In this document: piece after piece, positions 1 to 64,000 of the stretch | How positions within the stretch are numbered: position 1 is the stretch's first letter | How the letters are laid out: every line of letters starts with the position of its first letter | Assembly: GCA_949288065.1 (NCBI GenBank) | Contig: CASEIL010000004.1 | Coordinates: forward strand, 1 to 64,000 | DNA: 64,000 nucleotides | Direction of reading: 5' to 3' | Source of the DNA: an uncultured Phascolarctobacterium sp. | Lineage (GTDB): Bacteria > Bacillota > Negativicutes > Acidaminococcales > Acidaminococcaceae | The notes under the pieces: model-generated | Told to the model about the DNA's origin: nothing | The model's database searches: none | Seen by the model: the letters and a program-made list of their open reading frames with translations, nothing else | Position numbers and translations under genes: made by a program

Positions 1-164
<164 letters not shown>

Positions 165-310
165 ACTCATTGAAGAACCGATTGGCTCTTAATTATTTAA
201 TCTAGAATTTTGTTTGTTTGGCTCGTTCCCTCTTTCGAGGAAACTCGCCCGCACATTCGCTTTTACTTGGTTCTTGTTCAGTTTTCAAGGTGCTGCTGAT
301 GTTTGACAGC
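165..310 (-). other. rRNA operon leader
   Basis: This non-coding leader lies between the rRNA promoter and the 16S 5' end. It contains the sequence (minus strand) CTTGAAAACTGAACAAG at about 271-287, a motif common in Bacillota rRNA leaders and spacers. No gene is seen between 165 and 487; the 60-codon plus-strand reading frame there has no ribosome binding site and no recognisable protein. Confidence 0.6.
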
Positions 311-316
311 TTTTGT

Positions 317-345
317 AGTTTACAACGTTTTTAACTTTTTGTCAA
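317..345 (-). promoter_or_regulatory. rRNA operon promoter
   Basis: On the minus strand a consensus -35 box TTGACA (340-345) is separated by exactly 17 bp from TAAACT (317-322). It lies about 150 bp upstream of the 16S 5' end, as expected for a sigma-A-type rRNA promoter. Confidence 0.8.
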
Positions 346-487
346 CTACTTTTTTGAAATTCTTTTTTGAATTTCTTCATTTGGAATTTCAGTACCGCAT
401 CACAGCGTGTTATTATTATATTAAATCTATGCGCTAAACGCAAACACAAATTTTTCACAAATTACGCCAGTATTTTCTTAAATTTAC

Positions 488-1393
488 CTAAAATTTACTT
501 TTTGCGCTTTCAATCTCATTTTTATTTTGTTTTACTTCGTTTTGCGTAAAATTCATTTTTAAGTCCTCTTTAAAAATCGTAACGGCGCGCCGCTCCTGCC
601 TGCCATCTGCCGTAAGGCAATAAAAATTTCGCATGCCACTGGGGTAATTTGGGGCAATCTGCACCTCGCCGCTGCTTTCCGCCTGCCTGGCAATATGTTC
701 GGAAATAAGCGCGCATCCCAGATTATTTTTCACAGCTTCTTTCACCGCAAAATTAGTGTTAAAAATTACCGGCTTCTGTTTAAGCATTATATTGTTGTTT
801 TTTATAAAAGCCTCCCACTGGCTGCGGGATGCAGAGCCTTCCTCCCTCGTTATCCAGCGCAGGCTGCCGCTTGTGCCGACGGGCGTTATCACCACCAGCC
901 TGTCGCTGTAAAACGCTTCTGCCTTAATACCTGAGGCGGTAATTTCGCCCTCCACCAGTGCCACGTCGATGCTGCCTTCCAGCAGCAGCTTAACAATTTG
1001 CTGCGTGTTAGCAATAATAATTTCCGGCTCCAACTTGTTATAACTGCGGCTGAAGCGCCCCAAATATTCCGGCAAAAAATATTCGCCAATCGTCTGGCTG
1101 GCGCCGATGCGCAGCGTGCCCTCAATTTTGCCCTGCAAATCGCCGATAGCGGCTTTGGCGTATTCCATTTCGCCGCAGATGGTTTTAGCGCTTTGCAGCA
1201 GGATTTTGCCCGCCGCCGTCAGCGCAATGCTTTTGTGCCGCGCCGTGCGTTCTATTAAATAAGTTCCAAAATAATCCTCCAGCTTTTTAATTTGCACGCT
1301 CACCGTGGGCTGCGACAGGTTACGCTTTTGCGCCGCTTTAGTAAAATTGCGGCATTCCGCCACTGTCAAAAAGGTTTCCAGTTCTTCCAGCAT
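488..1393 (-). CDS. LysR-family transcriptional regulator (CysL/YwfK-like)
   Basis: A 301-aa protein with the usual LysR layout. Residues about 1-60 form a winged helix-turn-helix (FLTVAECRNFTKAA followed by SQPTVSVQIKKLE). Residues about 90-290 form the periplasmic-binding-protein-like effector domain (GTLRIGASQTIGEYFLP). It is transcribed divergently from the YeiH-type exporter at 1520, the classic arrangement for a LysR protein controlling its neighbour; the 126-bp gap should hold its operator. CysL/YwfK-type regulators often act on sulfur metabolism, and YeiH proteins are suggested sulfate/sulfonate exporters, so a sulfur-related inducer is a reasonable but untested guess. The C-terminal tail after about residue 275 is Asn/Lys-rich and probably disordered. 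Confidence 0.9.
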   Translation of the reverse strand: MLEELETFLTVAECRNFTKAAQKRNLSQPTVSVQIKKLEDYFGTYLIERTARHKSIALTAAGKILLQSAKTICGEMEYAKAAIGDLQGKIEGTLRIGASQTIGEYFLPEYLGRFSRSYNKLEPEIIIANTQQIVKLLLEGSIDVALVEGEITASGIKAEAFYSDRLVVITPVGTSGSLRWITREEGSASRSQWEAFIKNNNIMLKQKPVIFNTNFAVKEAVKNNLGCALISEHIARQAESSGEVQIAPNYPSGMRNFYCLTADGRQERRAVTIFKEDLKMNFTQNEVKQNKNEIESAKSKF

Positions 1394-1439
1394 AACTACC
1401 TCATTAAAATTTATAATCGTTTTAATTAAAATAATTCAT

Positions 1440-1468
1440 TTTACTAATCATTGTAAACGGTTTATACT
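1440..1468 (+). promoter_or_regulatory. probable promoter of the YeiH-type exporter
   Basis: TTTACT (1440-1445), a 17-bp spacer and TATACT (1463-1468) lie in the intergenic region shared with the LysR gene. The boxes are moderate matches, which suits an activator-dependent promoter. Confidence 0.45.
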
Positions 1469-1519
1469 ATGTTTGCAACTTTTAGTAACGTAATTTTTTA
1501 TGAAAGGATGTTTTATTAT

Positions 1520-2521
1520 ATGGATTTTTTAACTAAAAATTTCCGCGGCGTGCTGCTGTGCTTTGCGCTGGCACTGCCCGCAAGCTATTTTGGCAAAATG
1601 TTCCCCGTTGTCGGTGCGCCGGTATTTGCCATTTTGTTCGGCCTTTTATTTGCGTTTTGGAACAGGCCGGCCTTTTTCCAGCCCGGCATTCAGTTCACAG
1701 CCAAAAAAGTGCTGCAATATTCCATTATTTTGCTGGGCTTCGGCATGAACCTGTTCGAAATTCTCGCCGTCGGCTCGCAATCGCTGCTGATAATTATTTC
1801 CACAATCAGCACGGCGCTGATTGTAGCGTATGTAATGAGCAAAATTATGAACATCGACCGCGATATTGCCACGCTCGTCGGTGTTGGCTCCTCTATTTGC
1901 GGCGGCAGCGCCATTGCAGCGGCAGCGCCTGTTATTAAGGCTTCCGATAAGGACATTGCCCAGTCCATTTCCGTTATCTTTCTTTTTAATGTAGTAGCAG
2001 CCTTTTTGTTCCCCGCGCTGGGCGATATGCTGGGCTTTACCGATACCGGCTTTGGCATGTGGGCAGGCACCGCTATTAACGATACCAGCTCCGTCGTTGC
2101 GGCAGGGCAAACCTGGGCCAGCGCCCACGGCAGCGATACCGCGCTAAACTACGCTACCATCGTTAAATTAACACGCACGCTTGCCATAATCCCCATCTGC
2201 CTTGGGCTGGCTTACATTACCGGTAAAGCCAAAAATACGGAAACTAATGTAAAAATCACATCCATCTTCCCCATGTTCATTTTGTACTTTGTGCTGGCAG
2301 CCGTGTTCAACACCCTTGCGGGCGATAGCGTTCCCGTGCTGGCACAGCTTCCTTCCATCGGTAAATTTATGATTGCCATGGCGATGGCAGCCATCGGACT
2401 GAACACCAACCTTGTTACCTTAGTAAAAAGCGGCGGCAAACCGATTCTGCTCGGCCTTATCTGCTGGATTTGCATTGCGCTGGTCAGCATCGGCATGCAG
2501 CACGTTTTGGGCATCTGGTAA
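1520..2521 (+). CDS. YeiH/UPF0324-family putative sulfate exporter
   Basis: A hydrophobic protein of about 333 residues with roughly ten membrane segments. It has the family's conserved cores: GFGMNLFEI in the first third, VGVGSSICGGSAIAA at about residue 120, and the WAGTAINDTSSVVAAG block in the middle. UPF0324/YeiH proteins are predicted inner-membrane exporters, proposed for sulfate or related anions. An upstream in-frame ATG at 1508 overlaps the ribosome binding site; ATG 1520 sits about 10 nt after AAAGGA and starts the protein at MDFLTKNF. The divergent LysR gene is the likely regulator. The transcript ends at the hairpin at 2540-2590. Confidence 0.9.
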   Translation: MDFLTKNFRGVLLCFALALPASYFGKMFPVVGAPVFAILFGLLFAFWNRPAFFQPGIQFTAKKVLQYSIILLGFGMNLFEILAVGSQSLLIIISTISTALIVAYVMSKIMNIDRDIATLVGVGSSICGGSAIAAAAPVIKASDKDIAQSISVIFLFNVVAAFLFPALGDMLGFTDTGFGMWAGTAINDTSSVVAAGQTWASAHGSDTALNYATIVKLTRTLAIIPICLGLAYITGKAKNTETNVKITSIFPMFILYFVLAAVFNTLAGDSVPVLAQLPSIGKFMIAMAMAAIGLNTNLVTLVKSGGKPILLGLICWICIALVSIGMQHVLGIW

Positions 2522-2539
2522 AATTTTACAAAAACAACA

Positions 2540-2590
2540 AACAGCACCCGCAGATTTCACCGAAAATCTACACAGCCGGGTGCTGTTTTC
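2540..2590 (+). terminator. rho-independent terminator after the exporter gene
   Basis: The arms AACAGCACCCG (from 2540) and CGGGTGCTGTT (ending about 2587) pair perfectly and are followed by TTTTC. The loop contains a smaller hairpin (AGATTT/AAATCT). Confidence 0.85.
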
Positions 2591-2622
2591 TATTGCAATC
2601 GGTACATTTTTGTTTTGAATTG

Positions 2623-2631
2623 TGGTATAAT
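2623..2631 (+). promoter_or_regulatory. extended -10 promoter for the penicillin-binding protein gene
   Basis: TGG followed by TATAAT (2626-2631) is an extended -10 element, about 46 bp before the start codon. No good -35 box lies 17 bp upstream, as is usual for this promoter class. Confidence 0.6.
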
Positions 2632-2676
2632 GATTGAGAATGTTTAATTACTACATTATAGAACCGAGGTTACTTT

Positions 2677-4752
2677 ATGGGAAACTTTTTTAAAACAGTT
2701 ATTTGCGTGCTTGTGGCGCTGTTTGTGCTGGCAGGCGCTGCTTTTTGGGGGCTGGCAGGCTTAATGCCGGCCGTGGATATTGAAGATTCGCTGCGTCCGG
2801 ATGCTGCCTCGCAATATTTTGACGATAAGGGCGAACTGCTTTACACCACCGCGTCCGAAGAGCGCCGCATCCCCGTCAGCCTTGACAAAATGCCGAAGCA
2901 TTTACAGGAAGCCTTTATCTCTATCGAGGACGCCCGCTTTTATGAGCACGGCGGCATTGATATCCGCGGCACCGCGCGCGCACTTTTTGTAACGCTTACC
3001 GGCGGCGACGTGCAGGGCGGCAGCACCATTACCCAGCAGCTTGCTAAAAACGCTTTTTTAACCAACGAGCGCACCATTACCCGCAAAATTAAAGAAGCCT
3101 TTATTGCCCGCCAGCTGGAAGAACGCTACACCAAGGACGAAATTTTAAACATGTACCTCAACCGCATTTATTTTGGGCAGGGCACCTATGGCGTTGAAAC
3201 CGCCTCCCTGTACTATTTTGGCAAACACGTTGAGGACATCGACCTTGCCGAAGCAGCGACGCTGGCAGCCATCCCAAAAAGCCCTAACTACTATAACCCG
3301 CTGGAAAACCCCAAGGCCAGCAAGGAACGTCAGGAGCTTGTTCTGGACCAGATGGTAAAATACGGCTACATCACTCAGGCCGAGGCCGATACAGCCAAGG
3401 CTGAAAAAATTGCCGTACACGTTACCGAAATTCAGGATAAAAAGGAATACCTTTCCTACTTTTTCGATTACTGCAACCAGTTTATTATTGATAAATTCGG
3501 CGCCGACGCCCTTTACAAAGGCGGGCTGAAAATTTACACCACCATTAACAGCGATATGCAGCAGGCAGCTGTTGACGCTTTGCAGTACCTGCCTAATTAC
3601 TACACAGACGACAGCAAACTGACACAACCGCAGGTTGCGCTGGTATCCTTAGACCCGCAGACCGGCTACATTAAAGCCATGATTGGCGGCCGCGCCGAGG
3701 ATAAATTTAACCGCGCCATTATGGCAGTGCGCCAGCCGGGTTCTTCCTTTAAACCGTTTGTTTACCTTACAGCAATGGAAAACGGCTTTACCCCTGCCAG
3801 CGTGGTTGAAGATAAGGAAACCGAATTTGCGCAGGGCTGGACCCCGCAGAACAGCGACCTGAAATGGCACGGCAAGGTAAGCCTGCGCACCGCGCTTACC
3901 CGCTCCATGAACGTACCGACCGTACTTGTAGCTCAGCAGGTAGGCGTCGATAAAATTTTAGACACCGCCAAAGCCCTTGGCATCACCACTTTGGTAGATG
4001 AAGGCGCTTACAGCGACGCTAACCTGGCGATGGCGCTGGGCGGCTTAAGTAAGGGCGTTATTCCTATCGAGATGGCATCCGCCTACGGCGCTATTGCCAA
4101 CAGCGGCGTGTATGTTAAACCGATTGGCATTTTAAAAATTGAGGACCGCAACGGCCGCGTAATTTTTGAAAACAAAACCGAACGCCACGAAGCTGTTGAC
4201 CCGCGTGCCGCCTACCTTACGGTGGATATGATGAAGGGCGTGTTTGTTAACGGCACCGCCGCAGGCGCAGGGCTTGGGCGCCCGGCAGCAGGCAAAACCG
4301 GCACTACGGATGACTTTAAGGACGCCTGGTTTGTAGGCTTTACGCCGAACCTTTCCACCGCTGTGTGGATTGGCGACGACAACGGCCGCGCCCTTGAATA
4401 TATGTACGGCTCCATGCAGCCGCTGAGCATTTGGCGCAGCTACATGCTGAACGCCGTGCAGAACCTGCCCGCAGTTGACTTTGTACGCCCGGCAGGGCTG
4501 GAAATTCCGCCTGAACCGAAGATTGTGAACGACAAGGACAAAGAGGACAAGGATAAAAAAGACAGCAAAGACGCTAAAAAGGAAGCTGCCAAAGAAACCA
4601 ATGCCGCCAAAAAAGCTGCTGAAGAAGCAGCCGGCGCAGCACAGCCTGCCAAGCCCAGCATGCGCGACCGCGTGCGCGAGATTTTGGAAGGCAACGCCGC
4701 AGCCAATAACACCAAGCCTGTTGTCAGCAACCAGCCGACACCGGCCAATTAA
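2677..4752 (+). CDS. class A penicillin-binding protein (PBP1A-type)
   Basis: A 691-aa bifunctional peptidoglycan synthase. Residues 1-35 hold a single membrane anchor. The GT51 glycosyltransferase domain (about 55-230) has the catalytic glutamate in EDARFYEHGG (near 84) plus GGSTITQQLAKN and RKIKEAFIARQLE. The transpeptidase domain (about 320-600) has all three active-site motifs: SSFK (near 357), SMN, and KTGT (near 540). After about residue 610 the tail is Lys/Asp/Glu/Ala-rich and low in complexity, probably an extended extracytoplasmic segment. It is monocistronic, with its own extended -10 promoter and a hairpin terminator. Confidence 0.95.
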   Translation: MGNFFKTVICVLVALFVLAGAAFWGLAGLMPAVDIEDSLRPDAASQYFDDKGELLYTTASEERRIPVSLDKMPKHLQEAFISIEDARFYEHGGIDIRGTARALFVTLTGGDVQGGSTITQQLAKNAFLTNERTITRKIKEAFIARQLEERYTKDEILNMYLNRIYFGQGTYGVETASLYYFGKHVEDIDLAEAATLAAIPKSPNYYNPLENPKASKERQELVLDQMVKYGYITQAEADTAKAEKIAVHVTEIQDKKEYLSYFFDYCNQFIIDKFGADALYKGGLKIYTTINSDMQQAAVDALQYLPNYYTDDSKLTQPQVALVSLDPQTGYIKAMIGGRAEDKFNRAIMAVRQPGSSFKPFVYLTAMENGFTPASVVEDKETEFAQGWTPQNSDLKWHGKVSLRTALTRSMNVPTVLVAQQVGVDKILDTAKALGITTLVDEGAYSDANLAMALGGLSKGVIPIEMASAYGAIANSGVYVKPIGILKIEDRNGRVIFENKTERHEAVDPRAAYLTVDMMKGVFVNGTAAGAGLGRPAAGKTGTTDDFKDAWFVGFTPNLSTAVWIGDDNGRALEYMYGSMQPLSIWRSYMLNAVQNLPAVDFVRPAGLEIPPEPKIVNDKDKEDKDKKDSKDAKKEAAKETNAAKKAAEEAAGAAQPAKPSMRDRVREILEGNAAANNTKPVVSNQPTPAN

Positions 4753-4757
4753 ACAGC

Positions 4758-4791
4758 AAAACCTGCTTTGCAATGCAGAGCAGGTTTTTTT
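4758..4791 (+). terminator. terminator between convergent genes
   Basis: AAAACCTGCT and AGCAGGTTTTTTT form a hairpin just after the PBP stop. The opposite strand also ends in a T-rich run, so it may serve the convergent gene ending at 4806 as well. Confidence 0.85.
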
Positions 4792-4805
4792 ATGCCAATT
4801 TTTAG

Positions 4806-6467
4806 TTATAACGCCTCTTTAAAAATAGAGCCGCCGATAAATTCACGCAAAATGGAATTGGTCGGTATCGCCTCGTCGTCCATGCCGCGCACATGGCTCA
4901 ATAAATCCAGCAGGCGCTGCGCGCGTGTGTACACCGCCTCGTCCGGCGTAATGCGCTGCAACAGCGGCTCGGCATACTTTTTAAGCACGGCAAATTCATA
5001 CACCAGCGAAGTATTAAACATAATGTCTGCCCCATCCTGAAACGGGAAAATATACTCCTCCTCGCCGCGGCGCACATCGTCCCACAGCTTCAGCGTCATC
5101 AGTGCGTCATGCGAACGGAACTGCGAATCGCGCACAATGCGGCGCAACAGACGCATATCCGTCGTGTGGATGCGGTTGTACGAATCGAGCTGCATCGGCG
5201 TTAAAGCACTGATGTAAATTTTCATTTTATTCGCGGCAGGCACCGCTGCGGAAATACGCTCGTTCAAAGCGTGGATGCCCTCCACCACCAGCACATCCTT
5301 CTCGCCCAGCTTAATCTCACGCCCGCGGTATTCCCTCATGCCGCTGCTAAAATTATACTTGGGTATCTTTACGCACTCACCTGCCAGCAGGCGTTTTAAA
5401 TGGTCGTTAAACAGCTCTAAATCAATCGCTTCCACATTTTCAAAATCAAAGCTGCCGTCCGCTTTGCGCGGAGTATCGTGGCGGTCTTTAAAATAATCGT
5501 CCATCGAAATCGGCACCGGACGGATGCCGTTAACAACCATCTGAATGCTTAAACGCTGGGCAAAGGTAGTTTTGCCCGACGACGACGGCCCGGCAATCAG
5601 CACCAGCCGCACATGTTTGTTGCTTTCGGCAATTTTATCGGCAATGCCGGCAATTTTCTTTTCGTGCAGCGCCTCCGCCACCTGAATAATGCCGTTGGCA
5701 TACCCGCAGGAGATAATGCGGTTGAGCTTGGCCACCGTGTTGCAGTTAATTTTTGCCGACCAGTCCTGCAATTCGTGGAACATGCCGTTTAAAGCAGCGC
5801 TCGGCTCAAACTTATCCAGCCTGTCCATGCTGCCGCGTTCCGGGTAGTTAATGATAATGCCGCTTTCATAATTAATCAGCTCAAACAATTTTAAATAGCT
5901 GCAATTTGGCATCATCGCGCCAAAAAAGTATTCGGCGTAATCGCGCAAATAGTAAACGGTCAGCGTCTGCGCGTCGGGCGAGTTGTTTAAAAGCTCCAGT
6001 CGGTCATCTTCCTCGCGCTCCACTAAAATTTTTTCTGCCTCAGCCCGGTTGATAGTACCGTAAACTATTGGCTCTTCGGCGGCAATCAGCTTGCGCATGA
6101 ATAAATCAATGTCGCGCAAATCGTACTTGCTTAAAACAATGCCGTTGGTAATATCGCAGTACAGCGCGCTGCCGATGGAGTTGCAGACCTCCAGCTTAAC
6201 CTCCGGGCGCAGCGTACGCATGGCGTACAAAAACAGAAAGAGCAGGCTGCGCACATAAACGCGGCGGCCTTCCTCCGTGCCCCAGGTTATAAAATCAACC
6301 GTGCCGTCCGTGTGCAGCGGCTTTTGCAAATCCGTGCCGCAGCCGTTAAAAACGCCCTCCACGATAGGCTCGTTATAAAAATCTTTAAAATCGCGGCTAA
6401 CCTCTAAAAGCGTAACGCCGTCCGGATACTCTTTTACTGTTCCGTCAGGCAAAGTAAATTTCAGCAT
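4806..6467 (-). CDS. TGS-domain uridine-kinase-like nucleoside kinase
   Basis: 553 aa. The N-terminus (about 1-60) resembles a TGS domain (LPDGTVKEYPDGVTLLEV). Next comes a region resembling the editing-type domain of threonyl-tRNA synthetase (about 60-250). A uridine kinase/phosphoribulokinase P-loop domain follows, with AGPSSSGKTTFAQ near residues 293-305 and the family motif SMDDYFKDR. This three-part fusion is widespread in Bacillota and usually annotated as a nucleoside or uridine kinase; its true substrate is uncertain. It is expressed alone from the promoter at 6502-6530, with a strong ribosome binding site (AAGGGGGA) before ATG 6467. Confidence 0.88.
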   Translation of the reverse strand: MLKFTLPDGTVKEYPDGVTLLEVSRDFKDFYNEPIVEGVFNGCGTDLQKPLHTDGTVDFITWGTEEGRRVYVRSLLFLFLYAMRTLRPEVKLEVCNSIGSALYCDITNGIVLSKYDLRDIDLFMRKLIAAEEPIVYGTINRAEAEKILVEREEDDRLELLNNSPDAQTLTVYYLRDYAEYFFGAMMPNCSYLKLFELINYESGIIINYPERGSMDRLDKFEPSAALNGMFHELQDWSAKINCNTVAKLNRIISCGYANGIIQVAEALHEKKIAGIADKIAESNKHVRLVLIAGPSSSGKTTFAQRLSIQMVVNGIRPVPISMDDYFKDRHDTPRKADGSFDFENVEAIDLELFNDHLKRLLAGECVKIPKYNFSSGMREYRGREIKLGEKDVLVVEGIHALNERISAAVPAANKMKIYISALTPMQLDSYNRIHTTDMRLLRRIVRDSQFRSHDALMTLKLWDDVRRGEEEYIFPFQDGADIMFNTSLVYEFAVLKKYAEPLLQRITPDEAVYTRAQRLLDLLSHVRGMDDEAIPTNSILREFIGGSIFKEAL

Positions 6468-6501
6468 AATAATCCCCCTTCAGCAAGCAGGTTATATTAT
6501 C

Positions 6502-6530
6502 ATTATACCCCATAAGTAAGTTTTTGCCAA
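6502..6530 (-). promoter_or_regulatory. promoter of the uridine-kinase-like gene
   Basis: On the minus strand TTGGCA (6525-6530), a 17-bp spacer and a perfect TATAAT (6502-6507) lie about 35 bp upstream of the start codon. Confidence 0.75.
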
Positions 6531-6570
6531 AAAAGAAGTGTTTGAGTAACATTATAAATTTATAAACAAC

Positions 6571-6611
6571 AAACCCCGACCATACCTGCTATGCAGGTAT
6601 GGTCGGGGTTT
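6571..6611 (-). terminator. strong terminator after ileS
   Basis: A near-perfect long hairpin: AAACCCCGACCATACCTGC pairs with GCAGGTATGGTCGGGGTTT across a loop of a few bases. It lies directly downstream of the ileS stop codon. Confidence 0.85.
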
Positions 6612-6641
6612 AAATTTAAAACATTATTTTATTACACCAAA

Positions 6642-9425
6642 TTACTTCACCGCTTCGGCGCAGCGTGCGCACAGGGTTGGGTGTTCTGCGTCCTGGCCTA
6701 CGGTGTCGCTGTAAATCCAGCAGCGTTCGCACTTATGGCCTTCGGCAGCTTTAACGGCAACCTTCAAGTCCTCGCGGGTGGTTGTGTCGCCTTCTGCGCC
6801 TACGCCTTCGTGCAGCACTGCCTGCGATACGATTAACAGCGTCGGCAGGTCTTTTTCAACAGATTGCAGCACTTTCAGCGCTTCGCCTTCGGCATACAGT
6901 TCAACCTTAGCGTCAAGGGAATGGCCGATAGTTTTAGCCTTACGCGCAACTTCCAGCACTCTGGTAATTTCGCTGCGGATGCCGATAAAGTCTTCCCATT
7001 TCTTTTCGAGTACCGGGTCGATGTATTCTTCCTTCGGTTCGGGCCAAGGCATCATCAGTACGGATTCCGGCATGGTAGAAGTTTTCTTCATAAACTGCCA
7101 TACCTCTTCCATGGTAAAGCTCAGCACCGGCGCCAGCATTACAACCAGGTCAACCATAATTTCATACATGGCAGTCTGGGCGCTGCGGCGTTCAAGGCTG
7201 TCTGCCTTGTAGGCATACAGGCGGTCTTTTAAAATATCCAGATAGTAGCTGCTCATTTCCACCGTGCAGAAGTTATGGATGGCATGGTACAGCACATGGA
7301 AATCGTAATCCTCGTAAGCCTGTTTAACCTCTTTTTTAAGCAGCTGCATGTGCATTAATGCCCAGCGGTCAAGCTCCAGCATCTGGTCAAACGGAACTTT
7401 GTCTTTTTCATAGTCAAAGTCATTGGTGTTGCCCAAAATGTAACGGATGGTGTTGCGGATTTTACGGTAAACTTCAGAGAGCTGTTTCAAAATCTCTTTG
7501 GAGATGCGGATATCAGCCTTGTAATCGCTGGAAGCAGCCCACAGGCGGATAATATCCGCGCCGTATTGTTTAATAACGTCCTGCGGGGCAACGGTGTTGC
7601 CTACGGATTTGGACATTTTACGCCCTTCGCCGTCAACAACATAGCCGTGGGTTAAAACGGATTTATACGGTGCATGGCCGGTGGTGGCAACGCTGGTAAG
7701 CAAGGAAGACTGGAACCAGCCGCGGTGCTGGTCGCTGCCTTCAAGGTACATATCAACAGGCCATGCCAGTTCCGGGCGAACCTTGGCAACAGCTGCGTGC
7801 GAAGAACCGCTGTCGAACCAAACGTCCATAATGTCGCTTTCTTTGGTAAAATGCTTGCCGCCGCAGTGCGGGCAGGTGGTGCCTTCCGGCAGAATTTCTT
7901 CGGCTTCGTATTTCCACCACGCGTCGGAGCCTTCTTTTTTGAACAAATCAGCTACGGCGTTGATGGTTTCATCAGTAATTAAATGCTGGCCGCATTCCGT
8001 GCAGTAGAACGCCGGAATAGGCACGCCCCAAACGCGCTGACGCGAAATGCACCAGTCGTTGCGGTCGGCAACCATGTTGTGAATACGGCTTTCGCCCCAG
8101 GACGGAATCCATTTAACTTCGTTGGCAATGGCTGCGAGAGCTTCGTCACGGAAGCCGTCAACAGATGCGAACCACTGCTCGGTTGCGCGGTAAATAATGG
8201 GGTTTTTGCAGCGCCAGCAGTGTGCGTACTGATGGCGGATGTTTTCTTTGCCCAGCAGCATACCAAGCTCGGACAGGTATTTTAAAATAGGAATGTTGGC
8301 GTCGAATACGAACATGCCTTCAAACTGTTTTGCTTCTTTGGTGAACTTACCGGATTTATCAACCGGGCAGATAATCGGCAGATGGTATTTAATGCCGGTT
8401 TCAAAGTCGACGTCGCCGTGGCCAGGAGCGGTATGTACGCAGCCGGTACCGGCGTCAAGCGTTACATAATCTGCCAGCACAATCGGGGATTTGCGGTCGA
8501 TAGTATCAAACGGATGACGGCATTCGGCAAATTCCATATCCTTGCCTTTGCAGGTGCCAAGCACGTTGCTCAAATCTTTTTTGCAAACCTTGCCAACCTG
8601 TTCCAGCAAATCTTTGGCAAGGAACAGCACTTCGCCTTCACATTCAACCCAGGCGTATTCAATATCCGGGTGCAGGGCAATGGCCACGTTGGCAGGCATG
8701 GTCCACGGCGTGGTCGTCCAGATTACTACATAAGCCGGTTTGCCTTTGGCAGCCTTCGGCAGCAGGCCGTTATCCTTAACCAGCGGCATTTTTACATAAA
8801 TAGCCGGAGTTTTCTGTTCTGCGTATTCAATTTCTGCTTCCGCAAGAGCGGTTTCGCAGCAGGGGCACCAGTAAACGGATTTTTGCCCTTTGTAGATATA
8901 ACCTTTTTTAGCCATTTCGCCGAAAACATGGATTTGTACGGCTTCATAATCAGGCACGAGGGTTACATAGGGGTGTTCCCAATCGCCCAGTACGCCGAGG
9001 CGTTTAAAATCGTTGCGCTGCACGTCAATCCACTGCAAAGCGTAGTTTTTACATTCGTTGCGCAGCACCAGCGGGTCAAGCTCGTTGCGGTTCAAACCAA
9101 GGTTTTTAATAGCGGCGTGCTCAATCGGCATGCCGTGGGTGTCCCAGCCCGGAACGTACGGGGTATCGTAACCCTGGGTGTATTTATATTTCATGATAAT
9201 GTCTTTTAAAATTTTGTTGAGCGCGGTGCCCATGTGAATTTGCCCGTTAGCATACGGAGGGCCGTCGTGCAGGACGAATTTTTTGTGCCCTGCGTGCAGT
9301 TTTTGTTTTTTACCATAAATGTCGTTGTCATACCAGTATTTTAAAATTTCCGGTTCGCGTTCCGGCAGCCCGGCACGCATCGGAAACTCGGTTTCCGGTA
9401 AGTTAAGCGTCTTGCTGTAATCCAA
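6642..9425 (-). CDS. ileS: isoleucyl-tRNA synthetase
   Basis: A class I aminoacyl-tRNA synthetase of about 927 aa that charges tRNA-Ile in the cytoplasm. Visible signatures are the HIGH-type motif (PPYANGQIHMGTALNK), KMSKS in GRKMSKSVGN, the CP1 editing domain between them, and a C-terminal zinc-binding pair (CERCW and CARC). The start is a TTG at 9425: it follows GGAGG by nine bases and opens the family N-terminus LDYSKTLNLPET. The reading frame continues upstream to 9515, but that part is the T-box leader RNA, not protein. Expression is controlled by the T-box at 9441-9690. Confidence 0.96.
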   Translation of the reverse strand: MDYSKTLNLPETEFPMRAGLPEREPEILKYWYDNDIYGKKQKLHAGHKKFVLHDGPPYANGQIHMGTALNKILKDIIMKYKYTQGYDTPYVPGWDTHGMPIEHAAIKNLGLNRNELDPLVLRNECKNYALQWIDVQRNDFKRLGVLGDWEHPYVTLVPDYEAVQIHVFGEMAKKGYIYKGQKSVYWCPCCETALAEAEIEYAEQKTPAIYVKMPLVKDNGLLPKAAKGKPAYVVIWTTTPWTMPANVAIALHPDIEYAWVECEGEVLFLAKDLLEQVGKVCKKDLSNVLGTCKGKDMEFAECRHPFDTIDRKSPIVLADYVTLDAGTGCVHTAPGHGDVDFETGIKYHLPIICPVDKSGKFTKEAKQFEGMFVFDANIPILKYLSELGMLLGKENIRHQYAHCWRCKNPIIYRATEQWFASVDGFRDEALAAIANEVKWIPSWGESRIHNMVADRNDWCISRQRVWGVPIPAFYCTECGQHLITDETINAVADLFKKEGSDAWWKYEAEEILPEGTTCPHCGGKHFTKESDIMDVWFDSGSSHAAVAKVRPELAWPVDMYLEGSDQHRGWFQSSLLTSVATTGHAPYKSVLTHGYVVDGEGRKMSKSVGNTVAPQDVIKQYGADIIRLWAASSDYKADIRISKEILKQLSEVYRKIRNTIRYILGNTNDFDYEKDKVPFDQMLELDRWALMHMQLLKKEVKQAYEDYDFHVLYHAIHNFCTVEMSSYYLDILKDRLYAYKADSLERRSAQTAMYEIMVDLVVMLAPVLSFTMEEVWQFMKKTSTMPESVLMMPWPEPKEEYIDPVLEKKWEDFIGIRSEITRVLEVARKAKTIGHSLDAKVELYAEGEALKVLQSVEKDLPTLLIVSQAVLHEGVGAEGDTTTREDLKVAVKAAEGHKCERCWIYSDTVGQDAEHPTLCARCAEAVK

Positions 9426-9440
9426 TTTTTTACACCTCCA

Positions 9441-9690
9441 AAAAAATAAAGCCTCATCCCAAAGGGACGAGACTTGTATAACCCGTGGTACCACCCTAAT
9501 GACGCTGTGCGCCACTCTCAGCGCTAATAACGTGCGCTACTCCGTCCGTGCTTACTAAGTTTCAGCACGGAAGCTCCAAAGTGATTTTCACCGGCGTTCC
9601 AACCTGTTCCGGCTTGCACTCTCCCGGACTCGCTGCACTGTTTCCTGCCGGCTACTGTCTTTATCATAGCCTGTAATAATATTTAAAAAC
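9441..9690 (-). promoter_or_regulatory. isoleucine-specific T-box leader of ileS
   Basis: The minus strand contains the diagnostic T-box core AGGGTGGTACCACGGG (9482-9497). It is followed by a hairpin (GTCTCGTCCC/GGGATGAGGC) and a run of T, the terminator arm. About 90 nt upstream of the core, in the stem I region, an ATC isoleucine codon at 9585-9583 lies in the context GTGAAAATCACTTTGG, the expected specifier loop. Uncharged tRNA-Ile should bind here and allow read-through into ileS. Confidence 0.92.
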
Positions 9691-9696
9691 AAAATT

Positions 9697-9725
9697 ATTA
9701 TACAACACGGCTGCAAAACCGTCAA
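9697..9725 (-). promoter_or_regulatory. promoter of the T-box/ileS transcript
   Basis: On the minus strand TTGACG (9720-9725), a 17-bp spacer and TATAAT (9697-9702). The -35 box overlaps the stop codon of the upstream phosphatase gene, so the ileS unit begins inside the end of the preceding operon. Confidence 0.8.
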
Positions 9726-10396
9726 TGCCTTTTGTAATATTTAAAGTTAAAAATTCCGTAACCATCCGCATTATGTAAATGCGATGTATCATTTAACAAA
9801 AATATGCCGTGCTCCAGCCATTTGTTAATGCCCAGCACAGTTAAGCTGGAGGGCAGGATATCTACCGAGAAATTGTATTTGTTAACTTCTTCAATATCAA
9901 AGCCCAGCCAGTAAAAGATGATGTTTTGAATTGTGCCCTTGTGCGCAACGATAATGAGGTTTTCCTTTTCCATATCGGCAGCAGCGCGAATGCCTTCAGC
10001 GCAGCGGTCATAAAACTCCTTGCGTGTTTCGCCGCCGGGGTAGTTGCGGTGGTGCAGCTCCTTTAAGGTCGCCGCCGGGCGGTAAATGGCCTTGGCGTCG
10101 CTTTCCTTCATGCCGGCTGCCAGCCCGTTGTTTTTTTCGCGCAAAAAGGCGTGCTTTTCCACCTTGCCTTCCATGCCCAGCTTAGCAGCAATAATGGCTG
10201 CGCTTTCGGCTGCGCGTTTTAAATCGCTCGTTAAAATGCGAAAGCACTCTTCCCTGCCCTTAAAATCAAGCGCCAGCTTCTCCGCAAGCGCGGTTATCTG
10301 CCTGCGCCCTGCGTCCGTAAGGTCAGAATCCGTCCAGCCGCCGGTTAAATGCTCTGTATGGTGTGTCGCCTCTCCGTGCCTCACAAGGATAATCAT
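9722..10396 (-). CDS. histidine phosphatase family protein
   Basis: 224 aa. The N-terminus carries the phosphohistidine motif LVRHGEATHH; a second arginine cluster (TSDLKRAAESA) and a C-terminal catalytic His (VAHKGTIQNI) complete the family fold. Members include phosphoglycerate mutases and alpha-ribazole phosphatase (CobC), and the substrate cannot be decided from sequence alone. The cobalamin operon in this window lacks a CobC, so this gene is one candidate for that role, although it sits 11 kb away. It is the last gene of the division run, 11 nt after divIVA. Confidence 0.85.
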   Translation of the reverse strand: MIILVRHGEATHHTEHLTGGWTDSDLTDAGRRQITALAEKLALDFKGREECFRILTSDLKRAAESAAIIAAKLGMEGKVEKHAFLREKNNGLAAGMKESDAKAIYRPAATLKELHHRNYPGGETRKEFYDRCAEGIRAAADMEKENLIIVAHKGTIQNIIFYWLGFDIEEVNKYNFSVDILPSSLTVLGINKWLEHGIFLLNDTSHLHNADGYGIFNFKYYKRH

Positions 10397-10407
10397 ATCA
10401 CATCGCC

Positions 10408-11226
10408 CTACTCTTCCGTGTTTTTGTTAAAGCTTTTCAGCAGCTCAAGCTGCGATTCCAGCAGGTTTATCATGTGCTGGCGGTGTACATTGGCTTTTTT
10501 AACCTGGTCTTCAAACATATTTTTGGCAAGCCCTGCTTTGTTTTCAGCGTCGAAAATCATTTTGCGTGCGCGTGCGTCGGCGTCGCTGACGGTTTTCTGC
10601 GCCTGCGTGCGGGCTTTGGCAAGGGTTTCCACTGCTTCCTCGCGTGCCCTGTCCAGCGTGTTTTTGCAGGCTTCCTCGCTTTTTACCTTCAGCTGCGCCA
10701 CTTCAACCTCTGCGGCTACGCGCATTTTGTTTACAAACTGCTGCGTATCGCTTTTCAGCTTGTTCATTTCGGCTTCGGTGTCGTTGCACAGCTTGTCGCG
10801 CTCTGCCTCGGCATCGTTGCGCACTTTGGCGGCGTAAGCATCGGCATCGCTGCGTACCTGTGCCGCTGCGGCTTTTGCCTCGTTTTGCAGGCGGTCCGCC
10901 TCGTTCTGCGCGTCTGCCTTTAAGCTGTCGCACTTGGCGGCAGTTTCATCCAGCATAAGCTGGGCTTTCTTTTCGCTGGTCTTTTTTACTTCGTCTGCCG
11001 TTTCCTGCGCTACCACCAGCGTGTTCTGCATGGTGGCTTCCATCTGCTGGTAGTATTCCAGCTTGGCGCTGACGCGTTCCACCGTTTCCTTCAGTTCAAT
11101 ATTATCCTGATACAGGCGTTCAAAATCCTTAACCACCTGTGCAAAAAACTTGTCAACCTCTTCCGTTTCATAGCCACGGAAGCCTTTGGTAAAGGTTTTA
11201 TTTTTTAAATCAAGAGGTGCAAACAT
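10408..11226 (-). CDS. divIVA: DivIVA-domain cell division/polarity protein
   Basis: 272 aa. Residues 1-60 match the DivIVA membrane-binding domain (LKNKTFTKGFRGYETEEVD), and the rest (about 70-260) is an unbroken Ala/Glu/Lys-rich coiled coil. DivIVA proteins sense negatively curved membrane and recruit division or wall-synthesis factors to the septum and poles. The gene lies in the usual Bacillota division neighbourhood (ylmH, sepF, yggS). The coiled coil is longer than in B. subtilis DivIVA (about 164 aa in total). Confidence 0.93.
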   Translation of the reverse strand: MFAPLDLKNKTFTKGFRGYETEEVDKFFAQVVKDFERLYQDNIELKETVERVSAKLEYYQQMEATMQNTLVVAQETADEVKKTSEKKAQLMLDETAAKCDSLKADAQNEADRLQNEAKAAAAQVRSDADAYAAKVRNDAEAERDKLCNDTEAEMNKLKSDTQQFVNKMRVAAEVEVAQLKVKSEEACKNTLDRAREEAVETLAKARTQAQKTVSDADARARKMIFDAENKAGLAKNMFEDQVKKANVHRQHMINLLESQLELLKSFNKNTEE

Positions 11227-11241
11227 CTCTTTCCTCCAACA

Positions 11242-12027
11242 TTAAATATAACGCTTTAAGGTAATGCTTAAGCGCCCTTTTTTGGTTGTGCCGCGTATTT
11301 CGGCAACCTCCACGCGCCCCCTGCTGCGGAAGCTGATAACGTCGCCCTCGTTTACGCTTTGCGAGGGCTTTTTGGCTTCCTTCCAGTTTACGCGCACGTT
11401 AAGGCTTTTAATCTCCTCCGCCATGCGCGAGCGCGATACGCCGTAGCCTGCGGCAGCCACAGCGTCAAGGCGCAAATCCGCCACCGTGGCGCTGATGATT
11501 TTAACCTTTTCTTCACGCTGCGCCAGATTTTCTCGCGGTATTTCCGTAATCATTACCGGCGCGCTGCCAATTTGCGTAAGGTTGCTTTCAATGTAGTTGG
11601 CAAAGCTTTTATCGGCGGCAAAATGCGCGCCTTCCGGCGTGATGACAATATCGCCCAGAATTTCGCGCTTGCAGCCCATGCCCATAAACGCGCCCAGCAC
11701 GTCGCGGTGCCCGATGGTATAAAAGCGTTTATCCCATTTCACTTCAAAAAAGCTGATGGCGTAATCGGGCGTGCCCATAAAGTTTTCGTCGATAAACGCA
11801 GCCTTTACGCGCTCGGCGTTGTTAAAGCCGCCGTCGGCTTCAATTTTAATATTATCGTAGTTAGCGGCGATAATTTCCGCCACGTTATAACTGTGCGGGT
11901 CTAAAAAATCAGTAACGCGGTATTTACGGCTTTTGCGCGCCGCTTCGGCAGCGTCTAAAAGGCGCGCCGCCAGTTCTTCATCGCCGCCTGCTTTAAAATA
12001 ACGCAGTATTTTTTCTCTGTCTGCCAT
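11242..12027 (-). CDS. ylmH: YlmH-family S4-domain RNA-binding protein
   Basis: 261 aa with a C-terminal S4 RNA-binding domain (about 185-255: VSRSRMAEEIKSLNVRVNW and VNEGDVISFRSRGR), behind the YlmH N-terminal domain (YRVTDFLDPHSYNVAE). In Gram-positive bacteria YlmH is encoded beside sepF and divIVA and is associated with the ribosome. It abuts proC, with its start at 12027 next to the proC stop codon. Confidence 0.9.
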   Translation of the reverse strand: MADREKILRYFKAGGDEELAARLLDAAEAARKSRKYRVTDFLDPHSYNVAEIIAANYDNIKIEADGGFNNAERVKAAFIDENFMGTPDYAISFFEVKWDKRFYTIGHRDVLGAFMGMGCKREILGDIVITPEGAHFAADKSFANYIESNLTQIGSAPVMITEIPRENLAQREEKVKIISATVADLRLDAVAAAGYGVSRSRMAEEIKSLNVRVNWKEAKKPSQSVNEGDVISFRSRGRVEVAEIRGTTKKGRLSITLKRYI

Positions 12028-12855
12028 TTACTTACCCTGCAATTCTGCGCTGCGCTCCAGCACTGCCATTACTGCTTCGTACATAGCAGCACGCACGCCG
12101 CGGTTTTCCAGCGCGTAAATACCGGCAATCGTGGTGCCGCCGGGGCTTGTTACCTGGTCGCGCAGCACCGCCGGGTGCAGCCCTGTTTCCAGCACCATTC
12201 TGCCGCTGCCCGCAAAGGTCTGCGCCGCCAGCTTAATCGCCATAGCGCGCGGCAGGCCTGCCTTAACACCGGCGTCCGCCAAAGCGTCAATCATCATAAA
12301 CACATAGCCCGGCCCGCAGCCGCTAATAGCCGTAATGGCTTCAATAGCGCTTTCGCTGATAATTTCAATCTCGCCGCAGCTGCCGAAAATGGCCTTGGCT
12401 GCGTCAAGCATTTCTGCGCTTACGTTTTCGTCCGGAGCGATAGCCGTCATGCCCGCACCAACTGCCAGCGGCGTGTTGGGCATAACGCGGATTACCGCAT
12501 GCCCCGGTACCAGCTTGTGCAGCTTCTCTAAATTTACGCTGCCCATAATAGAAAGCACCGTCGTCTGCTGCGGAATGGCTGCTGCCACCTCCGCCGTAAC
12601 GGCGGCGTCCGCCACCTGCGGCTTAACCGCCAGAATTACAAGGCCTGCGGTTGTAACGGCTTCTACATTGCAGCCCGTTGTATTTACTTTGTAATTTGCT
12701 TCTAAATAAGCGCGGCGTTCAGCCGAAGGGTCGCTGATGGTAATCAGCTCCGGCGCGGCAATTTCTGCGTGCAGCATGCCCTTTAAAATGGCTTCTGCCA
12801 TCATGCCGCCGCCAATAAAGGCAATGCGCCCGGTTTTAGCGGTTATTTTTTCCAC
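12028..12855 (-). CDS. proC: pyrroline-5-carboxylate reductase
   Basis: A 275-aa enzyme reducing pyrroline-5-carboxylate to proline with NAD(P)H. The N-terminal Rossmann motif is FIGGGMMAEAIL. The C-terminal P5CR dimerisation domain carries the family signature (ISGCGPGYVFMMIDALAD, then DQVTSPGGTTIAG). Length is typical. The start overlaps the end of sepF by 13 nt, so translation is likely coupled. Confidence 0.95.
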   Translation of the reverse strand: MEKITAKTGRIAFIGGGMMAEAILKGMLHAEIAAPELITISDPSAERRAYLEANYKVNTTGCNVEAVTTAGLVILAVKPQVADAAVTAEVAAAIPQQTTVLSIMGSVNLEKLHKLVPGHAVIRVMPNTPLAVGAGMTAIAPDENVSAEMLDAAKAIFGSCGEIEIISESAIEAITAISGCGPGYVFMMIDALADAGVKAGLPRAMAIKLAAQTFAGSGRMVLETGLHPAVLRDQVTSPGGTTIAGIYALENRGVRAAMYEAVMAVLERSAELQGK

Positions 12856-13373
12856 GGCTGCTCACCTCTTTTGTCGTAAATGTTATCGTCGGCGTTAATA
12901 TCCACGTTTTTAGGCGCGCACACCAAAATATTGTGCCCAATTTTTTTCATGCTGCCGCCCAGCGCATACACCACGCCGCTGATAAAATCCGTCATACGTT
13001 TCATTACCACCTTGTCGGTAGCTTCAAAATTAACAACTACCGGCTGGCTGCCGTTAAGGTAATCGGCAATTTTTTGCGAATCGTCAAACGAAACCGGCTC
13101 CAGCACTACAACCTTAACCTGCTTTTCCGCCATCGGTATCGAGATGGTTTTAGAGGCAGGCATCGGCACCGTTTTAGGTTTAAACAAAGGCTTGCGTTCC
13201 GGCTCCGGCGCGCTTACCTGCTGTACGGGCGCGGGCTGCTCTTCCTTTTTGCCGCCAAACCAGCTTCTTTTGGCAGGCTTTTCCTTTTCTTCCTCCTGCG
13301 GCACTTCGTCTAAAAGTTCGTCCTCTTCCTCGTATAAGCCAAGCGCTTCGGAAATACGGTCTAAAAACTTCAT
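12843..13373 (-). CDS. sepF: cell division protein SepF
   Basis: 176 aa. It has a short N-terminal amphipathic helix (MKFLDRISEALGLYEEED) for membrane binding, a charged Pro/Glu/Lys-rich linker (about 20-80) and the conserved SepF domain (about 85-165; VVVLEPVSFDDSQKIADYL, then FISGVVYALGG). SepF tethers FtsZ to the membrane. The gene lies between yggS and proC as in many Bacillota. Confidence 0.94.
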   Translation of the reverse strand: MKFLDRISEALGLYEEEDELLDEVPQEEEKEKPAKRSWFGGKKEEQPAPVQQVSAPEPERKPLFKPKTVPMPASKTISIPMAEKQVKVVVLEPVSFDDSQKIADYLNGSQPVVVNFEATDKVVMKRMTDFISGVVYALGGSMKKIGHNILVCAPKNVDINADDNIYDKRGEQPWKK

Positions 13374-13393
13374 AAAGTTATTCTCTCCTCAAG

Positions 13394-14092
13394 TTAAAAT
13401 TTTAAACTGTAATCACGCTGCCCAAAAAGCGCCGTGCCAATGCGCACCATGTTGGCGCCTTCTTCAATGGCAACTTCGTAATCGTGCGTCATCCCCATCG
13501 AAAGCGTGTCTATATCGGGGCGCTGCTCCTTTAAGGCGCAGTACAGCTTGTAGCCTTCGGCAAACACCCAGCGTATGTCGTCCGGGTTATCCGCCGCGGG
13601 CGCGATAACCATTAAACCGCGCACCCTAAGGTTTTTAAAGCTGTCCAGCTCCGGCACAATAGCCGCGTAGTCCTCCGGGCTGAAGCCGGTTTTCTGCTCC
13701 TCGCGGGCGATGTTAACCTGCAAAAGAATGTCCTGCACCTTGCCTGCTTTGGCGGCTTCCTCGTCCAGCTTCTGCATTAAATGGCGGCTGTCTGCCGATT
13801 CAATCATATCAAAAAGAGCAACGGCCTGTTTGGCTTTGTTAGTTTGCAAATGGCCGATTAAGTGCCACCTGCCCACAGCGCCGATGCTTTCGCGTTTGGC
13901 TTTGGCCTCCTGCACGCGGTTTTCGCCAATTACCTTTACGCCCAAATTAAAAGCGTCGGTAATAACCTGCGCCGGGTGGTTTTTGGTTACTGCCACCAGC
14001 GTTACGCTGCTGCCGGTAATTTTGGCTTCCGTGCGCCTTGCCAGCGCCGCATTTATTTTAGCTTGTACTATTTTTAAATTATCCTGTAACAA
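13394..14092 (-). CDS. YggS/PLPHP-family pyridoxal phosphate homeostasis protein
   Basis: 232 aa, a single-domain PLP-binding TIM barrel. It has the PLP lysine region (TLVAVTKNHPAQVI), the family motif GENRVQEA, the HLIGHLQTNK core and the C-terminal SMGMTHDYEVAIEEGANMVRIG phosphate-binding signature region. It handles vitamin B6 and amino/keto-acid homeostasis. The start is a TTG at 14092, eight bases after a GGGGG ribosome binding site; no good ATG fits. Confidence 0.93.
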   Translation of the reverse strand: MLQDNLKIVQAKINAALARRTEAKITGSSVTLVAVTKNHPAQVITDAFNLGVKVIGENRVQEAKAKRESIGAVGRWHLIGHLQTNKAKQAVALFDMIESADSRHLMQKLDEEAAKAGKVQDILLQVNIAREEQKTGFSPEDYAAIVPELDSFKNLRVRGLMVIAPAADNPDDIRWVFAEGYKLYCALKEQRPDIDTLSMGMTHDYEVAIEEGANMVRIGTALFGQRDYSLKF

Positions 14093-14144
14093 TATAAAGA
14101 CCCCCTAAAGGTTTTATATTCTCCGTTTTTATAATATATCCTTT

Positions 14145-14948
14145 TTAGTTTTTCCAAATTGTTACGCCCATGCGCCCCGTTTTGCCTGCCTCAGCCCTGT
14201 GGCTGAAAAACAGCTCCTTATTGCACTGCGTGCAGACGCCTGCGTTATAAATATTTTGCGGCAGCAAGCCTGCTTCCAACAGCGAAAGCGTATTCCAGCC
14301 CGGCAAATCGGCCATGTATTTGCCGTTTGCTTTGGGCGCAAAGCACTGCGTGTGCTTTTTACCGGCGGTGTAAACAACGTCGTCCACCTCGTAGCAGCAC
14401 TGGCTGATGCAGGGGCCGATGCCTGCAATAATATTTTGCGGCTGTGCGCCAAAGGCGGATTGCATTTTCTGTACAGTTTTCAGTGCAATATCCAGCACTG
14501 TGCCGTGCCATCCTGCGTGCGCAACGCCGATGCTGCCCGTAACCGGGTCTGCCAGAATAATGGGCACGCAGTCGGCATAAAACAGCAGCAACGGCACGTT
14601 AGGCAAATTTGTTACCAAAGCGTCGGTTGCTTTAATAGCGTTGGCAAAAGCTACTGCGCCTTTACCAACCAGCGCTTCATCAACAACGGCCACATTATCG
14701 CCGTGCACCTGCTCGCAGCAGGTAAATTTTGCGGCTTGCACGCCCAAAGCAGCGGCGTATTTTTGGCGGTTATTAAGCACCATACCGGCGTCATCATTAA
14801 CGTGCAGCGCTAAATTTAAACTGCCCGGCACAAGGCTGCTTTCGCCATGCAGGCGGCAACTAAAGGCGTTGCCAAAGCCAAGGCGTTCAAACACTTCAAA
14901 ACTGCCGTACCAAATGTTATTTTTGCTTTTTAATGTAAAACCACTCAT
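14145..14948 (-). CDS. pgeF: PgeF/YfiH-type peptidoglycan editing factor (laccase-domain protein)
   Basis: About 267 aa. Conserved features are the CEQVHGDNVAVVD region, the metal-site segments LLLFYADCVPIIL and VAHAGWHGTVLDI, and IGPCISQCCYEV. The family (DUF152) was annotated as polyphenol oxidase and is now linked to purine nucleoside phosphorolysis and to peptidoglycan fidelity. The reading frame extends to 14987, but ATG 14948 directly follows the stop of the upstream gene with AGGGA before it, so that is the chosen start. Confidence 0.88.
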   Translation of the reverse strand: MSGFTLKSKNNIWYGSFEVFERLGFGNAFSCRLHGESSLVPGSLNLALHVNDDAGMVLNNRQKYAAALGVQAAKFTCCEQVHGDNVAVVDEALVGKGAVAFANAIKATDALVTNLPNVPLLLFYADCVPIILADPVTGSIGVAHAGWHGTVLDIALKTVQKMQSAFGAQPQNIIAGIGPCISQCCYEVDDVVYTAGKKHTQCFAPKANGKYMADLPGWNTLSLLEAGLLPQNIYNAGVCTQCNKELFFSHRAEAGKTGRMGVTIWKN

Positions 14949-14949
14949 T

Positions 14950-16677
14950 TTAATCCCTGCACACGCCGCAGCGCTTGCAGCCTTCAAAGCACATCGGCGT
15001 AAAACGCTGTGCTTTGGCGTTCTCCCATTCTTTTATTAAATAAGCTTCATTAAAGCCCATATCCAGATGCTTCCACGGCAGCGGCGCGCCGGGTTCATAT
15101 TCGGCAGCGGCCAAAGCCTCAATATCAAGGCGGTCATTTTTTAGTGCCTGCTTTAAGGTAATACCTTCTGCAAACGCCTGCAATAAATAGCGGCCGGTGT
15201 TCCTGTCGCCGCGCGCCAAAGCTGCCTGCAAAACGGTTTCCTTTAAGGATTCCGTTAAAAGCTTAATATGTTTGCTCTTTTTAAAAGCATCCTCCAGCAT
15301 TTTAAAGCGCTTTTTAAGCACTTTGGTATTGCACAGCGGCGACCACTGAAACGACGTAAACGGCTTGGGCACAAAGGCGTTTACAGATATTATCAAATCG
15401 CCCTTGTTGCCCACCTCGTCCATTTTCCGGCGGATGCGATGCACCATGGCAATCATTTCTTCAATATCGGCGTCGTCTTCCTGCGGCAGGCCAATCATGT
15501 AATACAGCTTCACGTTTTTCATGCCGCTCGCCGCCGCCAGCGTTACGGCTTTATAAATATCGTCCTCCGTAATGCCCTTGTTAATAATGTTGCGCATTTT
15601 TTTGCTGCCGGCTTCCGGCGCTACCGTCATAGTTTGCTGGCCGCTGTTAGCCAGTGCGTCCGCCAAAAGCGCGTCAAGCGTATCTGCGCGCAGCGAGGCC
15701 ACCGTAAACGATATTTTATTTTCAATCAGCGCCGAGGTCAGCTCGTGTATCTGCGGGTAATCCGAAACAGCTGCGCCCATTAAACCAACCTTGGCGGAAA
15801 CTTCTGGGCGATTTAAGATTTTTTGCAGCAGCAAATCATAATTGCGCGCACGGGGCTTGCGGAAGCAGTAGCCCGCCATGCAAAAACGGCAATGCCTGCC
15901 GCAGCCGCGGGCAACTTCGGCAATAAACATATTTTGAAACTCTGTTTCCGAAGTCAGTATCGCCGATGTATTGGGGTATTTATCCAAATCGCGCACCCAG
16001 CGGCGCTTAATGCTTGCCGGTACGCGCTCATCGTGCTGCATGGCAATAAAGCTGCCGTCATCATCGTACTGCGGCGTGTAAAAACGCGGCACATACAGCC
16101 CTTCAATCTGCGCCAGGCGCACAAGCATTGCTTCTTTCGTAAGGCCTTCCGCCTTAGCGGCATAAACAGCGTCCAAAAGGTCGTTAATAACCTCTTCGCC
16201 CTCGCCGATAACAAACACGTCGGCAACCTCTGCCAAAGGCTCCGGGTTAAAGGTGGCGCAGGGACCGCCGATAACCACCAGCGGCTCCTTGTCATTGCGG
16301 TCTGCCGCGCGCAGCTTAATGTTGCTCATTTGCAGCATGGCCAGCAAATTGGTGTAGTCCATTTCAAAGGACATCATCACGCCGATAATTTCAAAATCGT
16401 TCAGCTGGCGCTGTGTTTCCATGCTCATCAGCGGCGTTCTGGTGCGTTTATATTCTGCCAGCAGTTTGTTATCCGGCAAAAAAAAGCGTTCGCAGGCAGT
16501 ATCGCCGCGCCCGTTAATAATCTGGTACAAAATGTGCATGCCCAGGTTAGACATGCCCACCTTATAGCTGTTGGGGTACAAAAAAGCAAAGGCGCGCCTT
16601 GCCCCCGGTGCAAAGCACTGCGCGCCTGTTTCCTTAGCCAATGTTTCTAAAATTTTATTTTTTAATTCCCAAGTCAA
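14950..16677 (-). CDS. radical SAM protein, B12-binding-domain type (TIGR03960-like)
   Basis: 575 aa. The N-terminal third looks like the B12-binding-type Rossmann domain found in this class (NDFEIIGVMMSFEMDYTNLL, VVIGGPCATFNPEPL, then FVIGEGEE). A radical SAM core follows, with the 4Fe-4S ligands in CGRHCRFC at about residues 259-266. The C-terminus ends in a Cys-rich knuckle (CFEGCKRCGVC). Proteins of this family are often encoded next to a TIGR03936 partner and RNase G, and neither is present here. The substrate is not known. It is co-transcribed with pap upstream and pgeF downstream. Confidence 0.85.
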   Translation of the reverse strand: MTWELKNKILETLAKETGAQCFAPGARRAFAFLYPNSYKVGMSNLGMHILYQIINGRGDTACERFFLPDNKLLAEYKRTRTPLMSMETQRQLNDFEIIGVMMSFEMDYTNLLAMLQMSNIKLRAADRNDKEPLVVIGGPCATFNPEPLAEVADVFVIGEGEEVINDLLDAVYAAKAEGLTKEAMLVRLAQIEGLYVPRFYTPQYDDDGSFIAMQHDERVPASIKRRWVRDLDKYPNTSAILTSETEFQNMFIAEVARGCGRHCRFCMAGYCFRKPRARNYDLLLQKILNRPEVSAKVGLMGAAVSDYPQIHELTSALIENKISFTVASLRADTLDALLADALANSGQQTMTVAPEAGSKKMRNIINKGITEDDIYKAVTLAAASGMKNVKLYYMIGLPQEDDADIEEMIAMVHRIRRKMDEVGNKGDLIISVNAFVPKPFTSFQWSPLCNTKVLKKRFKMLEDAFKKSKHIKLLTESLKETVLQAALARGDRNTGRYLLQAFAEGITLKQALKNDRLDIEALAAAEYEPGAPLPWKHLDMGFNEAYLIKEWENAKAQRFTPMCFEGCKRCGVCRD

Positions 16678-16689
16678 ACGTATAACCTC

Positions 16690-18171
16690 TTATTTTATAG
16701 CTTTTTCTATGGCTTCAATAACCGTTTTTAAAACCTTAATCCTGGCGTAGTATTTGGAATTGCCCTCTACCACAGTCCACGGCGCATAGTCCGTGCTGGT
16801 GCGGATAAGCATTTCGTTAACAGCCGCTTCGTAAACGTCCCATTTTTCGCGGTTGCGCCAGTCCTCGTCGGTAATTTTCCATTCCTTATCGGGGTCGTTT
16901 TCGCGCTCTTTAAAACGCCTGTACTGCTCGTCCTTATCAATTTGCAGCCAGAACTTGCACATAATAATGCCGTGTTCCGTCCACTGCGCTTCCGTTTCGT
17001 TAATCTCGCCGTAAGCGCGCTGCCATTCGGCGTCGGTGGCAAAATGCTCAATGCGCTCCACCATTACGCGCCCGTACCAGGTTCTGTCAAAAATGGCAAT
17101 TTCACCGGCGCGCGGCATCTTCACCCAAAAACGCCACATGTAGTGGAACTGCTTTTCTACCGGGTTCGGCGCTGCATACGGGTTAACGGCGTAGCCCAGC
17201 GGGTCAAGCGACCTTGCCAGGCGTTTTATCGCACCGCCCTTGCCGCCTGCGTCCCAGCCTTCAAACGCCACAATCAGCGAGCGCTGCGCCTCGTACAAAT
17301 CTAATTGCAGCTGTTTTAACTTTTCGCGGCATTTGGCAAATTCAGCCTTGTATTCTTCCTTAGTCAGCGATTTACTCAGGTCAACCTTGTCCAGCACATT
17401 GTTCAGCGCTACATGGCGCGGAGGCAAAATGACGTTGCGGTTCTGCGCGCGGATTTCTGCCGCTGCCAGCGCATTCTGCAAGGTTTTAACAATGCTTTCG
17501 ATAATCTGAATGGTAGCATAACGCTCATCGTCGCCCGCAATTAAATGCCACGGCGCGTTTTCTGTATCCGTTTCAGCAAACATTTCCTCGTAGGCGTTGA
17601 TGAATTTATCGTAATCGTTCTCGTCGTGCTCCTCAACGTCCAGCTTCTTCCAGTTTTTACCGTAAATCTTGTTCAGCTTCTCCATGTTTTCCTTCTGCTG
17701 CTTTTTAGAAACATGCACAAAGAATTTCAAAAGCACATAGCCGTCATCGGTAAGCTGCTTTTCAAACGCGCGGATATGCGAATAGGACGTATTCAGCCAG
17801 TGCGCAACCTGGCTTTTATCGGCAACAACGTGCTCGTTTTTCAAAAAGTACCAGCTACGGTGGTAAACAACAATGTTGCCATAGCACGGCAGCTGCTTCC
17901 AGAAGCTGGTAAAAAACGGCTGTTTGCGCTGCTCCTCCGTCATTTTAGAAGCCGAAAATACTCTGAACCCGCGGGAGTCCATGCGCTGCATCATTTCATT
18001 GATAATATCCGTGCGCATCGCTCCGCGCCAGCCTTCAACCAAAATAATTACCGGTATTTTGGCGTTGCGGCATTCGCGCTGCAATTTACCCAGCAAATCG
18101 CCGTAATAATCCAGCTTTTTATCGTACTCGTCCTTCTTCATTTTTTGCTTCAAATCAATTTTTTCCAGCAT
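16690..18171 (-). CDS. pap: polyphosphate:AMP phosphotransferase, tandem PPK2 domains
   Basis: 493 aa made of two PPK2 domains (about 10-240 and 255-490), the arrangement of polyphosphate:AMP phosphotransferases that make ADP from AMP and polyphosphate. The C-terminal half keeps the Walker A (FEGWDAGGKGGAIKR, near 305) and Walker B-type IFDRTWYGR motifs. The N-terminal half has the degenerate forms VEGWRGAMRTDI and VYHRSWY, so only the second half should be catalytic, as in other two-domain PPK2 enzymes. Confidence 0.88.
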   Translation of the reverse strand: MLEKIDLKQKMKKDEYDKKLDYYGDLLGKLQRECRNAKIPVIILVEGWRGAMRTDIINEMMQRMDSRGFRVFSASKMTEEQRKQPFFTSFWKQLPCYGNIVVYHRSWYFLKNEHVVADKSQVAHWLNTSYSHIRAFEKQLTDDGYVLLKFFVHVSKKQQKENMEKLNKIYGKNWKKLDVEEHDENDYDKFINAYEEMFAETDTENAPWHLIAGDDERYATIQIIESIVKTLQNALAAAEIRAQNRNVILPPRHVALNNVLDKVDLSKSLTKEEYKAEFAKCREKLKQLQLDLYEAQRSLIVAFEGWDAGGKGGAIKRLARSLDPLGYAVNPYAAPNPVEKQFHYMWRFWVKMPRAGEIAIFDRTWYGRVMVERIEHFATDAEWQRAYGEINETEAQWTEHGIIMCKFWLQIDKDEQYRRFKERENDPDKEWKITDEDWRNREKWDVYEAAVNEMLIRTSTDYAPWTVVEGNSKYYARIKVLKTVIEAIEKAIK

Positions 18172-18204
18172 AGTATCGCCTCTATTCAGTTTTTATATTA
18201 ATGC

Positions 18205-18711
18205 TCAATAAGGGTCGCTATAAGGCTTTAAAGCGCGCGGCTTACCCAAAATCTGCGCCATAATAATACCGTCGCGCACTCTTTTCCTGCTCAGCCTGCC
18301 GTCAAACAGCGGCTTTTTGGGTTTGGCGGGCGCTGCGGCAAACGCCGGGCGTGCGCTCTTTGCAGGCACAGTAAACACCGGCGGCTTAAACAGCGCAGGG
18401 CTCGGCTCTTTTTTAACAGGTTCCTGGTAAACGCGCCTGTTTTCCTTCCTGTCCTCTGGGAACTCAACATACCAGGGCTTTTCCTCGTCCTTTTTCACCG
18501 CTTCGCCAAAAACAACCTTCTGTTTTTCCTTGCGCTCCGGCGCGACGACAACTTCCTCCTCGCGCTCACGCGGCTTGTCCTCTATATCCGGCAGGGGCGG
18601 AAAATGCCCGCGTTTGGCTTTGCGCTTGCGGCGCGAGGATTTATCAATAACAATAGTTATGATAAACACCAAAAGCGGGAATAACCCCATAAAATCTTCT
18701 AACCAGTCCAT
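18205..18711 (-). CDS. small membrane-anchored protein of unknown function
   Basis: 168 aa, not recognised. Residues about 8-24 form one membrane helix (FMGLFPLLVFIITIVI), followed by a basic patch (RRKRKAKR). The middle is a long charged, Pro-rich, probably disordered stretch. The last 30 residues are a compact basic segment (RDGIIMAQILGKPRALKPY), the only part that looks like a conserved motif. It lies between floA and pap, with a 13-nt gap to floA. Confidence 0.75.
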   Translation of the reverse strand: MDWLEDFMGLFPLLVFIITIVIDKSSRRKRKAKRGHFPPLPDIEDKPREREEEVVVAPERKEKQKVVFGEAVKKDEEKPWYVEFPEDRKENRRVYQEPVKKEPSPALFKPPVFTVPAKSARPAFAAAPAKPKKPLFDGRLSRKRVRDGIIMAQILGKPRALKPYSDPY

Positions 18712-18724
18712 AATAATCCCTCAT

Positions 18725-19738
18725 TTATTTTTGAACGGGATTTTTATCTACTTCCATATCCTGTTCAGTACCGGCAATCATTTTGCGCATATCCGTATCG
18801 GCGTTGATGTTGTTCATACGGTAGTAATCCATCACGCCAAGGCGGCCTTTTTCCAGTGCTTCCGCAAGGGCGGCAGGCACTTTGGCTTCGGCTTCCACAA
18901 CCTTGGCCTGCATTTCCTGCGTGTAGGCCTTCATTTCCTGCTCTTTGGCAACTGCCATAGCACGGCGTTCTTCGGCACGGGCCTGCGCAATGCGCTTATC
19001 GGCTTCCGCCTGGTCAGTTTGCAGGGCTGCGCCAATGTTGCGTCCTACATCGACGTCCGCAATATCAATCGAAAGAATTTCAAACGCAGTGCCGGCGTCC
19101 AAACCCTTGGCAAGCACGGTGCGAGAGATATAATCCGGGTTTTCCAAAACGTCCGTATGGCTGGCGGCAGAACCTACGTTGGTTACAATGCCCTCGCCTA
19201 CACGGGCGATGATAGTTGCCTCGCCTGCGCCGCCGACGAGCCTGTCAATATTGGCGCGCACGGTAACGCGGGCTTTAACCTTCAGCTCAATGCCGTTTTT
19301 GGCAACGGCCGATACCACCGGGGTTTCGATAACCTCAGGGTTAACGCTCATCTGCACGGCCTCCAGCACGTTGCGGCCTGCCAAATCAATAGCGCAGGAG
19401 CGTTCAAACGTCAGCGGAATCTGTGCACGGTGCGCAGCAATTAAAGCGTCGATAACGCGGTCTACGTTGCCGCCAGCCAGATAATGCGCTTCCAGCTGGT
19501 TAACATTAACATCCATGCCTGCCTTGTTGGCCTTAATCAGCGGCAGCACAATCTGCGAAGCAGGAACGCGGCGCAGGCGCATACCAATTAAATTGATAAT
19601 GCCCACGTTAACGCCTGCCGCAATGGCGGAAATCCACAAGCCCAACGGTACAAAGTTAAAAAACAGCGCAATAACGGCGATAATGATAATTACGGAAAGC
19701 AAACCGCCGCTAAATAAAAAACTTAATAAAAAATCCAT
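18725..19738 (-). CDS. floA: flotillin-like protein FloA (YqfA/UPF0365)
   Basis: About 337 aa. The N-terminal hydrophobic segment (about 5-50) is a membrane hairpin or anchor. An SPFH-like domain follows ([20 protein letters not shown]), then an Ala/Glu-rich coiled coil ([19 protein letters not shown]). FloA organises functional membrane microdomains. ATG 19738 is chosen over an in-frame GTG at 19747 because AAAGGGG is correctly spaced for it. It is paired with nfeD, the usual arrangement. Confidence 0.93.
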
Positions 19739-19751
19739 GTACAACACCCCT

Positions 19752-20222
19752 TTAACTGTTTACCTGTTTAACCAAAATCTTACTGCCTTCAATTTTAACA
19801 ATTTCAATTTCAGCATCCTTATCTATGTAATCGCCAAAGCTGACTACATCCATGCGCTCGCCATCTATTAAAGCGGTGCCAGCCGGACGCAGCGGCGCAA
19901 TTACCTTGCCCCTTTTGCCAAGATAAGCCGAATAATCACCGGCGCCGGTGTAGCCCTCGCTGTTTTTCTGCTTCTCGCGCAGCACAAACGGGTTCCAGCT
20001 TACGGATGACGGTATAAACCAGAACAGCAGCGCCGATATGGCCGCCAGCACAGCAACCGTACCGCCGACAATGCAAAACGCATCCCAGCCGCCGCCAAGA
20101 AAGAAGAAAAAGCCTGCAATCAGCGACACAACGCCGATAGCGCCCAAAATTCCGCCCGGCACTACAATTTCAAGACCAATCAAAACTGCACCGCCCACAA
20201 GCAAAACCGTATCCAGCGACAT
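19752..20222 (-). CDS. nfeD: NfeD-family membrane protein
   Basis: 156 aa of the short NfeD type. Three or four membrane helices (about 5-75, with a Gly-rich [14 protein letters not shown]) precede a C-terminal OB-fold domain ([29 protein letters not shown]). NfeD proteins partner flotillins, and floA follows 13 nt downstream. ATG 20222 has a strong ribosome binding site, AGGAGGTGATT. Confidence 0.92.
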
Positions 20223-20253
20223 CCAATCACCTCCTAAAAATGCTTATAATATT

Positions 20254-20282
20254 ATTATATCAAAATATTAAACAACGGGCAA
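20254..20282 (-). promoter_or_regulatory. promoter of the nfeD-floA-pap-divIVA run
   Basis: On the minus strand TTGCCC (20277-20282), a 17-bp spacer and TATAAT (20254-20259), about 30 bp before nfeD. It begins right after the tRNA terminator hairpin. Confidence 0.75.
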
Positions 20283-20317
20283 AATAAAAAAGCTCCAAAC
20301 CGTAAAAGTTTGAAGCT
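20283..20317 (-). terminator. terminator after tRNA-Asn
   Basis: On the minus strand AAGCTTCAAAC and GTTTGGAGCTT pair (one mismatch), followed by TTTTTATTTT, just past the tRNA 3' end. Confidence 0.8.
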
Positions 20318-20326
20318 TGTATCTTT

Positions 20327-20402
20327 TGGCTCCCCGAGTAGGACTCGAACCTACGACGCCCTGATTAACAGTCAGGTGTTCTACCGGCTGAACTATCGGG
20401 GA
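20327..20402 (-). tRNA. tRNA-Asn (anticodon GTT)
   Basis: A 76-nt cloverleaf on the minus strand. Acceptor arms are TCCCCGA/TCGGGGA with discriminator G and an encoded CCA. The anticodon stem-loop CTGAC-TGTTAAT-CAG gives anticodon GTT. The T-arm contains GTTCGAGTC. Confidence 0.96.
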
Positions 20403-20420
20403 ATTTTATTGACAAAAGAT

Positions 20421-20449
20421 ATTATAAGCGTTTTATGCGCCGATGTCAA
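20421..20449 (-). promoter_or_regulatory. promoter of tRNA-Asn
   Basis: On the minus strand a perfect TTGACA (20444-20449), a 17-bp spacer and a perfect TATAAT (20421-20426). The -35 box is only about 10 bp after the cbiC stop codon. Confidence 0.88.
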
Positions 20450-20458
20450 TAGTTTTTA

Positions 20459-21085
20459 TCAGCGGGTCAGCTTATAAATCAGCGCATTGCAAATCGCAGC
20501 CGCTACGTTGCTGCCGCCCTTTCTGCCAACGGCAACAATATACGGAACGCCTGTCTGCATAATAATTTCCTTGGATTCCACCACGTTAACAAAGCCTACC
20601 GGCACGCCGATAACCAGCGCCGGTTTAATTTTGCCTTCCTTAACCAGCTCGTCCAGGCGCACCAGTGCGGTCGGCGCGTTGCCAACGGCGATAATAACCG
20701 GGCCTTCTACCGTGCAGGCCTTTTCCATGCAGGCAGCTGCGCGGGTAGAGCCTGCCTCCTTCGCCCTTGCGGCAACATCGGCGTCAGCCATAAAGCAAAC
20801 GGCTTTAGCGCCGAGTTTGGCCAGCCCCATTTTGTTAATGCCGGTGCAGGCCATGTTGGTGTCGGTAATAATTGTTGCGCCGTTTTTCAATGCTTCCAGC
20901 GCTTTTTCAACCGCGCCTTCGGAAAAGCGCATGTTGCGTGCATAATCAAAATCAGCAGAAGTATGGATAACTCGTTTAACAATGCTCAGTTTTTCCGGGT
21001 CAATGTGCAGCTCGCCCAGCTCTTCGCCGATAATTTCCATGCTGCGGTTTTCAATATCCGCAGGCAGTACGTTTTGTAATTTCAT
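20459..21085 (-). CDS. cbiC: cobalt-precorrin-8 methylmutase
   Basis: 208 aa. CbiC/CobH moves a methyl group from C11 to C12 to give cobyrinate. The catalytic histidine lies in the family motif RVIHTSADFDY (near residue 43). The Gly/Ala-rich core ITDTNMACTGINK and the C-terminal VAVGRKGGSNVAAAI are typical. It is the last gene of the cobalamin operon. No hairpin terminator lies between it and the tRNA promoter. Confidence 0.95.
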   Translation of the reverse strand: MKLQNVLPADIENRSMEIIGEELGELHIDPEKLSIVKRVIHTSADFDYARNMRFSEGAVEKALEALKNGATIITDTNMACTGINKMGLAKLGAKAVCFMADADVAARAKEAGSTRAAACMEKACTVEGPVIIAVGNAPTALVRLDELVKEGKIKPALVIGVPVGFVNVVESKEIIMQTGVPYIVAVGRKGGSNVAAAICNALIYKLTR

Positions 21086-21097
21086 AGTTTCCTCCTG

Positions 21098-21622
21098 TTA
21101 TTTTTCAATGCCCTCGCGCGCCATAATGCCCCTGTCCATAGGATGCTTAACCTTGCGCACTTCCGATACGTAATCAGCAAGTTCCACCAGCGCTGCCGAA
21201 GGGTTGCGCCCCGTCAGCACCACTTCCAAATCTGCGGGCTTGCTCTTTAAAAAGGCAAGCAGTTTGCCCTCGTCAAACACGCCGCTGTTGATGGCGCCGA
21301 TAACCTCGTCCAAAATCAGCAGCGCGTAATCGCCGCCGCTTACCTTTGCCAGCACCTGCTCAAACATTTTGTTATGCTCCAAAAGCAGGGCGTGCTTTTC
21401 TTCCGCGTTCATCTGGAAGGTAAATTTTTTACTTTCCTTGCCGCGCATAACCTCAATTTCCGGCAGGCGTGCCAGCGAATACAGCTCGCCGCTATCGCGG
21501 CTTTTTAAAAACTGCACCAGCAACACCTTGTTGCCGCGCCCGGCGCAGCGCACTGCCAGCCCTACGGACGCCGTAGTTTTGCCCTTGCCGTCGCCGCAGT
21601 AAATATGCACTAAACCAAACAT
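21098..21622 (-). CDS. cobO: corrinoid adenosyltransferase (CobO/BtuR type)
   Basis: About 174 aa. It transfers the 5'-deoxyadenosyl group of ATP to cobalt. The P-loop GDGKGKTTASVGLAVR is at the N-terminus, and LLILDEVIGAINSG and VLTGRNPSAALVELADYVSE match CobO/BtuR. ATG 21622 is preferred over the in-frame GTG 21631, which lies inside the last codons of cbiP. A 12-nt gap separates it from cbiC. Confidence 0.94.
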   Translation of the reverse strand: MFGLVHIYCGDGKGKTTASVGLAVRCAGRGNKVLLVQFLKSRDSGELYSLARLPEIEVMRGKESKKFTFQMNAEEKHALLLEHNKMFEQVLAKVSGGDYALLILDEVIGAINSGVFDEGKLLAFLKSKPADLEVVLTGRNPSAALVELADYVSEVRKVKHPMDRGIMAREGIEK

Positions 21623-21623
21623 T

Positions 21624-23153
21624 TTACACACCGGCCTCTAAAATTTCATAAACCTTCTGCATGTCGATATTCTTTCTGATGTTGTCAGCCAGAATATCAT
21701 ACTGCTGTTTTTTATACTCGTCAAAATTGATAACCTTAATATCGTCGCTGCTCATGCCTTTTTTGGCAAGCAGCGCTTCCACAACGGCTGCCGCTACGCC
21801 CTCGCTGTCAAAAATACCGTGCACATAGGTGCCGTACACGTTCATCACGCCTTCAACATGCTGCGCGCCTTCTGGCGAAATGCTGCCTTCCTCATAAATC
21901 GGCTGCATCTGCGTTAAAGCGTTGGCTGCGTTAAACTCGGTTACACCGGAATGGATTTCGTAGCCGTAAAAATCTTTGCCGCTGAGCGCTGCAAAAACGC
22001 CCTGCACCTTGCCGAAATGCCCTTCCACACGGATGGTGCGTTTCTTTTCGGCAAAAATGGTTTCCACGTCAAGCAGGCCGATGCCCGCGGTGTCGCCGCC
22101 TTCTTCCACGCCGTACGGGTCGCTAAGGTTTTTGCCCAGCATCTGGTAGCCGCCACACACGCCGAAGATAACCGTGCCCTTATGAGCATGCTTCAAAATC
22201 TCGGCTTCAAAGCCGCTCTGGCGCAGCCATTTAAGGTCGCCAATGGTGTTTTTGGTGCCCGGAATGATAATCATATCCGGATTCTTCAAATCCTGCACCT
22301 TATCTACATAGCGCAGCGAAACGCCGGGAATAAGCTCAAACACATTAAAATCGGTGTAGTTGGACATACGCGGAATGCGTACAACGGCGATATCCACCGC
22401 TTTAACCTCGGTGTGCTCCGTCAGGCGCTCGGAAAGGCTGTCCTCATCTTCAATATCAACATGCAGCATCGGCACAACGCCGATAACAGGCACGCCCGTT
22501 TTTTCTTCAATCATTTTTAAGCCGGGGCGCAAAATTTCCACGTCGCCGCGGAATTTGTTAATGATAACGCCCTTAACCATAGCGCGTTCTTCCGGCTCCA
22601 GCAGCATCAGCGTGCCGTAAATGGAAGCGAACACGCCGCCGCGGTCGATATCCGCCACTAAAAGCACCGGTGCGTTAGCCATTTTGGCCATGCCCATGTT
22701 AACAATATCGTCGGTTTTAATATTAATTTCCGCCGGGCTGCCAGCGCCTTCAATAACGATAATATCGTTTTTTCCCGCCAGTCCGTTAAAGGCCTTCATA
22801 ATTTCCGGTTTCAGCGTATGCTTCATTTTAAAATATTCTGCCGCCGTCATCGTGCCAATCGGTTCGCCGTTAACAATAACCTGCGAGCCGCAGTCGCTGG
22901 TAGGCTTCAGCAAAATCGGGTTCATGGCAACGTCAGGCTCAATGTTGGCTGCTTCCGCCTGCACCACCTGCGCCCTGCCCATTTCCGCGCCCGTGCGCGT
23001 TATAAAAGAGTTAAGCGCCATGTTCTGCGATTTAAACGGCGCCACCTTATAGCCATCCTGATTAAACACACGGCACAGCCCCGCCGTTACCAGGCTTTTG
23101 CCCGCGTTAGACATTGTTCCCTGAACCATTATTGTTTTGGCCACGTTAATCAC
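21624..23153 (-). CDS. cbiP: cobyric acid synthase
   Basis: 509 aa. It amidates cobyrinate a,c-diamide at positions b, d, e and g using glutamine and ATP. The N-terminal dethiobiotin-synthetase-like domain has [13 protein letters not shown]. The C-terminal class I amidotransferase domain has the nucleophile Cys in [11 protein letters not shown] and the His in GTYVHGIFD. The start is a GTG at 23153, overlapping the end of the upstream gene by eight bases; a second GTG (23144) is possible. Confidence 0.95.
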
Positions 23154-24273
23154 TCGCTCCCATTAAAAATTTATGTATATCATGGTAAGTGCCTATTGCA
23201 GGCGCTTTGTTATCACTGTTAATTACGGCTGCCACCACCGGCACCGCACCGGCGCTGTGTTTGCCCGTTACGCAGCTGGTAACATGGTCGCCGCAAATTA
23301 CTATTTTCAGCGGCTGCTGCGTGTTTAACAGCGGCGCTAAAAACTCTTTATCAATGCGCGTTATAAAATCTGCCTTGGCGCGGTAATCATAGCGGTGCGC
23401 TGCTTCGTCGCTGCCGTTAAAATGCGCCAGCACAAAATCATACTCGCCTAAAAGTTTCTGTGCTGCCCTTCCCTTGGCGGCGATATCGGTATCAACATCA
23501 GCCGTTGTACCGGGGATAACAGGTGCAGGCATTTGCAGCGCGCAGGCAATGCCGCGGACAATCTCCGCCTTGCAGACTGCCGCCCCGCTGATGCCGTGCA
23601 GGCTTTTAAACGATGGCAGCACCTTGCGCTCCGACGGGCCCCACGGGTAAATGCGGTAGCTGACGCCGTTTCTGGCAAAAGGCTTCAGCTTTTCCGTTGT
23701 CGCTTCAACAAAGGTTTTTAAAAGCAACGATTTGGCTTTTAAATCGCCCAGCAGCTCATCGTACAGCTGCCCCATACTTTCGTGCGGCGGCGCAATCCGG
23801 CAGTTATGCAAAATCTGCGCATCGTTGTCCAAAATTAAAAGATTGCGGTATTCGGAAAGGTGCATAAACTCAATGCCCTGCCACAGCTCATTGCAAATAT
23901 CGGCGGCTTTGGCCATCTCCTGCGGCGTCAGACCCATGGCGTTAAACGATACCAGCCTGCCCTCTGCATCAACCGAAGCAAGGTTGCAGCGCAGCACCAT
24001 TTCGTATTCCGTAATATCGCGCCCATTGGCTAAAAGCTCCAAATAAGCACGGTTTAAGGGAAAATCTTTTTGCTCCACGCCCAACAGGCGTAAAATGCAG
24101 CCCAGGCTTTCTGCCGCAAAATCATTGCCGCAAATGCTTAGCTCGCTGTAAGTACCGCGTTTAAGCAGCTTATCTATATTAGGATGTATGGCATATTCAA
24201 ACGGCGTTTTGCCGCCAAACTGACTGATTGGGTCGTCGCCCAGCCCGTCAATTATCACCATCAGTGAACGCAT
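23146..24273 (-). CDS. ApgM-like phosphoglycerate-mutase-fold protein in the cobalamin operon
   Basis: 375 aa of the alkaline-phosphatase superfamily, archaeal-type cofactor-independent phosphoglycerate mutase branch. The metal-binding residues are seen in [11 protein letters not shown] at the N-terminus and in [15 protein letters not shown] and [18 protein letters not shown] at the C-terminus. It is embedded in the cobalamin operon, overlapping cbiP by 8 nt and cobD by 26 nt. This argues for a cobalamin role, such as removal of the phosphate from alpha-ribazole phosphate or adenosylcobalamin phosphate, rather than glycolysis. That function is inferred from context only. Confidence 0.85.
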
Positions 24274-25324
24274 TTTGTACTTCCTTCAATGCTTTAATAA
24301 ATCTCACGTTATCGGCGTGGCGCTTAACCGCAATGCGGTAAAAAAAGCCCGCCAAATTATGGTAATTAGCGCAGCTGCGGATTAAAAAGCCCGTTTGCAC
24401 AAGCTGTTCCTTTAAATCCTGCGGCTGCTGTAATTTAAAAAATATATAGTTAGCCTCCGAGCCGTAGGTTTTTGCACCCAGACTGTTCAGCGCAGCGGTA
24501 AGATAACGTCGCTCTTTGGCAATCAGCTCTTTGGCTTTTTTTACGTATTCAGTTTCGTCCAGCGCTGCCAAACCTGCCTCCTGCGCAGGGGTAGATACGT
24601 TCCAGTCCTGCCCCACCTCATGCAGGCGCAGCACCAACGCATTATCTGCCGTAAGGCAATAGCCAAGGCGCAGCCCCGGCATGGCGTAGGTTTTGGTAAA
24701 CGCCTTTAAAATAACAAGCTGCTTATTAGCGGCAAGCAGGCTAATCATGCTGTAAGCCTTTTCTTCCGCCACAAAATCCATAAAGCACTCGTCAATTAAA
24801 ATTTTTATGTTCAGTTCGCCGCATTTGGCGATAATTTTTTGCAGCAGCGCCTTGTCAATCAGCTTCCCGGTGGGGTTGTTGGGGTTACAGATAACCACCA
24901 TATCAAGCTCCGGCGTAAGCTGCGTTAAAATATCGGGCTGCGGCTCAAAATTGTTTGCTTCCTGTAAATTGTAATAGCTAATTTCGCAGTCCACACTGCG
25001 CAGCGCCTTTTCGTAATCGGCAAAGGTCGGCGCAAGCAGCAGCGCTTTTTTGGGGCACAGCGCCAGTGCCAGCTTAAACAGCACATCCGCCGCACCGTTG
25101 CTGAAAAATATGTATTCCTGCGGCACAGCTAAAAAACTGGCCAGTTTGGCTGCCAGACGGCGGCAAAACGGGTCGGGGTAATCCACACAGCCGCCCAGCG
25201 ATTTAACTATCGCCTTTTTAACGGACTGCGGCAGCCCCAACGGGTTAATGTTTGCCGAATAATCTACCAGATTTTTTTTACCGCCGGCTGTGTAAACATC
25301 GCCGCCGTGCACATAAGTATACAT
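24248..25324 (-). CDS. cobD: threonine-phosphate decarboxylase
   Basis: About 358 aa, a PLP fold-type I aminotransferase-like enzyme giving (R)-1-amino-2-propanol phosphate, the lower-ligand linker. Motifs are VDYSANINPLG at the N-terminus, VICNPNNPTGKL, the Schiff-base Lys in KAFTKTYAMPGLRLGY, and a C-terminal arginine (IAVKRHADN). ATG 25324 follows GGAG by nine bases; the in-frame TTG at 25339 lies inside cbiB and is less likely. Confidence 0.93.
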   Translation of the reverse strand: MYTYVHGGDVYTAGGKKNLVDYSANINPLGLPQSVKKAIVKSLGGCVDYPDPFCRRLAAKLASFLAVPQEYIFFSNGAADVLFKLALALCPKKALLLAPTFADYEKALRSVDCEISYYNLQEANNFEPQPDILTQLTPELDMVVICNPNNPTGKLIDKALLQKIIAKCGELNIKILIDECFMDFVAEEKAYSMISLLAANKQLVILKAFTKTYAMPGLRLGYCLTADNALVLRLHEVGQDWNVSTPAQEAGLAALDETEYVKKAKELIAKERRYLTAALNSLGAKTYGSEANYIFFKLQQPQDLKEQLVQTGFLIRSCANYHNLAGFFYRIAVKRHADNVRFIKALKEVQNAFTDGDN

Positions 25325-25328
25325 ATTT

Positions 25329-26300
25329 TTACTCTCCAATTATAAAAATCCTCACCAGGTAAACCAGCGAAAAAGTTAAAACGCTTAAAATGCAGGTCAT
25401 ATACATTAAGCCGTTCATTTTTACAATGTCCTCGGCATCGGTCTTTTTCAGCTCGTCGCCAATGGTATCCTTCGGCACCCATTTGCCAAAATAAAAGTGC
25501 CCGCCGCCCAGCTTAATGCCCAGCGCACCGGCTGCCGCCGATTCCGTCATGGCAGAATTAGGGCTTAAATGGTTGCGCCTGTCGCGCTTAAAAATGCGCC
25601 ACGAAGCACCGGCATCCATATTAAGAAAATACGCCGCCGCGACCATGAGCAGGCCTGCAATGCGCGCCGGTATAAAGTTGGCAATATCGTCCAGCTTGGC
25701 TGCACAACGCCCAAAGTACAAATACTTATCGTTTTTGTAGCCCACCATGGAATCCATTGTGTTAATGGCCTTGTACAAAAACGCCAGCGGCGCGCCGCCG
25801 ATAAACATAAACAGCAGCGGTGCAATCACGCCGTCGGATGTGTTTTCTGCCACCGTTTCCACAGCGGCCTTGGCAACTTCTTCTTCCGTCAGTTCAGCCG
25901 TATCGCGGCCAACAATCCACGAAAGTTTTTTGCGCGCTTCCGGCAAATCCCCCGCCCTCAGCGCCTCGCACACCTGCATGCTTGCTTCCTTCAGCGAGCG
26001 CATGGCAAAAATCTGATAAAACATAAAGGTTTCTATCACAAACGCCAGCACCGGGCTGTACATTTCTGCAAAATGCAAAATAAAATACGGCACGGCAAAG
26101 CTTATGCCCAGCACAATAACCACCAGCACAAAGCCGCCCATTAACAGCCCTTCCGGCTTTTCGCCGGTAAAGCGGCGCACTGCCTTTTCGGTTACGATAA
26201 TCAGCTTGCCGATAAAACAAATCGGGTGCGGCAGCCAGCGCGGGTCGCCAAAAATAAAATCTAAAATAAACCCCAAAATAATCGCAGTTAAAAGAACCAT
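25329..26300 (-). CDS. cbiB: adenosylcobinamide-phosphate synthase
   Basis: A 323-aa integral membrane protein that attaches aminopropanol (phosphate) to adenosylcobyric acid. Signatures are the N-terminal LDFIFGDPRWLPHPICFIG, VAENTSDGVIAPLLFMFIGG in the middle, and the C-terminal NSAMTESAAAGALGIKLGG. It directly precedes cobD, which makes its substrate. Confidence 0.95.
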   Translation of the reverse strand: MVLLTAIILGFILDFIFGDPRWLPHPICFIGKLIIVTEKAVRRFTGEKPEGLLMGGFVLVVIVLGISFAVPYFILHFAEMYSPVLAFVIETFMFYQIFAMRSLKEASMQVCEALRAGDLPEARKKLSWIVGRDTAELTEEEVAKAAVETVAENTSDGVIAPLLFMFIGGAPLAFLYKAINTMDSMVGYKNDKYLYFGRCAAKLDDIANFIPARIAGLLMVAAAYFLNMDAGASWRIFKRDRRNHLSPNSAMTESAAAGALGIKLGGGHFYFGKWVPKDTIGDELKKTDAEDIVKMNGLMYMTCILSVLTFSLVYLVRIFIIGE

Positions 26301-26322
26301 ACTACAAACCCTTCATCGTCCA

Positions 26323-27690
26323 TCAATCTATCTTATCCCTGTAAGTCTGGCAGGCCATTACAAAACTTTTGGCAAAATCAACATTACCCCACAAATGAAT
26401 ATGTGGGTAACCGGCGTAAATGTTTGGCGTTGCATGAACCGCCTCCCACGTTTTGGTGCCGCTGGCTTTGGCAACGGTAAACGCATCGCCGTTATTAGTG
26501 CTGTCCGAATAATGAAACTCGTGCCCGTTAATTTTGCCGCCTGCCCTGCACAGCAGGTTATCGCGCTTAGCGGTTAAATTAACATAGCCAAAACGGTTCA
26601 GCTTTTCCGTCATGTAGGTTTCGCCAGGTATTGCGCCCACCCAGTTATATTTTGCGCCGTCTTTGGCAGCAAAACGCTCCAGCAAATACATAAAACCGCC
26701 GCATTCGGCAAAACAGGGCAAACCTGCCGCTAAAGCGGATTTTATGCTTGTGCGCATGGGCTCGTTAGCTTCCAGTTCTTTGGCATACAGCTCCGGATAA
26801 CCACCGCCGAAGTAAACGCCGTCACATTCCGGCAATTTGCTGTCCGTCAGCGGGCTGAAGGGTATCAGCTCTGCGCCGAGCTCCTGCAACAGCTCCAGCG
26901 TATCCTGATAGTAAAAGCAAAAGGCTTTATCCTCTGCCACAGCAATTTTAACATCGGCAATTTTGGCCTGTGCCATATCTGTATAGCTCAGCGCCGGTGC
27001 GCTACCTGCAATTTGCAAAAGTGCGTCAAAATCAATGCTCTTTTGCGCCTGCTCCGCCAGACGGTTGATAATTTTTTGCAAATCTTCAATTTCCGCTGCG
27101 GTAACAAGCCCCAAATGGCGGCTTTCAAAATTGCAATTTTCCATGTGCGGCATGTAGCCCACCAGCGGGATGCCGGTTTCTTTTTCAATCGCTTCTTTAT
27201 AAAAATGGTAGCTCATGGCCGTTACGTTGTTTAAAACCGCACCGGCAACCACCACATCGCTGCGGAAGTTTTTAAATCCGTTAATCGTCGCCGCTATCGA
27301 AAGCGCTGCACCCTTGGCGTTAACTACCAGAATAACCGGCGTTTTTGTTAAACGCGCCAAATCGTAGGCACTGCCTTTTAAGGTTGTACCCATACCGTCA
27401 AAAAAGCCCATCGCGCCTTCCAAAACGGCAATGTCACAATCCCTTGCGTTTTTAGCAAGCAGGTATTTTGCCGTTTCCTCCGGCAGCATAAACAAATCCA
27501 AATTGCGCGATTTTGCACCGATAACGCGCGAATGGAACATCGGGTCGATATAATCCGGCCCGGATTTAAACGCCGCCGTTTTTAAGCCCCTGTTCATCAG
27601 CGCTTTCAGCACGGCGCAGGTTAAGGTTGTTTTGCCGCTGCCGCTGGCAGGTGCAGCCAGCATAAAACGCGGCAGCTTCAGTTCCGTCAT
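26323..27690 (-). CDS. cbiA: cobyrinate a,c-diamide synthase
   Basis: About 455 aa. It amidates the a and c carboxylates using glutamine and ATP. The N-terminal P-loop is APASGSGKTTLTCAVL. The C-terminal amidotransferase domain carries the nucleophile in CFAECGGFMYLLE, and the start of that domain has GVYFGGGYPELYA. ATG 27690 is chosen over the in-frame GTG 27699 that lies within the end of cbiET. Confidence 0.95.
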   Translation of the reverse strand: MTELKLPRFMLAAPASGSGKTTLTCAVLKALMNRGLKTAAFKSGPDYIDPMFHSRVIGAKSRNLDLFMLPEETAKYLLAKNARDCDIAVLEGAMGFFDGMGTTLKGSAYDLARLTKTPVILVVNAKGAALSIAATINGFKNFRSDVVVAGAVLNNVTAMSYHFYKEAIEKETGIPLVGYMPHMENCNFESRHLGLVTAAEIEDLQKIINRLAEQAQKSIDFDALLQIAGSAPALSYTDMAQAKIADVKIAVAEDKAFCFYYQDTLELLQELGAELIPFSPLTDSKLPECDGVYFGGGYPELYAKELEANEPMRTSIKSALAAGLPCFAECGGFMYLLERFAAKDGAKYNWVGAIPGETYMTEKLNRFGYVNLTAKRDNLLCRAGGKINGHEFHYSDSTNNGDAFTVAKASGTKTWEAVHATPNIYAGYPHIHLWGNVDFAKSFVMACQTYRDKID

Positions 27691-27691
27691 T

Positions 27692-28903
27692 TTACTCACC
27701 CTTTTTTAACGCCGTCATAACATAAACCGGGTTTTGCGCCATCATCAAATTATAAGCACCCAGCTTTTTGGCACGCGCCGCAAACACGTTCACAATGTCC
27801 AGCGCATAAGCCTCGTGCTGCTTGTAATATTCGGCAACCTCAATCAGCGTTTCTACGGTAATAGCGTTAATTACCACGCGGCACGCTGCGTTTTTGCTGT
27901 AAATGGTGTCCAGCATTTTGCACAGGTTGCCGCCGCTGCCGCCGATAAATACACAATCCGGCACCGGCATCGCCTCAAGGTTGGCGCTTGCCTCGCCCGG
28001 CACAATGGTAAGGTTATCAGCACCGAACAGCGCCTTATTTTTCTCAAGCAGTTCCAGCGCCAGCGGGTTACGCTCAAAAGCATACACGCTGCCGCGTTTT
28101 GCTAACAGCGCCAGCTCAATGGAGCACGATCCTGTGCCAGCGCCGATGTCGTAAATAACGTCGGTTTCCTCCGGCATCAGCTTGGAGATGGACACCGCGC
28201 GGATTTCCTGCTTCGTCATCGGCACTTTGCTGCGGATGAATAAATCATCGCTTAAGCCGTGTACCGCGTGCGTAAGCTGTTTTGCACCGTCATTTATAAT
28301 CATCATTACGGAAAGCGAGGAGAATTTTTGCTCCGCGCCTTCCGCCGCCGTCATGGCAGATACTTTTTCATCATCGTAGGAAAGGTTTTCGCCCACATAC
28401 ACCTGCACCTCGCCCATGCCGTGTTCACACAGCTTAGCGCACAATACCTGCGGGGAATTTTCGCCGCCGGTAAGGGCAAACACCTTTTTATTATGCGCAA
28501 CGGCTTCAATTAAATTTTGCCTGCGCCCGTGCATGCTGATAATTTTAGCGTCGTCCCAGCTCATGCCCAGCTGCTGCGCAAAATACACCAAACTGCTGAT
28601 GCCCGCATAACGCACGCACTCACAATTTGGCAGCTTGCCGCTGATAGTTTTGGCAAGGCTGAAAAAGCCCACGTCGCCGCTTACAAGCACGCTGACAACG
28701 TCCTTTTGCGGGTCTGCCTCGGCGCAAATTTCAGCAATCTCTGCCGTTTTAATGGTGTCATAGCTGCGCTTGCCTGCCGCAAAATTGGCCAGCATGCGCT
28801 TATCGCCGATAACCACGGTGCTGGCTTCAATCGCCTCGCGCGCCGCGCCGGTAAGCAGTTTGGGGTTGCCCGGACCAATGCCGACTATATTTACCCTTAA
28901 CAT
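27692..28903 (-). CDS. cbiET: fused cobalt-precorrin-7 methyltransferase/decarboxylase CbiE-CbiT
   Basis: A 403-aa fusion. Residues about 1-200 are the CbiE tetrapyrrole C5-methyltransferase (VGIGPGNPKLLTG, VLVSGDVGFFSLA). Residues about 210-403 are CbiT, a Rossmann SAM methyltransferase (DIGAGTGSCSIELALL, VFIGGSGGNLCKML) performing the C15 methylation with C12 decarboxylation. Fusion of the two is common and corresponds to aerobic CobL. AAGGTG precedes ATG 28903. Confidence 0.95.
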   Translation of the reverse strand: MLRVNIVGIGPGNPKLLTGAAREAIEASTVVIGDKRMLANFAAGKRSYDTIKTAEIAEICAEADPQKDVVSVLVSGDVGFFSLAKTISGKLPNCECVRYAGISSLVYFAQQLGMSWDDAKIISMHGRRQNLIEAVAHNKKVFALTGGENSPQVLCAKLCEHGMGEVQVYVGENLSYDDEKVSAMTAAEGAEQKFSSLSVMMIINDGAKQLTHAVHGLSDDLFIRSKVPMTKQEIRAVSISKLMPEETDVIYDIGAGTGSCSIELALLAKRGSVYAFERNPLALELLEKNKALFGADNLTIVPGEASANLEAMPVPDCVFIGGSGGNLCKMLDTIYSKNAACRVVINAITVETLIEVAEYYKQHEAYALDIVNVFAARAKKLGAYNLMMAQNPVYVMTALKKGE

Positions 28904-28913
28904 TTTTTCACCT

Positions 28914-29681
28914 TCATTCTGCGGTTTTGTAGCGCTCCTTCATCAGCTGCGCTATCTCGGCATAACCGCTGCCGTTTTCGTTTTCGCTTCTGGCAATTAT
29001 TACCAGCTCTGCACCGGCTTCGTGCGCAGCGGCAATTTTTTCTTCAAAGCCGCCTGCCTTGCCGGAATCCTTCGTTACTAAATACTTTGCCTTAAAATGC
29101 TTCAGCATGGCAATGTTTAAATCTTCTTCAAACGGGCCCTGCATGCACACAATGTTGGCAGGCTTGTAGCCCAGCTCCACCGCTTTCGCCAGCGAATCCT
29201 GCATCGGCAGAATACGCAGCGCAATGCGCCCGGCATAATCCGGCACCGCAGTAAAATCAGGCAGGTTTTTGCTGCCCGTCGTTAAAAATATTTTGCCTTC
29301 CGTATGGCTCAGCACTTCGGCTGCTTCAGCAGCGTCGTGCACCAGCACCGCACTGCCGTAACCGGCTTCCGCCGGGCGCACCAAACGCAGATACTCCGTG
29401 CCCGTCACCTCGCAGGCAGCCTTTACCGTCTGCGTCACAATCGTGGCGTAGGGGTGCGTCGCGTCGATAACGCAGTCCGGCCTGTTTTCAGCAATAAAGT
29501 GCTGCATTGCCGCCAAATCCATACGCTCCGGCAGCACCTTTACGTTCGGCGCTGCGTCAATCAACCCCGCGCCATAATTGGTGGCCACACTCACAAAAAT
29601 TTCAATATCAAGCTGCGCCAGCTCTTTTACAAGGCCCCTGCCCTCGCTAGTGCCGCCGATAATCCAGATGCGCCTGTTCAC
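28914..29681 (-). CDS. cbiJ: cobalt-precorrin-6A reductase
   Basis: 255 aa, CobK/CbiJ family, reducing the macrocycle with NAD(P)H. The N-terminal nucleotide-binding loop is IIGGTSEGRGLVKEL. The substrate-binding segment CVIDATHPYATIVTQ and the C-terminal VTKDSGKAGGFEEKI are diagnostic. It starts with GTG at 29681, overlapping the stop of cbiH by four bases. Confidence 0.94.
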   Translation of the reverse strand: MNRRIWIIGGTSEGRGLVKELAQLDIEIFVSVATNYGAGLIDAAPNVKVLPERMDLAAMQHFIAENRPDCVIDATHPYATIVTQTVKAACEVTGTEYLRLVRPAEAGYGSAVLVHDAAEAAEVLSHTEGKIFLTTGSKNLPDFTAVPDYAGRIALRILPMQDSLAKAVELGYKPANIVCMQGPFEEDLNIAMLKHFKAKYLVTKDSGKAGGFEEKIAAAHEAGAELVIIARSENENGSGYAEIAQLMKERYKTAE

Positions 29682-30406
29682 AGCTTATAGCCTCTGGGGG
29701 TAACCAGCTTGCCGTTAATAACCTCTGTCTGGGAGTTGCCGATAATAACGGTCGAGAACATATCAACCTCTTTTTCGCGCAGCTCCTGCAAAGTGGTAAT
29801 TTCATAGCTCTCACCCTCGCGGCCGATGTTGCGCACAATGCCTGCCGGAACGTCCGGACGCTGGTTTCTCAGCATAATGTCGCACGCCTTTTTAAGGTAA
29901 TCGTGGCGTTTAAAGCTGGAGGGGTTGTACAGGCAAATGCAAAAATCTGCCTGAGATGCGCAGTCAAGGCGTTTTTCAATTTTCTCCCACGGGGTCAGCA
30001 AATCGCTTAAGGAAATTAAGCAGAAATCGCTGATAAGCGGAGCGCCCAACACAGCCGCACCGGAGCAGGCCGCCGTAATACCGGGCACTACTTCAATATC
30101 AAGCTCCGGATGGTCTGCCGCAACCTGGTACATAATGCCGGCCATGCCGTAAACGCCAGCGTCGCCGCTGGAAATCATCGCTACGGTTTTGCCCTTCAGC
30201 GCTTCTTCCACAGCTAAACGGCAGCGGTCAACTTCCTTGCGCATGCCTGTGGATAAAAATTCCTTGCCTGCAAAATCTTCTTTAATTAAATCTATATAAA
30301 CATGATAGCCTGCGATAACGTCGCATTTTTCCAGCGTTTTTTTAGCGCGGGCAGTCATCTGCTCCACGCCGCCGGGGCCCAAACCTACTACATAAACTTT
30401 CTGCAT
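29678..30406 (-). CDS. cbiH: cobalt-precorrin-3 C17-methyltransferase
   Basis: 242 aa. It methylates C17 and drives ring contraction. The tetrapyrrole methylase signatures are VGLGPGGVEQMTARA at the N-terminus, ISSGDAGVYGMAGIM, and VPGITAACSGAAVLGAPL; LYNPSSFKRHDYL is typical of CbiH/CobJ. It lies 18 nt downstream of cbiG, its partner in lactone formation and opening. Confidence 0.95.
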   Translation of the reverse strand: MQKVYVVGLGPGGVEQMTARAKKTLEKCDVIAGYHVYIDLIKEDFAGKEFLSTGMRKEVDRCRLAVEEALKGKTVAMISSGDAGVYGMAGIMYQVAADHPELDIEVVPGITAACSGAAVLGAPLISDFCLISLSDLLTPWEKIEKRLDCASQADFCICLYNPSSFKRHDYLKKACDIMLRNQRPDVPAGIVRNIGREGESYEITTLQELREKEVDMFSTVIIGNSQTEVINGKLVTPRGYKL

Positions 30407-30424
30407 TGTTGCACCATCCTAAAA

Positions 30425-31465
30425 TTAATTTTCAAAATCTATCGTCAGCGGTTCAACGGCAATAGCCAAAGTTACGCCGTCCTGCACTGTTTTATGCACG
30501 GTAAGCGTGCCGCCGCTTGCCAGCACTGCCGCGCGCTCGCACACATTGTCCACACCGGCCACGCCTTTTACAAATTCGCTCGGCGTAAATTCGCCTTCGG
30601 CAGCTTCAAGCTCTGCCGCGCTGTAAAAATTAGCGGGCACGTTATATTTGTCAACAAAAGCCAGTAAGCCCGGCTCGTCCTTTTTCAAATCCACAGAAGC
30701 AATGTCCTTCACGCTGCGCATATCGTAACCGTGCTTAGCCATTTCCGCCATCACCAGCGCTTCAATTTTTTCCAGCGGGGTGTTGCGGCGGCAGCCGATG
30801 CCCAAATGCACAATCTGCGGAATTAAAGTTACGGTTTTGGCAAACGGCTTTTTGTTAGCGTCAGTAGTTATTGCCATGCCAACCTCGCCGCTTTCTGCCA
30901 GCACTACGTTATGGGGCAGTGCGCCCTGCAGCGGATAATCGCAGCAGCAGCCAACGGTTTTACCGTCCACCAGCGCTGCGGCAAAGTCTTTGGCCGCCTG
31001 CATATCGCCGATAACCATGTTGTGCTGCGCTGCCCATTCGTCAACGGCAAACAGGCTGTTCACATCAGTAGCAGTGGTTACCACCGGCTCTGCGCCGATA
31101 GCGTCGGCAATTTTGCGCGCCAAAAGGTTAGCACCGCCGATATGCCCGGAAAGCAGCGAAATTACAAAGTTCGCCTGCTCGTCGATAACAAGCACCGCCG
31201 GGTCGGTGGTTTTGCTTTTTACGCAGGGTGCAACCGCACGCACTGCAATGCCGCACGCACCCACAAATACCAGCACGTCCGCAGTTTTAAACTCGTCTGC
31301 GCACACTGCTTTGTAATCCTCGGTTGCCATCAGCCCTTCGCAGGCACCGGCAAACTTCGGCATAGTGTAGCAGGTTGTGTCGTAGCCGCAGTCGGTTAAA
31401 AATCTGCCTACGGCGGCGTTTAACTGCCCGCCGCGTTTACTGAAAGAAAATACCGCCGCCCTCAT
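30425..31465 (-). CDS. cbiG: cobalt-precorrin-5A hydrolase
   Basis: 346 aa. It opens the delta-lactone ring and releases acetaldehyde, the step specific to the anaerobic route. Domains: an N-terminal CbiG domain (about 1-120, LVFVGACGIAVRAVAP), the core LLSGHIGGANLLARKIA, and the C-terminal domain (about 215-340) with LGIGCRRNTPLEKIEA and FVKGVAGVDNVCERAA. It overlaps cbiF by an ATGA junction. Confidence 0.95.
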   Translation of the reverse strand: MRAAVFSFSKRGGQLNAAVGRFLTDCGYDTTCYTMPKFAGACEGLMATEDYKAVCADEFKTADVLVFVGACGIAVRAVAPCVKSKTTDPAVLVIDEQANFVISLLSGHIGGANLLARKIADAIGAEPVVTTATDVNSLFAVDEWAAQHNMVIGDMQAAKDFAAALVDGKTVGCCCDYPLQGALPHNVVLAESGEVGMAITTDANKKPFAKTVTLIPQIVHLGIGCRRNTPLEKIEALVMAEMAKHGYDMRSVKDIASVDLKKDEPGLLAFVDKYNVPANFYSAAELEAAEGEFTPSEFVKGVAGVDNVCERAAVLASGGTLTVHKTVQDGVTLAIAVEPLTIDFEN

Positions 31466-32250
31466 GCTTTTACCTCAGGTTTAAGGTTCAGCTTGCTGGG
31501 GTCGGCCTCGCGGTAGCCGTGGGCAAAAGTCGGGTTATATAATTCGCTTCTGTCATACTCGCTGCCGAGGAAGTAGCCAACGGTAATCAAAGCGGTTTTG
31601 GTAATGTTTTCTTTGGCAGCCGTTTCGGCAATGGTGCCGACGGTGCAGCGGCAAACCTTTTCGTCCGGCCAGGATGCTTTATAAACAATCGCTGCCGGGG
31701 TGTCTTCCTTGTAGCCGCCTGCAATCAGCTCTTTTTGCAGCTTATCCAGCATGCTGCTGCTTAAAAAGATAACCATGGTTGCGTTGTGCGCTGCGTAATC
31801 GGCAATTTTCTGCCTGTTCGGCACCGGGGTGCGGCCTTCCATACGGGTAATAATAACCGACTGGCTTACGTTCGGCAGGGTGTATTCTGCCTTTAAAGCA
31901 GCGGCGGCAGCGCAGAAAGAGCTTACGCCCGGCACTACCTCGTAATCAAGCCCGTAGCTGCGCAAAAGGTCAATTTGCTCGCGGTGAGCGCCGTAAATAC
32001 TGGGGTCGCCGGTGTGCAGGCGCACAACCAGCTTGCCGCTCTGGGCAGCGGGCACCATGGCTGCAATTACTTCCTCCAGCGTCATTTTAGCGCTGTCCAT
32101 AATCACGCAGTCCGGTTTGGCATATTTTAAAAGCTCGGGGTTAACCAGCGAACCTGCGTAAATAATCAAATCGGCCTTTTCCAAAAGTTCTTTGCCTTTC
32201 ACCGTAATCAAATCAACGGCACCGGGGCCTGCGCCAATAAAATAAATCAT
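31462..32250 (-). CDS. cbiF: cobalt-precorrin-4 C11-methyltransferase
   Basis: 262 aa, SAM-dependent tetrapyrrole methylase. Motifs are FIGAGPGAVDLITVKG at the N-terminus, LHTGDPSIYGAHREQI and VPGVSSFCAAAAALKAEY. These fit the CbiF/CobM branch. The start overlaps the upstream cbiL stop by four bases (ATGA). Confidence 0.95.
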   Translation of the reverse strand: MIYFIGAGPGAVDLITVKGKELLEKADLIIYAGSLVNPELLKYAKPDCVIMDSAKMTLEEVIAAMVPAAQSGKLVVRLHTGDPSIYGAHREQIDLLRSYGLDYEVVPGVSSFCAAAAALKAEYTLPNVSQSVIITRMEGRTPVPNRQKIADYAAHNATMVIFLSSSMLDKLQKELIAGGYKEDTPAAIVYKASWPDEKVCRCTVGTIAETAAKENITKTALITVGYFLGSEYDRSELYNPTFAHGYREADPSKLNLKPEVKA

Positions 32251-32948
32251 TTGTCAAACTCCTTTTCTTTAACCAAAATTATCGAAAAATAACTGCTTTT
32301 TTCATCTATTTCATTCAAATCGCGGTAAACCTTTTCGCCGGGCAGCCCGCAGCGCTCTACCATAGCGGCATGGCTTAAAAGCCCGCGCTCTTTAAGTTCA
32401 TCGCGCACAGCGGCAATCTGGCTGGCAGATTTCATCAGCACCTTGTTGCCGGGGGCGTCCAAAAACTTGCTGCTTTCCTTATAACTGCCGGGCAGGATGG
32501 TTAAGGGCTCTGCCTTTTCGCACAGCGATACATTGAGCTTCGCCGCAACGGCACAGAAGCTGGTTACGCCTGCCACAAGCTCGGCATCGTAGCCTGCCTT
32601 AAGCACCAGCTTGTGCACATAAATGCAGGTAGCATAAACCGTGGGGCAGCCCAGCGTGATGAACACAACATTTTTGCCTTCATCAAGCAGTTTAATGATA
32701 GCGTCCGCGCCCTCCTGATGTGCTTTCGCCAGCGCGTCCTTATCCTTCGTCATCGGCATGTAAACAATCAGCTGTTCTTTGTCTTCAATGTTTACCACCT
32801 GGTTAACGATGTTTTTCGCTGTCATAATATCGCCGTCGCCCTTGGGCAGTGCCACAACATCGCACTCTTTTAACAGGCGCACGGCCTTCAGCGTCATCAG
32901 CTCCGGGTCGCCGGGGCCAATGCCCACGCTGTATAATTTACCTCGCAT
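32247..32948 (-). CDS. cbiL: cobalt-precorrin-2 C20-methyltransferase
   Basis: About 233 aa, SAM-dependent. The N-terminus MRGKLYSVGIGPGDPELMT is the typical family start; TLGCPTVYATCIYVHK and VAGVTSFCAVAAKLNVSL follow. Two ATGs nine bases apart (32957 and 32948) both follow AGAGGAAGG. The second has better spacing and matches family N-termini. The frame continues upstream to 33029, but that part lies inside cbiD. Confidence 0.93.
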   Translation of the reverse strand: MRGKLYSVGIGPGDPELMTLKAVRLLKECDVVALPKGDGDIMTAKNIVNQVVNIEDKEQLIVYMPMTKDKDALAKAHQEGADAIIKLLDEGKNVVFITLGCPTVYATCIYVHKLVLKAGYDAELVAGVTSFCAVAAKLNVSLCEKAEPLTILPGSYKESSKFLDAPGNKVLMKSASQIAAVRDELKERGLLSHAAMVERCGLPGEKVYRDLNEIDEKSSYFSIILVKEKEFDK

Positions 32949-34092
32949 TATCTTCATCCTTCCTCTTTTGTTGGTGTAATTGTATAAGCTCGGCGGCATG
33001 GGCCGTTGCGCCCAAAATGCCGTATACATTGCTAAACATCAGCGCGCCGGTTTTTAACTTGCCGTGCACGCGGTGCTGCATGTAGTAATCTATTTTTTCC
33101 GTAACGGCGGGCATAACCTTGTCAAACAGGTTTTCTGCCTTTAGAATTTTTATTACTTCGTCCGTCGTCAGCGACTCGTAAATCTTTTTGCCAACTTCAA
33201 GGCTCGCGCCGTTAAACAGCGCCTGCAAGGCAAACAGCTCCGTGCGGCAATCGGCATATTTGCTGTGCGTATTCATAACGCCCTGCGCCAGTTTAACCAG
33301 CTTGCCGCTGTGCCCAATCAAAAGCAGGCTTTCAAAACCCTTATAAACGGCGTAATCCAAAAGCTCGCCCACAAAATTGCTGCACGTTACGGCGTTATCA
33401 ATATCTACCTTTAAATTATCGCGCGTAAAGTCCTCGCCGTAGTTGCCAAAAAACACCAGCAAATCCTTGTTGCCCTTTTCTGCCTGCACGTTAATTTCGG
33501 CGTACATCGTTTCCACCAGCGCCGTGTCGCTCATCGGCTCCACAATGCCGCTGGTGCCCAAAATGCTAATGCCGCCCACAATGCCAAGGCGCGGGTTAAA
33601 GGTTTTGGGCGCAATTTCAACTCCCGCCGGGGCGGATATTGTTACCTTTAAGCTGCCTGTGTAGCCAGACTGCGCCGCCGCGTCCGTAAGGCTCTGCAAA
33701 ATCATTTTGCGCGGCACCGGGTTAATGGCAGGCCCGCCGACGGCGCACGCAAGGCCAGGCTTGGTTACCCTGCCGACGCCCTCGCCGCCTTCAATAATAT
33801 GCTCAGGCGCGTCAGTTTTTTCTACCTTAGCGTAAATTAAAATGCCGTTGGTGTCGTCCGGGTCGTCGCCGCTGTCCTTTTTAATAGCGCACACGGCGTA
33901 ATCCGGCGTAAAAAGCACGTCCTGCGTTTCCAAATGCAGGCGCACACCCTTCGGCGTATCTATATCGGCAAAATCCACACGCCTGCCGCCCAAAAGCATC
34001 AGCGCCGACGCTTTGGCAGCGGCAGCGGCGCAGCTGCCGGTAGTGTAACCGCAGCGCATTTGTTTGCCCTGCGAAAATGTGTATTCCTCCAT
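32938..34092 (-). CDS. cbiD: cobalt-precorrin-5B C1-methyltransferase
   Basis: About 384 aa. The hallmark CGYTTGSCAAAAAKASA lies near the N-terminus, and ISILGTSGIVEPMS and LLLIGHSGKLVKLAQG follow. CbiD is specific to the early-cobalt (anaerobic) pathway, so it fixes the type of this cluster. It is the first gene of the operon. ATG 34092 follows GGAAAGG by six bases; an upstream in-frame TTG (34116) has no such site. Confidence 0.95.
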   Translation of the reverse strand: MEEYTFSQGKQMRCGYTTGSCAAAAAKASALMLLGGRRVDFADIDTPKGVRLHLETQDVLFTPDYAVCAIKKDSGDDPDDTNGILIYAKVEKTDAPEHIIEGGEGVGRVTKPGLACAVGGPAINPVPRKMILQSLTDAAAQSGYTGSLKVTISAPAGVEIAPKTFNPRLGIVGGISILGTSGIVEPMSDTALVETMYAEINVQAEKGNKDLLVFFGNYGEDFTRDNLKVDIDNAVTCSNFVGELLDYAVYKGFESLLLIGHSGKLVKLAQGVMNTHSKYADCRTELFALQALFNGASLEVGKKIYESLTTDEVIKILKAENLFDKVMPAVTEKIDYYMQHRVHGKLKTGALMFSNVYGILGATAHAAELIQLHQQKRKDEDNAR

Positions 34093-34147
34093 GCCAGTCC
34101 TTTCCAAATCCGGCAACCTCTGCCAGATAGTAATTTATGTTAATAAT

Positions 34148-34175
34148 AAAAAAGCTCCTGCCCTACGGCAGAAGT
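34148..34175 (-). terminator. riboswitch-controlled terminator before cbiD
   Basis: On the minus strand CTTCTGCC-GTA-GGGCAGGAG forms a hairpin followed by TTTTTTATTATT. It sits between the cobalamin aptamer and cbiD, so it is the likely expression platform that stops transcription when cobalamin is bound. Confidence 0.82.
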
Positions 34176-34334
34176 CACAAATACCTATTAGCACCGCCCA
34201 AATGCAGGCAGCGCCCGTTTTTGCTCTCTCCATCGCCCGTAGATACAGCCAAATCAGCCATGCTTCCGGCTTATGCCGGCGGCGGGACCGCTGCGGGCTT
34301 GCACCGCAGTACACAGGCCGACCTATTAACTTAC
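34176..34334 (-). promoter_or_regulatory. cobalamin riboswitch
   Basis: The minus strand shows the cobalamin aptamer layout. It begins with AATAGGTCGGCCTGTGT, then has GCGGTGCAAGCCCGC and the conserved core GCGGTCCCGCCGCCGG. A paired CCGGCATAAGCCGG arm, a B12-box-like segment GAAGCATGGCTGATTTGG and a closing GGTGCTAATAGG complete it. It lies between a promoter and a terminator ahead of a full cobalamin operon. The exact class (I or II) is not decided. Confidence 0.88.
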
Positions 34335-34340
34335 CGTAAC

Positions 34341-34369
34341 ATTATACCATACAATTTTTAAAATTCCAA
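34341..34369 (-). promoter_or_regulatory. promoter of the cobalamin operon
   Basis: On the minus strand TTGGAA (34364-34369), a 17-bp spacer and TATAAT (34341-34346). The start of transcription is expected near 34334, immediately before the aptamer. Confidence 0.8.
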
Positions 34370-34397
34370 TAAAAAATAATCCTCCGCAGGTTAAAAC

Positions 34398-34426
34398 TTG
34401 CCCGGCGGCGCGCCCCCTGCTATAAT
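34398..34426 (+). promoter_or_regulatory. promoter of the DUF896 gene
   Basis: TTGCCC (34398-34403), a 17-bp spacer and TATAAT (34421-34426), divergent from the cobalamin operon promoter. Its position shows that the reading frame beginning at 34398 is not translated from there. Confidence 0.75.
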
Positions 34427-34451
34427 AAAACAGGTACAGGAGGAAACTATT

Positions 34452-34643
34452 ATGGATATGAAAGAAATGATTGCCCGCATTAATTTTCTGGCACACAAAA
34501 AACGCACCGTCGGCTTAACCGAAGGCGAACTGATTGAGCAAAAAGAGCTGTACGAACTTTACCTTGGCAACATCCGCGCGCAGGTAAAACAAAAGCTGGA
34601 CAGCATTCAATTTGTAGATAAGGATGAACCGGTGCAGCACTGA
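34452..34643 (+). CDS. DUF896 (YnzC-family) small protein
   Basis: 63 aa, mostly helical. It has the family pattern MIARINFLAHKKRTVGLTEGE followed by EQKELYELYLGNIRAQVKQ; YnzC-type proteins are small cytosolic helical hairpins of unsettled function. The start at 34452 has a perfect AGGAGG site eight bases upstream. Its stop overlaps the start of the next gene (TGATG), so the two are translationally coupled. Confidence 0.9.
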   Translation: MDMKEMIARINFLAHKKRTVGLTEGELIEQKELYELYLGNIRAQVKQKLDSIQFVDKDEPVQH

Positions 34644-35290
34644 TGTTTACCTTAGGACGCGGCACCGTTTATTACGAAGACGAATACCTGCTCGTCATCA
34701 ACAAACCGGCGGGCATGCTGGTGCACCCCACCGTTAAGGAAGACGGCAGCACCCTTTACAACTATGTTAAAAATTATTACGAGGCGAATAGCATCGCAAG
34801 CGGCCTGCACCCAGTTTCAAGGCTCGACCGCAACACATCAGGCCTCGTTATTTTTGCCAAGCAGCCGCGCGTACAATTCCTGCTTTCGCAACAGGAGGTT
34901 ACTAAAAAATACCTCGGCGTCACGGCAACGCTGCCTCCCGCCCCGGCGGGATGTATTGAAGCGCCTATTGCCCGCAAGGAAGGCAGCATTATTGAGCGCT
35001 GCGTGAGCGATAGCAGCAAATACGCCCGCACTGATTACAAGGTGCTGGCTACGAACAAAAACAAAGCGCTGCTGGAGCTGACGCTTTACACGGGGCGCAC
35101 GCACCAGATACGCGTGCATTTAGCGCACATCGGCTGCCCGCTGTATAACGATAACCTTTACGGCACACCCGGCCCGCAAAGCCGCCATGCCCTGCACGCC
35201 TGCTATTTAAAATTTAAGCACCCCGCCAAAGACATGGTTTTAGAAATTTCGTGCGCACTTCCAGAAGATTTACGGAAAATTATATACTAA
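34643..35290 (+). CDS. RluA/RluD-family pseudouridine synthase
   Basis: 215 aa. The catalytic aspartate lies in the motif HPVSRLDRNTSGLVIFAK. LLVINKPAGMLVHP near the N-terminus and LYTGRTHQIRVHLAHIGCPL near the C-terminus are typical. There is no N-terminal S4 domain, so this is the short form. The RNA target (rRNA or tRNA) cannot be told from sequence. Confidence 0.92.
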   Translation: MFTLGRGTVYYEDEYLLVINKPAGMLVHPTVKEDGSTLYNYVKNYYEANSIASGLHPVSRLDRNTSGLVIFAKQPRVQFLLSQQEVTKKYLGVTATLPPAPAGCIEAPIARKEGSIIERCVSDSSKYARTDYKVLATNKNKALLELTLYTGRTHQIRVHLAHIGCPLYNDNLYGTPGPQSRHALHACYLKFKHPAKDMVLEISCALPEDLRKIIY

Positions 35291-35304
35291 TTCTCAATAT
35301 AGTA

Positions 35305-35313
35305 TGCTATAAT
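35305..35313 (+). promoter_or_regulatory. extended -10 promoter of the aldolase gene
   Basis: TGC followed by TATAAT (35308-35313), 35 bp before the fba start codon, with no clear -35 box. Confidence 0.55.
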
Positions 35314-35345
35314 TAACTTATAAAAATTTCGCAAAGGAGTTGTAG

Positions 35346-36278
<933 letters not shown>

Positions 36279-36347
36279 TTGGTTATTTAACCACTAACCC
36301 ATTATAGCTTCAAGCCTTACGGCTGATAAATTAAATACTTAAAATAA

Positions 36348-36393
36348 AAAGCACTTACGCAGCGGCTAAATGCCAAAGTTGTAAGTGCTTTAT
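36348..36393. terminator. bidirectional terminator between fba and the island operon
   Basis: AAAGCACTTAC and GTAAGTGCTTT form a perfect 11-bp stem around a 22-nt loop. A T-rich run follows on both strands (TATTATTATT on plus, TTATTTT on minus). It ends fba transcription and the long island operon coming from the other side. Confidence 0.85.
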
Positions 36394-36439
36394 TATTATT
36401 ATCATACAAAAAGTAGCTTTTATATTAAATAAAACGATT

Positions 36440-36811
36440 TTATTGAAGATATTTTTCTTTCCATTCCTTCTTTATAAAATAAATACGGGTCTTTTTAACT
36501 AAATATTCAGTATCCATTCTAATACCGTCATCATCTATAATAAAAGTAAACAGATTTATTTTTTCACTTTTATACTGCTTATCATTTTTTATAACCTCTG
36601 CCATTCTTTCAAATGTAATATCTAACAGTGCCGCATCCAAATTATTTTCTTCTGCTAATTCATAGCATTGTTTATAACCTTTTTTAGGGAAAAAACTGTA
36701 AAAAAATATTTCATAACAAGTATCACTAATACTTGCGTACACTACTGTCTTTTCAGCACCTTGAGGCAATACTTTTTTTATATTATCATATGCTAATGTT
36801 TCCAACTTCAT
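36440..36811 (-). CDS. YezG/EsaG-like (DUF600) immunity protein
   Basis: About 123 aa, small and acidic, starting MKLETLAYDNIKKVLPQG. It resembles DUF600 proteins: an N-terminal helix, a beta stretch with aromatic YEIFFYSFFPKKGY, then LFTFIIDDDGIRMDTEYL and a C-terminal basic WKEKYL. DUF600 includes S. aureus EsaG, the antitoxin of the nuclease EsaD. The gene directly follows an EsaD-like nuclease gene: the ATG at 36811 lies one base after that stop codon. The reading frame extends to 36874, but only inside the nuclease gene. Family assignment is moderate; the immunity role is inferred mainly from position. Confidence 0.7.
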   Translation of the reverse strand: MKLETLAYDNIKKVLPQGAEKTVVYASISDTCYEIFFYSFFPKKGYKQCYELAEENNLDAALLDITFERMAEVIKNDKQYKSEKINLFTFIIDDDGIRMDTEYLVKKTRIYFIKKEWKEKYLQ

Positions 36812-36812
36812 C

Positions 36813-37838
36813 TCAATCACCTTCTTTGTTTGCTTCATATACCTTATATGATTTTGTTCCTGTTGTTTCATCAAGAACTCCTACTATAACCTTATTCGGA
36901 TTTCCATTTTCATCATATTCGGTTTTTACAGATGTAATAGTTACCTCGCCGTTATCATTTTTCATATCATTCAGCTCTTCATTTAAGCTGTCAAAATCAT
37001 CTTTTGATATTTTCCCATCCAAAACATCTAAAAGATCCGTTGAATTTTCTTCATTATCAAAAATTACTTCTGTTTTTTTACCGTCAATTATATACAGCGC
37101 CTTTATTTTAGTAGGACGGGCAGAGTCATCATATTCAAGTTCAATATGAATATCCACGTCCTTACCTTCTTCCAAAGCTTTTTTTATTTCCAACTCCATT
37201 TTTTTATAATCGCCTTTATTAATGGTTTCTCTCATTGGAACAAGGTTTTCTTCACCTTCTGCACCGCCTAAAATTCTGGCAATAATATGTCCTCCCTGAT
37301 CTCCTTCTTTTCTATCCTCCCCACCAGATTTACCTTGTTCAACAGTATTGCGCTTTCCATCTTCACAAAGTTCAGGTTTGGAATCACACGAAATTTTATT
37401 ACCATTCTCATCAGTCCGATACGTATTTCCGTTTACAGTATATTCCGTATCCGGTAAAAGGATTCCGTTCTTTTTGTAAGTCTTACCATTATCATCCGTT
37501 TCGTAAACATCTTCTCCAATTTTATACTCGGAATTAGACTCATGCGGTAAATCAACTTCCGTAATTACATCAGGCTCATTTTCAGCTTCAACATTATTTG
37601 CAGCTTCATCAGCTAAAAACTCCACTTTTGTATTAAACATCTTTTCAAATTTGTCCTTTATCATAGCAGGTCCAAAAGCAGATACAGCCTTTTCATCAAA
37701 TGATACTTCATTTTTTAATTTATCATCACCCAAAATTTTATCAAACTTATTTTGAATATCTTTGCTAATTTCAGAGTTTTTGTCTTCAGTTATACCTTGA
37801 ATATCACTATTTTCTCTGAAAGCACCAAAATTCTCCAT
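36813..37838 (-). CDS. EsaD/EssD-type DNA/RNA non-specific endonuclease toxin
   Basis: 341 aa. Residues about 20-45 carry a helix (SEISKDIQNKFDKILGDD) also found in the metallopeptidase-like protein at 38149. Residues about 100-165 hold two copies of a Tyr/Gly/Asp repeat (VYETDDNGKTY and TYRTDENGNK), a linker type common in polymorphic toxins. The C-terminal half matches the EsaD-type nuclease (GEDRKEGDQGGHIIARILGG, then ENLVPMRETINKGDYK), with the catalytic His in GGH. No signal peptide, LXG or WXG region is seen. The immunity gene follows at once. The target is presumably nucleic acid. Confidence 0.85.
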   Translation of the reverse strand: MENFGAFRENSDIQGITEDKNSEISKDIQNKFDKILGDDKLKNEVSFDEKAVSAFGPAMIKDKFEKMFNTKVEFLADEAANNVEAENEPDVITEVDLPHESNSEYKIGEDVYETDDNGKTYKKNGILLPDTEYTVNGNTYRTDENGNKISCDSKPELCEDGKRNTVEQGKSGGEDRKEGDQGGHIIARILGGAEGEENLVPMRETINKGDYKKMELEIKKALEEGKDVDIHIELEYDDSARPTKIKALYIIDGKKTEVIFDNEENSTDLLDVLDGKISKDDFDSLNEELNDMKNDNGEVTITSVKTEYDENGNPNKVIVGVLDETTGTKSYKVYEANKEGD

Positions 37839-37869
37839 AATATTTCTCCTGTTTTATACCATTTACATT

Positions 37870-38148
37870 TTATTTTATACCGCTATTGTACAGATTCGAA
37901 AATTTAGTATAATCTTTTTTTAAATTATCAATAGAAAGAATTGACGCAATAATATTGAACCCATACTCATCATGTAATTTTTTTACCGAAAAATCTCCAC
38001 ATGAATATTCCAAAACATCGTGTCCTTCAAAATATTTTTGAAGGACACTTTTACTTTCATCGTCCATCCCATAAATATCTTCCACCGTCAAATCAGCTTC
38101 ATATTCCTTATAGCCAAATTTTTCCATCAAAATCTTTTTATAATCCAT
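37870..38148 (-). CDS. small acidic protein, candidate immunity partner
   Basis: 92 aa, not recognised. It starts MDYKKILMEKFGYKEYEADL and is rich in Asp, Glu, Lys and Tyr, with no membrane segment. Its ATG immediately follows the stop of the HExxH protein (no gap), so it is translationally coupled to it. Between two toxin-like genes, the small partner of the upstream one is most often an immunity protein; that is an inference from position. Confidence 0.65.
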   Translation of the reverse strand: MDYKKILMEKFGYKEYEADLTVEDIYGMDDESKSVLQKYFEGHDVLEYSCGDFSVKKLHDEYGFNIIASILSIDNLKKDYTKFSNLYNSGIK

Positions 38149-38838
38149 TTATGACTCCTTATGATTCAATACATACTCAGCAAACATATTCGCGTCTAAT
38201 TCTACCGGCTGTATATAATATCTTATATAGCCAAATTTTTCAGGGTCTAAATAATGTTTAAAATTATTTTTCCAGCGTTTAACTGTTTCAACGTCAACAT
38301 CATATTGTTCCGGGTTGTTAACAACAGCTTTTTGAAACGTATGTCTTGCTTCATGCAATAACGTATTCAAAGCTTCATCCTTTAATTCAGGCTGCTCTAA
38401 ATAGTCATTATGCAAATATAAATATCCATTGCCGACTTCCATTCCCCTTAAATTCGGAGGAATTTTAAAAAACTGTACGCCTTTAATATTAATTTTGCAA
38501 TCTTTCCCTATTCTTTTAGCTAATAAATCTAAAACTTCTGCCCTTTCTTCCGGAGAATAAGTCTCCCAATTTTTATCTTCAAATTTCTCCGACATATCAT
38601 TTATTGCAGAAATACAGTTGCGTTCCATTGCGCCGCATTCATTTACATCAATATTTCTTTTTATATCATTAGTAACATCATTAAATAAAGAAGAAATTAT
38701 TGATTCCGAAGATTTTTGGGCTGTAGAATCCATTAATTTATCAAACTTATCCAAAACATCTTTGCTAAATTTAATGTCTGTGTTTCTATTTAGTTCTCGA
38801 ACATCAGCAACTTTATTAACTTCTTCTAATTTATTCAC
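38149..38838 (-). CDS. zincin-like metallopeptidase domain protein, candidate toxin
   Basis: 229 aa. Near the N-terminus (about 22-42) is the helix FSKDVLDKFDKLMDST, almost matching that of the nuclease at 36813. The C-terminal half has a zinc protease motif HEARH (HExxH) in LNTLLHEARHTFQ. A downstream VELDANMFAEYV provides a plausible third glutamate ligand, as in small gluzincin-type domains. No signal peptide is present. Possible roles are a toxin domain or a processing protease for the system; the shared N-terminus with the nuclease favours a secreted or loaded effector. Confidence 0.7.
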   Translation of the reverse strand: MNKLEEVNKVADVRELNRNTDIKFSKDVLDKFDKLMDSTAQKSSESIISSLFNDVTNDIKRNIDVNECGAMERNCISAINDMSEKFEDKNWETYSPEERAEVLDLLAKRIGKDCKINIKGVQFFKIPPNLRGMEVGNGYLYLHNDYLEQPELKDEALNTLLHEARHTFQKAVVNNPEQYDVDVETVKRWKNNFKHYLDPEKFGYIRYYIQPVELDANMFAEYVLNHKES

Positions 38839-38848
38839 TACAAAACTC

Positions 38849-41800
38849 CTACAAAAATAACATTAATTTTTCAAATAAGCGGCTTGATTCACTGTTTGCA
38901 TCACGTTCTGCTTTTTCTTTTGCCAGAACAGCAATAATTTTTTCGCAATCCAAAGTATCAAAAACACTCAAATCAGGGTCAAGGATTTCGCACATCTTTG
39001 CATACCAGCTGCCAATATCATCTTCATGAATCCTTGCCATTTCAAAAGCTGTTTCTGTATTAAAAATTGAATATAAAATCAAACCTCTTAACCGCTGTAC
39101 TTCTTCTTTTTCCTTAGCCTGAACATATTTATTAAAAGCTACTTTTGCTTCCGCAGGAATACACAAATTGAAACAAGTATCTTTTAAATCCGTAATATAC
39201 TTTTTATCTAATTCATTTCTTGCTTCAGGAGGTGCAATGAGAAATTTAATTAAATTATTTTTATGGACTGATGCTACTTTTTCCGAATCACTGATTTCAA
39301 ACTTTTTACTTTCTTTAAAATTGGTATCAACTCTGCATAATACAGGTTCCAGCCAGTTATTCTGATATACAGCAGCAACAAAAGTTTTAAGCCTTGAAAG
39401 TTCAATAATTTGTTCATCATTTAACCCGGCTGCTTTACCAACCAATTCACGGTCTGTAAAATCAGGTAAACGAAGAATAATTTTAGTATTAGTATTACGT
39501 ATTACAGACATATCCATTAAACCAGGAGCCTGATCCGCAATAATAAATCCTTCACCATAAGTCCTCATTTCAGCAATAGAATTGGCCAGCATTTCAACAG
39601 ATTTACCCAATACATTTGCAGTTTCACTGCTTTGCTCTGTTGAAGTCCTCTTTAAAATATTATGCGCTTCTTCCAGCACAGTAACATGCTGCAGAGGATG
39701 ATTACCTGCACCAGCCGAAGACATGCGGTATTCCTGCAGTTTCATAACTAACAGACCCATAATAAAGGATTTTGTTTCACTTGAACCGATTCTGCTTAAA
39801 TCAACAATAACATTCTCATCAAATAAATTTCCGGCAGCTATTTCATCGCTGGTGAAAATCTGTCTATACAATCCGTTAGTTAATGATTTTAAACGGGTTG
39901 ATAACGCTCCCTTATAATCACCTTTGCTATCAGATGAATATTGCGATTCGTTCATAACAGTATTTATTTGATTAAGAACATCTAAAAAATTAGGATAAAG
40001 CGGATTTCCGTTTGAATCATGATATTTACATTCAGAAATATCTAAATTCCAACCTGCCGTCATATATGCACGTTCAATGGAATCCTTCAATACAGCAGGC
40101 ATCGCAGCATACATAGGCCAGCATACGCTGAAAATTTCTATCAAACGGTCAATATGCTCTAAAACATGGATATCTTTCGGAAAACTAAACGGATTGATTC
40201 TGATAAGCGGGGTCTTTTTAGCATTTGTACCGTAAACTTTTACGTTATTATAGTATCCGAACCTATCTTTATATTCTCCTTTTGCCGGTTCAATAACCAA
40301 AAATTTAATCTTTTTTTTCAGACTGTTTTTTACATTTTTATTAATAAGTTTATCAAGAATAGAATAAATTACTGTAGATTTACCGGAACCTGTAGAACCA
40401 GTAATAAAAGTATGCATGCTCAAACTTTCAACATCAATTTCAACTTTTTGCGGATGCGCTGCACTACCTTCACTATTCCCCATATGGAACAAACTTCCCA
40501 AGGACAGCTTTTGATTACTATTCTCGGCAATGTTCCTTCCAAAAGGAGCCATAGGAATAACAGTAACGCCCGCAATTGATTTTTTAGGCAAACCGATTTG
40601 AACAGCTATCTCATTGCCGCTAACGATAGAAGCCGGTGTAACAATAATATCCTTATCTGCATAAAATTTGGGATGGACAAAAGAACTAAGATATTGACCG
40701 ATTATTTTAGTATCTTCAGCTTTATACCAGGTGTTTATATGAGACGCCTGTACACTTGACCCTTGACCTCTCATCAAAGCATTATACGTACTTGCGGCTG
40801 CCAAAGCTTTTTCTCTGCTGTTAGTAATAACATACGCTGCACAATTAAACGCACCAAAACTTTCACATTCATCAAGGCGTTTTAAATGCAAATCAATTTT
40901 TTCCAACAAAGACTTTACACTTCTGTTTTCGTAGTTTAACTGCAAGCTTTTTCCCGTATTTTTTCCACTTTGAACACTTTCGCCGACCTGTTTATTCCTT
41001 TGGCTGATTTCACTCCTTGTATTAGTTATACTGTTGGAATCAGAAACGCTTCTGTTCATACCTCCGGCAACACCAACACTTGCTGTAATGCCAAGGCTAA
41101 CGCCGATACTGGCATTAACTCCAAAATACGTTCCATTGGTTTTTGTTCTGCCCTGAGTCATCGAAATACCCGTGGAAATACCTTCAGATACCCCTTCAGT
41201 ACGGGTTTTAGCTAATGAAACAGAACTGCTTTCATTGATAGTTATGCTGCTTTTAAGGAATGTTGAAAGCTGCGTATAAATAATTTCATAACCCTTTTTA
41301 ATAGTTTGTATCTCGCTTGTACTAACAGGGTCGGCAAACATAATAATCGTATAATCCTGACCCTTTAAAGAATCGGTAAGATTTTCGATACCCTGCACGT
41401 AATTTTTTATACTTTTCTCTTTATTATCACGTAATGATACAATGCCTGAAACAGCAGAATAACAATTTGCCTTATTCTCAAAAACATCTTTTTTGAATTT
41501 TTGTATACCTTCTTCAGAAACTTCCGTAAAATCAGAACCAATCAAATTTCCTGCCAGCGCGCCTTTAAACGCAGCTGCATCAGCATTACGGCGTTTTATA
41601 TCAACTTCTTTTTCAGTACGGTACTTTTTGGATATAATACCAAAATAATAATCAATACTGTAGCCATCGCTTTTTATAATAGTTGCCAACGTACAATTTA
41701 TTGAAGAAGCCACATTTACAATAGTTGTCAGCTTATCCAAAAAATTTTCTTCTTTATTTATTATAAGTCTGGACAGTTTAAAAAACTTACCGCAGGAAGC

Positions 41801-41956
41801 AATATCAATATCCGTATCTTCTGTTGCCGGAGCAATTAAGGTATACGACTCCAGCTTATCAAGATAACTTTTAGTAATAATAGCTTCGGCATTATTTAAA
41901 GCCCCTGCCATTGTATTCAGCATCTGTTCCTGAGTTCTGTCGAGCATGTTTGCCAT
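38849..41956 (-). CDS. HerA/VirB4-type ATPase
   Basis: 1035 aa. The C-terminal half is a HerA/FtsK-superfamily ATPase: Walker A GSTGSGKSTVIYSIL (near 517), a VIEPAKGEYK segment, Walker B HVTVLEEAHNILKR (near 759), and the IIADQAPGLM and NTKIILRLPDFTDRE sensor-like segments typical of DUF87/VirB4/HerA. The N-terminal half (about 1-430) is not recognised. It contains a Gly/Ser/Thr/Asn-rich stretch (about 240-330; VSLGITASVGVAGGMNRS) that looks extended and low in complexity. No nuclease NurA, relaxase or other type IV genes are nearby. It lies between a dynamin-like gene and the toxin-like genes with gaps of 11 and 10 nt. It may move DNA or protein; unresolved. Confidence 0.85.
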   Translation of the reverse strand: MANMLDRTQEQMLNTMAGALNNAEAIITKSYLDKLESYTLIAPATEDTDIDIASCGKFFKLSRLIINKEENFLDKLTTIVNVASSINCTLATIIKSDGYSIDYYFGIISKKYRTEKEVDIKRRNADAAAFKGALAGNLIGSDFTEVSEEGIQKFKKDVFENKANCYSAVSGIVSLRDNKEKSIKNYVQGIENLTDSLKGQDYTIIMFADPVSTSEIQTIKKGYEIIYTQLSTFLKSSITINESSSVSLAKTRTEGVSEGISTGISMTQGRTKTNGTYFGVNASIGVSLGITASVGVAGGMNRSVSDSNSITNTRSEISQRNKQVGESVQSGKNTGKSLQLNYENRSVKSLLEKIDLHLKRLDECESFGAFNCAAYVITNSREKALAAASTYNALMRGQGSSVQASHINTWYKAEDTKIIGQYLSSFVHPKFYADKDIIVTPASIVSGNEIAVQIGLPKKSIAGVTVIPMAPFGRNIAENSNQKLSLGSLFHMGNSEGSAAHPQKVEIDVESLSMHTFITGSTGSGKSTVIYSILDKLINKNVKNSLKKKIKFLVIEPAKGEYKDRFGYYNNVKVYGTNAKKTPLIRINPFSFPKDIHVLEHIDRLIEIFSVCWPMYAAMPAVLKDSIERAYMTAGWNLDISECKYHDSNGNPLYPNFLDVLNQINTVMNESQYSSDSKGDYKGALSTRLKSLTNGLYRQIFTSDEIAAGNLFDENVIVDLSRIGSSETKSFIMGLLVMKLQEYRMSSAGAGNHPLQHVTVLEEAHNILKRTSTEQSSETANVLGKSVEMLANSIAEMRTYGEGFIIADQAPGLMDMSVIRNTNTKIILRLPDFTDRELVGKAAGLNDEQIIELSRLKTFVAAVYQNNWLEPVLCRVDTNFKESKKFEISDSEKVASVHKNNLIKFLIAPPEARNELDKKYITDLKDTCFNLCIPAEAKVAFNKYVQAKEKEEVQRLRGLILYSIFNTETAFEMARIHEDDIGSWYAKMCEILDPDLSVFDTLDCEKIIAVLAKEKAERDANSESSRLFEKLMLFL

Positions 41957-41967
41957 ATTACCACATC

Positions 41968-44103
41968 CTATAATTTAGCAATTTCCTTATCAAGCATATC
42001 CAAATAAATTTTATATTCGCTGATTTCTTTTTCTTTGTGCTCGTATTGAGCTAACAATGTTTCAAACTCATTTTTAATATTTTTCAACAAGCTTTCCTCA
42101 ACATTTTTGGCAGTTGTATTCATATCGTTTTTAAAATCCGACACAGTTAAAGAAAGTTTTTTGCTTAACTCATCATAAACTCTTGAAATCGCATTCGACA
42201 AAGCTGTAGAAAGCTCGTTGCGCTGCCCGGCAGATGTTAATTCACCGGAAAATTTGGCCGTAATGCTGTTCATAGAATCAGAAATATCAATATTAAACAT
42301 AGGAAATTCAATTTTATTGACTGTTTCTTCGACCAGAATGCGGAATAACGACGAATCATATTTTTCGCTGCCCATATCAAAATTTTGAATAACAACATTG
42401 AGCAGTTTACGTTTAAGCTCTTTTAATTCCAGCGCATCCGAAAAGACCTTTTCTACATTGTTAACTGCTTCTAACGAAAACTTGCGCAAATTTTCTACAG
42501 CGTCAGATGCCAGATAGTATGAATAATGTTCTTCATAAGTATAATAATGAGTTTTCTTCCACCATAAATGCCCTGTTGTATATGAACCATGTCTGGTAAT
42601 ACTACCAGTTCTTTCCTTAATATCCAGATAATCCTTGCCGGCTTCACGTATTTCACGCACGCCTTCAGCTCTTTCGGTTTCGAGTTTAGCGTTTAATTCG
42701 CCAAATACAACCGCAATATCTGCCCTGATATTGTTAATCTGCCCTTCAATAAAATTCTTCTGCTCAAGCAAGGTTTCCCTGTCATTTTGCTCTAAAACAG
42801 CAACTCGTTTGCTTGTTTTTTCTTTAAATTCCTGTAAAAATGCGAGCAGCTCAGTTTTTGCCGTAGGCACAAAGCTTTTAGCTTTTTGCTCTAAAATTGC
42901 CTCTTTTTCTGCAATTACATCTGCAAAAATAGCATTTATTTCATCAAAATTACCCAAAAGCTTTAAATCACTTTGCATATCTTTTGAAAAATTCTTTAAA
43001 GCCGCATAAACATTACGTTCTTCGGCGCTGTATTCAGTTTCAGGTTTTCCGGTCATATTGCACGCAAGTGCAGATACAAGAACAGGTTCTGAACACTGCC
43101 TGATTACCTCAATCAATTCAGATGAACTGTACCTTGATGATAAATCGCTTACAAACTCCTCAACCTTCATTCTCGCACGTCTTTTTAGTTTTTTCTTAAT
43201 AATTTTGCATGCTGCGGGAATATTATCAGCGGTATTTTCATCGCAGCCAAAAACGTCATCCTCGTCCTGTACTCTCAAAATATCCCTGATGCCGCTGTCA
43301 TATTTACTTGCCACCAGAACAAGTTTTTTTACGCCCTTTTGCGGAAGCTGGCTTGAAAGCAGCACCCAATCGCTCTTATCCAGAAAACTGCCAGACTGGC
43401 TGAGAAAAAATACAACATCGCAAACTTCCATAAATTCTTTAGTGCGGATAGTTCTGGAAGCAATAGGATCATTCAAACCCGGGGTATCTACAATAGAAAG
43501 GCCTTTAAATTCTTCTTTATTTAAGTATAAAGTAACCGCTTTAACAATCGGCGTAAACTTACCATCCTCACCAACATAATTATTTAAGTTGGCAATTAAA
43601 TTATCGTAAGTATCAAATTCAATTTCGTCATGCCCTTTTTTAAGGTATGCATCAGGCTCAACACCATTGCGTTCAACCATGCCGACAATTTCGCGGGCAG
43701 CCGTATAAACATCGTCATCCAAATCAACAGCAGCATTTTCTTTTAAAATTTCCCATTCATCAACAGAATAATATTCTATGCTGATAATATTACGGTCAGA
43801 ATATTCCATTTTTGTTAATGTAGCCGTTTTAGGAGTAGATGCCTTGGGCAAAATATCCTTGCCGTTAAACAGTAAGGTATTTAAAAATGATGATTTGCCT
43901 GCCTTAACCTGACCTATAACACCAATATTTAACTTTCTTTCTGTACGGTAAAAATCTTCTGTTTTATACTTAAAATTAGCAACCAGCTTTTCTAACGTAC
44001 TGATATCATCTTTCGCCGCTTTGGCGGATAACCTTTCTATAATACCATTTGTATTTTCAACAAAAACATCAAACTGTTTATTATCCGGTAAATATACTGC
44101 CAT
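41968..44103 (-). CDS. dynamin-like large GTPase (third of the operon)
   Basis: 711 aa. The GTPase domain has G1 GQVKAGKSSFLNTLL (near 66), a threonine-containing switch (STPKTATLTKMEY), G3 DTPGLND (near 208) and a G4-like VASKYD in place of NKxD. Long helical and coiled-coil segments follow, broken by an aromatic/basic loop (HLWWKKTHYYTYEEHYSYY) that could be a membrane-contact paddle. This layout fits bacterial dynamin-like proteins that remodel membranes. ATG 44103 overlaps the upstream stop codon (TAATG); the frame upstream of it is inside the previous gene. Confidence 0.85.
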   Translation of the reverse strand: MAVYLPDNKQFDVFVENTNGIIERLSAKAAKDDISTLEKLVANFKYKTEDFYRTERKLNIGVIGQVKAGKSSFLNTLLFNGKDILPKASTPKTATLTKMEYSDRNIISIEYYSVDEWEILKENAAVDLDDDVYTAAREIVGMVERNGVEPDAYLKKGHDEIEFDTYDNLIANLNNYVGEDGKFTPIVKAVTLYLNKEEFKGLSIVDTPGLNDPIASRTIRTKEFMEVCDVVFFLSQSGSFLDKSDWVLLSSQLPQKGVKKLVLVASKYDSGIRDILRVQDEDDVFGCDENTADNIPAACKIIKKKLKRRARMKVEEFVSDLSSRYSSSELIEVIRQCSEPVLVSALACNMTGKPETEYSAEERNVYAALKNFSKDMQSDLKLLGNFDEINAIFADVIAEKEAILEQKAKSFVPTAKTELLAFLQEFKEKTSKRVAVLEQNDRETLLEQKNFIEGQINNIRADIAVVFGELNAKLETERAEGVREIREAGKDYLDIKERTGSITRHGSYTTGHLWWKKTHYYTYEEHYSYYLASDAVENLRKFSLEAVNNVEKVFSDALELKELKRKLLNVVIQNFDMGSEKYDSSLFRILVEETVNKIEFPMFNIDISDSMNSITAKFSGELTSAGQRNELSTALSNAISRVYDELSKKLSLTVSDFKNDMNTTAKNVEESLLKNIKNEFETLLAQYEHKEKEISEYKIYLDMLDKEIAKL

Positions 44104-45101
44104 TACATACCACCCCTTAATCTGTTTGTATGCCATTTGTATAAAGAATCATAATCATCAAAATACGATACTACATACACTGTCCAATTTGTTACAGGTT
44201 CACTGAAACTTGAAACAGATATCTTATCTTCAATATAAAACACAATCCCATCACAAGGTGCTTTAATTATTTTTGTTGATTCTTCAAGGTGGATTTTCCA
44301 TGGTAAAAGTCCTACAATTTCATCAAATTCTTTTTCTTTATAAACAATAATCTGGCTATCTTTTTTTAAAAAAGCACCTGCTTCAATTCTATTTTCTATA
44401 AAACAATCAAAGCGAATATTTCTTTTATCTTTAAATTTATCTTTAAAACTTCCACATTTAATACGTTTTGCTTCAATCCATGAATCAGGAATATAACTTC
44501 TAAGCTGCGCAGCCCAGCGGTTATTGCTAGGCGCAGGCATTTGGTTCAAAATATCAAAATCATTTTTCAATACGGCTTTAGCAACAAAGCCCGCTGCACG
44601 TACATCTTCTTTATTGCATCCCAGTGCCTGTGCCATATCAGCAATTACAGCAAATGAATCCTCCGATGCCTGTTCGTTGATATTTACAAGGATTAAGGCG
44701 TCTGTTAAAAATGCATATTTTATGTCTTTTAATTCAACGCAGGCATTTTCAAAATCATTTTTATCAAAATCCATACCCATAAGGATAATATCATCAGCAG
44801 AAGCATTTAACCCCATGCCGTACGCAATTCTTGTTAAATAAAGCAGCTTGTCGTAAATTTTATCTTCATCAGCAACAATGATATGCGCCAGGCATGATAC
44901 ATACGCTTTTGCCACAACTTCGGATATATTAAAAGAGCGCTTATTTTCAACAGGATATTTTTGTGCCAGTTTAGTAATTTTATTATAAATAAGTTTCTTT
45001 TCGCTTTCCGGCTTTGGTTTCATCTTTTCGATTTCCGTTTGCAGTTCAGCCATTTGTTCTTCAACGGAACGGAGCTGCATTTGTAATTCAGTTAAATTCA
45101 T
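44103..45101 (-). CDS. TerB-like helical domain with C-terminal barrel-sandwich-hybrid domain (copy A)
   Basis: About 332 aa. An N-terminal coiled coil (TELQMQLRSVEEQMAELQTE) is followed by an all-helical domain (about 55-185) resembling TerB-type domains. The C-terminal 110 residues have the pattern of a biotinyl/lipoyl-like barrel-sandwich hybrid (FLKKDSQIIVYKEKE, then TKIIKAPCDGIVFYI). No biotin or lipoyl lysine motif is evident. The helical domain is shared with the proteins at 45098, 46088 and 48911. ATG 45101 overlaps the upstream stop (ATGA). The role is unknown; a scaffold or adaptor is likely. Confidence 0.78.
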   Translation of the reverse strand: MNLTELQMQLRSVEEQMAELQTEIEKMKPKPESEKKLIYNKITKLAQKYPVENKRSFNISEVVAKAYVSCLAHIIVADEDKIYDKLLYLTRIAYGMGLNASADDIILMGMDFDKNDFENACVELKDIKYAFLTDALILVNINEQASEDSFAVIADMAQALGCNKEDVRAAGFVAKAVLKNDFDILNQMPAPSNNRWAAQLRSYIPDSWIEAKRIKCGSFKDKFKDKRNIRFDCFIENRIEAGAFLKKDSQIIVYKEKEFDEIVGLLPWKIHLEESTKIIKAPCDGIVFYIEDKISVSSFSEPVTNWTVYVVSYFDDYDSLYKWHTNRLRGGM

Positions 45102-46042
45102 TTGCCTGTCCCCTTTTTTACCCATGCTTTTATAGAATCTTTATTATCATTTTCATTAGCTATAACGCCATAATTTATGTAATTGTTGCGGAACTGAAAC
45201 AACATTCCTTCAACAGGAGCTTTAATAGTTGTTACAGGGGCATACCAACTGTCCGCTCTGTAAGATGCTATTACATCACCTTTTTTTACGCAGCTCTGCT
45301 GTTTAGCCATCCATTTAAAACCACGGTATGTTTCATCAGGCGCTTTTACAACAATTTTTCTAAATAAAATTAAAATATTTTCAGGAACATTTTCACCCAA
45401 ATAATGCTCAAAAATATTTCTATATGTCAAAATCACCTTTAAATCAGTCTTTTTTATTTTAATAAAATCTTGTTTTAAAACACCTGCTGCAATAACCGAA
45501 AATATACGCAGCTGTTCTTTTTCAATACCAAAAATGCTGCAAAGATTAACAACATAAAGTAAAATATTTTTATTTCCCTGCCCACAAATATTAGCTGTAA
45601 TCAAGGCATCAAGCACAAGTTGATAATAATACTGCTGCGGTATAATTTCCGGAAGTTCATAAAAAAAGTCCGTTTCTATTTGCAAAGAGTCCTTGTATAA
45701 TTCTTCCAATGTTATATCAAGCTTGGCCTGTGATAACAGCCAGTGAATAAACACAAGGCGTTCCATAGTATTTTGGTGGTCTTTATCCAACTGCGCAAGG
45801 CTTAATAACACTTTTAAATAAACATAACAAGCATAAGCGTTGCCTAACCTACTTAACGGATGCCTGCCAAAAGTAAAATGCGCTGCCATAACACGTATTT
45901 TGGCAAAATCATTATCATTTGCTTCATCACTGTTTAAATCATCTATTGCTTTATAAAGCCCTGCCACAGCAGTATTAACTTCTTTGAGTTTAGAATCCAA
46001 TTCCCGGATATCTTTCTGTATATCCAATAAACTTTTTTTCAT
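45098..46042 (-). CDS. TerB-like helical domain with C-terminal barrel-sandwich-hybrid domain (copy B)
   Basis: 314 aa. It has an N-terminal coiled coil (LLDIQKDIRELDSKLKEVNT), a helical domain (about 60-205) collinear with the one in copy A (YQLVLDALITANI, FSVIAAGVLKQDF), and a C-terminal hybrid-barrel segment (SCVKKGDVIASYRADSWY, then TTIKAPVEGMLFQF). It is a paralogue of its neighbour at 44103 but is diverged, so duplication is old. AGAGG precedes ATG 46042. Function is unknown. Confidence 0.78.
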   Translation of the reverse strand: MKKSLLDIQKDIRELDSKLKEVNTAVAGLYKAIDDLNSDEANDNDFAKIRVMAAHFTFGRHPLSRLGNAYACYVYLKVLLSLAQLDKDHQNTMERLVFIHWLLSQAKLDITLEELYKDSLQIETDFFYELPEIIPQQYYYQLVLDALITANICGQGNKNILLYVVNLCSIFGIEKEQLRIFSVIAAGVLKQDFIKIKKTDLKVILTYRNIFEHYLGENVPENILILFRKIVVKAPDETYRGFKWMAKQQSCVKKGDVIASYRADSWYAPVTTIKAPVEGMLFQFRNNYINYGVIANENDNKDSIKAWVKKGTGK

Positions 46043-46087
46043 ATTGAGCCTCTAGTATACATGATAATAATATATTCACAATTTTTA

Positions 46088-47302
46088 TTATTGAAGGATC
46101 ACGGTAACTGAACCTCTACATATATTTCTTTCTTCTAATATATTTTCACTTATAATTTCCCCATTATAACAACCAATATAGACATCTTTTTTTGATGTTC
46201 CATTATTGCGGCATTCACCTCCAATAAAATGATTACCAACAATTGTCAAATCATTAACATAATTATCAAAATGCATAAATATATCAGTTGCCCAATAATT
46301 GTATTTATAATTTGTTCTTGCAACATAACAATTTAATAACTCATTATTTTGTAAAATAACAAAATCGATACTACCTTCTTCACTACAATAAAAAACTCCA
46401 CCTACAGTATCACTTTCACCAGTACAGCCACAATTTACAAATTTATTACCATCAATAATAATATTATTAACACCTGTAAAACAAGCAACACGATTAGAAA
46501 AATTGCTAATTTCACAATCCTCAATAGTCACTTTACCAATCCCGATAAAATTGAATTTATATTTACTATCATAAAATTTGCAACTGCGTATAATAACTTC
46601 TTCACAGCCATTAAAATCAACATCATGCTGTAAAGTTGCAGAAATATTTTCAATAATCACTTGCTTTGCATTATAACTCGTTAAGTCTATCATTCCTTTA
46701 TTTGGAGAATATAGATGGCGTTTTTCATAAGTATCAACTATTTTGCCCGTATAAAAACCGTCAATATAATGGAATAATGACAAATTTAACAAAGAATCAG
46801 GCAATAACTTTTTCGCTTCATCAAAAAGCTCTGAACTTTGCATTACAATAGCCTTAGCGGCAGCAGCCAGATATTTAAGCTGTTCACGGTTTATGCCAAG
46901 CATTTCCACAAGTTCTGCCAGCAATTCGTAATTTTTTTCTGCATTTTCTGCAACAGAAAGCAGGATAATAGCATCTATACAGAAATAGTGTTTTAAAGTA
47001 TCCTGCTTATAAGCAGCAATAAATTCATCAACGTCAGTTGTGTTAAGGTCTAACGCCATTTTCATATAGTCTTCAAAAGCCGCTTCGGCATTTATACCTG
47101 CCATAAGCCTGCGTACATAAAGCACCTGCATTACAGAAGGTTCGCCTGTATATCTAATTAAAGCGCAAAGCATTCTTAAATACAGTGATTTTATATACTC
47201 TTCCTTTTCGGCAAGCATTGCATTTTTTAACGGATAAAGTTCCGCTTTTTTACCTTCAAAATACTTTCTAATTTTATCAATTTTGTTTTCATATTCCGGC
47301 AT
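46088..47302 (-). CDS. TerB-like helical domain with right-handed beta-helix (copy C)
   Basis: About 404 aa. Residues about 1-180 repeat the operon's helical domain (CIDAIILLSVAENAEKN, LAAAAKAIVMQSSEL). From about 200 on, short repeated units of the type VTIEDCEISNF, NIIIDGNKFVNCG and FVILQNNELLNCY form a parallel beta-helix as in pectate-lyase-like folds. There are no clear catalytic residues, so a structural or binding role is likelier than polysaccharide cleavage. No signal peptide. ATG 47302 has GGAGG nine bases upstream and overlaps the end of the GTPase gene by 14 nt. Confidence 0.8.
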   Translation of the reverse strand: MPEYENKIDKIRKYFEGKKAELYPLKNAMLAEKEEYIKSLYLRMLCALIRYTGEPSVMQVLYVRRLMAGINAEAAFEDYMKMALDLNTTDVDEFIAAYKQDTLKHYFCIDAIILLSVAENAEKNYELLAELVEMLGINREQLKYLAAAAKAIVMQSSELFDEAKKLLPDSLLNLSLFHYIDGFYTGKIVDTYEKRHLYSPNKGMIDLTSYNAKQVIIENISATLQHDVDFNGCEEVIIRSCKFYDSKYKFNFIGIGKVTIEDCEISNFSNRVACFTGVNNIIIDGNKFVNCGCTGESDTVGGVFYCSEEGSIDFVILQNNELLNCYVARTNYKYNYWATDIFMHFDNYVNDLTIVGNHFIGGECRNNGTSKKDVYIGCYNGEIISENILEERNICRGSVTVILQ

Positions 47303-48887
47303 AATTATCCTCCGTATCATGCAAAGCACTCATCAATTCGGCATATTCCCTGGTGTTTTTATAAACGTCGTTAATGCGTATCTCGGATTCTTTAACATTG
47401 CACAAATCCTTAATAACTTTTAACAATTCATCGCTGTATTCACTGCCGCCGGCAGTTTTGTTAATAACAGGAGTAATGCCTTCAAAAATATTCTGAAGCA
47501 TATCAGCAACAGATTTATCTGTACGAAGCCCTTTCTCACGTTTATATTCTTCAATTATTTGCAGCGGATTTTTAATTTTATCCTGCAGCAAATCGATCTC
47601 CGAAGGTTCCGGCATAGCGATGCCGACAATATCTGAAATAAATTTAATTTCAGTAAAGAATTCGTCCTGCAATTCTTTTAACCGCTTGCTGATTGCTTTT
47701 AATTCGTTTACATTTTTTTGCGCATCACGTACTAAAAGCTGCAAAGGCGCCAATATTTCCGTATCAATATCCTCGCCCATAAGTTTGGTAATGGATGTAT
47801 TAAGGCGTGTTAATTTACGGCTTTCTTCATCAATTTCATCTTCATAAAATTCCTTGCAGCGTACAAACAGTATTTTAAAATTCCTTGCAAAGTTGGATTC
47901 ATAAACCTGACTGTTCCAGATTTCTATTTGCTTTTTAATTTTGTTAGTATCTTCTTCAATAAAAGCGTTCAGTTCAGGGTCTTCAATCTGGTCCTGTTTG
48001 CATGTAAATGCAAATACGTCAATATAACGCACGCCTTTAATATCCAGTGTCGATTTAATTTTTGCAATGATATCTTTAAGGTCTGCTAAACTTTTTTTAT
48101 CTGCTTTATTAAGGATTATTAATTTTGGGATATCCTCACGCAATGTTTTTATAAATTTAATATCTTCTTCCGTAATAGTTCCGGCATCTGCCTGTACAAA
48201 CCATAAAATGTAATTACTGGAATTTAACTGGCCTCTTGCAATTTGTTCGTCCGTTTTGGCTGAATATTTTTCCGAATCCGGCTTGGAATAACCGGGAGTA
48301 TCCAGAAATGCAATATGGTCAAACTTGTGCAGCGGCGTTGCAAAGAAGATGTTTTCCAGAACATGGCCTAAAGTAACGGCATCGGTTACTTTTTCATCGT
48401 CGTCATCTTCTACTTCGCCAAAACCATGAGCTATTTTGCGGATATCTCTGGGTTGCATCTGAACTTTGGTATCAAAAACATTGATACCCATAACATTGTG
48501 TTTTTCACCGCTTACAATGTAGGTCGGCACAGAAGTGGAAGGGTCGATATCAGCCGGCAAAACCGTTTTACCCATCAATGCGTTTAAAAAGCTGGATTTA
48601 CCGCTTGAAAAACCGCCGCCTAAAGCAATTATATTTTTGCCGATAAGCTTATCGTAAAGAATGAAATCCCTGAATTTTTCATATTCGGATTTAAAATCTG
48701 TATAAAGTTCGTAAAAATCTTCCGGCGCATTTTTCTTTAAGGTATCGGGAATTTTTTTATTTATAATTTCTTCAATTTTTGATAAATCAACCTTTAATTG
48801 CGGGCCGGATACCGATTGACGGATAATATTGCAAAGCAATTCATAATTTGCAAGCAATTTTTCATATACTTCTTCATCATAAGCCAT
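47289..48887 (-). CDS. dynamin-like large GTPase (second of the operon)
   Basis: 532 aa with a complete G domain: G1 GGGFSSGKSSFLNAL (near 94), a switch threonine in DPSTSVPTY, G3 LDTPGYSKPDSEKYS (near 195) and a canonical G4 NKAD (near 259). The C-terminal half is helical and highly charged (LKAISKRLKELQDEFF). It has no obvious membrane helix. It differs from the other two dynamin-like proteins in having a canonical G4, so the three are not simple duplicates. Confidence 0.86.
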   Translation of the reverse strand: MAYDEEVYEKLLANYELLCNIIRQSVSGPQLKVDLSKIEEIINKKIPDTLKKNAPEDFYELYTDFKSEYEKFRDFILYDKLIGKNIIALGGGFSSGKSSFLNALMGKTVLPADIDPSTSVPTYIVSGEKHNVMGINVFDTKVQMQPRDIRKIAHGFGEVEDDDDEKVTDAVTLGHVLENIFFATPLHKFDHIAFLDTPGYSKPDSEKYSAKTDEQIARGQLNSSNYILWFVQADAGTITEEDIKFIKTLREDIPKLIILNKADKKSLADLKDIIAKIKSTLDIKGVRYIDVFAFTCKQDQIEDPELNAFIEEDTNKIKKQIEIWNSQVYESNFARNFKILFVRCKEFYEDEIDEESRKLTRLNTSITKLMGEDIDTEILAPLQLLVRDAQKNVNELKAISKRLKELQDEFFTEIKFISDIVGIAMPEPSEIDLLQDKIKNPLQIIEEYKREKGLRTDKSVADMLQNIFEGITPVINKTAGGSEYSDELLKVIKDLCNVKESEIRINDVYKNTREYAELMSALHDTEDNYAGI

Positions 48888-48910
48888 TTTATTGTCTCCT
48901 TTTATTTAAA

Positions 48911-50365
48911 TTACTCAACTATTCCTACATTATGCGATGAGCGAATTTCACCATAGTCATAATGATATGAACTACAATCCTTGAATTCATTATTATATTC
49001 TGTTGAATTTTTTAATCCTAAAATATAACTAGTAACACCTTTATCATATGAATCATCTGAAGAACAATAACCTTCATTAAAGCAACAATTTTCTACTTTG
49101 GCATTTATTGCTTTAACAATTTGCATTTTAAATTTAGCATAGCTTCCATAACCTGACTCTCCTTTTGATGAACATTTTGTCAAATTATTGTTTTTAAAAA
49201 TACCATTTGTAATTAGTACAATACCACCGGTTGTAACATTACGGTCTTCCCTGTTTGTTTTTATTGAACAATTTTCAAAAACACTATTTTTTATCTCTCC
49301 AGTATTCATTTGAATAAGATAAGAACATGGTACATCTAATCCCTGACAATTTATAAATTTACAATTTTCTATATTACTATTTGTCAAATCCAAAATGTTT
49401 TTCGATACACGTATATTTGTGAAAATTGTATCTTTAAAAGTTATTTTATCACCTTGAATAAATGTATAATCATCTTCTCCTTTTACTCCTCCAAATAAAC
49501 CAAAAATTCCAGTATTTGTATTTTCATTAAAAATATTATTTTCAAAATTGCAGCCATCGAATATAACCTGTTTATTACCTTTAAAGCCTCTTATATTATT
49601 AAAGCAGCAATTGAAAAAAGAAATCTTGTCAGCTTTATATTCGTTTAAATCAATAAAATCCTGATAATTAAAAATTTTAGCATTTGCTATTAAAATATTT
49701 CCAGGCATGTTTTTAATATCAGTTATATTTTTAACAATACTTGTATATGTATTTTCCGGATAATAGGCTAAAAAAGAACTATAATTAATTTTATCATCAG
49801 GATTACTAAGCTGAATTAAGTTAGTAAAATTCTGTCCTGCTATAGCTTTGGCTATATTAGCTGTTTTTAAAATAGTTTCTTTGTTGATTTTTAATAATTG
49901 TAAAATATCAGAAATCAGTTCGCATTCTTTTTCTGTAATTCTATCTTTTCTAAACAAACTTAATAGCATTAAATCAACAGCAAAACAAACAGCAGTATCA
50001 AAATCAAAAACTTCAACCAAATTATTAAAATATTCTATATCTACTTTAAAGCTTTGTGTAACATACTCTTTTATATTTATCTGAGAATCATACGATGCAA
50101 TAATTCTGCAAATAAATAACTGCTGCTCTTTTGATAAGTTATTGTTATTTCCACTATTAAAAATTGATAAAAGTGTTGTAATATAATATTTTTTTACAAC
50201 ATCAGATTTATTTACAAGAATATGCCCTTTAAACGGATATCTTTTTGCTAAAGCAATTATTTTACTATCTTCTTGATATTCAGTTTTAGTATCTGGAGTT
50301 TTTTCAAGTTTTTGGACTTCTTCTGTAAGTTGTTTAAGTAAAACAACAATCTGCTCTATCGTCAT
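48911..50365 (-). CDS. TerB-like helical domain with right-handed beta-helix (copy D)
   Basis: 484 aa. An N-terminal coiled coil (IVVLLKQLTEEVQKLEK) and the shared helical domain (about 45-190; CFAVDLMLLSLFRKD, TANIAKAIAGQNF) are followed by about 290 residues of beta-helix-like repeats (KISFFNCCFNNIRG, QVIFDGCNFENNIF, NSVFENCSIKTN). Asn and Cys recur at the turns as in asparagine-ladder beta-helices. No signal peptide. It follows the first dynamin-like gene by 12 nt. Function is unknown; compare copy C. Confidence 0.8.
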   Translation of the reverse strand: MTIEQIVVLLKQLTEEVQKLEKTPDTKTEYQEDSKIIALAKRYPFKGHILVNKSDVVKKYYITTLLSIFNSGNNNNLSKEQQLFICRIIASYDSQINIKEYVTQSFKVDIEYFNNLVEVFDFDTAVCFAVDLMLLSLFRKDRITEKECELISDILQLLKINKETILKTANIAKAIAGQNFTNLIQLSNPDDKINYSSFLAYYPENTYTSIVKNITDIKNMPGNILIANAKIFNYQDFIDLNEYKADKISFFNCCFNNIRGFKGNKQVIFDGCNFENNIFNENTNTGIFGLFGGVKGEDDYTFIQGDKITFKDTIFTNIRVSKNILDLTNSNIENCKFINCQGLDVPCSYLIQMNTGEIKNSVFENCSIKTNREDRNVTTGGIVLITNGIFKNNNLTKCSSKGESGYGSYAKFKMQIVKAINAKVENCCFNEGYCSSDDSYDKGVTSYILGLKNSTEYNNEFKDCSSYHYDYGEIRSSHNVGIVE

Positions 50366-50377
50366 TCTAAACTTCTC

Positions 50378-51997
50378 CTATGCCAAATTTATTTTCATTT
50401 CTTCAATTTTCGCCAAATCTGCTTTTATATCAGTTACTAAATTTTCTTTTTGTTCTTTTTCGTCAGATATTTTTTTACGTACATCTTCAATTGCTTTTTC
50501 AAGTGCATTACGTTGGGCAGTAATTTCATCTTCAATAGAAGTATTTATTAATTTAATTTGCTTGGTAATTGCTGTTTCGATGCCATGACCAACTTCTTTT
50601 AAAACCTGCGGATATACTTCAGAATTTAACTTCATTCTGATTTGGCGTTTTTGTTCTTCGCGCTTTTGATCTCCTTTTATTTTATGATAAAGTGCAATAA
50701 CACCTACAACAAGAGCGCCTATAACGGGAAGCCCCAAAATTATTGCAGCCGTAGTAGCTACGGACATCGATACAATTCCTTTGCTTACTTCTTCTGCATT
50801 AAAAGAAAACAATACATGCACATCTCCAATTGATTCATTATTAATGCAGTTAGCAACACGTTTTAAGTATTTTTCTACTTTAGGAATAAAACGTTTTTTT
50901 ATGCTTGTTGTAACGGCATTTCTTACAACAATATTCATTCTTTCATTAATATTTTGATTGTTCATCGCCATTGCAACAAAAGAAGTTTCTTCTCCTTCCA
51001 ATGCAATTTGCACATCGCATTTAATTTCTTCTACACATTCAGATATAGCAGCATCAAAATTCTCTTTTTCGTTGGAAAATTGATTATTTAAGGTATCTAA
51101 CTGTTTACCAAGTTTTTCTTTCTGTTCATCAAGTTCAGATTCAGACAGTTCGCTGCTCTTTAATGTAGTATGCAGATAATTTTCTGTTGTATTAATTGCC
51201 GCTAAAACAATATTTTTAAATTTATCGGCCAGAATATGTTGTGAATTTTCCTGAACAGTTTTTAAAAATTTTTTTAATTCTTCGGCATCGCCAGTATAAC
51301 TGGAAGTTTCACAATAAATTAATTCTCTGTTTCCGATAAATTTTTTTAAATTTTCTTTCAAAGCAGACAACGTATTTGGATAATCATCATTTCGTTTATC
51401 ATATTTTGTTATAGCAATGCAAATAGGCATATCATGCAGGCATAATTCTTTTAAAATGTTGCCAACGCTTGTCCGAAGCGTCATATCATCAGCCGGAAAT
51501 GCAATAATATATGCCAGACTGCACGGAAGATAACTGTCAATAGCTCTGTTATGAACTTCAAAGCCTGATTCAAAACCCGGCATATCAACGAGCATTACAT
51601 CCGGAATTTCTTCTAAAAAACTATTTTTTAAGTTGATTGATGTGCAATAAACTGTATTAGCGTCTAATTCAAGTTCCCTATATTCATCAACGCTTACTTT
51701 TCTGTGTGTTCCATCATTTTGTATAATACAAATATTTTCTTCAACTGGTGCATAGGATATTTCAGCCGGCACAGCAGTTTCCGGTGTAATATCTACTTTA
51801 AGGATTTTTTTGCCTTTGGTATATCCTAAAAGCGTATTCAGCAACGCACTTTTACCAGAGCTAAATTTACCGATTACAGGAGTACATACTTTAGCAGATT
51901 GCATATCTAAACGCAATTTGTCAATTACTTCGGTAGACAGAGAATATCTATTATTTATTTCAAACAATTCATCAAGTGTTTTGTAAAATTTTTCCAT
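50378..51997 (-). CDS. dynamin-like large GTPase with membrane segment (first gene of the operon)
   Basis: 539 aa. G1 GKFSSGKSALLNTLLG (near 45), switch Thr in DITPETAVPAE, G3 MLVDMPGFESG (near 136) and a G4-like ITKYD. After about residue 270 come long charged helices. A hydrophobic hairpin follows at about 405-435 (ATTAAIILGLPVIGALVVGV), then a basic stretch (HKIKGDQKREEQKRQ) and a final coiled coil. The hydrophobic hairpin inside the helical stalk resembles the membrane paddle of bacterial dynamin-like proteins. It is the promoter-proximal gene, about 70 bp after the -10 box at 52069. Confidence 0.86.
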   Translation of the reverse strand: MEKFYKTLDELFEINNRYSLSTEVIDKLRLDMQSAKVCTPVIGKFSSGKSALLNTLLGYTKGKKILKVDITPETAVPAEISYAPVEENICIIQNDGTHRKVSVDEYRELELDANTVYCTSINLKNSFLEEIPDVMLVDMPGFESGFEVHNRAIDSYLPCSLAYIIAFPADDMTLRTSVGNILKELCLHDMPICIAITKYDKRNDDYPNTLSALKENLKKFIGNRELIYCETSSYTGDAEELKKFLKTVQENSQHILADKFKNIVLAAINTTENYLHTTLKSSELSESELDEQKEKLGKQLDTLNNQFSNEKENFDAAISECVEEIKCDVQIALEGEETSFVAMAMNNQNINERMNIVVRNAVTTSIKKRFIPKVEKYLKRVANCINNESIGDVHVLFSFNAEEVSKGIVSMSVATTAAIILGLPVIGALVVGVIALYHKIKGDQKREEQKRQIRMKLNSEVYPQVLKEVGHGIETAITKQIKLINTSIEDEITAQRNALEKAIEDVRKKISDEKEQKENLVTDIKADLAKIEEMKINLA

Positions 51998-52068
51998 TTT
52001 ATAACCTCCGTTTTTATGTATTAAGGCATTTAAACTATTTTTATACAGTTTTTAAATCCTATACATTT

Positions 52069-52097
52069 ATTATAAGCTATTGCCGTACTGATAGCAA
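52069..52097 (-). promoter_or_regulatory. promoter of the dynamin/HerA/toxin operon
   Basis: On the minus strand TTGCTA (52092-52097), a 17-bp spacer and TATAAT (52069-52074). Overlapping inverted repeats lie across the spacer and -35 box: GCTAT/ATAGC (52076-52080 and 52091-52095) and ATTGC/GCAAT (52079-52083 and 52094-52098). They are possible operator sites for the WYL protein encoded just upstream. Confidence 0.7.
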
Positions 52098-52130
52098 TGT
52101 TTATAAAACACAGATAAAAAGTAATAGCCC

Positions 52131-53108
52131 TTAATTTAATTTATAGTTTTGCACTAAAACTTTTAATTCTTCTTTAATTTCTTCAACTAATGTTTGAGGT
52201 TCTAATACTTTTACCATTTTTCCCTGCGATAATAAAAACATATTGATTCCCCTGCCATAAGTTTTTGCCTCAATAACTTTAGTATTTCCTCTTATTTCTA
52301 TTATCTTTGCCGTAGGAATTTTATCTAATATTGCCTGTACCGAAGGTCCTGTATATTCAAACTTAATATTTCTAAGTTCGCCGGGAAACATAAATTGTAT
52401 TTTACTTCTTAATTCCCCTTCGTCAAAATCGTGAATTTTATCAATTGTAAAGCTGTTTCTGTGCTTAACAATATTAATAATCCTGTCAACTCTGTAATAA
52501 AGAGGTTTCCAATCATCTTTATCGCTATGATATGCGATTAAATAAAAATAGTAATCAGAAAACATTATAGCAACCGGTTTTATTTTACGTTCTATCAATT
52601 TACGGTCTATTTTATAATATGTAACCGAAATTTCTATTTTTTCGTGTATACAGCGTGTCAACTGCCAAAGATTATCAATCACATTTTTGCAATCATGCTT
52701 AACTTCATTATAATGATACAGCTCTTTTTCTAAAAGTTCATCCAATATCCCCTTATCATGATAGGACACAAAATTTTTAAGTTTTGTTAATAACTTCAAA
52801 ATATCTATTTTACTGAACGCTCTAGAACCTACCATTATTTTCATAATAGCCAGAAGTTCTTTGCTTAATAAAAAGTTCTCAAATTCAAGATAATATGATT
52901 TAGTGCTTGCTGAATATTGTAATTCAGTATTGCCAACAATATCACGGTTATCACTTAAAAAATTTTTTATGTCATTAATATCTCTGGAAATACTTTTAGT
53001 GGAAACTTCGTATTCATTTGCTATTTTACGTACAGATAAATTTTCACCCTTCATCGCACGATAAAAGATATCAAGTACCCTGTTCTTTTTTTGATTTGTA
53101 TTTCCCAT
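52131..53108 (-). CDS. WYL-domain transcriptional regulator
   Basis: 325 aa. Residues about 1-60 form a helix-turn-helix of the DeoR/HTH_11 type (SVRKIANEYEVSTKSISRDI). A WYL domain follows (about 135-225; KIEISVTYYKIDRKLIERKIKPVA, LIAYHSDKDDWKPLYYRVD), then a WCX-type C-terminal domain. WYL proteins commonly control defence and conflict loci in response to nucleic-acid-like or other ligands. It has the same orientation as the operon it precedes and probably regulates it. Its own promoter is an extended -10 with an inverted repeat at -35 (53155-53170). Confidence 0.9.
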   Translation of the reverse strand: MGNTNQKKNRVLDIFYRAMKGENLSVRKIANEYEVSTKSISRDINDIKNFLSDNRDIVGNTELQYSASTKSYYLEFENFLLSKELLAIMKIMVGSRAFSKIDILKLLTKLKNFVSYHDKGILDELLEKELYHYNEVKHDCKNVIDNLWQLTRCIHEKIEISVTYYKIDRKLIERKIKPVAIMFSDYYFYLIAYHSDKDDWKPLYYRVDRIINIVKHRNSFTIDKIHDFDEGELRSKIQFMFPGELRNIKFEYTGPSVQAILDKIPTAKIIEIRGNTKVIEAKTYGRGINMFLLSQGKMVKVLEPQTLVEEIKEELKVLVQNYKLN

Positions 53109-53137
53109 ATTTATGTCCCCTTATAATAGTTTTATTT

Positions 53138-53170
53138 ATTATATCATACTTTAAGGACACTCATTTGTCC
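53138..53170 (-). promoter_or_regulatory. promoter and inverted-repeat operator of the WYL gene
   Basis: On the minus strand TGA-TATAAT (-10 at 53138-53143) is an extended -10 element with no good -35. At the -35 position lies a perfect inverted repeat GGACA-N6-TGTCC (53155-53170), a likely site for autoregulation. AAGGGG precedes the gene. Confidence 0.6.
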
Positions 53171-53174
53171 GGTT

Positions 53175-53206
53175 AAAAAATCAGGCAGGTAAAAAATACC
53201 TGCCTG
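53175..53206 (-). terminator. terminator of the glycine-zipper GTPase gene
   Basis: CAGGCAGGTA and TACCTGCCTG form a perfect 10-bp stem with a five-base loop, followed on the minus strand by ATTTTTT. It separates this gene from the WYL gene. Confidence 0.85.
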
Positions 53207-53221
53207 CTACAAAATGAATAT

Positions 53222-54343
53222 TCAATCAAAAATTGCTCCAAAGATACCGCCTATAGCACCAATAGCGCCACCTACCGCACCGCCTATAACTTTACCAGGT
53301 ATTCCCAAAATCTGGCCACCGATTTCACTGCCTGCTTCTGCTCCATCGGATATATAATCCCATACCGTGTCACAAAACCCACGTTTTGTTTCTCCACGAT
53401 AGTCATGTTCCTGATCGTCATAACGCCAGTTGTCTTCATCATTATTAATATTATCAGCCAATGCTAACCGTTTATCTTTAGGTATCATTGTAACAATATA
53501 ATACAATAATTTGGTTAAATTATAGGGTTTTCTTTGTTCACCGCCGTCTTCTTTATATCCGGCACAATAACAAACAGGTTCTATCTCCAAACCTGTTGCA
53601 AGTTTAATTCTTGAACTAACAGAATCTGCTTTTTTCTGCAAAAATTCTTTTAAAACTTCGTCAGGTTTATTTTCTAGTGCAAGCCAATGATTTCCCTTCA
53701 TTGCAATATCCGATTGGTTTAATGCCACTAAAATTCTTGGTTTAGCTTCTTTGCCTAAACAAGGTATGAGAATATTATTAATTAAATCATATGATGTGCC
53801 AAGATCTTTGGAAGAAGCGTCAATAATTACTATTACCATGTCAATAAGAGGATAACCATCCTGATCATTTTCATTCAGTTTAGTTATTATATCTTTTGTA
53901 ATTTTCTTATCCTTCTCAACCCCATCACCAAGGCCGGGCGTATCCCATATAATTAGATTATCTAATTCAAATTTAGAAATATTATCAGTTTCCGGGTCTA
54001 CTCCGACGCCGACTTTTGCAATATCCATATTAAACATTGCATTTACAGTTGAACTTTTACCGCTGCCGGTTGCCCCAACAAGCATAATATTAACCGTTTT
54101 ACTGCGAATCTTAATTAAACGAGAAAGCCGTTTTGTTTTTTCGGCATCAGAAATATCAGATGCCATTATATCTTCTTCTAAAAGTTCGTAAATATTCTTC
54201 TTTTCTTTATTGACATTGTCAATACTAATTTGACTATCATTATTGGAAATATTTGTAACAACAGTACCTTTTTGTGTTTTTTCAACAACCTCCTTCATTG
54301 ATATAGCATTAATTTTAATTACCTTTTCATTTTGTTCTTTCAT
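53222..54343 (-). CDS. Era/YeeP-like GTPase with glycine-zipper C-terminus
   Basis: 373 aa. After a charged N-terminal 75 residues comes a small GTPase domain with G1 VGATGSGKSSTVNAMF (near 91), G3 IWDTPGLGDGVEKDK and a G4-like ALNQSD. The last 35 residues form a Gly/Ala/Ile glycine-zipper (GKVIGGAVGGAIGAIGG) that could insert in membranes or self-associate. It differs from the three dynamin-like proteins, lacking their long helical stalks. It has its own promoter and terminator beside the WYL gene, and it is AT-rich like the rest of the island. It probably belongs to the same system, though expressed separately. Confidence 0.83.
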   Translation of the reverse strand: MKEQNEKVIKINAISMKEVVEKTQKGTVVTNISNNDSQISIDNVNKEKKNIYELLEEDIMASDISDAEKTKRLSRLIKIRSKTVNIMLVGATGSGKSSTVNAMFNMDIAKVGVGVDPETDNISKFELDNLIIWDTPGLGDGVEKDKKITKDIITKLNENDQDGYPLIDMVIVIIDASSKDLGTSYDLINNILIPCLGKEAKPRILVALNQSDIAMKGNHWLALENKPDEVLKEFLQKKADSVSSRIKLATGLEIEPVCYCAGYKEDGGEQRKPYNLTKLLYYIVTMIPKDKRLALADNINNDEDNWRYDDQEHDYRGETKRGFCDTVWDYISDGAEAGSEIGGQILGIPGKVIGGAVGGAIGAIGGIFGAIFD

Positions 54344-54395
54344 TTTTATTCCTCCATTCTATTTTTTTATTTCTGCTATATCAATAAAATAACAA

Positions 54396-54424
54396 ATCAT
54401 ACAGACTAACGTGTGTCTGTTCAA
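54396..54424 (-). promoter_or_regulatory. promoter with embedded palindrome upstream of the zipper GTPase
   Basis: On the minus strand TTGAAC (54419-54424), a 17-bp spacer and TATGAT (54396-54401). The inverted repeat ACAGAC-N8-GTCTGT (54401-54420) fills the spacer between the boxes, so a bound repressor would block RNA polymerase. Confidence 0.65.
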
Positions 54425-54541
54425 AAAAATTTAATAGTTATAAAAAATAAAACAACCTTTTGGCTATATAACGAATACTAAAAATTAGAATCTCTTAGTT
54501 CAGAAAAAAGAAAAATTAAATAAAATTGAGGTATCATGCAA

Positions 54542-54746
54542 AGATACTTAGATAATACCGTACTGGATAATTTTTTGGAATTATTAAAATTTGAATTGAT
54601 ATAATTCAAAAGAGTTATATTTGATAGAATAATTACAGTTAGAAATAGAAAGATAGATCGATTATTACAATAACAAACGCATTAAAGAAAAACTAAAAGG
54701 ATTGAACCCTGTTCAATACAGAATTCAATCCTTTTTAGTTACTTAG
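54542..54746 (+). pseudogene. decayed IS3-family transposase (OrfB) C-terminus
   Basis: The plus strand encodes, in two different frames, pieces of an IS3/IS150-type integrase-core transposase. The first, RYLDNTVLDNFLELLKFELI (54542-54601), matches the usual LDNAVMENFFG...LKSEL block. The second, IDYYNNKRIKEKLKGLNPV (from 54657) to the stop at 54744-54746, matches the conserved C-terminus. Between them are a frameshift and in-frame stops (54630-54632 and 54654-54656). Only the end of the gene is left, and no terminal inverted repeats could be identified. Confidence 0.82.
54695..54735 (-). terminator. hairpin terminator after secF, inside the transposase remnant
   Basis: AAAAGGATTGAA (54695-54706) and TTCAATCCTTTT (54724-54735) are perfect 12-bp arms with a 17-nt loop. 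On the minus strand AGTTTTTCTTT follows. It is the first strong hairpin downstream of secF, so remnant transposon DNA may serve as the secDF terminator. Confidence 0.6.
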
Positions 54747-54809
54747 CTTTAAATTTTGTCTAACTTTTTAGATTAGATCATTCAAGAATAGTACTGCTAA
54801 ACATTTAGT

Positions 54810-55700
54810 TTACGCCTGTACTGCTTTGTGGTTTTTGCGTTCGCGCATTTTAATCCACATCGGGCCTGCCAGGCAAATGGAGGTGTAGCCGCCGCTGGCA
54901 AAGCCTACCAGCATGGCAAACATAAAGTTGTGGATGGTTGCGCCGCCGTATAAGAAGATTACCAGTACGGCAAACAGTGCGGTAGACTCCGTGTAGACGG
55001 TACGCGTCATGCACTGCCAGATACTTGTTTCTACAAGCTCTTCCAGTCCTTCGCTGCGGCGGTGCAGCTTAAGGTTTTCGCGGATACGGTCAAAAATTAC
55101 AACTGTGCCGTTAATGGAAAAGCCTACAACCGTTAACAGTGCCGCTACGAAAGAAGAATCCAGCTCCATCTGGAAGAAGGAGAAATAACTGATGGTTACA
55201 AATACGTCGATAACCAGTGCCGCTACTGCCGCCACCGCAAAGTTAAATTCAAAGCGGTAGGTTATGTACACAATCATCAGCAGCCACGAAAGCACAACCG
55301 CCATTGCCGCCTGCTCAATCAGCTCTTCGCCGATGGTGGCGCCGATGTTTTCCATACGGTTAATCTGGTAATCGCCAAGGACGGTTTTCATGTCGTTAAC
55401 CGCTGCACGCAGTTCCTCGTCCTCTACCAGGCCGGTACGGATGAGCACGCTTTTGGATTTTTCGTTGTCGGTGCTGTTTTCCAGCTGGATAATGCTGTTG
55501 CCCATGCCGTGCTTGTCAAGCACATCGCGCACCTGCGCAACGCTAACCTCGTTAGTAAAGGTTAAATCGACGATACTGCCGCCGGTAAAATCAATGCCCA
55601 TATTAAAGCCGCGGGTAAAGATAGAAACGACGCCAATCAGCAAAACCAGAATGGTCAGCCCCATAAAATATTTAAAATGCTTAACGATAGGAAATCTCAT
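54810..55700 (-). CDS. secF: protein-export membrane protein SecF
   Basis: 296 aa with six membrane helices and a periplasmic domain after the first. SecDF uses the proton-motive force to help SecYEG release translocated proteins. Signatures are GFNMGIDFTGGSIVDL near the N-terminus, VVGFSINGTVVIFDRIREN in the middle, and RTVYTESTALFAVLVIF. The start overlaps the secD stop. It is the first core gene after the AT-rich island. Confidence 0.96.
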   Translation of the reverse strand: MRFPIVKHFKYFMGLTILVLLIGVVSIFTRGFNMGIDFTGGSIVDLTFTNEVSVAQVRDVLDKHGMGNSIIQLENSTDNEKSKSVLIRTGLVEDEELRAAVNDMKTVLGDYQINRMENIGATIGEELIEQAAMAVVLSWLLMIVYITYRFEFNFAVAAVAALVIDVFVTISYFSFFQMELDSSFVAALLTVVGFSINGTVVIFDRIRENLKLHRRSEGLEELVETSIWQCMTRTVYTESTALFAVLVIFLYGGATIHNFMFAMLVGFASGGYTSICLAGPMWIKMRERKNHKAVQA

Positions 55701-56932
55701 TATTTTGCCGCCTCCTTTTTGGGATATTTAACTCCGTAAAGGAAGCCGTTTTTAGTAAGGTTACTTGCCAGAAGGAAGTTCATTAAGAACTTGGTTACCG
55801 TAATAGCGGTAAACATACTCAGAATAACGCCAAGGCCCAGCGTTACGGCAAAGCCTCTAATCGGGCCGGTGCCCAGATAGAACAGGATTACCGCTGCGAT
55901 AAGCGTGGTGATGTTAGAGTCGAAAATAGTTACAAACGCACGCGAGAAGCCCTTATCCATAGCGCTGCGCAGGGTTTTGCCGCCTGCAACCTCTTCTTTA
56001 AAGTGTTCAAAAATAAGCACGTTCGCGTCAATCGCCATGGCAATAGAAAGAATAATACCCGCTATGCCCGGCAGGGTCAGCGTCGCATCAAGGTAACGCA
56101 TAATTAAGAGCAGCAGCATTACATACAAAAGCAGTGCAATATCTGCTACAATGCCCGGAATACGGTAGAAAAGCAGCATAAAAATGAAAATGCCTGCAAT
56201 GGCGATGGAGAATGCCACAACGCTCTTTTCTTTGGAGTCCTGGCCTAAGGTCGGACCAACGGTGCGGTTTTCCATAATTTCAATTTTAACAGGCAAAGAG
56301 CCGCTGCGCAGCAGGATTGCCAGATGCTCTGCCTCTTCCATCGTGCGGGAGCCGGAAATCTGCGCTTTGCCGCCGGTAATGGCTTCCTGCACAACCGGGC
56401 TGGTCAGCACTTCGCCGTCCAGCAGGATGCTGATAGGCCTGCCAATATTGCGCGCCGTTAAATCGGCAAATTTAGCGCCGCCCTCATCGGTAAATTCCAA
56501 ACCGACTACGGACTGATTGCCTCCGATCATCTGCGCGCGCGCGTCACGCAAATCCTTACCGGTTAAAACGGTGGTACCGTTAATATCCTTAAACTCCAGC
56601 ATAGCGGTGCGGCCCAGCATTTTAATAGCCTGGTCCGGGTCTTTAATGCCCGGCAGCTCTACAATAATGCGGTCCTTGCCCTGACGCTGGATAACAGGCT
56701 CGGTTAAGCCCAACTCGTTAACGCGCCTTTCAATAATTTTTACGGTTCTGTTTAAAGCATCATCGTCAACCTTCGCGTCCGGCGTTTCCACCGCCTGCAG
56801 CACAACGTGCGTGCCGCCCTGAAGGTCGAGGCCCTGCTTAATGGAATTAGCCAGCGGGGAAATATACATAATAAACCCGCCGATAATCGCCAATGAGATG
56901 ATCAGAAATTTACCTAATTCATTCCATCTCAA
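55700..56932 (-). CDS. secD: protein translocase subunit SecD
   Basis: 410 aa, six membrane helices with a large extracytoplasmic P1 domain. Motifs: IKQGLDLQGGTHVVLQAV at the N-terminus, RVNELGLTEPVIQRQG, IELPG-type segments, and the C-terminal SIAMAIDANVLIFEHFKEE. It lies between the 5-formyl-THF cyclo-ligase gene and secF and acts with YajC, encoded just upstream. Confidence 0.96.
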   Translation of the reverse strand: MRWNELGKFLIISLAIIGGFIMYISPLANSIKQGLDLQGGTHVVLQAVETPDAKVDDDALNRTVKIIERRVNELGLTEPVIQRQGKDRIIVELPGIKDPDQAIKMLGRTAMLEFKDINGTTVLTGKDLRDARAQMIGGNQSVVGLEFTDEGGAKFADLTARNIGRPISILLDGEVLTSPVVQEAITGGKAQISGSRTMEEAEHLAILLRSGSLPVKIEIMENRTVGPTLGQDSKEKSVVAFSIAIAGIFIFMLLFYRIPGIVADIALLLYVMLLLLIMRYLDATLTLPGIAGIILSIAMAIDANVLIFEHFKEEVAGGKTLRSAMDKGFSRAFVTIFDSNITTLIAAVILFYLGTGPIRGFAVTLGLGVILSMFTAITVTKFLMNFLLASNLTKNGFLYGVKYPKKEAAK

Positions 56933-56965
56933 GGTTATTGCCCCCTTTATTCTTTTTTATCATAA

Positions 56966-57526
56966 TTACCTGCATTTTGCCGCCTGCGATTCAGTTACAA
57001 CGTAGTCCATTGCCACGTCGTGCTCATCGCAGATTATTTTTTTGCGCAGCAAAATACCGTAAGTAATGCCAATTTTAACGGCATTCGGGCACCCGGTTAA
57101 GAAGCGGTCGTAAAAGCCTGCGCCCATGCCCATGCGCCCGCCGGTTAAATCAAAGCCCAGCCCGGGCACAAGCACCAAATCAATACTGCCCGGCGCAATT
57201 ACAGGCGCATTAATATCCGCCGTGCGGATGCCGTATTTGCCTTCCGGCAGATTATCAAGCCCCGCAAGTTTTACCGCCTGCATGGTATGCGGCCCGGTTA
57301 TCTGCGGCACGCACACGGTTTTGCCGTTTTGTAAAGCGTCTGTTATAACAGCGTCAATATTTACCTCGCTGCCAAATGCTAAATACGCAAACACCGTTTG
57401 GGCGCTCTGGTACGCCTCCAGCGCTAAAATATTCCGGCACACGGCGCTGCTTTTAGCAGCCACTTCTTCCTTAGAAAGCTGATTGCGCAAAGATTTAAGC
57501 TCTTTGCGCAATTCATTTTTATCCAT
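56966..57526 (-). CDS. 5-formyltetrahydrofolate cyclo-ligase
   Basis: 186 aa. It converts 5-formyl-THF to 5,10-methenyl-THF with ATP. Features: basic N-terminal helix LRKELKSLRNQLSKEE, FAYLAFGSEVNIDAVI, the folate-binding PEGKYGIRT, and the nucleotide loop LVPGLGFDLTGGRMGMGAGFYD. It is inserted between yajC and secD; the combination may reflect simple operon packing. Confidence 0.94.
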   Translation of the reverse strand: MDKNELRKELKSLRNQLSKEEVAAKSSAVCRNILALEAYQSAQTVFAYLAFGSEVNIDAVITDALQNGKTVCVPQITGPHTMQAVKLAGLDNLPEGKYGIRTADINAPVIAPGSIDLVLVPGLGFDLTGGRMGMGAGFYDRFLTGCPNAVKIGITYGILLRKKIICDEHDVAMDYVVTESQAAKCR

Positions 57527-57528
57527 TA

Positions 57529-57825
57529 TTACTTTTCAGCCAGTTCCTGTTTGGCAGGGTCCTGATAAGCACTGATTGCGGTGCGCAGAAATTCAACTTC
57601 CACGTTTTCGCAAACCTTAAGCATAACCTTCTTTTCGCTCAGACGGGTAATGGTGCCATACATGCCGCCGACAGTCACAACCTTATCACCCTTTTTCAAA
57701 GACTCAAGCATACGCTGTCTTTTCTTCTCTTCCCTTTTATGCGGCCTGTCAATCATCCACCAAAAGATAAAAGCCAGAATTAAAAAAGGCCAGATACCGC
57801 TGAAGAATGATAAAATAGCGTCCAT
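57529..57825 (-). CDS. yajC: preprotein translocase subunit YajC
   Basis: 98 aa with one N-terminal membrane helix (FFSGIWPFLILAFIFWWMI) and the conserved cytoplasmic segment RMLESLKKGDKVVTVGGMYG. YajC binds SecDF. Its position between tgt and secD is conserved in many bacteria. Confidence 0.95.
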   Translation of the reverse strand: MDAILSFFSGIWPFLILAFIFWWMIDRPHKREEKKRQRMLESLKKGDKVVTVGGMYGTITRLSEKKVMLKVCENVEVEFLRTAISAYQDPAKQELAEK

Positions 57826-57902
57826 TCATTTACCTCCTCGTTTCGCTGATATACTATATTGTCTATTTTAATTTATTTGCGTCAAAATAGCAAGTTTTGT
57901 TT

Positions 57903-59018
<1,116 letters not shown>

Positions 59019-59027
59019 TTACCTCCG

Positions 59028-60062
59028 TTATTTTAAATGGTCGGTGATGAACATGGCGTCACCGAAGGAGAAGAAGCGGTATTTTTCGCGCACGGCTTCT
59101 TCGTAGGTTTTTAGCATAATCTCGCGCGTCGATAAGGTAGAAACCAGCATTAAAAGCGTGCTTTGCGGCAGGTGAAAGTTCGTTACCAGCGCATCTACCA
59201 TTTTAAACTTATAACCGGGGTAGATGAAAATATCCGTCCACGCCGCGCCCGGTTTAATAACGCCATTGCCTGCTGTTGCCGCAGCTTCCAGCGTGCGCAC
59301 CGCCGTTGTACCGACGCTGACAATACGCCTGCCCGCTGCCTTGGCGTTATTAATCGCTTCCGCCGCCTCGGGTGTGATGGTGTAAAACTCCTTGTGCATA
59401 ACATGGTCCTCGATGTTTTCCACGCTGACGGGGCGGAAGGTGCCCAGCCCGATGTTCAGCGTAACGAAAACCTCCTCGCAGCCCATATCCTTTACCTTCT
59501 GCAACAGCTCTTTGGTAAAGTGCAGGCCGGCCGTCGGTGCGGCAGCGCTGCCCTTGTCGCGGCTGTACACCGTCTGATAACGCTCCTTATCCTCCAGCTG
59601 CGCCGTAATATAAGGCGGCAGCGGCGTTTCGCCCAGGCGGTCCAAAATTTCTTCAAACACGCCGTCAAACTTAAAGCGTGCAATGCGCCCGCCAAATTCG
59701 GTGTTATCCACAATTTCGCAGCTTAAATCATCGCTGAACTTAATCTGCGCGCCGGTGCGCAGGCGTTTGCCCGGGCGCACCAAAACCTCCCAGTCCGTTG
59801 CGTTAAGGCGCGTCAGCAAAAATACCTCCGCCTTGGCGCCGGTGTCCTTCACGCCGTGCAGGCGTGCCGGTATTACGCGGGTATCGTTAAACACCAGCAA
59901 ATCGTCCGGGCGCAAAAAATCGGGCAAATCGTAAAAATGGCGGTGCAGGGTTTTGCCTGTGTCCTTATCCACCACCAGCAGGCGCGAATGGTCGCGCGGC
60001 TCCATCGGGGTCTGCGCAATCAGCTCCTGCGGCAAATCATAATTAAAATCGCTTACTTGCAT
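59028..60062 (-). CDS. queA: S-adenosylmethionine:tRNA ribosyltransferase-isomerase
   Basis: About 344 aa. It adds the ribosyl part of SAM to preQ1 in tRNA, giving epoxyqueuosine. Motifs: FNYDLPQELIAQTPMEPRD at the start, AAPTAGLHFTKELL and ITNFHLP-type VTNFHLPQSTLLMLVS. ATG 60062 follows GGAGA and begins the family N-terminus; the frame extends to 60098, but that overlaps the upstream gene. Confidence 0.95.
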   Translation of the reverse strand: MQVSDFNYDLPQELIAQTPMEPRDHSRLLVVDKDTGKTLHRHFYDLPDFLRPDDLLVFNDTRVIPARLHGVKDTGAKAEVFLLTRLNATDWEVLVRPGKRLRTGAQIKFSDDLSCEIVDNTEFGGRIARFKFDGVFEEILDRLGETPLPPYITAQLEDKERYQTVYSRDKGSAAAPTAGLHFTKELLQKVKDMGCEEVFVTLNIGLGTFRPVSVENIEDHVMHKEFYTITPEAAEAINNAKAAGRRIVSVGTTAVRTLEAAATAGNGVIKPGAAWTDIFIYPGYKFKMVDALVTNFHLPQSTLLMLVSTLSTREIMLKTYEEAVREKYRFFSFGDAMFITDHLK

Positions 60063-60078
60063 TTTTTCTCCACACTTT

Positions 60079-61374
60079 TCAATATATTTTGGCAACATTG
60101 GTGTTGCGGTAATAGTAACGCAAAATCTGTTTATAATAACCGGCGGCGTTGCCCGCGTCGTTAGCCAGCTGACGCGCGCCCCACAGGCTTAACCCAAGCC
60201 CCGTGCCGCTGCCGCGCCCTTTAAAAATTACCTTTTCGCCTTCCACGCCGCTAATCAGCTTAATGCTTTTAGCAATGCCGGTTTCTTTCTTTTCCTTGTC
60301 TTTTAATTCAATCTCTATCTCTTTGCGGCCAATTTCCATGCCTAAATAATTTTCAATCGGCACATCCAGCTTATCCGGCATCGGGCGCGTAACCTCAATA
60401 CCAAACAGCGTGCTCGGCAGCCCAAACAGTTCCATCGCCTTTTCCGCAGGCACAATTATGCTGCCCTTGTCGCCAGCAAAACCAAGCTGCAAAACGCGGC
60501 CCGTTTCCGTGCGGTCCGGCGCATCGCTGCCCATGTCCGAAAGCTGAATGCTGCCCAGTTTGCCGCAGTCGTACCCGCCGCGCAAAAGTCCTGCAGCAAT
60601 GTCCTGCGCTTCAAAGCTGCGCTCCCAGTTGTACACCGGCGCGTCGGCGTCAAAATCCTTCACGCTGCGCAGGTAGGGCAAATAGCGCCCTATAACGCTT
60701 TCACTGTTTTCGGTGTAGCCGCCGCTGCTTTCGGTAGTGTACGCAGCAATTAAGCTGCCGCCGTAGGTTACCACCTCGCCGCGCGTCGCGTCAATCAAAG
60801 CGTTCAGCGGCTTCTGCTCGCCGTCAAGGCCGCTGTAAACAAAATTCTTCTCGCCTGCGCGGATATCAAAATCAGGGTCGCCGCCATTTTGCGCAACATA
60901 TAAAGCATAGGTGCGCATGGCAACGGTGATGGCTTTCACCGCTTCGTCAGGAAAATACGCCGGAACGGTGCGCCCCATTACGCTGTACAGGTATTCTTCA
61001 ACAGGCAGCACGTTGCGCACTACAAGGTTTTTGCCGCCGCGCCGCAGCAAAACTTCCACGCGCCCGCGGTAAGCCCTGCCGTTAACCTTAATGCCGTCGC
61101 CTTCAACCACCGCCACAGCGTCGCCAAAGGTCATATCCTCCACATTAAGGCGGTTATTGGCAGCGTTAAAATAATACTTGCCTGCCTTAAACATAAATTC
61201 GCGTTCGCTGCCGCCGCCATAAGCGTGCGTTTTAACGGTAAAATCGCTGTCGCAGCTAATTTCGGCGGCAAACTGGTCTGCCACAAGGCCCACGGAAATT
61301 GTACCGGCAGCCGAAGCCGCAGGCAGGTTAACCAGCATCAGCAGCATAACTAAAGCGGCATATAAAAATTTCAT
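60079..61374 (-). CDS. SpoIID/LytB-domain protein
   Basis: 431 aa with a signal peptide (1-23, ALVMLLMLVNLPAASAA). The SpoIID/LytB domain (about 95-330) shows NVLPVEEYLYSVMGRTVPAYF with the probable catalytic Glu, then VAMRTYALYVAQN and AAYTTESSGGYTENSE. The C-terminal GRGSGTGLGLSLWGARQLA is also typical. SpoIID is a peptidoglycan lytic transglycosylase of endospore engulfment, but homologues occur in non-sporulating bacteria. No other sporulation gene is seen here, so a wall-cleavage role outside sporulation is likely. Confidence 0.92.
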   Translation of the reverse strand: MKFLYAALVMLLMLVNLPAASAAGTISVGLVADQFAAEISCDSDFTVKTHAYGGGSEREFMFKAGKYYFNAANNRLNVEDMTFGDAVAVVEGDGIKVNGRAYRGRVEVLLRRGGKNLVVRNVLPVEEYLYSVMGRTVPAYFPDEAVKAITVAMRTYALYVAQNGGDPDFDIRAGEKNFVYSGLDGEQKPLNALIDATRGEVVTYGGSLIAAYTTESSGGYTENSESVIGRYLPYLRSVKDFDADAPVYNWERSFEAQDIAAGLLRGGYDCGKLGSIQLSDMGSDAPDRTETGRVLQLGFAGDKGSIIVPAEKAMELFGLPSTLFGIEVTRPMPDKLDVPIENYLGMEIGRKEIEIELKDKEKKETGIAKSIKLISGVEGEKVIFKGRGSGTGLGLSLWGARQLANDAGNAAGYYKQILRYYYRNTNVAKIY

Positions 61375-61390
61375 CGGCTGCCTCCTTCCG

Positions 61391-61936
61391 TTAAGCCTGT
61401 TTTTTCGGCTTCTTTTCGTAACGGTCGCGCTCGCTGAACACGCAGCCGCAATAAGGCTGGCGGTATAATTCCAGCTCTAAGCTGATGTCCACCCCGCGCT
61501 GATAGCCCTCGCGGAAATCCTCATAATAAAACTTTACGCCAAACTCGTCAGCGGCTTCTTCCGCCAGTTTTTTAATCAGCTCGTGTTTCTGGTAAGGGCT
61601 TACCAGAAGCGTCGTTGTAAAAGCGTCGTAGCCATGTTCTTTGGCATACTGCGCCGCATAACGCATACGCGTGCGATAGCAGTAAATGCAGCGGCAGCCC
61701 GGCTCGTCCAGCATGCCGCGCACACATTCCTCCAGCGGATAGCTTTTATCCACTGTCAGCTTATATTTTTTCTTGTCGCACAGCTCGCGCAGGGCAGTAA
61801 TGCGGCGTTTAAATTCTTTATAAGGGTGAATGTTAGGGTTAAAAAAGATAATGTCAAACTCCACGCCGTCCGCCGTCAGCTTTTCCGTAGGATAGCAGGC
61901 GCACGGCCCGCAGCAGGCATGTACAAGCAGTTTCAT
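61391..61936 (-). CDS. queH: epoxyqueuosine reductase QueH
   Basis: 181 aa, DUF208 family, the non-orthologous replacement for QueG that makes queuosine. Metal and redox cysteines are HACCGPCACYP at the N-terminus, CRCIYCYRTRM in the middle, and PYCGCVFSERDR at the C-terminus. With tgt and queA within 4 kb, it completes the last three steps of the pathway. Its start adjoins the ruvB stop. Confidence 0.94.
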   Translation of the reverse strand: MKLLVHACCGPCACYPTEKLTADGVEFDIIFFNPNIHPYKEFKRRITALRELCDKKKYKLTVDKSYPLEECVRGMLDEPGCRCIYCYRTRMRYAAQYAKEHGYDAFTTTLLVSPYQKHELIKKLAEEAADEFGVKFYYEDFREGYQRGVDISLELELYRQPYCGCVFSERDRYEKKPKKQA

Positions 61937-62947
61937 TTACCGTTTCTCCTCTTTATAGGGTACGCCAAGGTACCGGTAGGTTTCGCGCGTGGCAACGCGC
62001 CCGCGCGGAGTGCGCTGGATTAAGCCCAGCTGCATTAAATACGGCTCGATTACGTCCTCAATGGTGTCGCTTTCCTCGCTTACGGCTGCGGCAATGGTTT
62101 CAATGCCAACCGGGCCGCCGTTAAAGGTTTTAACAATCGTCTGCAAAATGCGGCGGTCGTTGCGGTCCAGCCCGTATTTATCCACCTCAAGGCGTGCTAA
62201 GGCTTCATCCGCCACTTGGGCGGTAATGCTGCCCGCGCCTGCCACCTGCGCAAAATCGCGCACGCGCTTTAATAAACGGTTGGCAACACGCGGCGTACCG
62301 CGGCTGCGGCGGGCAATAGCGTCCGCACCGTCGCGCTCAATGGCAACGCCCAAAATCTCGGCCGCGCGCTCAATAATAAAGCACAGCTCCTCCGGCCTGT
62401 AAAACTCCAAGCGGCACTGCACGCCAAAACGGTCGCGCAAAGGCGCGGCAATAGCGCCCAAACGGGTTGTCGCGCCAATCAGCGTAAACTTTGGCAAATC
62501 AAGGCGCACGCTGCGCGCGCTCGGCCCCTTGCCGATGATGATATCCAGCGCAAAATCCTCCATGGCGGAATACAAAATTTCCTCCACCGTTTTGCTCAGT
62601 CGGTGAATTTCATCTATAAAAAGCACGTCGTTCTCGCCAAGGTTCGTAAGTATCGCCGCCAGGTCGCCCTGCCGCTCAATCGCCGGGCCGCTGGTAATGC
62701 GTATGTTTACATTCAGCTCGTTAGCAATAATGTTGGCCAGCGTGGTTTTGCCAAGCCCCGGAGGCCCGAACAAAAGCACATGGTCCAGCGCCTCGCCGCG
62801 CTCTGCCGCCGCCTTAATAAACACCTGCATATTCTGTTTTACCTGGTTTTGCCCAATGTATTCGGCAAGCCGGCGCGGGCGCAGGCTGTACTGCCACCCG
62901 TCAGCCTCCTGTTCCCTGCCGGTAATAATCCGTTCCTGTTCGTTCAT
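61937..62947 (-). CDS. ruvB: Holliday junction branch migration ATPase RuvB
   Basis: 336-aa AAA+ helicase motor. Walker [18 protein letters not shown], Walker [10 protein letters not shown], arginine-finger region and a C-terminal winged helix ([21 protein letters not shown]). It overlaps ruvA by one base, and ruvC is next, the usual ruvCAB order. Confidence 0.97.
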
Positions 62948-63552
62948 TATTTCCTCCCGGCAAATACCTTAAGCACCTGTTTAATAATCTCCTCGCAGGG
63001 CATTGCTTCGTAGCCCGGCACGGTTTTCAGCGCCGGCACAATCTCGCTGTTGCTGTAACCAAGCGCCTGCAAAGCCTCAATCGCCTCGCCCACAGCGTTT
63101 TGCGGCAAGTCGCTCTGCTGGTAAAACACAGCGTCGATAACCTCGCTGCCGCCGCTAATTTTGTCCTTCAATTCCAAAAGCAGGCGCTCCGCCGTTTTTT
63201 TGCCAATGCCCGGCAGCTTCGTCAGCGCCTTCATGTCGCGGTTTTCCACCGCCATGTAAAAATCATCCGGCTTTACAGCCGATAAAATACCCAGCGCCAC
63301 CTTAGGCCCCACGCCGCTGATGCCGATTAAAAGCACAAACAAATCGTAATACTGCTTTTGCAAAAAACCGAACAGCAAAATAGCGTCCTCGCGCACGGAG
63401 GTGTAGGTGTGCACGCGCACCTCGCTGCCCATGGTAAGCGCCGCTAAATTGGCGGAAGGCATAAACACGCGGTAGCCTACGCCGCCCGGCGTTTCTATCA
63501 GGCAGTATTCCGTGGACAGCTCCGCCACTTTGCCTTTAATTGAACCAATCAT
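62947..63552 (-). CDS. ruvA: Holliday junction DNA-binding protein RuvA
   Basis: 201 aa. N-terminal OB fold (about 1-64), helix-hairpin-helix domain with [13 protein letters not shown] and [16 protein letters not shown], then an acidic linker and the C-terminal RuvB-binding domain ([15 protein letters not shown]). Typical length. Confidence 0.97.
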
Positions 63553-64000
63553 TTATAAACCCTCCTGCCATCTGCGCGTCGCTGCCGTATGCAGCCCGCA
63601 AATTGCTATTGCCAACGCGTCGGCAACGTCGTCGGGTTTGGGCACCTCGCGCAGGTTTAAAAGGTGCTTAACCATATACTGCACCTGCTTTTTATCGGCG
63701 CTGCCAAAGCCCACCACGTTTTGCTTAACCTGTATCGGCGTAAACTCCAGCACCGGCACGTTGCGGTTAGCGGCGGTTAAAAGCACCACGCCGCGCGCCT
63801 GCCCAACGCTGATGGCCGTTGTTACATTGCGGTTAAAAAAAAGCTGCTCCACGCTCATAATATCGGGGCGGTAGGTGTCTATCAGCTCCGTCAGCCCGTC
63901 GTAGATTTTTTTTAAACGCAGCTCGGGCAGCATATCCTTATCGGTAAACACCGCGCCGTAATGCACCGGGCGCAGGCGGTTGCCAATCATCTCCACCAGC
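63553..64000 (-). CDS. ruvC: Holliday junction resolvase RuvC (5' end beyond the window)
   Basis: The C-terminal ~148 residues of RuvC. The segment [23 protein letters not shown] carries one catalytic Glu, and the C-terminal [13 protein letters not shown] carries the last acidic residues of the RNase H-like fold. The N-terminal part with the first catalytic Asp is beyond the right edge; the ATG nearest the edge is internal. Confidence 0.95.

Follow-up and report, generated by a model that had tools for sequence, protein, structure and literature searches.

Results

Four paralogous genes on a low-GC island in the genome of an uncultured Phascolarctobacterium sp. encode proteins that share an N-terminal helical domain and end in either of two unrelated folds. 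We hold it about evenly balanced that they are adaptor subunits of a mobile polymorphic-toxin conflict system which deploys toxins, the direction of deployment (export or self-killing) being a proposal. Taken as a whole, the cluster probably serves as a weapon, either to deploy toxins or for self-defence.

Organisation of the island

The features found in the window (the whole stretch of 64,000 nucleotides that was analysed) are given below, and the four paralogues are called by their first coordinate in the text.

36280..54803: low-GC foreign island holding the system (GC 30-36%, against about 50% around it)
53222..54343, minus strand: AIG1/YfjP-like GTPase, optional upstream component (Pfam AIG1 1.1e-8, MMR_HSR1 2.7e-9)
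52131..53108, minus strand: WYL-domain regulator (Pfam WYL 9.7e-11)
50378..51997, minus strand: dynamin-like DLP1 (Pfam Dynamin_N 2.5e-13)
48911..50365, minus strand: bh1, TerB-like domain and beta-helix (domain profile 148 bits; beta-helix profile E 2.2e-6)
47289..48887, minus strand: dynamin-like GTPase DLP2 (Pfam Dynamin_N 3.5e-17)
46088..47329, minus strand: bh2, TerB-like domain and right-handed beta-helix (AlphaFold model)
45098..46042, minus strand: bsh1, TerB-like domain and barrel-sandwich hybrid (profiles)
44103..45125, minus strand: bsh2, TerB-like domain and barrel-sandwich hybrid (AlphaFold model; 2ou3 match)
41968..44136, minus strand: dynamin-like GTPase DLP3 (Pfam Dynamin_N 1.9e-18)
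38849..41956, minus strand: HerA-like (DUF87) ATPase (Pfam DUF87 4.4e-16)
38149..38838, minus strand: toxin 1, shared N-terminal tag and HEARH metallopeptidase-like domain (tag profile E 3.9e-7)
37870..38148, minus strand: 92-aa ORF, candidate immunity gene for toxin 1 (by position only; no Pfam match)
36813..37838, minus strand: toxin 2, shared N-terminal tag and DNA/RNA non-specific endonuclease (Pfam Endonuclea_NS_2 2.5e-24; tag E 4.3e-5)
36440..36874, minus strand: candidate immunity gene for toxin 2 (homologues after the same nuclease type)

Nucleotide synteny with two congeners breaks off on the left side of the island at 36279 and on its right side at 54804-54825. The empty insertion site was not visible in relatives, where the two flanking genes lie on separate contigs. 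The island is 18.5 kb long. The Dynamin_N matches of DLP1-3 reached 50.8-67.5 bits, above the gathering score of 27; DLP1 has a hydrophobic paddle segment at residues 418-436 (Kyte-Doolittle 2.77), and DLP2 is 46-84% identical to its relatives. The AIG1/YfjP-like GTPase, whose C-terminus is glycine-rich and hydrophobic, has orthologues in the same position in L008, L012, L014, L019 and L024. Neither the HerA-like ATPase nor the toxin-immunity cassette had been recognised in an earlier note on this DNA, and both alter the meaning of the operon.

The N-terminal domain shared by the four paralogues

All four reading frames were found intact on the minus strand at the coordinates given by the earlier note, and the N-terminal helical domain that it had proposed as common to them was indeed homologous. 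In all-against-all phmmer comparisons (Z=4), the E-values were 3e-16 for 44103/46088, 1e-14 for 44103/48911, 5e-14 for 46088/48911; the pairs involving 45098 gave 2e-8 to 6e-6. About 1,850 residue-shuffled controls all scored below each of the six real pairs, the narrowest margin being that of 45098/46088 (21.1 against 14.8 bits). Moreover, a domain profile built from relatives only, with the sequences of the window excluded, picked exactly these four proteins (90-179 bits), other island proteins reaching about 7 bits at most. The low pairwise identity of the four domains (15-25%) could speak for a chance resemblance between helical proteins, but the shuffled controls and the relatives-only profile together refute this reading, whose probability we consider negligible.

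The finer description of the domain stood in part: the DALI or DAII motif occurs in three of the paralogues and is replaced by DLML in 48911, and 46088 has a coiled coil that is short or weak. The GTG start of 46088 (47329) probably lies nine codons upstream of the true one, judging from Met10 (about 47302), which lines up with the starts of the orthologues.

C-terminal folds and subfamilies

Two alternative C-terminal folds, a barrel-sandwich hybrid in 44103 and 45098 and a right-handed beta-helix in 46088 and 48911, had been predicted and were confirmed, using AlphaFold models for 44103 (pLDDT 89.2) and 46088 (pLDDT 87.1) and profiles to class the C-terminal domains of 45098 and 48911. Residues 220-321 of the 44103 model matched the barrel-sandwich hybrids of RNA polymerase beta and biotin-dependent carboxylase (Z about 6), and residues about 181-413 of the 46088 model form a right-handed beta-helix of the pectate-lyase type (Z about 17). 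The C-terminal domain of 45098 is a member of the bsh1 profile, and the bsh1 and bsh2 alignments are homologous (hhalign 97.4%, E 1.4e-11); that of 48911 matched the beta-helix profile with an E-value of 2.2e-6. Beta-helix against barrel-sandwich gave an hhalign value of 0.1%, and the C-terminal folds of the two classes are unrelated.

The paralogues constitute three old and stable subfamilies (bh, bsh1 and bsh2) plus one divergent extra member, 48911, which had no orthologue in other loci and was unplaced in the tree. A single beta-helix clade was not rejected in the tree test (p-AU 0.38). Free swapping of beta-helix and barrel-sandwich domains was considered and rejected, because the tree gives stable subfamilies instead; the modular set envisaged before is thus one of old, fixed modules and not of mix-and-match ones. 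Neither was there support for calling the modules outward, no signal peptide and no clear membrane segment being found in any of the four paralogues.

Resemblance to TerB

The suggested likeness of the helical domain to TerB was supported at the level of the fold, in the 44103 AlphaFold model, and failed by sequence. The first-ranked structure was 2ou3 (Z 9.7, 139 aligned residues, rmsd 5.5) and the second 2h5n (Z 8.3), helical matches below Z 13 being inconclusive alone; the PDB entry 2ou3 is annotated as a tellurite-resistance protein of COG3793, and 2h5n is PG1108. The TerB-type match by Foldseek was weak (E 0.45-0.6), with nothing at E<=0.001 against PDB and BFVD for the models searched. 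Pfam TerB matched none of the four paralogues at E<=10, and no TerB chain was among their PDB sequence matches. The helical domain resembles the TerB-fold proteins 2ou3 and 2h5n in fold over about 140 residues, but the paralogues have no detectable sequence similarity to them, are fused to a beta-helix or a barrel-sandwich, and accompany dynamins instead of terC/terD. A Ter (tellurite/stress) system, with TerB-like domains binding a small ligand or metal, would account for the fold match; however, with TerB absent by sequence, no TerC or TerD in the Pfam scans of the island genes and no acidic residue invariant across the aligned domains, we regard it as very improbable.

Association with dynamins

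Dynamin genes accompanied the TerB-like genes in all of the 23 loci examined, six of which had been retrieved via the TerB-like domain itself, and the two kinds of gene were adjacent even in loci devoid of HerA and toxin (L034, L097 and L098). The order DLP1-DLP2-TerB-DLP3-HerA-toxin, with small gaps or overlaps, is kept in diverse Clostridia and in two genomes of the window's class. Carriers among culturable commensals include Lachnospiraceae bacterium 3-1 and A4 and Blautia sp. An81. A partnership between TerB-like proteins and GTPases is supported by this gene context, and the docking of one on the other would be its presumed form.

The dynamin triad was also found on proteobacterial plasmids lacking toxins and HerA, once beside Zorya genes (ZorC/ZorD, on a P. 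aeruginosa plasmid), and one TerB-type locus (L013) carries the PADLOC candidate-defence families PDC-M40B and PDC-M09A between WYL and DLP1; both observations fit with a defensive role. Neither 44103 nor the DLP2 alignment found relatives in scans of viral contigs, and DLP3 had no phage match, so that, as far as these searches reach, phages do not carry the set. A plasmid search with the beta-helix protein gave no match.

HerA-like ATPase and toxin-immunity cassette

The HerA-like ATPase, which resembles DNA/protein pumps, consists of an N-terminal region of about 490 residues, a single DUF87 region and a variable tail (residues 881-1035), which is about 37-50% identical, against 58-87% in 45-residue blocks of the ATPase core. 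Its closest solved structures are HerA proteins, and its matches to the NCBIfam anti-phage HerA models fall below the cut-offs (41.1 bits against 800, and 26.3 against 850). Other HerA-toxin chassis likewise carry dynamin or GTPase-like proteins. No TerB likeness was detected in the proteins of about 200 residues encoded upstream of HerA in sister chassis (hhalign probability <1%). By eye, these proteins have a hydrophobic segment at the end.

In all 13 TerB-type loci with the next gene visible, the ATPase gene was followed by a short toxin-like gene and usually then by an immunity gene. At least 18 of 24 post-ATPase genes from several chassis matched toxin-type Pfam families, namely WHH/colicin DNase (nine), NS_2 nuclease (five), GH-E, LHH, papain-fold deamidase and metallopeptidase, and the genes after the toxins included SUKH (7/20), DUF6985 (5/20) and SUFU (1/20). 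Toxin 1 has a homologue in L027, and homologues of the candidate immunity gene for toxin 2 (E 1e-17 to 6e-4) come after a nuclease of the same type in L061, L062 and L064. Toxins with unrelated C-terminal enzymes bear a common N-terminal tag of 45 residues: profiles built from other toxin classes recovered the tag in six of ten held-out toxins (E 8e-13 to 4e-5), matched two weakly (0.05-0.13) and missed two. In the toxin genes of the island the tag region corresponds to a 77-nt repeat at 37730 and 38730, the copies being 70% identical. Known toxin families exchanged between loci, an adjacent immunity gene and a common N-terminal region, which characterise polymorphic toxins, were all found.

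A linked change of HerA tail, toxin and immunity gene was seen in one near-identical pair of loci, L016 and L018. They are 91-97% identical from the regulator through HerA residue 880, with one TerB-like protein at 77%; identity falls to about 58% in the HerA tail, nucleotide similarity ends about 48 codons inside the toxin gene, and the toxin body has been exchanged, as has the immunity gene, before similarity returns downstream. Since the tail evolves faster even with the toxin unchanged (85-98% identity, against about 91-98% for the whole protein), its change in this pair is suggestive and not proof.

Proposed function and alternatives

In the arrangement that we propose, the TerB-like domains would dock on the dynamins, the C-terminal modules, whether beta-helix or barrel-sandwich, would provide rigid or oligomerising contacts to other subunits, and the dynamins, of which DLP1 has the hydrophobic paddle, would work at the membrane. 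The variable HerA tail would recognise the tagged toxins, which the ATPase may then move or activate, the producer being protected by the immunity protein. The most likely purpose is to deploy nuclease and protease toxins against other bacteria, although neither a secretion channel nor a surface adhesin nor a signal peptide could be recognised, and this counts against it. More tentatively still, the locus could represent a so far undescribed machine by which Bacillota deploy toxins: its HerA-family ATPase would select the tagged toxins by its variable tail, and the dynamin triad, joined by the TerB-fold adaptors, would move them across the membrane or pinch it off. Related HerA-like ATPases, partnered by other GTPases or by Hsp70, would be sister versions. 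No description of the combination of dynamin, HerA, TerB and polymorphic toxin was found in the literature, of which subscription journals and preprints were thinly covered. Polymorphic toxins are usually assigned to a few known delivery routes; if the proposal is true, gut Clostridia and their relatives would have in this locus a new delivery route or, alternatively, a new toxin-armed phage defence, and bacterial dynamins gain a concrete partner family, the TerB-like adaptors, with a testable role.

An intracellular anti-phage (abortive-infection) system is a possible, though rather unlikely, alternative. The dynamin-TerB module would sense or stabilise damaged membrane, and the HerA-like ATPase would then free or activate an immunity-held nuclease, killing the infected producer. 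The WYL regulator, the dynamin triad adjoining ZorC/ZorD, the candidate-defence families of L013, the failure to find export signals and the affinity of the ATPase to solved HerA proteins, with its below-cut-off matches to anti-phage models, are all in line with this, as is the finding that DynA of B. subtilis slows phage-induced lysis (PMC8844932). Against it, the toxin-immunity genes are paired and exchanged, with WHH, LHH, NS_2, colicin-DNase and SUKH types. Exchanged pairs of such types are a hallmark of inter-strain toxins, and cognate immunity genes are seldom needed by defence effectors. We consider it less plausible that two unrelated units merely share an operon, one a dynamin-TerB module that protects the membrane and the other a cassette of HerA, toxin and immunity genes. 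Each half does occur by itself, dynamin-TerB without HerA in the three loci mentioned above and HerA-toxin without TerB in L026, L027, L061-L072 and L080, but the conserved gene order and the dynamin or GTPase-like proteins of the other HerA-toxin chassis argue for a single system.

Comparison with known systems

With HerA-effector anti-phage systems the window ATPase has in common the HerA/DUF87 core, its closest solved relative; it differs by the long extra N-terminal region and by scores below the NCBIfam cut-offs for such proteins, and the locus by pairing a toxin with an immunity partner. The conserved N-terminal region, exchangeable C-terminal toxin, adjacent immunity gene and the families of both toxins and immunity proteins are those of polymorphic toxin systems (PMC3482391). 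In the part of that work available, Zhang et al. (2012) name FtsK/HerA among trafficking modes only for type VII, and FtsK-related proteins for type IV, and mention neither TerB nor dynamin (PMC3482391). LeoABC of ETEC is, like the present locus, a dynamin operon on a mobile island, and has been linked to vesicle-associated toxin release; however, according to the accessible portion of the report, it has no HerA, TerB or toxin cassette and its leoBC gene is split (PMC4159319). The PADLOC LeoA and LeoBC models gave weak, partial matches in the island (21-47 bits), not over most of the protein.

Type VIIb systems (EssC, LXG toxins and immunity genes) differ in that EssC is a multi-domain ATPase, whereas that of the window has a single DUF87 domain; no WXG100 or LXG match was found in the toxins scanned and no EssA, EssB or EsaA match among the scanned proteins, and the window locus has dynamins and TerB-like adaptors instead. 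The two nevertheless share an FtsK/HerA-superfamily ATPase followed by variable toxin-immunity genes and, as the 3' end of essC changes along with the genes that follow it, an ATPase C-terminus that differs where the cargo differs (PMC10765036).

Four paralogues with a common helical domain

The ORFs of the four TerB-like proteins, named by their lower coordinates, were all intact:
44103, minus strand, TerB-like protein with a barrel-sandwich-hybrid C-domain (subfamily bsh2)
45098, minus strand, TerB-like protein with a barrel-sandwich-hybrid C-domain (subfamily bsh1)
46088, minus strand, TerB-like protein with a right-handed beta-helix C-domain (bh)
48911, minus strand, TerB-like protein assigned to the same beta-helix class

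Single-sequence comparison of the N-terminal domains gave E-values of 3e-16 (44103/46088), 1e-14 (44103/48911) and 5e-14 (46088/48911), and weaker, still significant similarity in the pairs with 45098. Each real pair scored higher than any of some 1,850 shuffled controls. A relatives-only profile run on all island proteins picked out exactly these four; both results corroborate the earlier proposal of one shared helical domain. When 46088 was used as query against its own genome, 44103 was also recovered.

The AlphaFold2 model of 44103, built from an alignment of 31 relatives (pLDDT 89), opened with a long N-terminal helix, followed by a helical domain and then a beta domain. The solved structures ranked first for the helical domain were the TerB-type 2ou3 (Z 9.7) and 2h5n (Z 8.3). 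Because Foldseek alone gave no significant match for this model and no TerB match by sequence was found in Pfam or among PDB sequences, the TerB assignment is a fold-level one, made on the model; the resemblance previously noted probably holds for the fold, at Z values that are low for a helical domain, and was not seen in the sequence. In the same model, residues 220-321 of 44103 resembled barrel-sandwich domains found in RNA polymerase beta and in a biotin-dependent carboxylase. The model of 46088 (pLDDT 87) forms a right-handed beta-helix spanning roughly residues 181-413, and its structural neighbours were of the pectate-lyase type (Z about 17). By profile, the C-domain of 45098 fell in bsh1 and that of 48911 in the beta-helix family (E 2.2e-6), so that models and profiles together agreed with the two-and-two division of C-terminal ends first read from the sequence. 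In hhalign, bsh1 and bsh2 were homologous (97.4%) and the beta-helix family was unrelated to the barrel-sandwich (0.1%).

A tree of 33 N-terminal domains resolved three stable subfamilies (bh, bsh1 and bsh2) common to Clostridia, and the architecture is therefore an old gene duplication with fixed C-domains. The position of 48911, a long-branched extra copy, was uncertain. The paralogues retained varied by locus, L016 and L018 having two bsh1 and no beta-helix protein.

Gene context of the dynamins, HerA and toxins

The island spans 18.5 kb of low GC, with sharp borders in comparison with two congeners. Searching with the dynamin-like GTPase DLP2 yielded 17 relatives, mostly in Lachnospiraceae and other Clostridia, in which the order WYL, DLP1, DLP2, TerB-like (2-3 copies), DLP3, HerA, toxin, putative immunity gene was kept as far as the contigs permitted. 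Dynamin genes adjoined TerB-like genes in 23/23 loci; since 15 of these and a Photobacterium plasmid came from dynamin searches, the unbiased part of this count is the six found via the TerB-like domain itself. The module lacked an adjoining HerA or toxin gene in two of the TerB-domain finds (L097 and L098) and in the Photobacterium ganghwense plasmid pPGC22 (L034, 12310-19083), where DLP1-DLP2-TerB-like-DLP3 sits between traU and traN, within an F-type conjugation region. At locus L013 (4277-7243), two genes from the PADLOC candidate-defence families PDC-M40B and PDC-M09A were inserted between WYL and DLP1. At L020 (13826-16012), DLP3 was broken into two ORFs and a HerA-like gene was not found in the remaining sequence, as in a decaying copy.

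A short gene directly followed the HerA-like gene in all 13 TerB-type loci with a visible next gene. Of 24 such genes directly after HerA, taken from several chassis, at least 18 were assigned toxin-type domains by Pfam, and the genes after the toxins included the immunity-type families SUKH, DUF6985 and SUFU. The TerB-type toxins had a common N-terminal tag, roughly 45 residues long: profiles trained solely on toxins of other C-terminal classes detected 6 of 10 held-out toxins at E 8e-13 to 4e-5 and two weakly, and missed two (L017 and L019). In the window, a 77-nt repeat (70% identical) lay at the tag of both toxin genes.

Loci L016 and L018 were 91-97% identical from the regulator to HerA residue 880, except for one TerB-like protein (77%). 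Identity then dropped to about 58% in the HerA tail. In the toxin gene, nucleotide similarity held for about the first 48 codons and ended there; both the toxin body (LHH versus WHH) and the immunity gene were swapped, and similarity returned downstream. Among four loci with the same toxin, HerA tails were 85-98% identical. This comparison, a single pair with a tail that is fast-evolving anyway, points to the tail as the candidate cargo-reading part of HerA. A like role has been reported in type VIIb loci, for EssC in relation to the substrates encoded downstream of it (PMC10765036).

Proposed mode of action

We consider the chances about even that the locus is a polymorphic-toxin conflict system, in which the TerB-like adaptors would serve the dynamins and HerA would handle the tagged toxins. 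Its action would most likely be directed outward, by putative export. The main rival, intracellular phage defence, seems to us rather unlikely. The literature holds precedent for both directions, because the bacterial dynamins LeoABC have been tied to vesicle-associated toxin release (PMC4159319), and DynA to phage resistance (PMC8844932). No account of the assembly turned up in the accessible literature, searched for dynamin/HerA/TerB/polymorphic-toxin combinations.

Related HerA and dynamin loci

HerA was surveyed in 350 genomes from the class to which the window belongs and in 398 from across the phylum. Sister chassis (L061-L073 and L080) encoded WYL, dynamin-like or Hsp70-GTPase-like proteins and HerA, with a protein of about 200 residues before HerA that usually ended in a hydrophobic segment. 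In most of them a toxin gene and an immunity gene came after HerA. The survey also found a divergent HerA group (L075-L079, L082 and L083), with no toxin recognised at that place. In L075-L079 and L082, the ATPase was accompanied by a DLP3-like GTPase (about 515 residues) and by a cysteine-rich protein starting with MGGGGGCCIGDCC or similar.

Dynamin triads lacking TerB-like, HerA-like and toxin genes were found on plasmids from Proteobacteria and on one from Deferribacterota. The P. aeruginosa plasmid ppae01 (L037, 1009-13205) carried WYL and the triad in the order DLP1-DLP3-DLP2, adjoining ZorD, EH-signature (ZorC-type) genes and integrases, the single triad instance beside Zorya genes.

Downstream of the HerA-like gene, L029-L032 encoded proteins with bacterial Ig-like (Big_2) domains, joined in L030-L032 by Hsp70 and a TPR/J-like membrane protein; further short genes with acidic N-termini in L029-L032 look like more toxins. 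At L026 (9947-12999) and L064 (7988-11040), the HerA-like ATPase was without most of its N-terminal region and its gene lay between phage-type genes (DNA methylases, HNH) directly before it and an NS_2 nuclease toxin after it.
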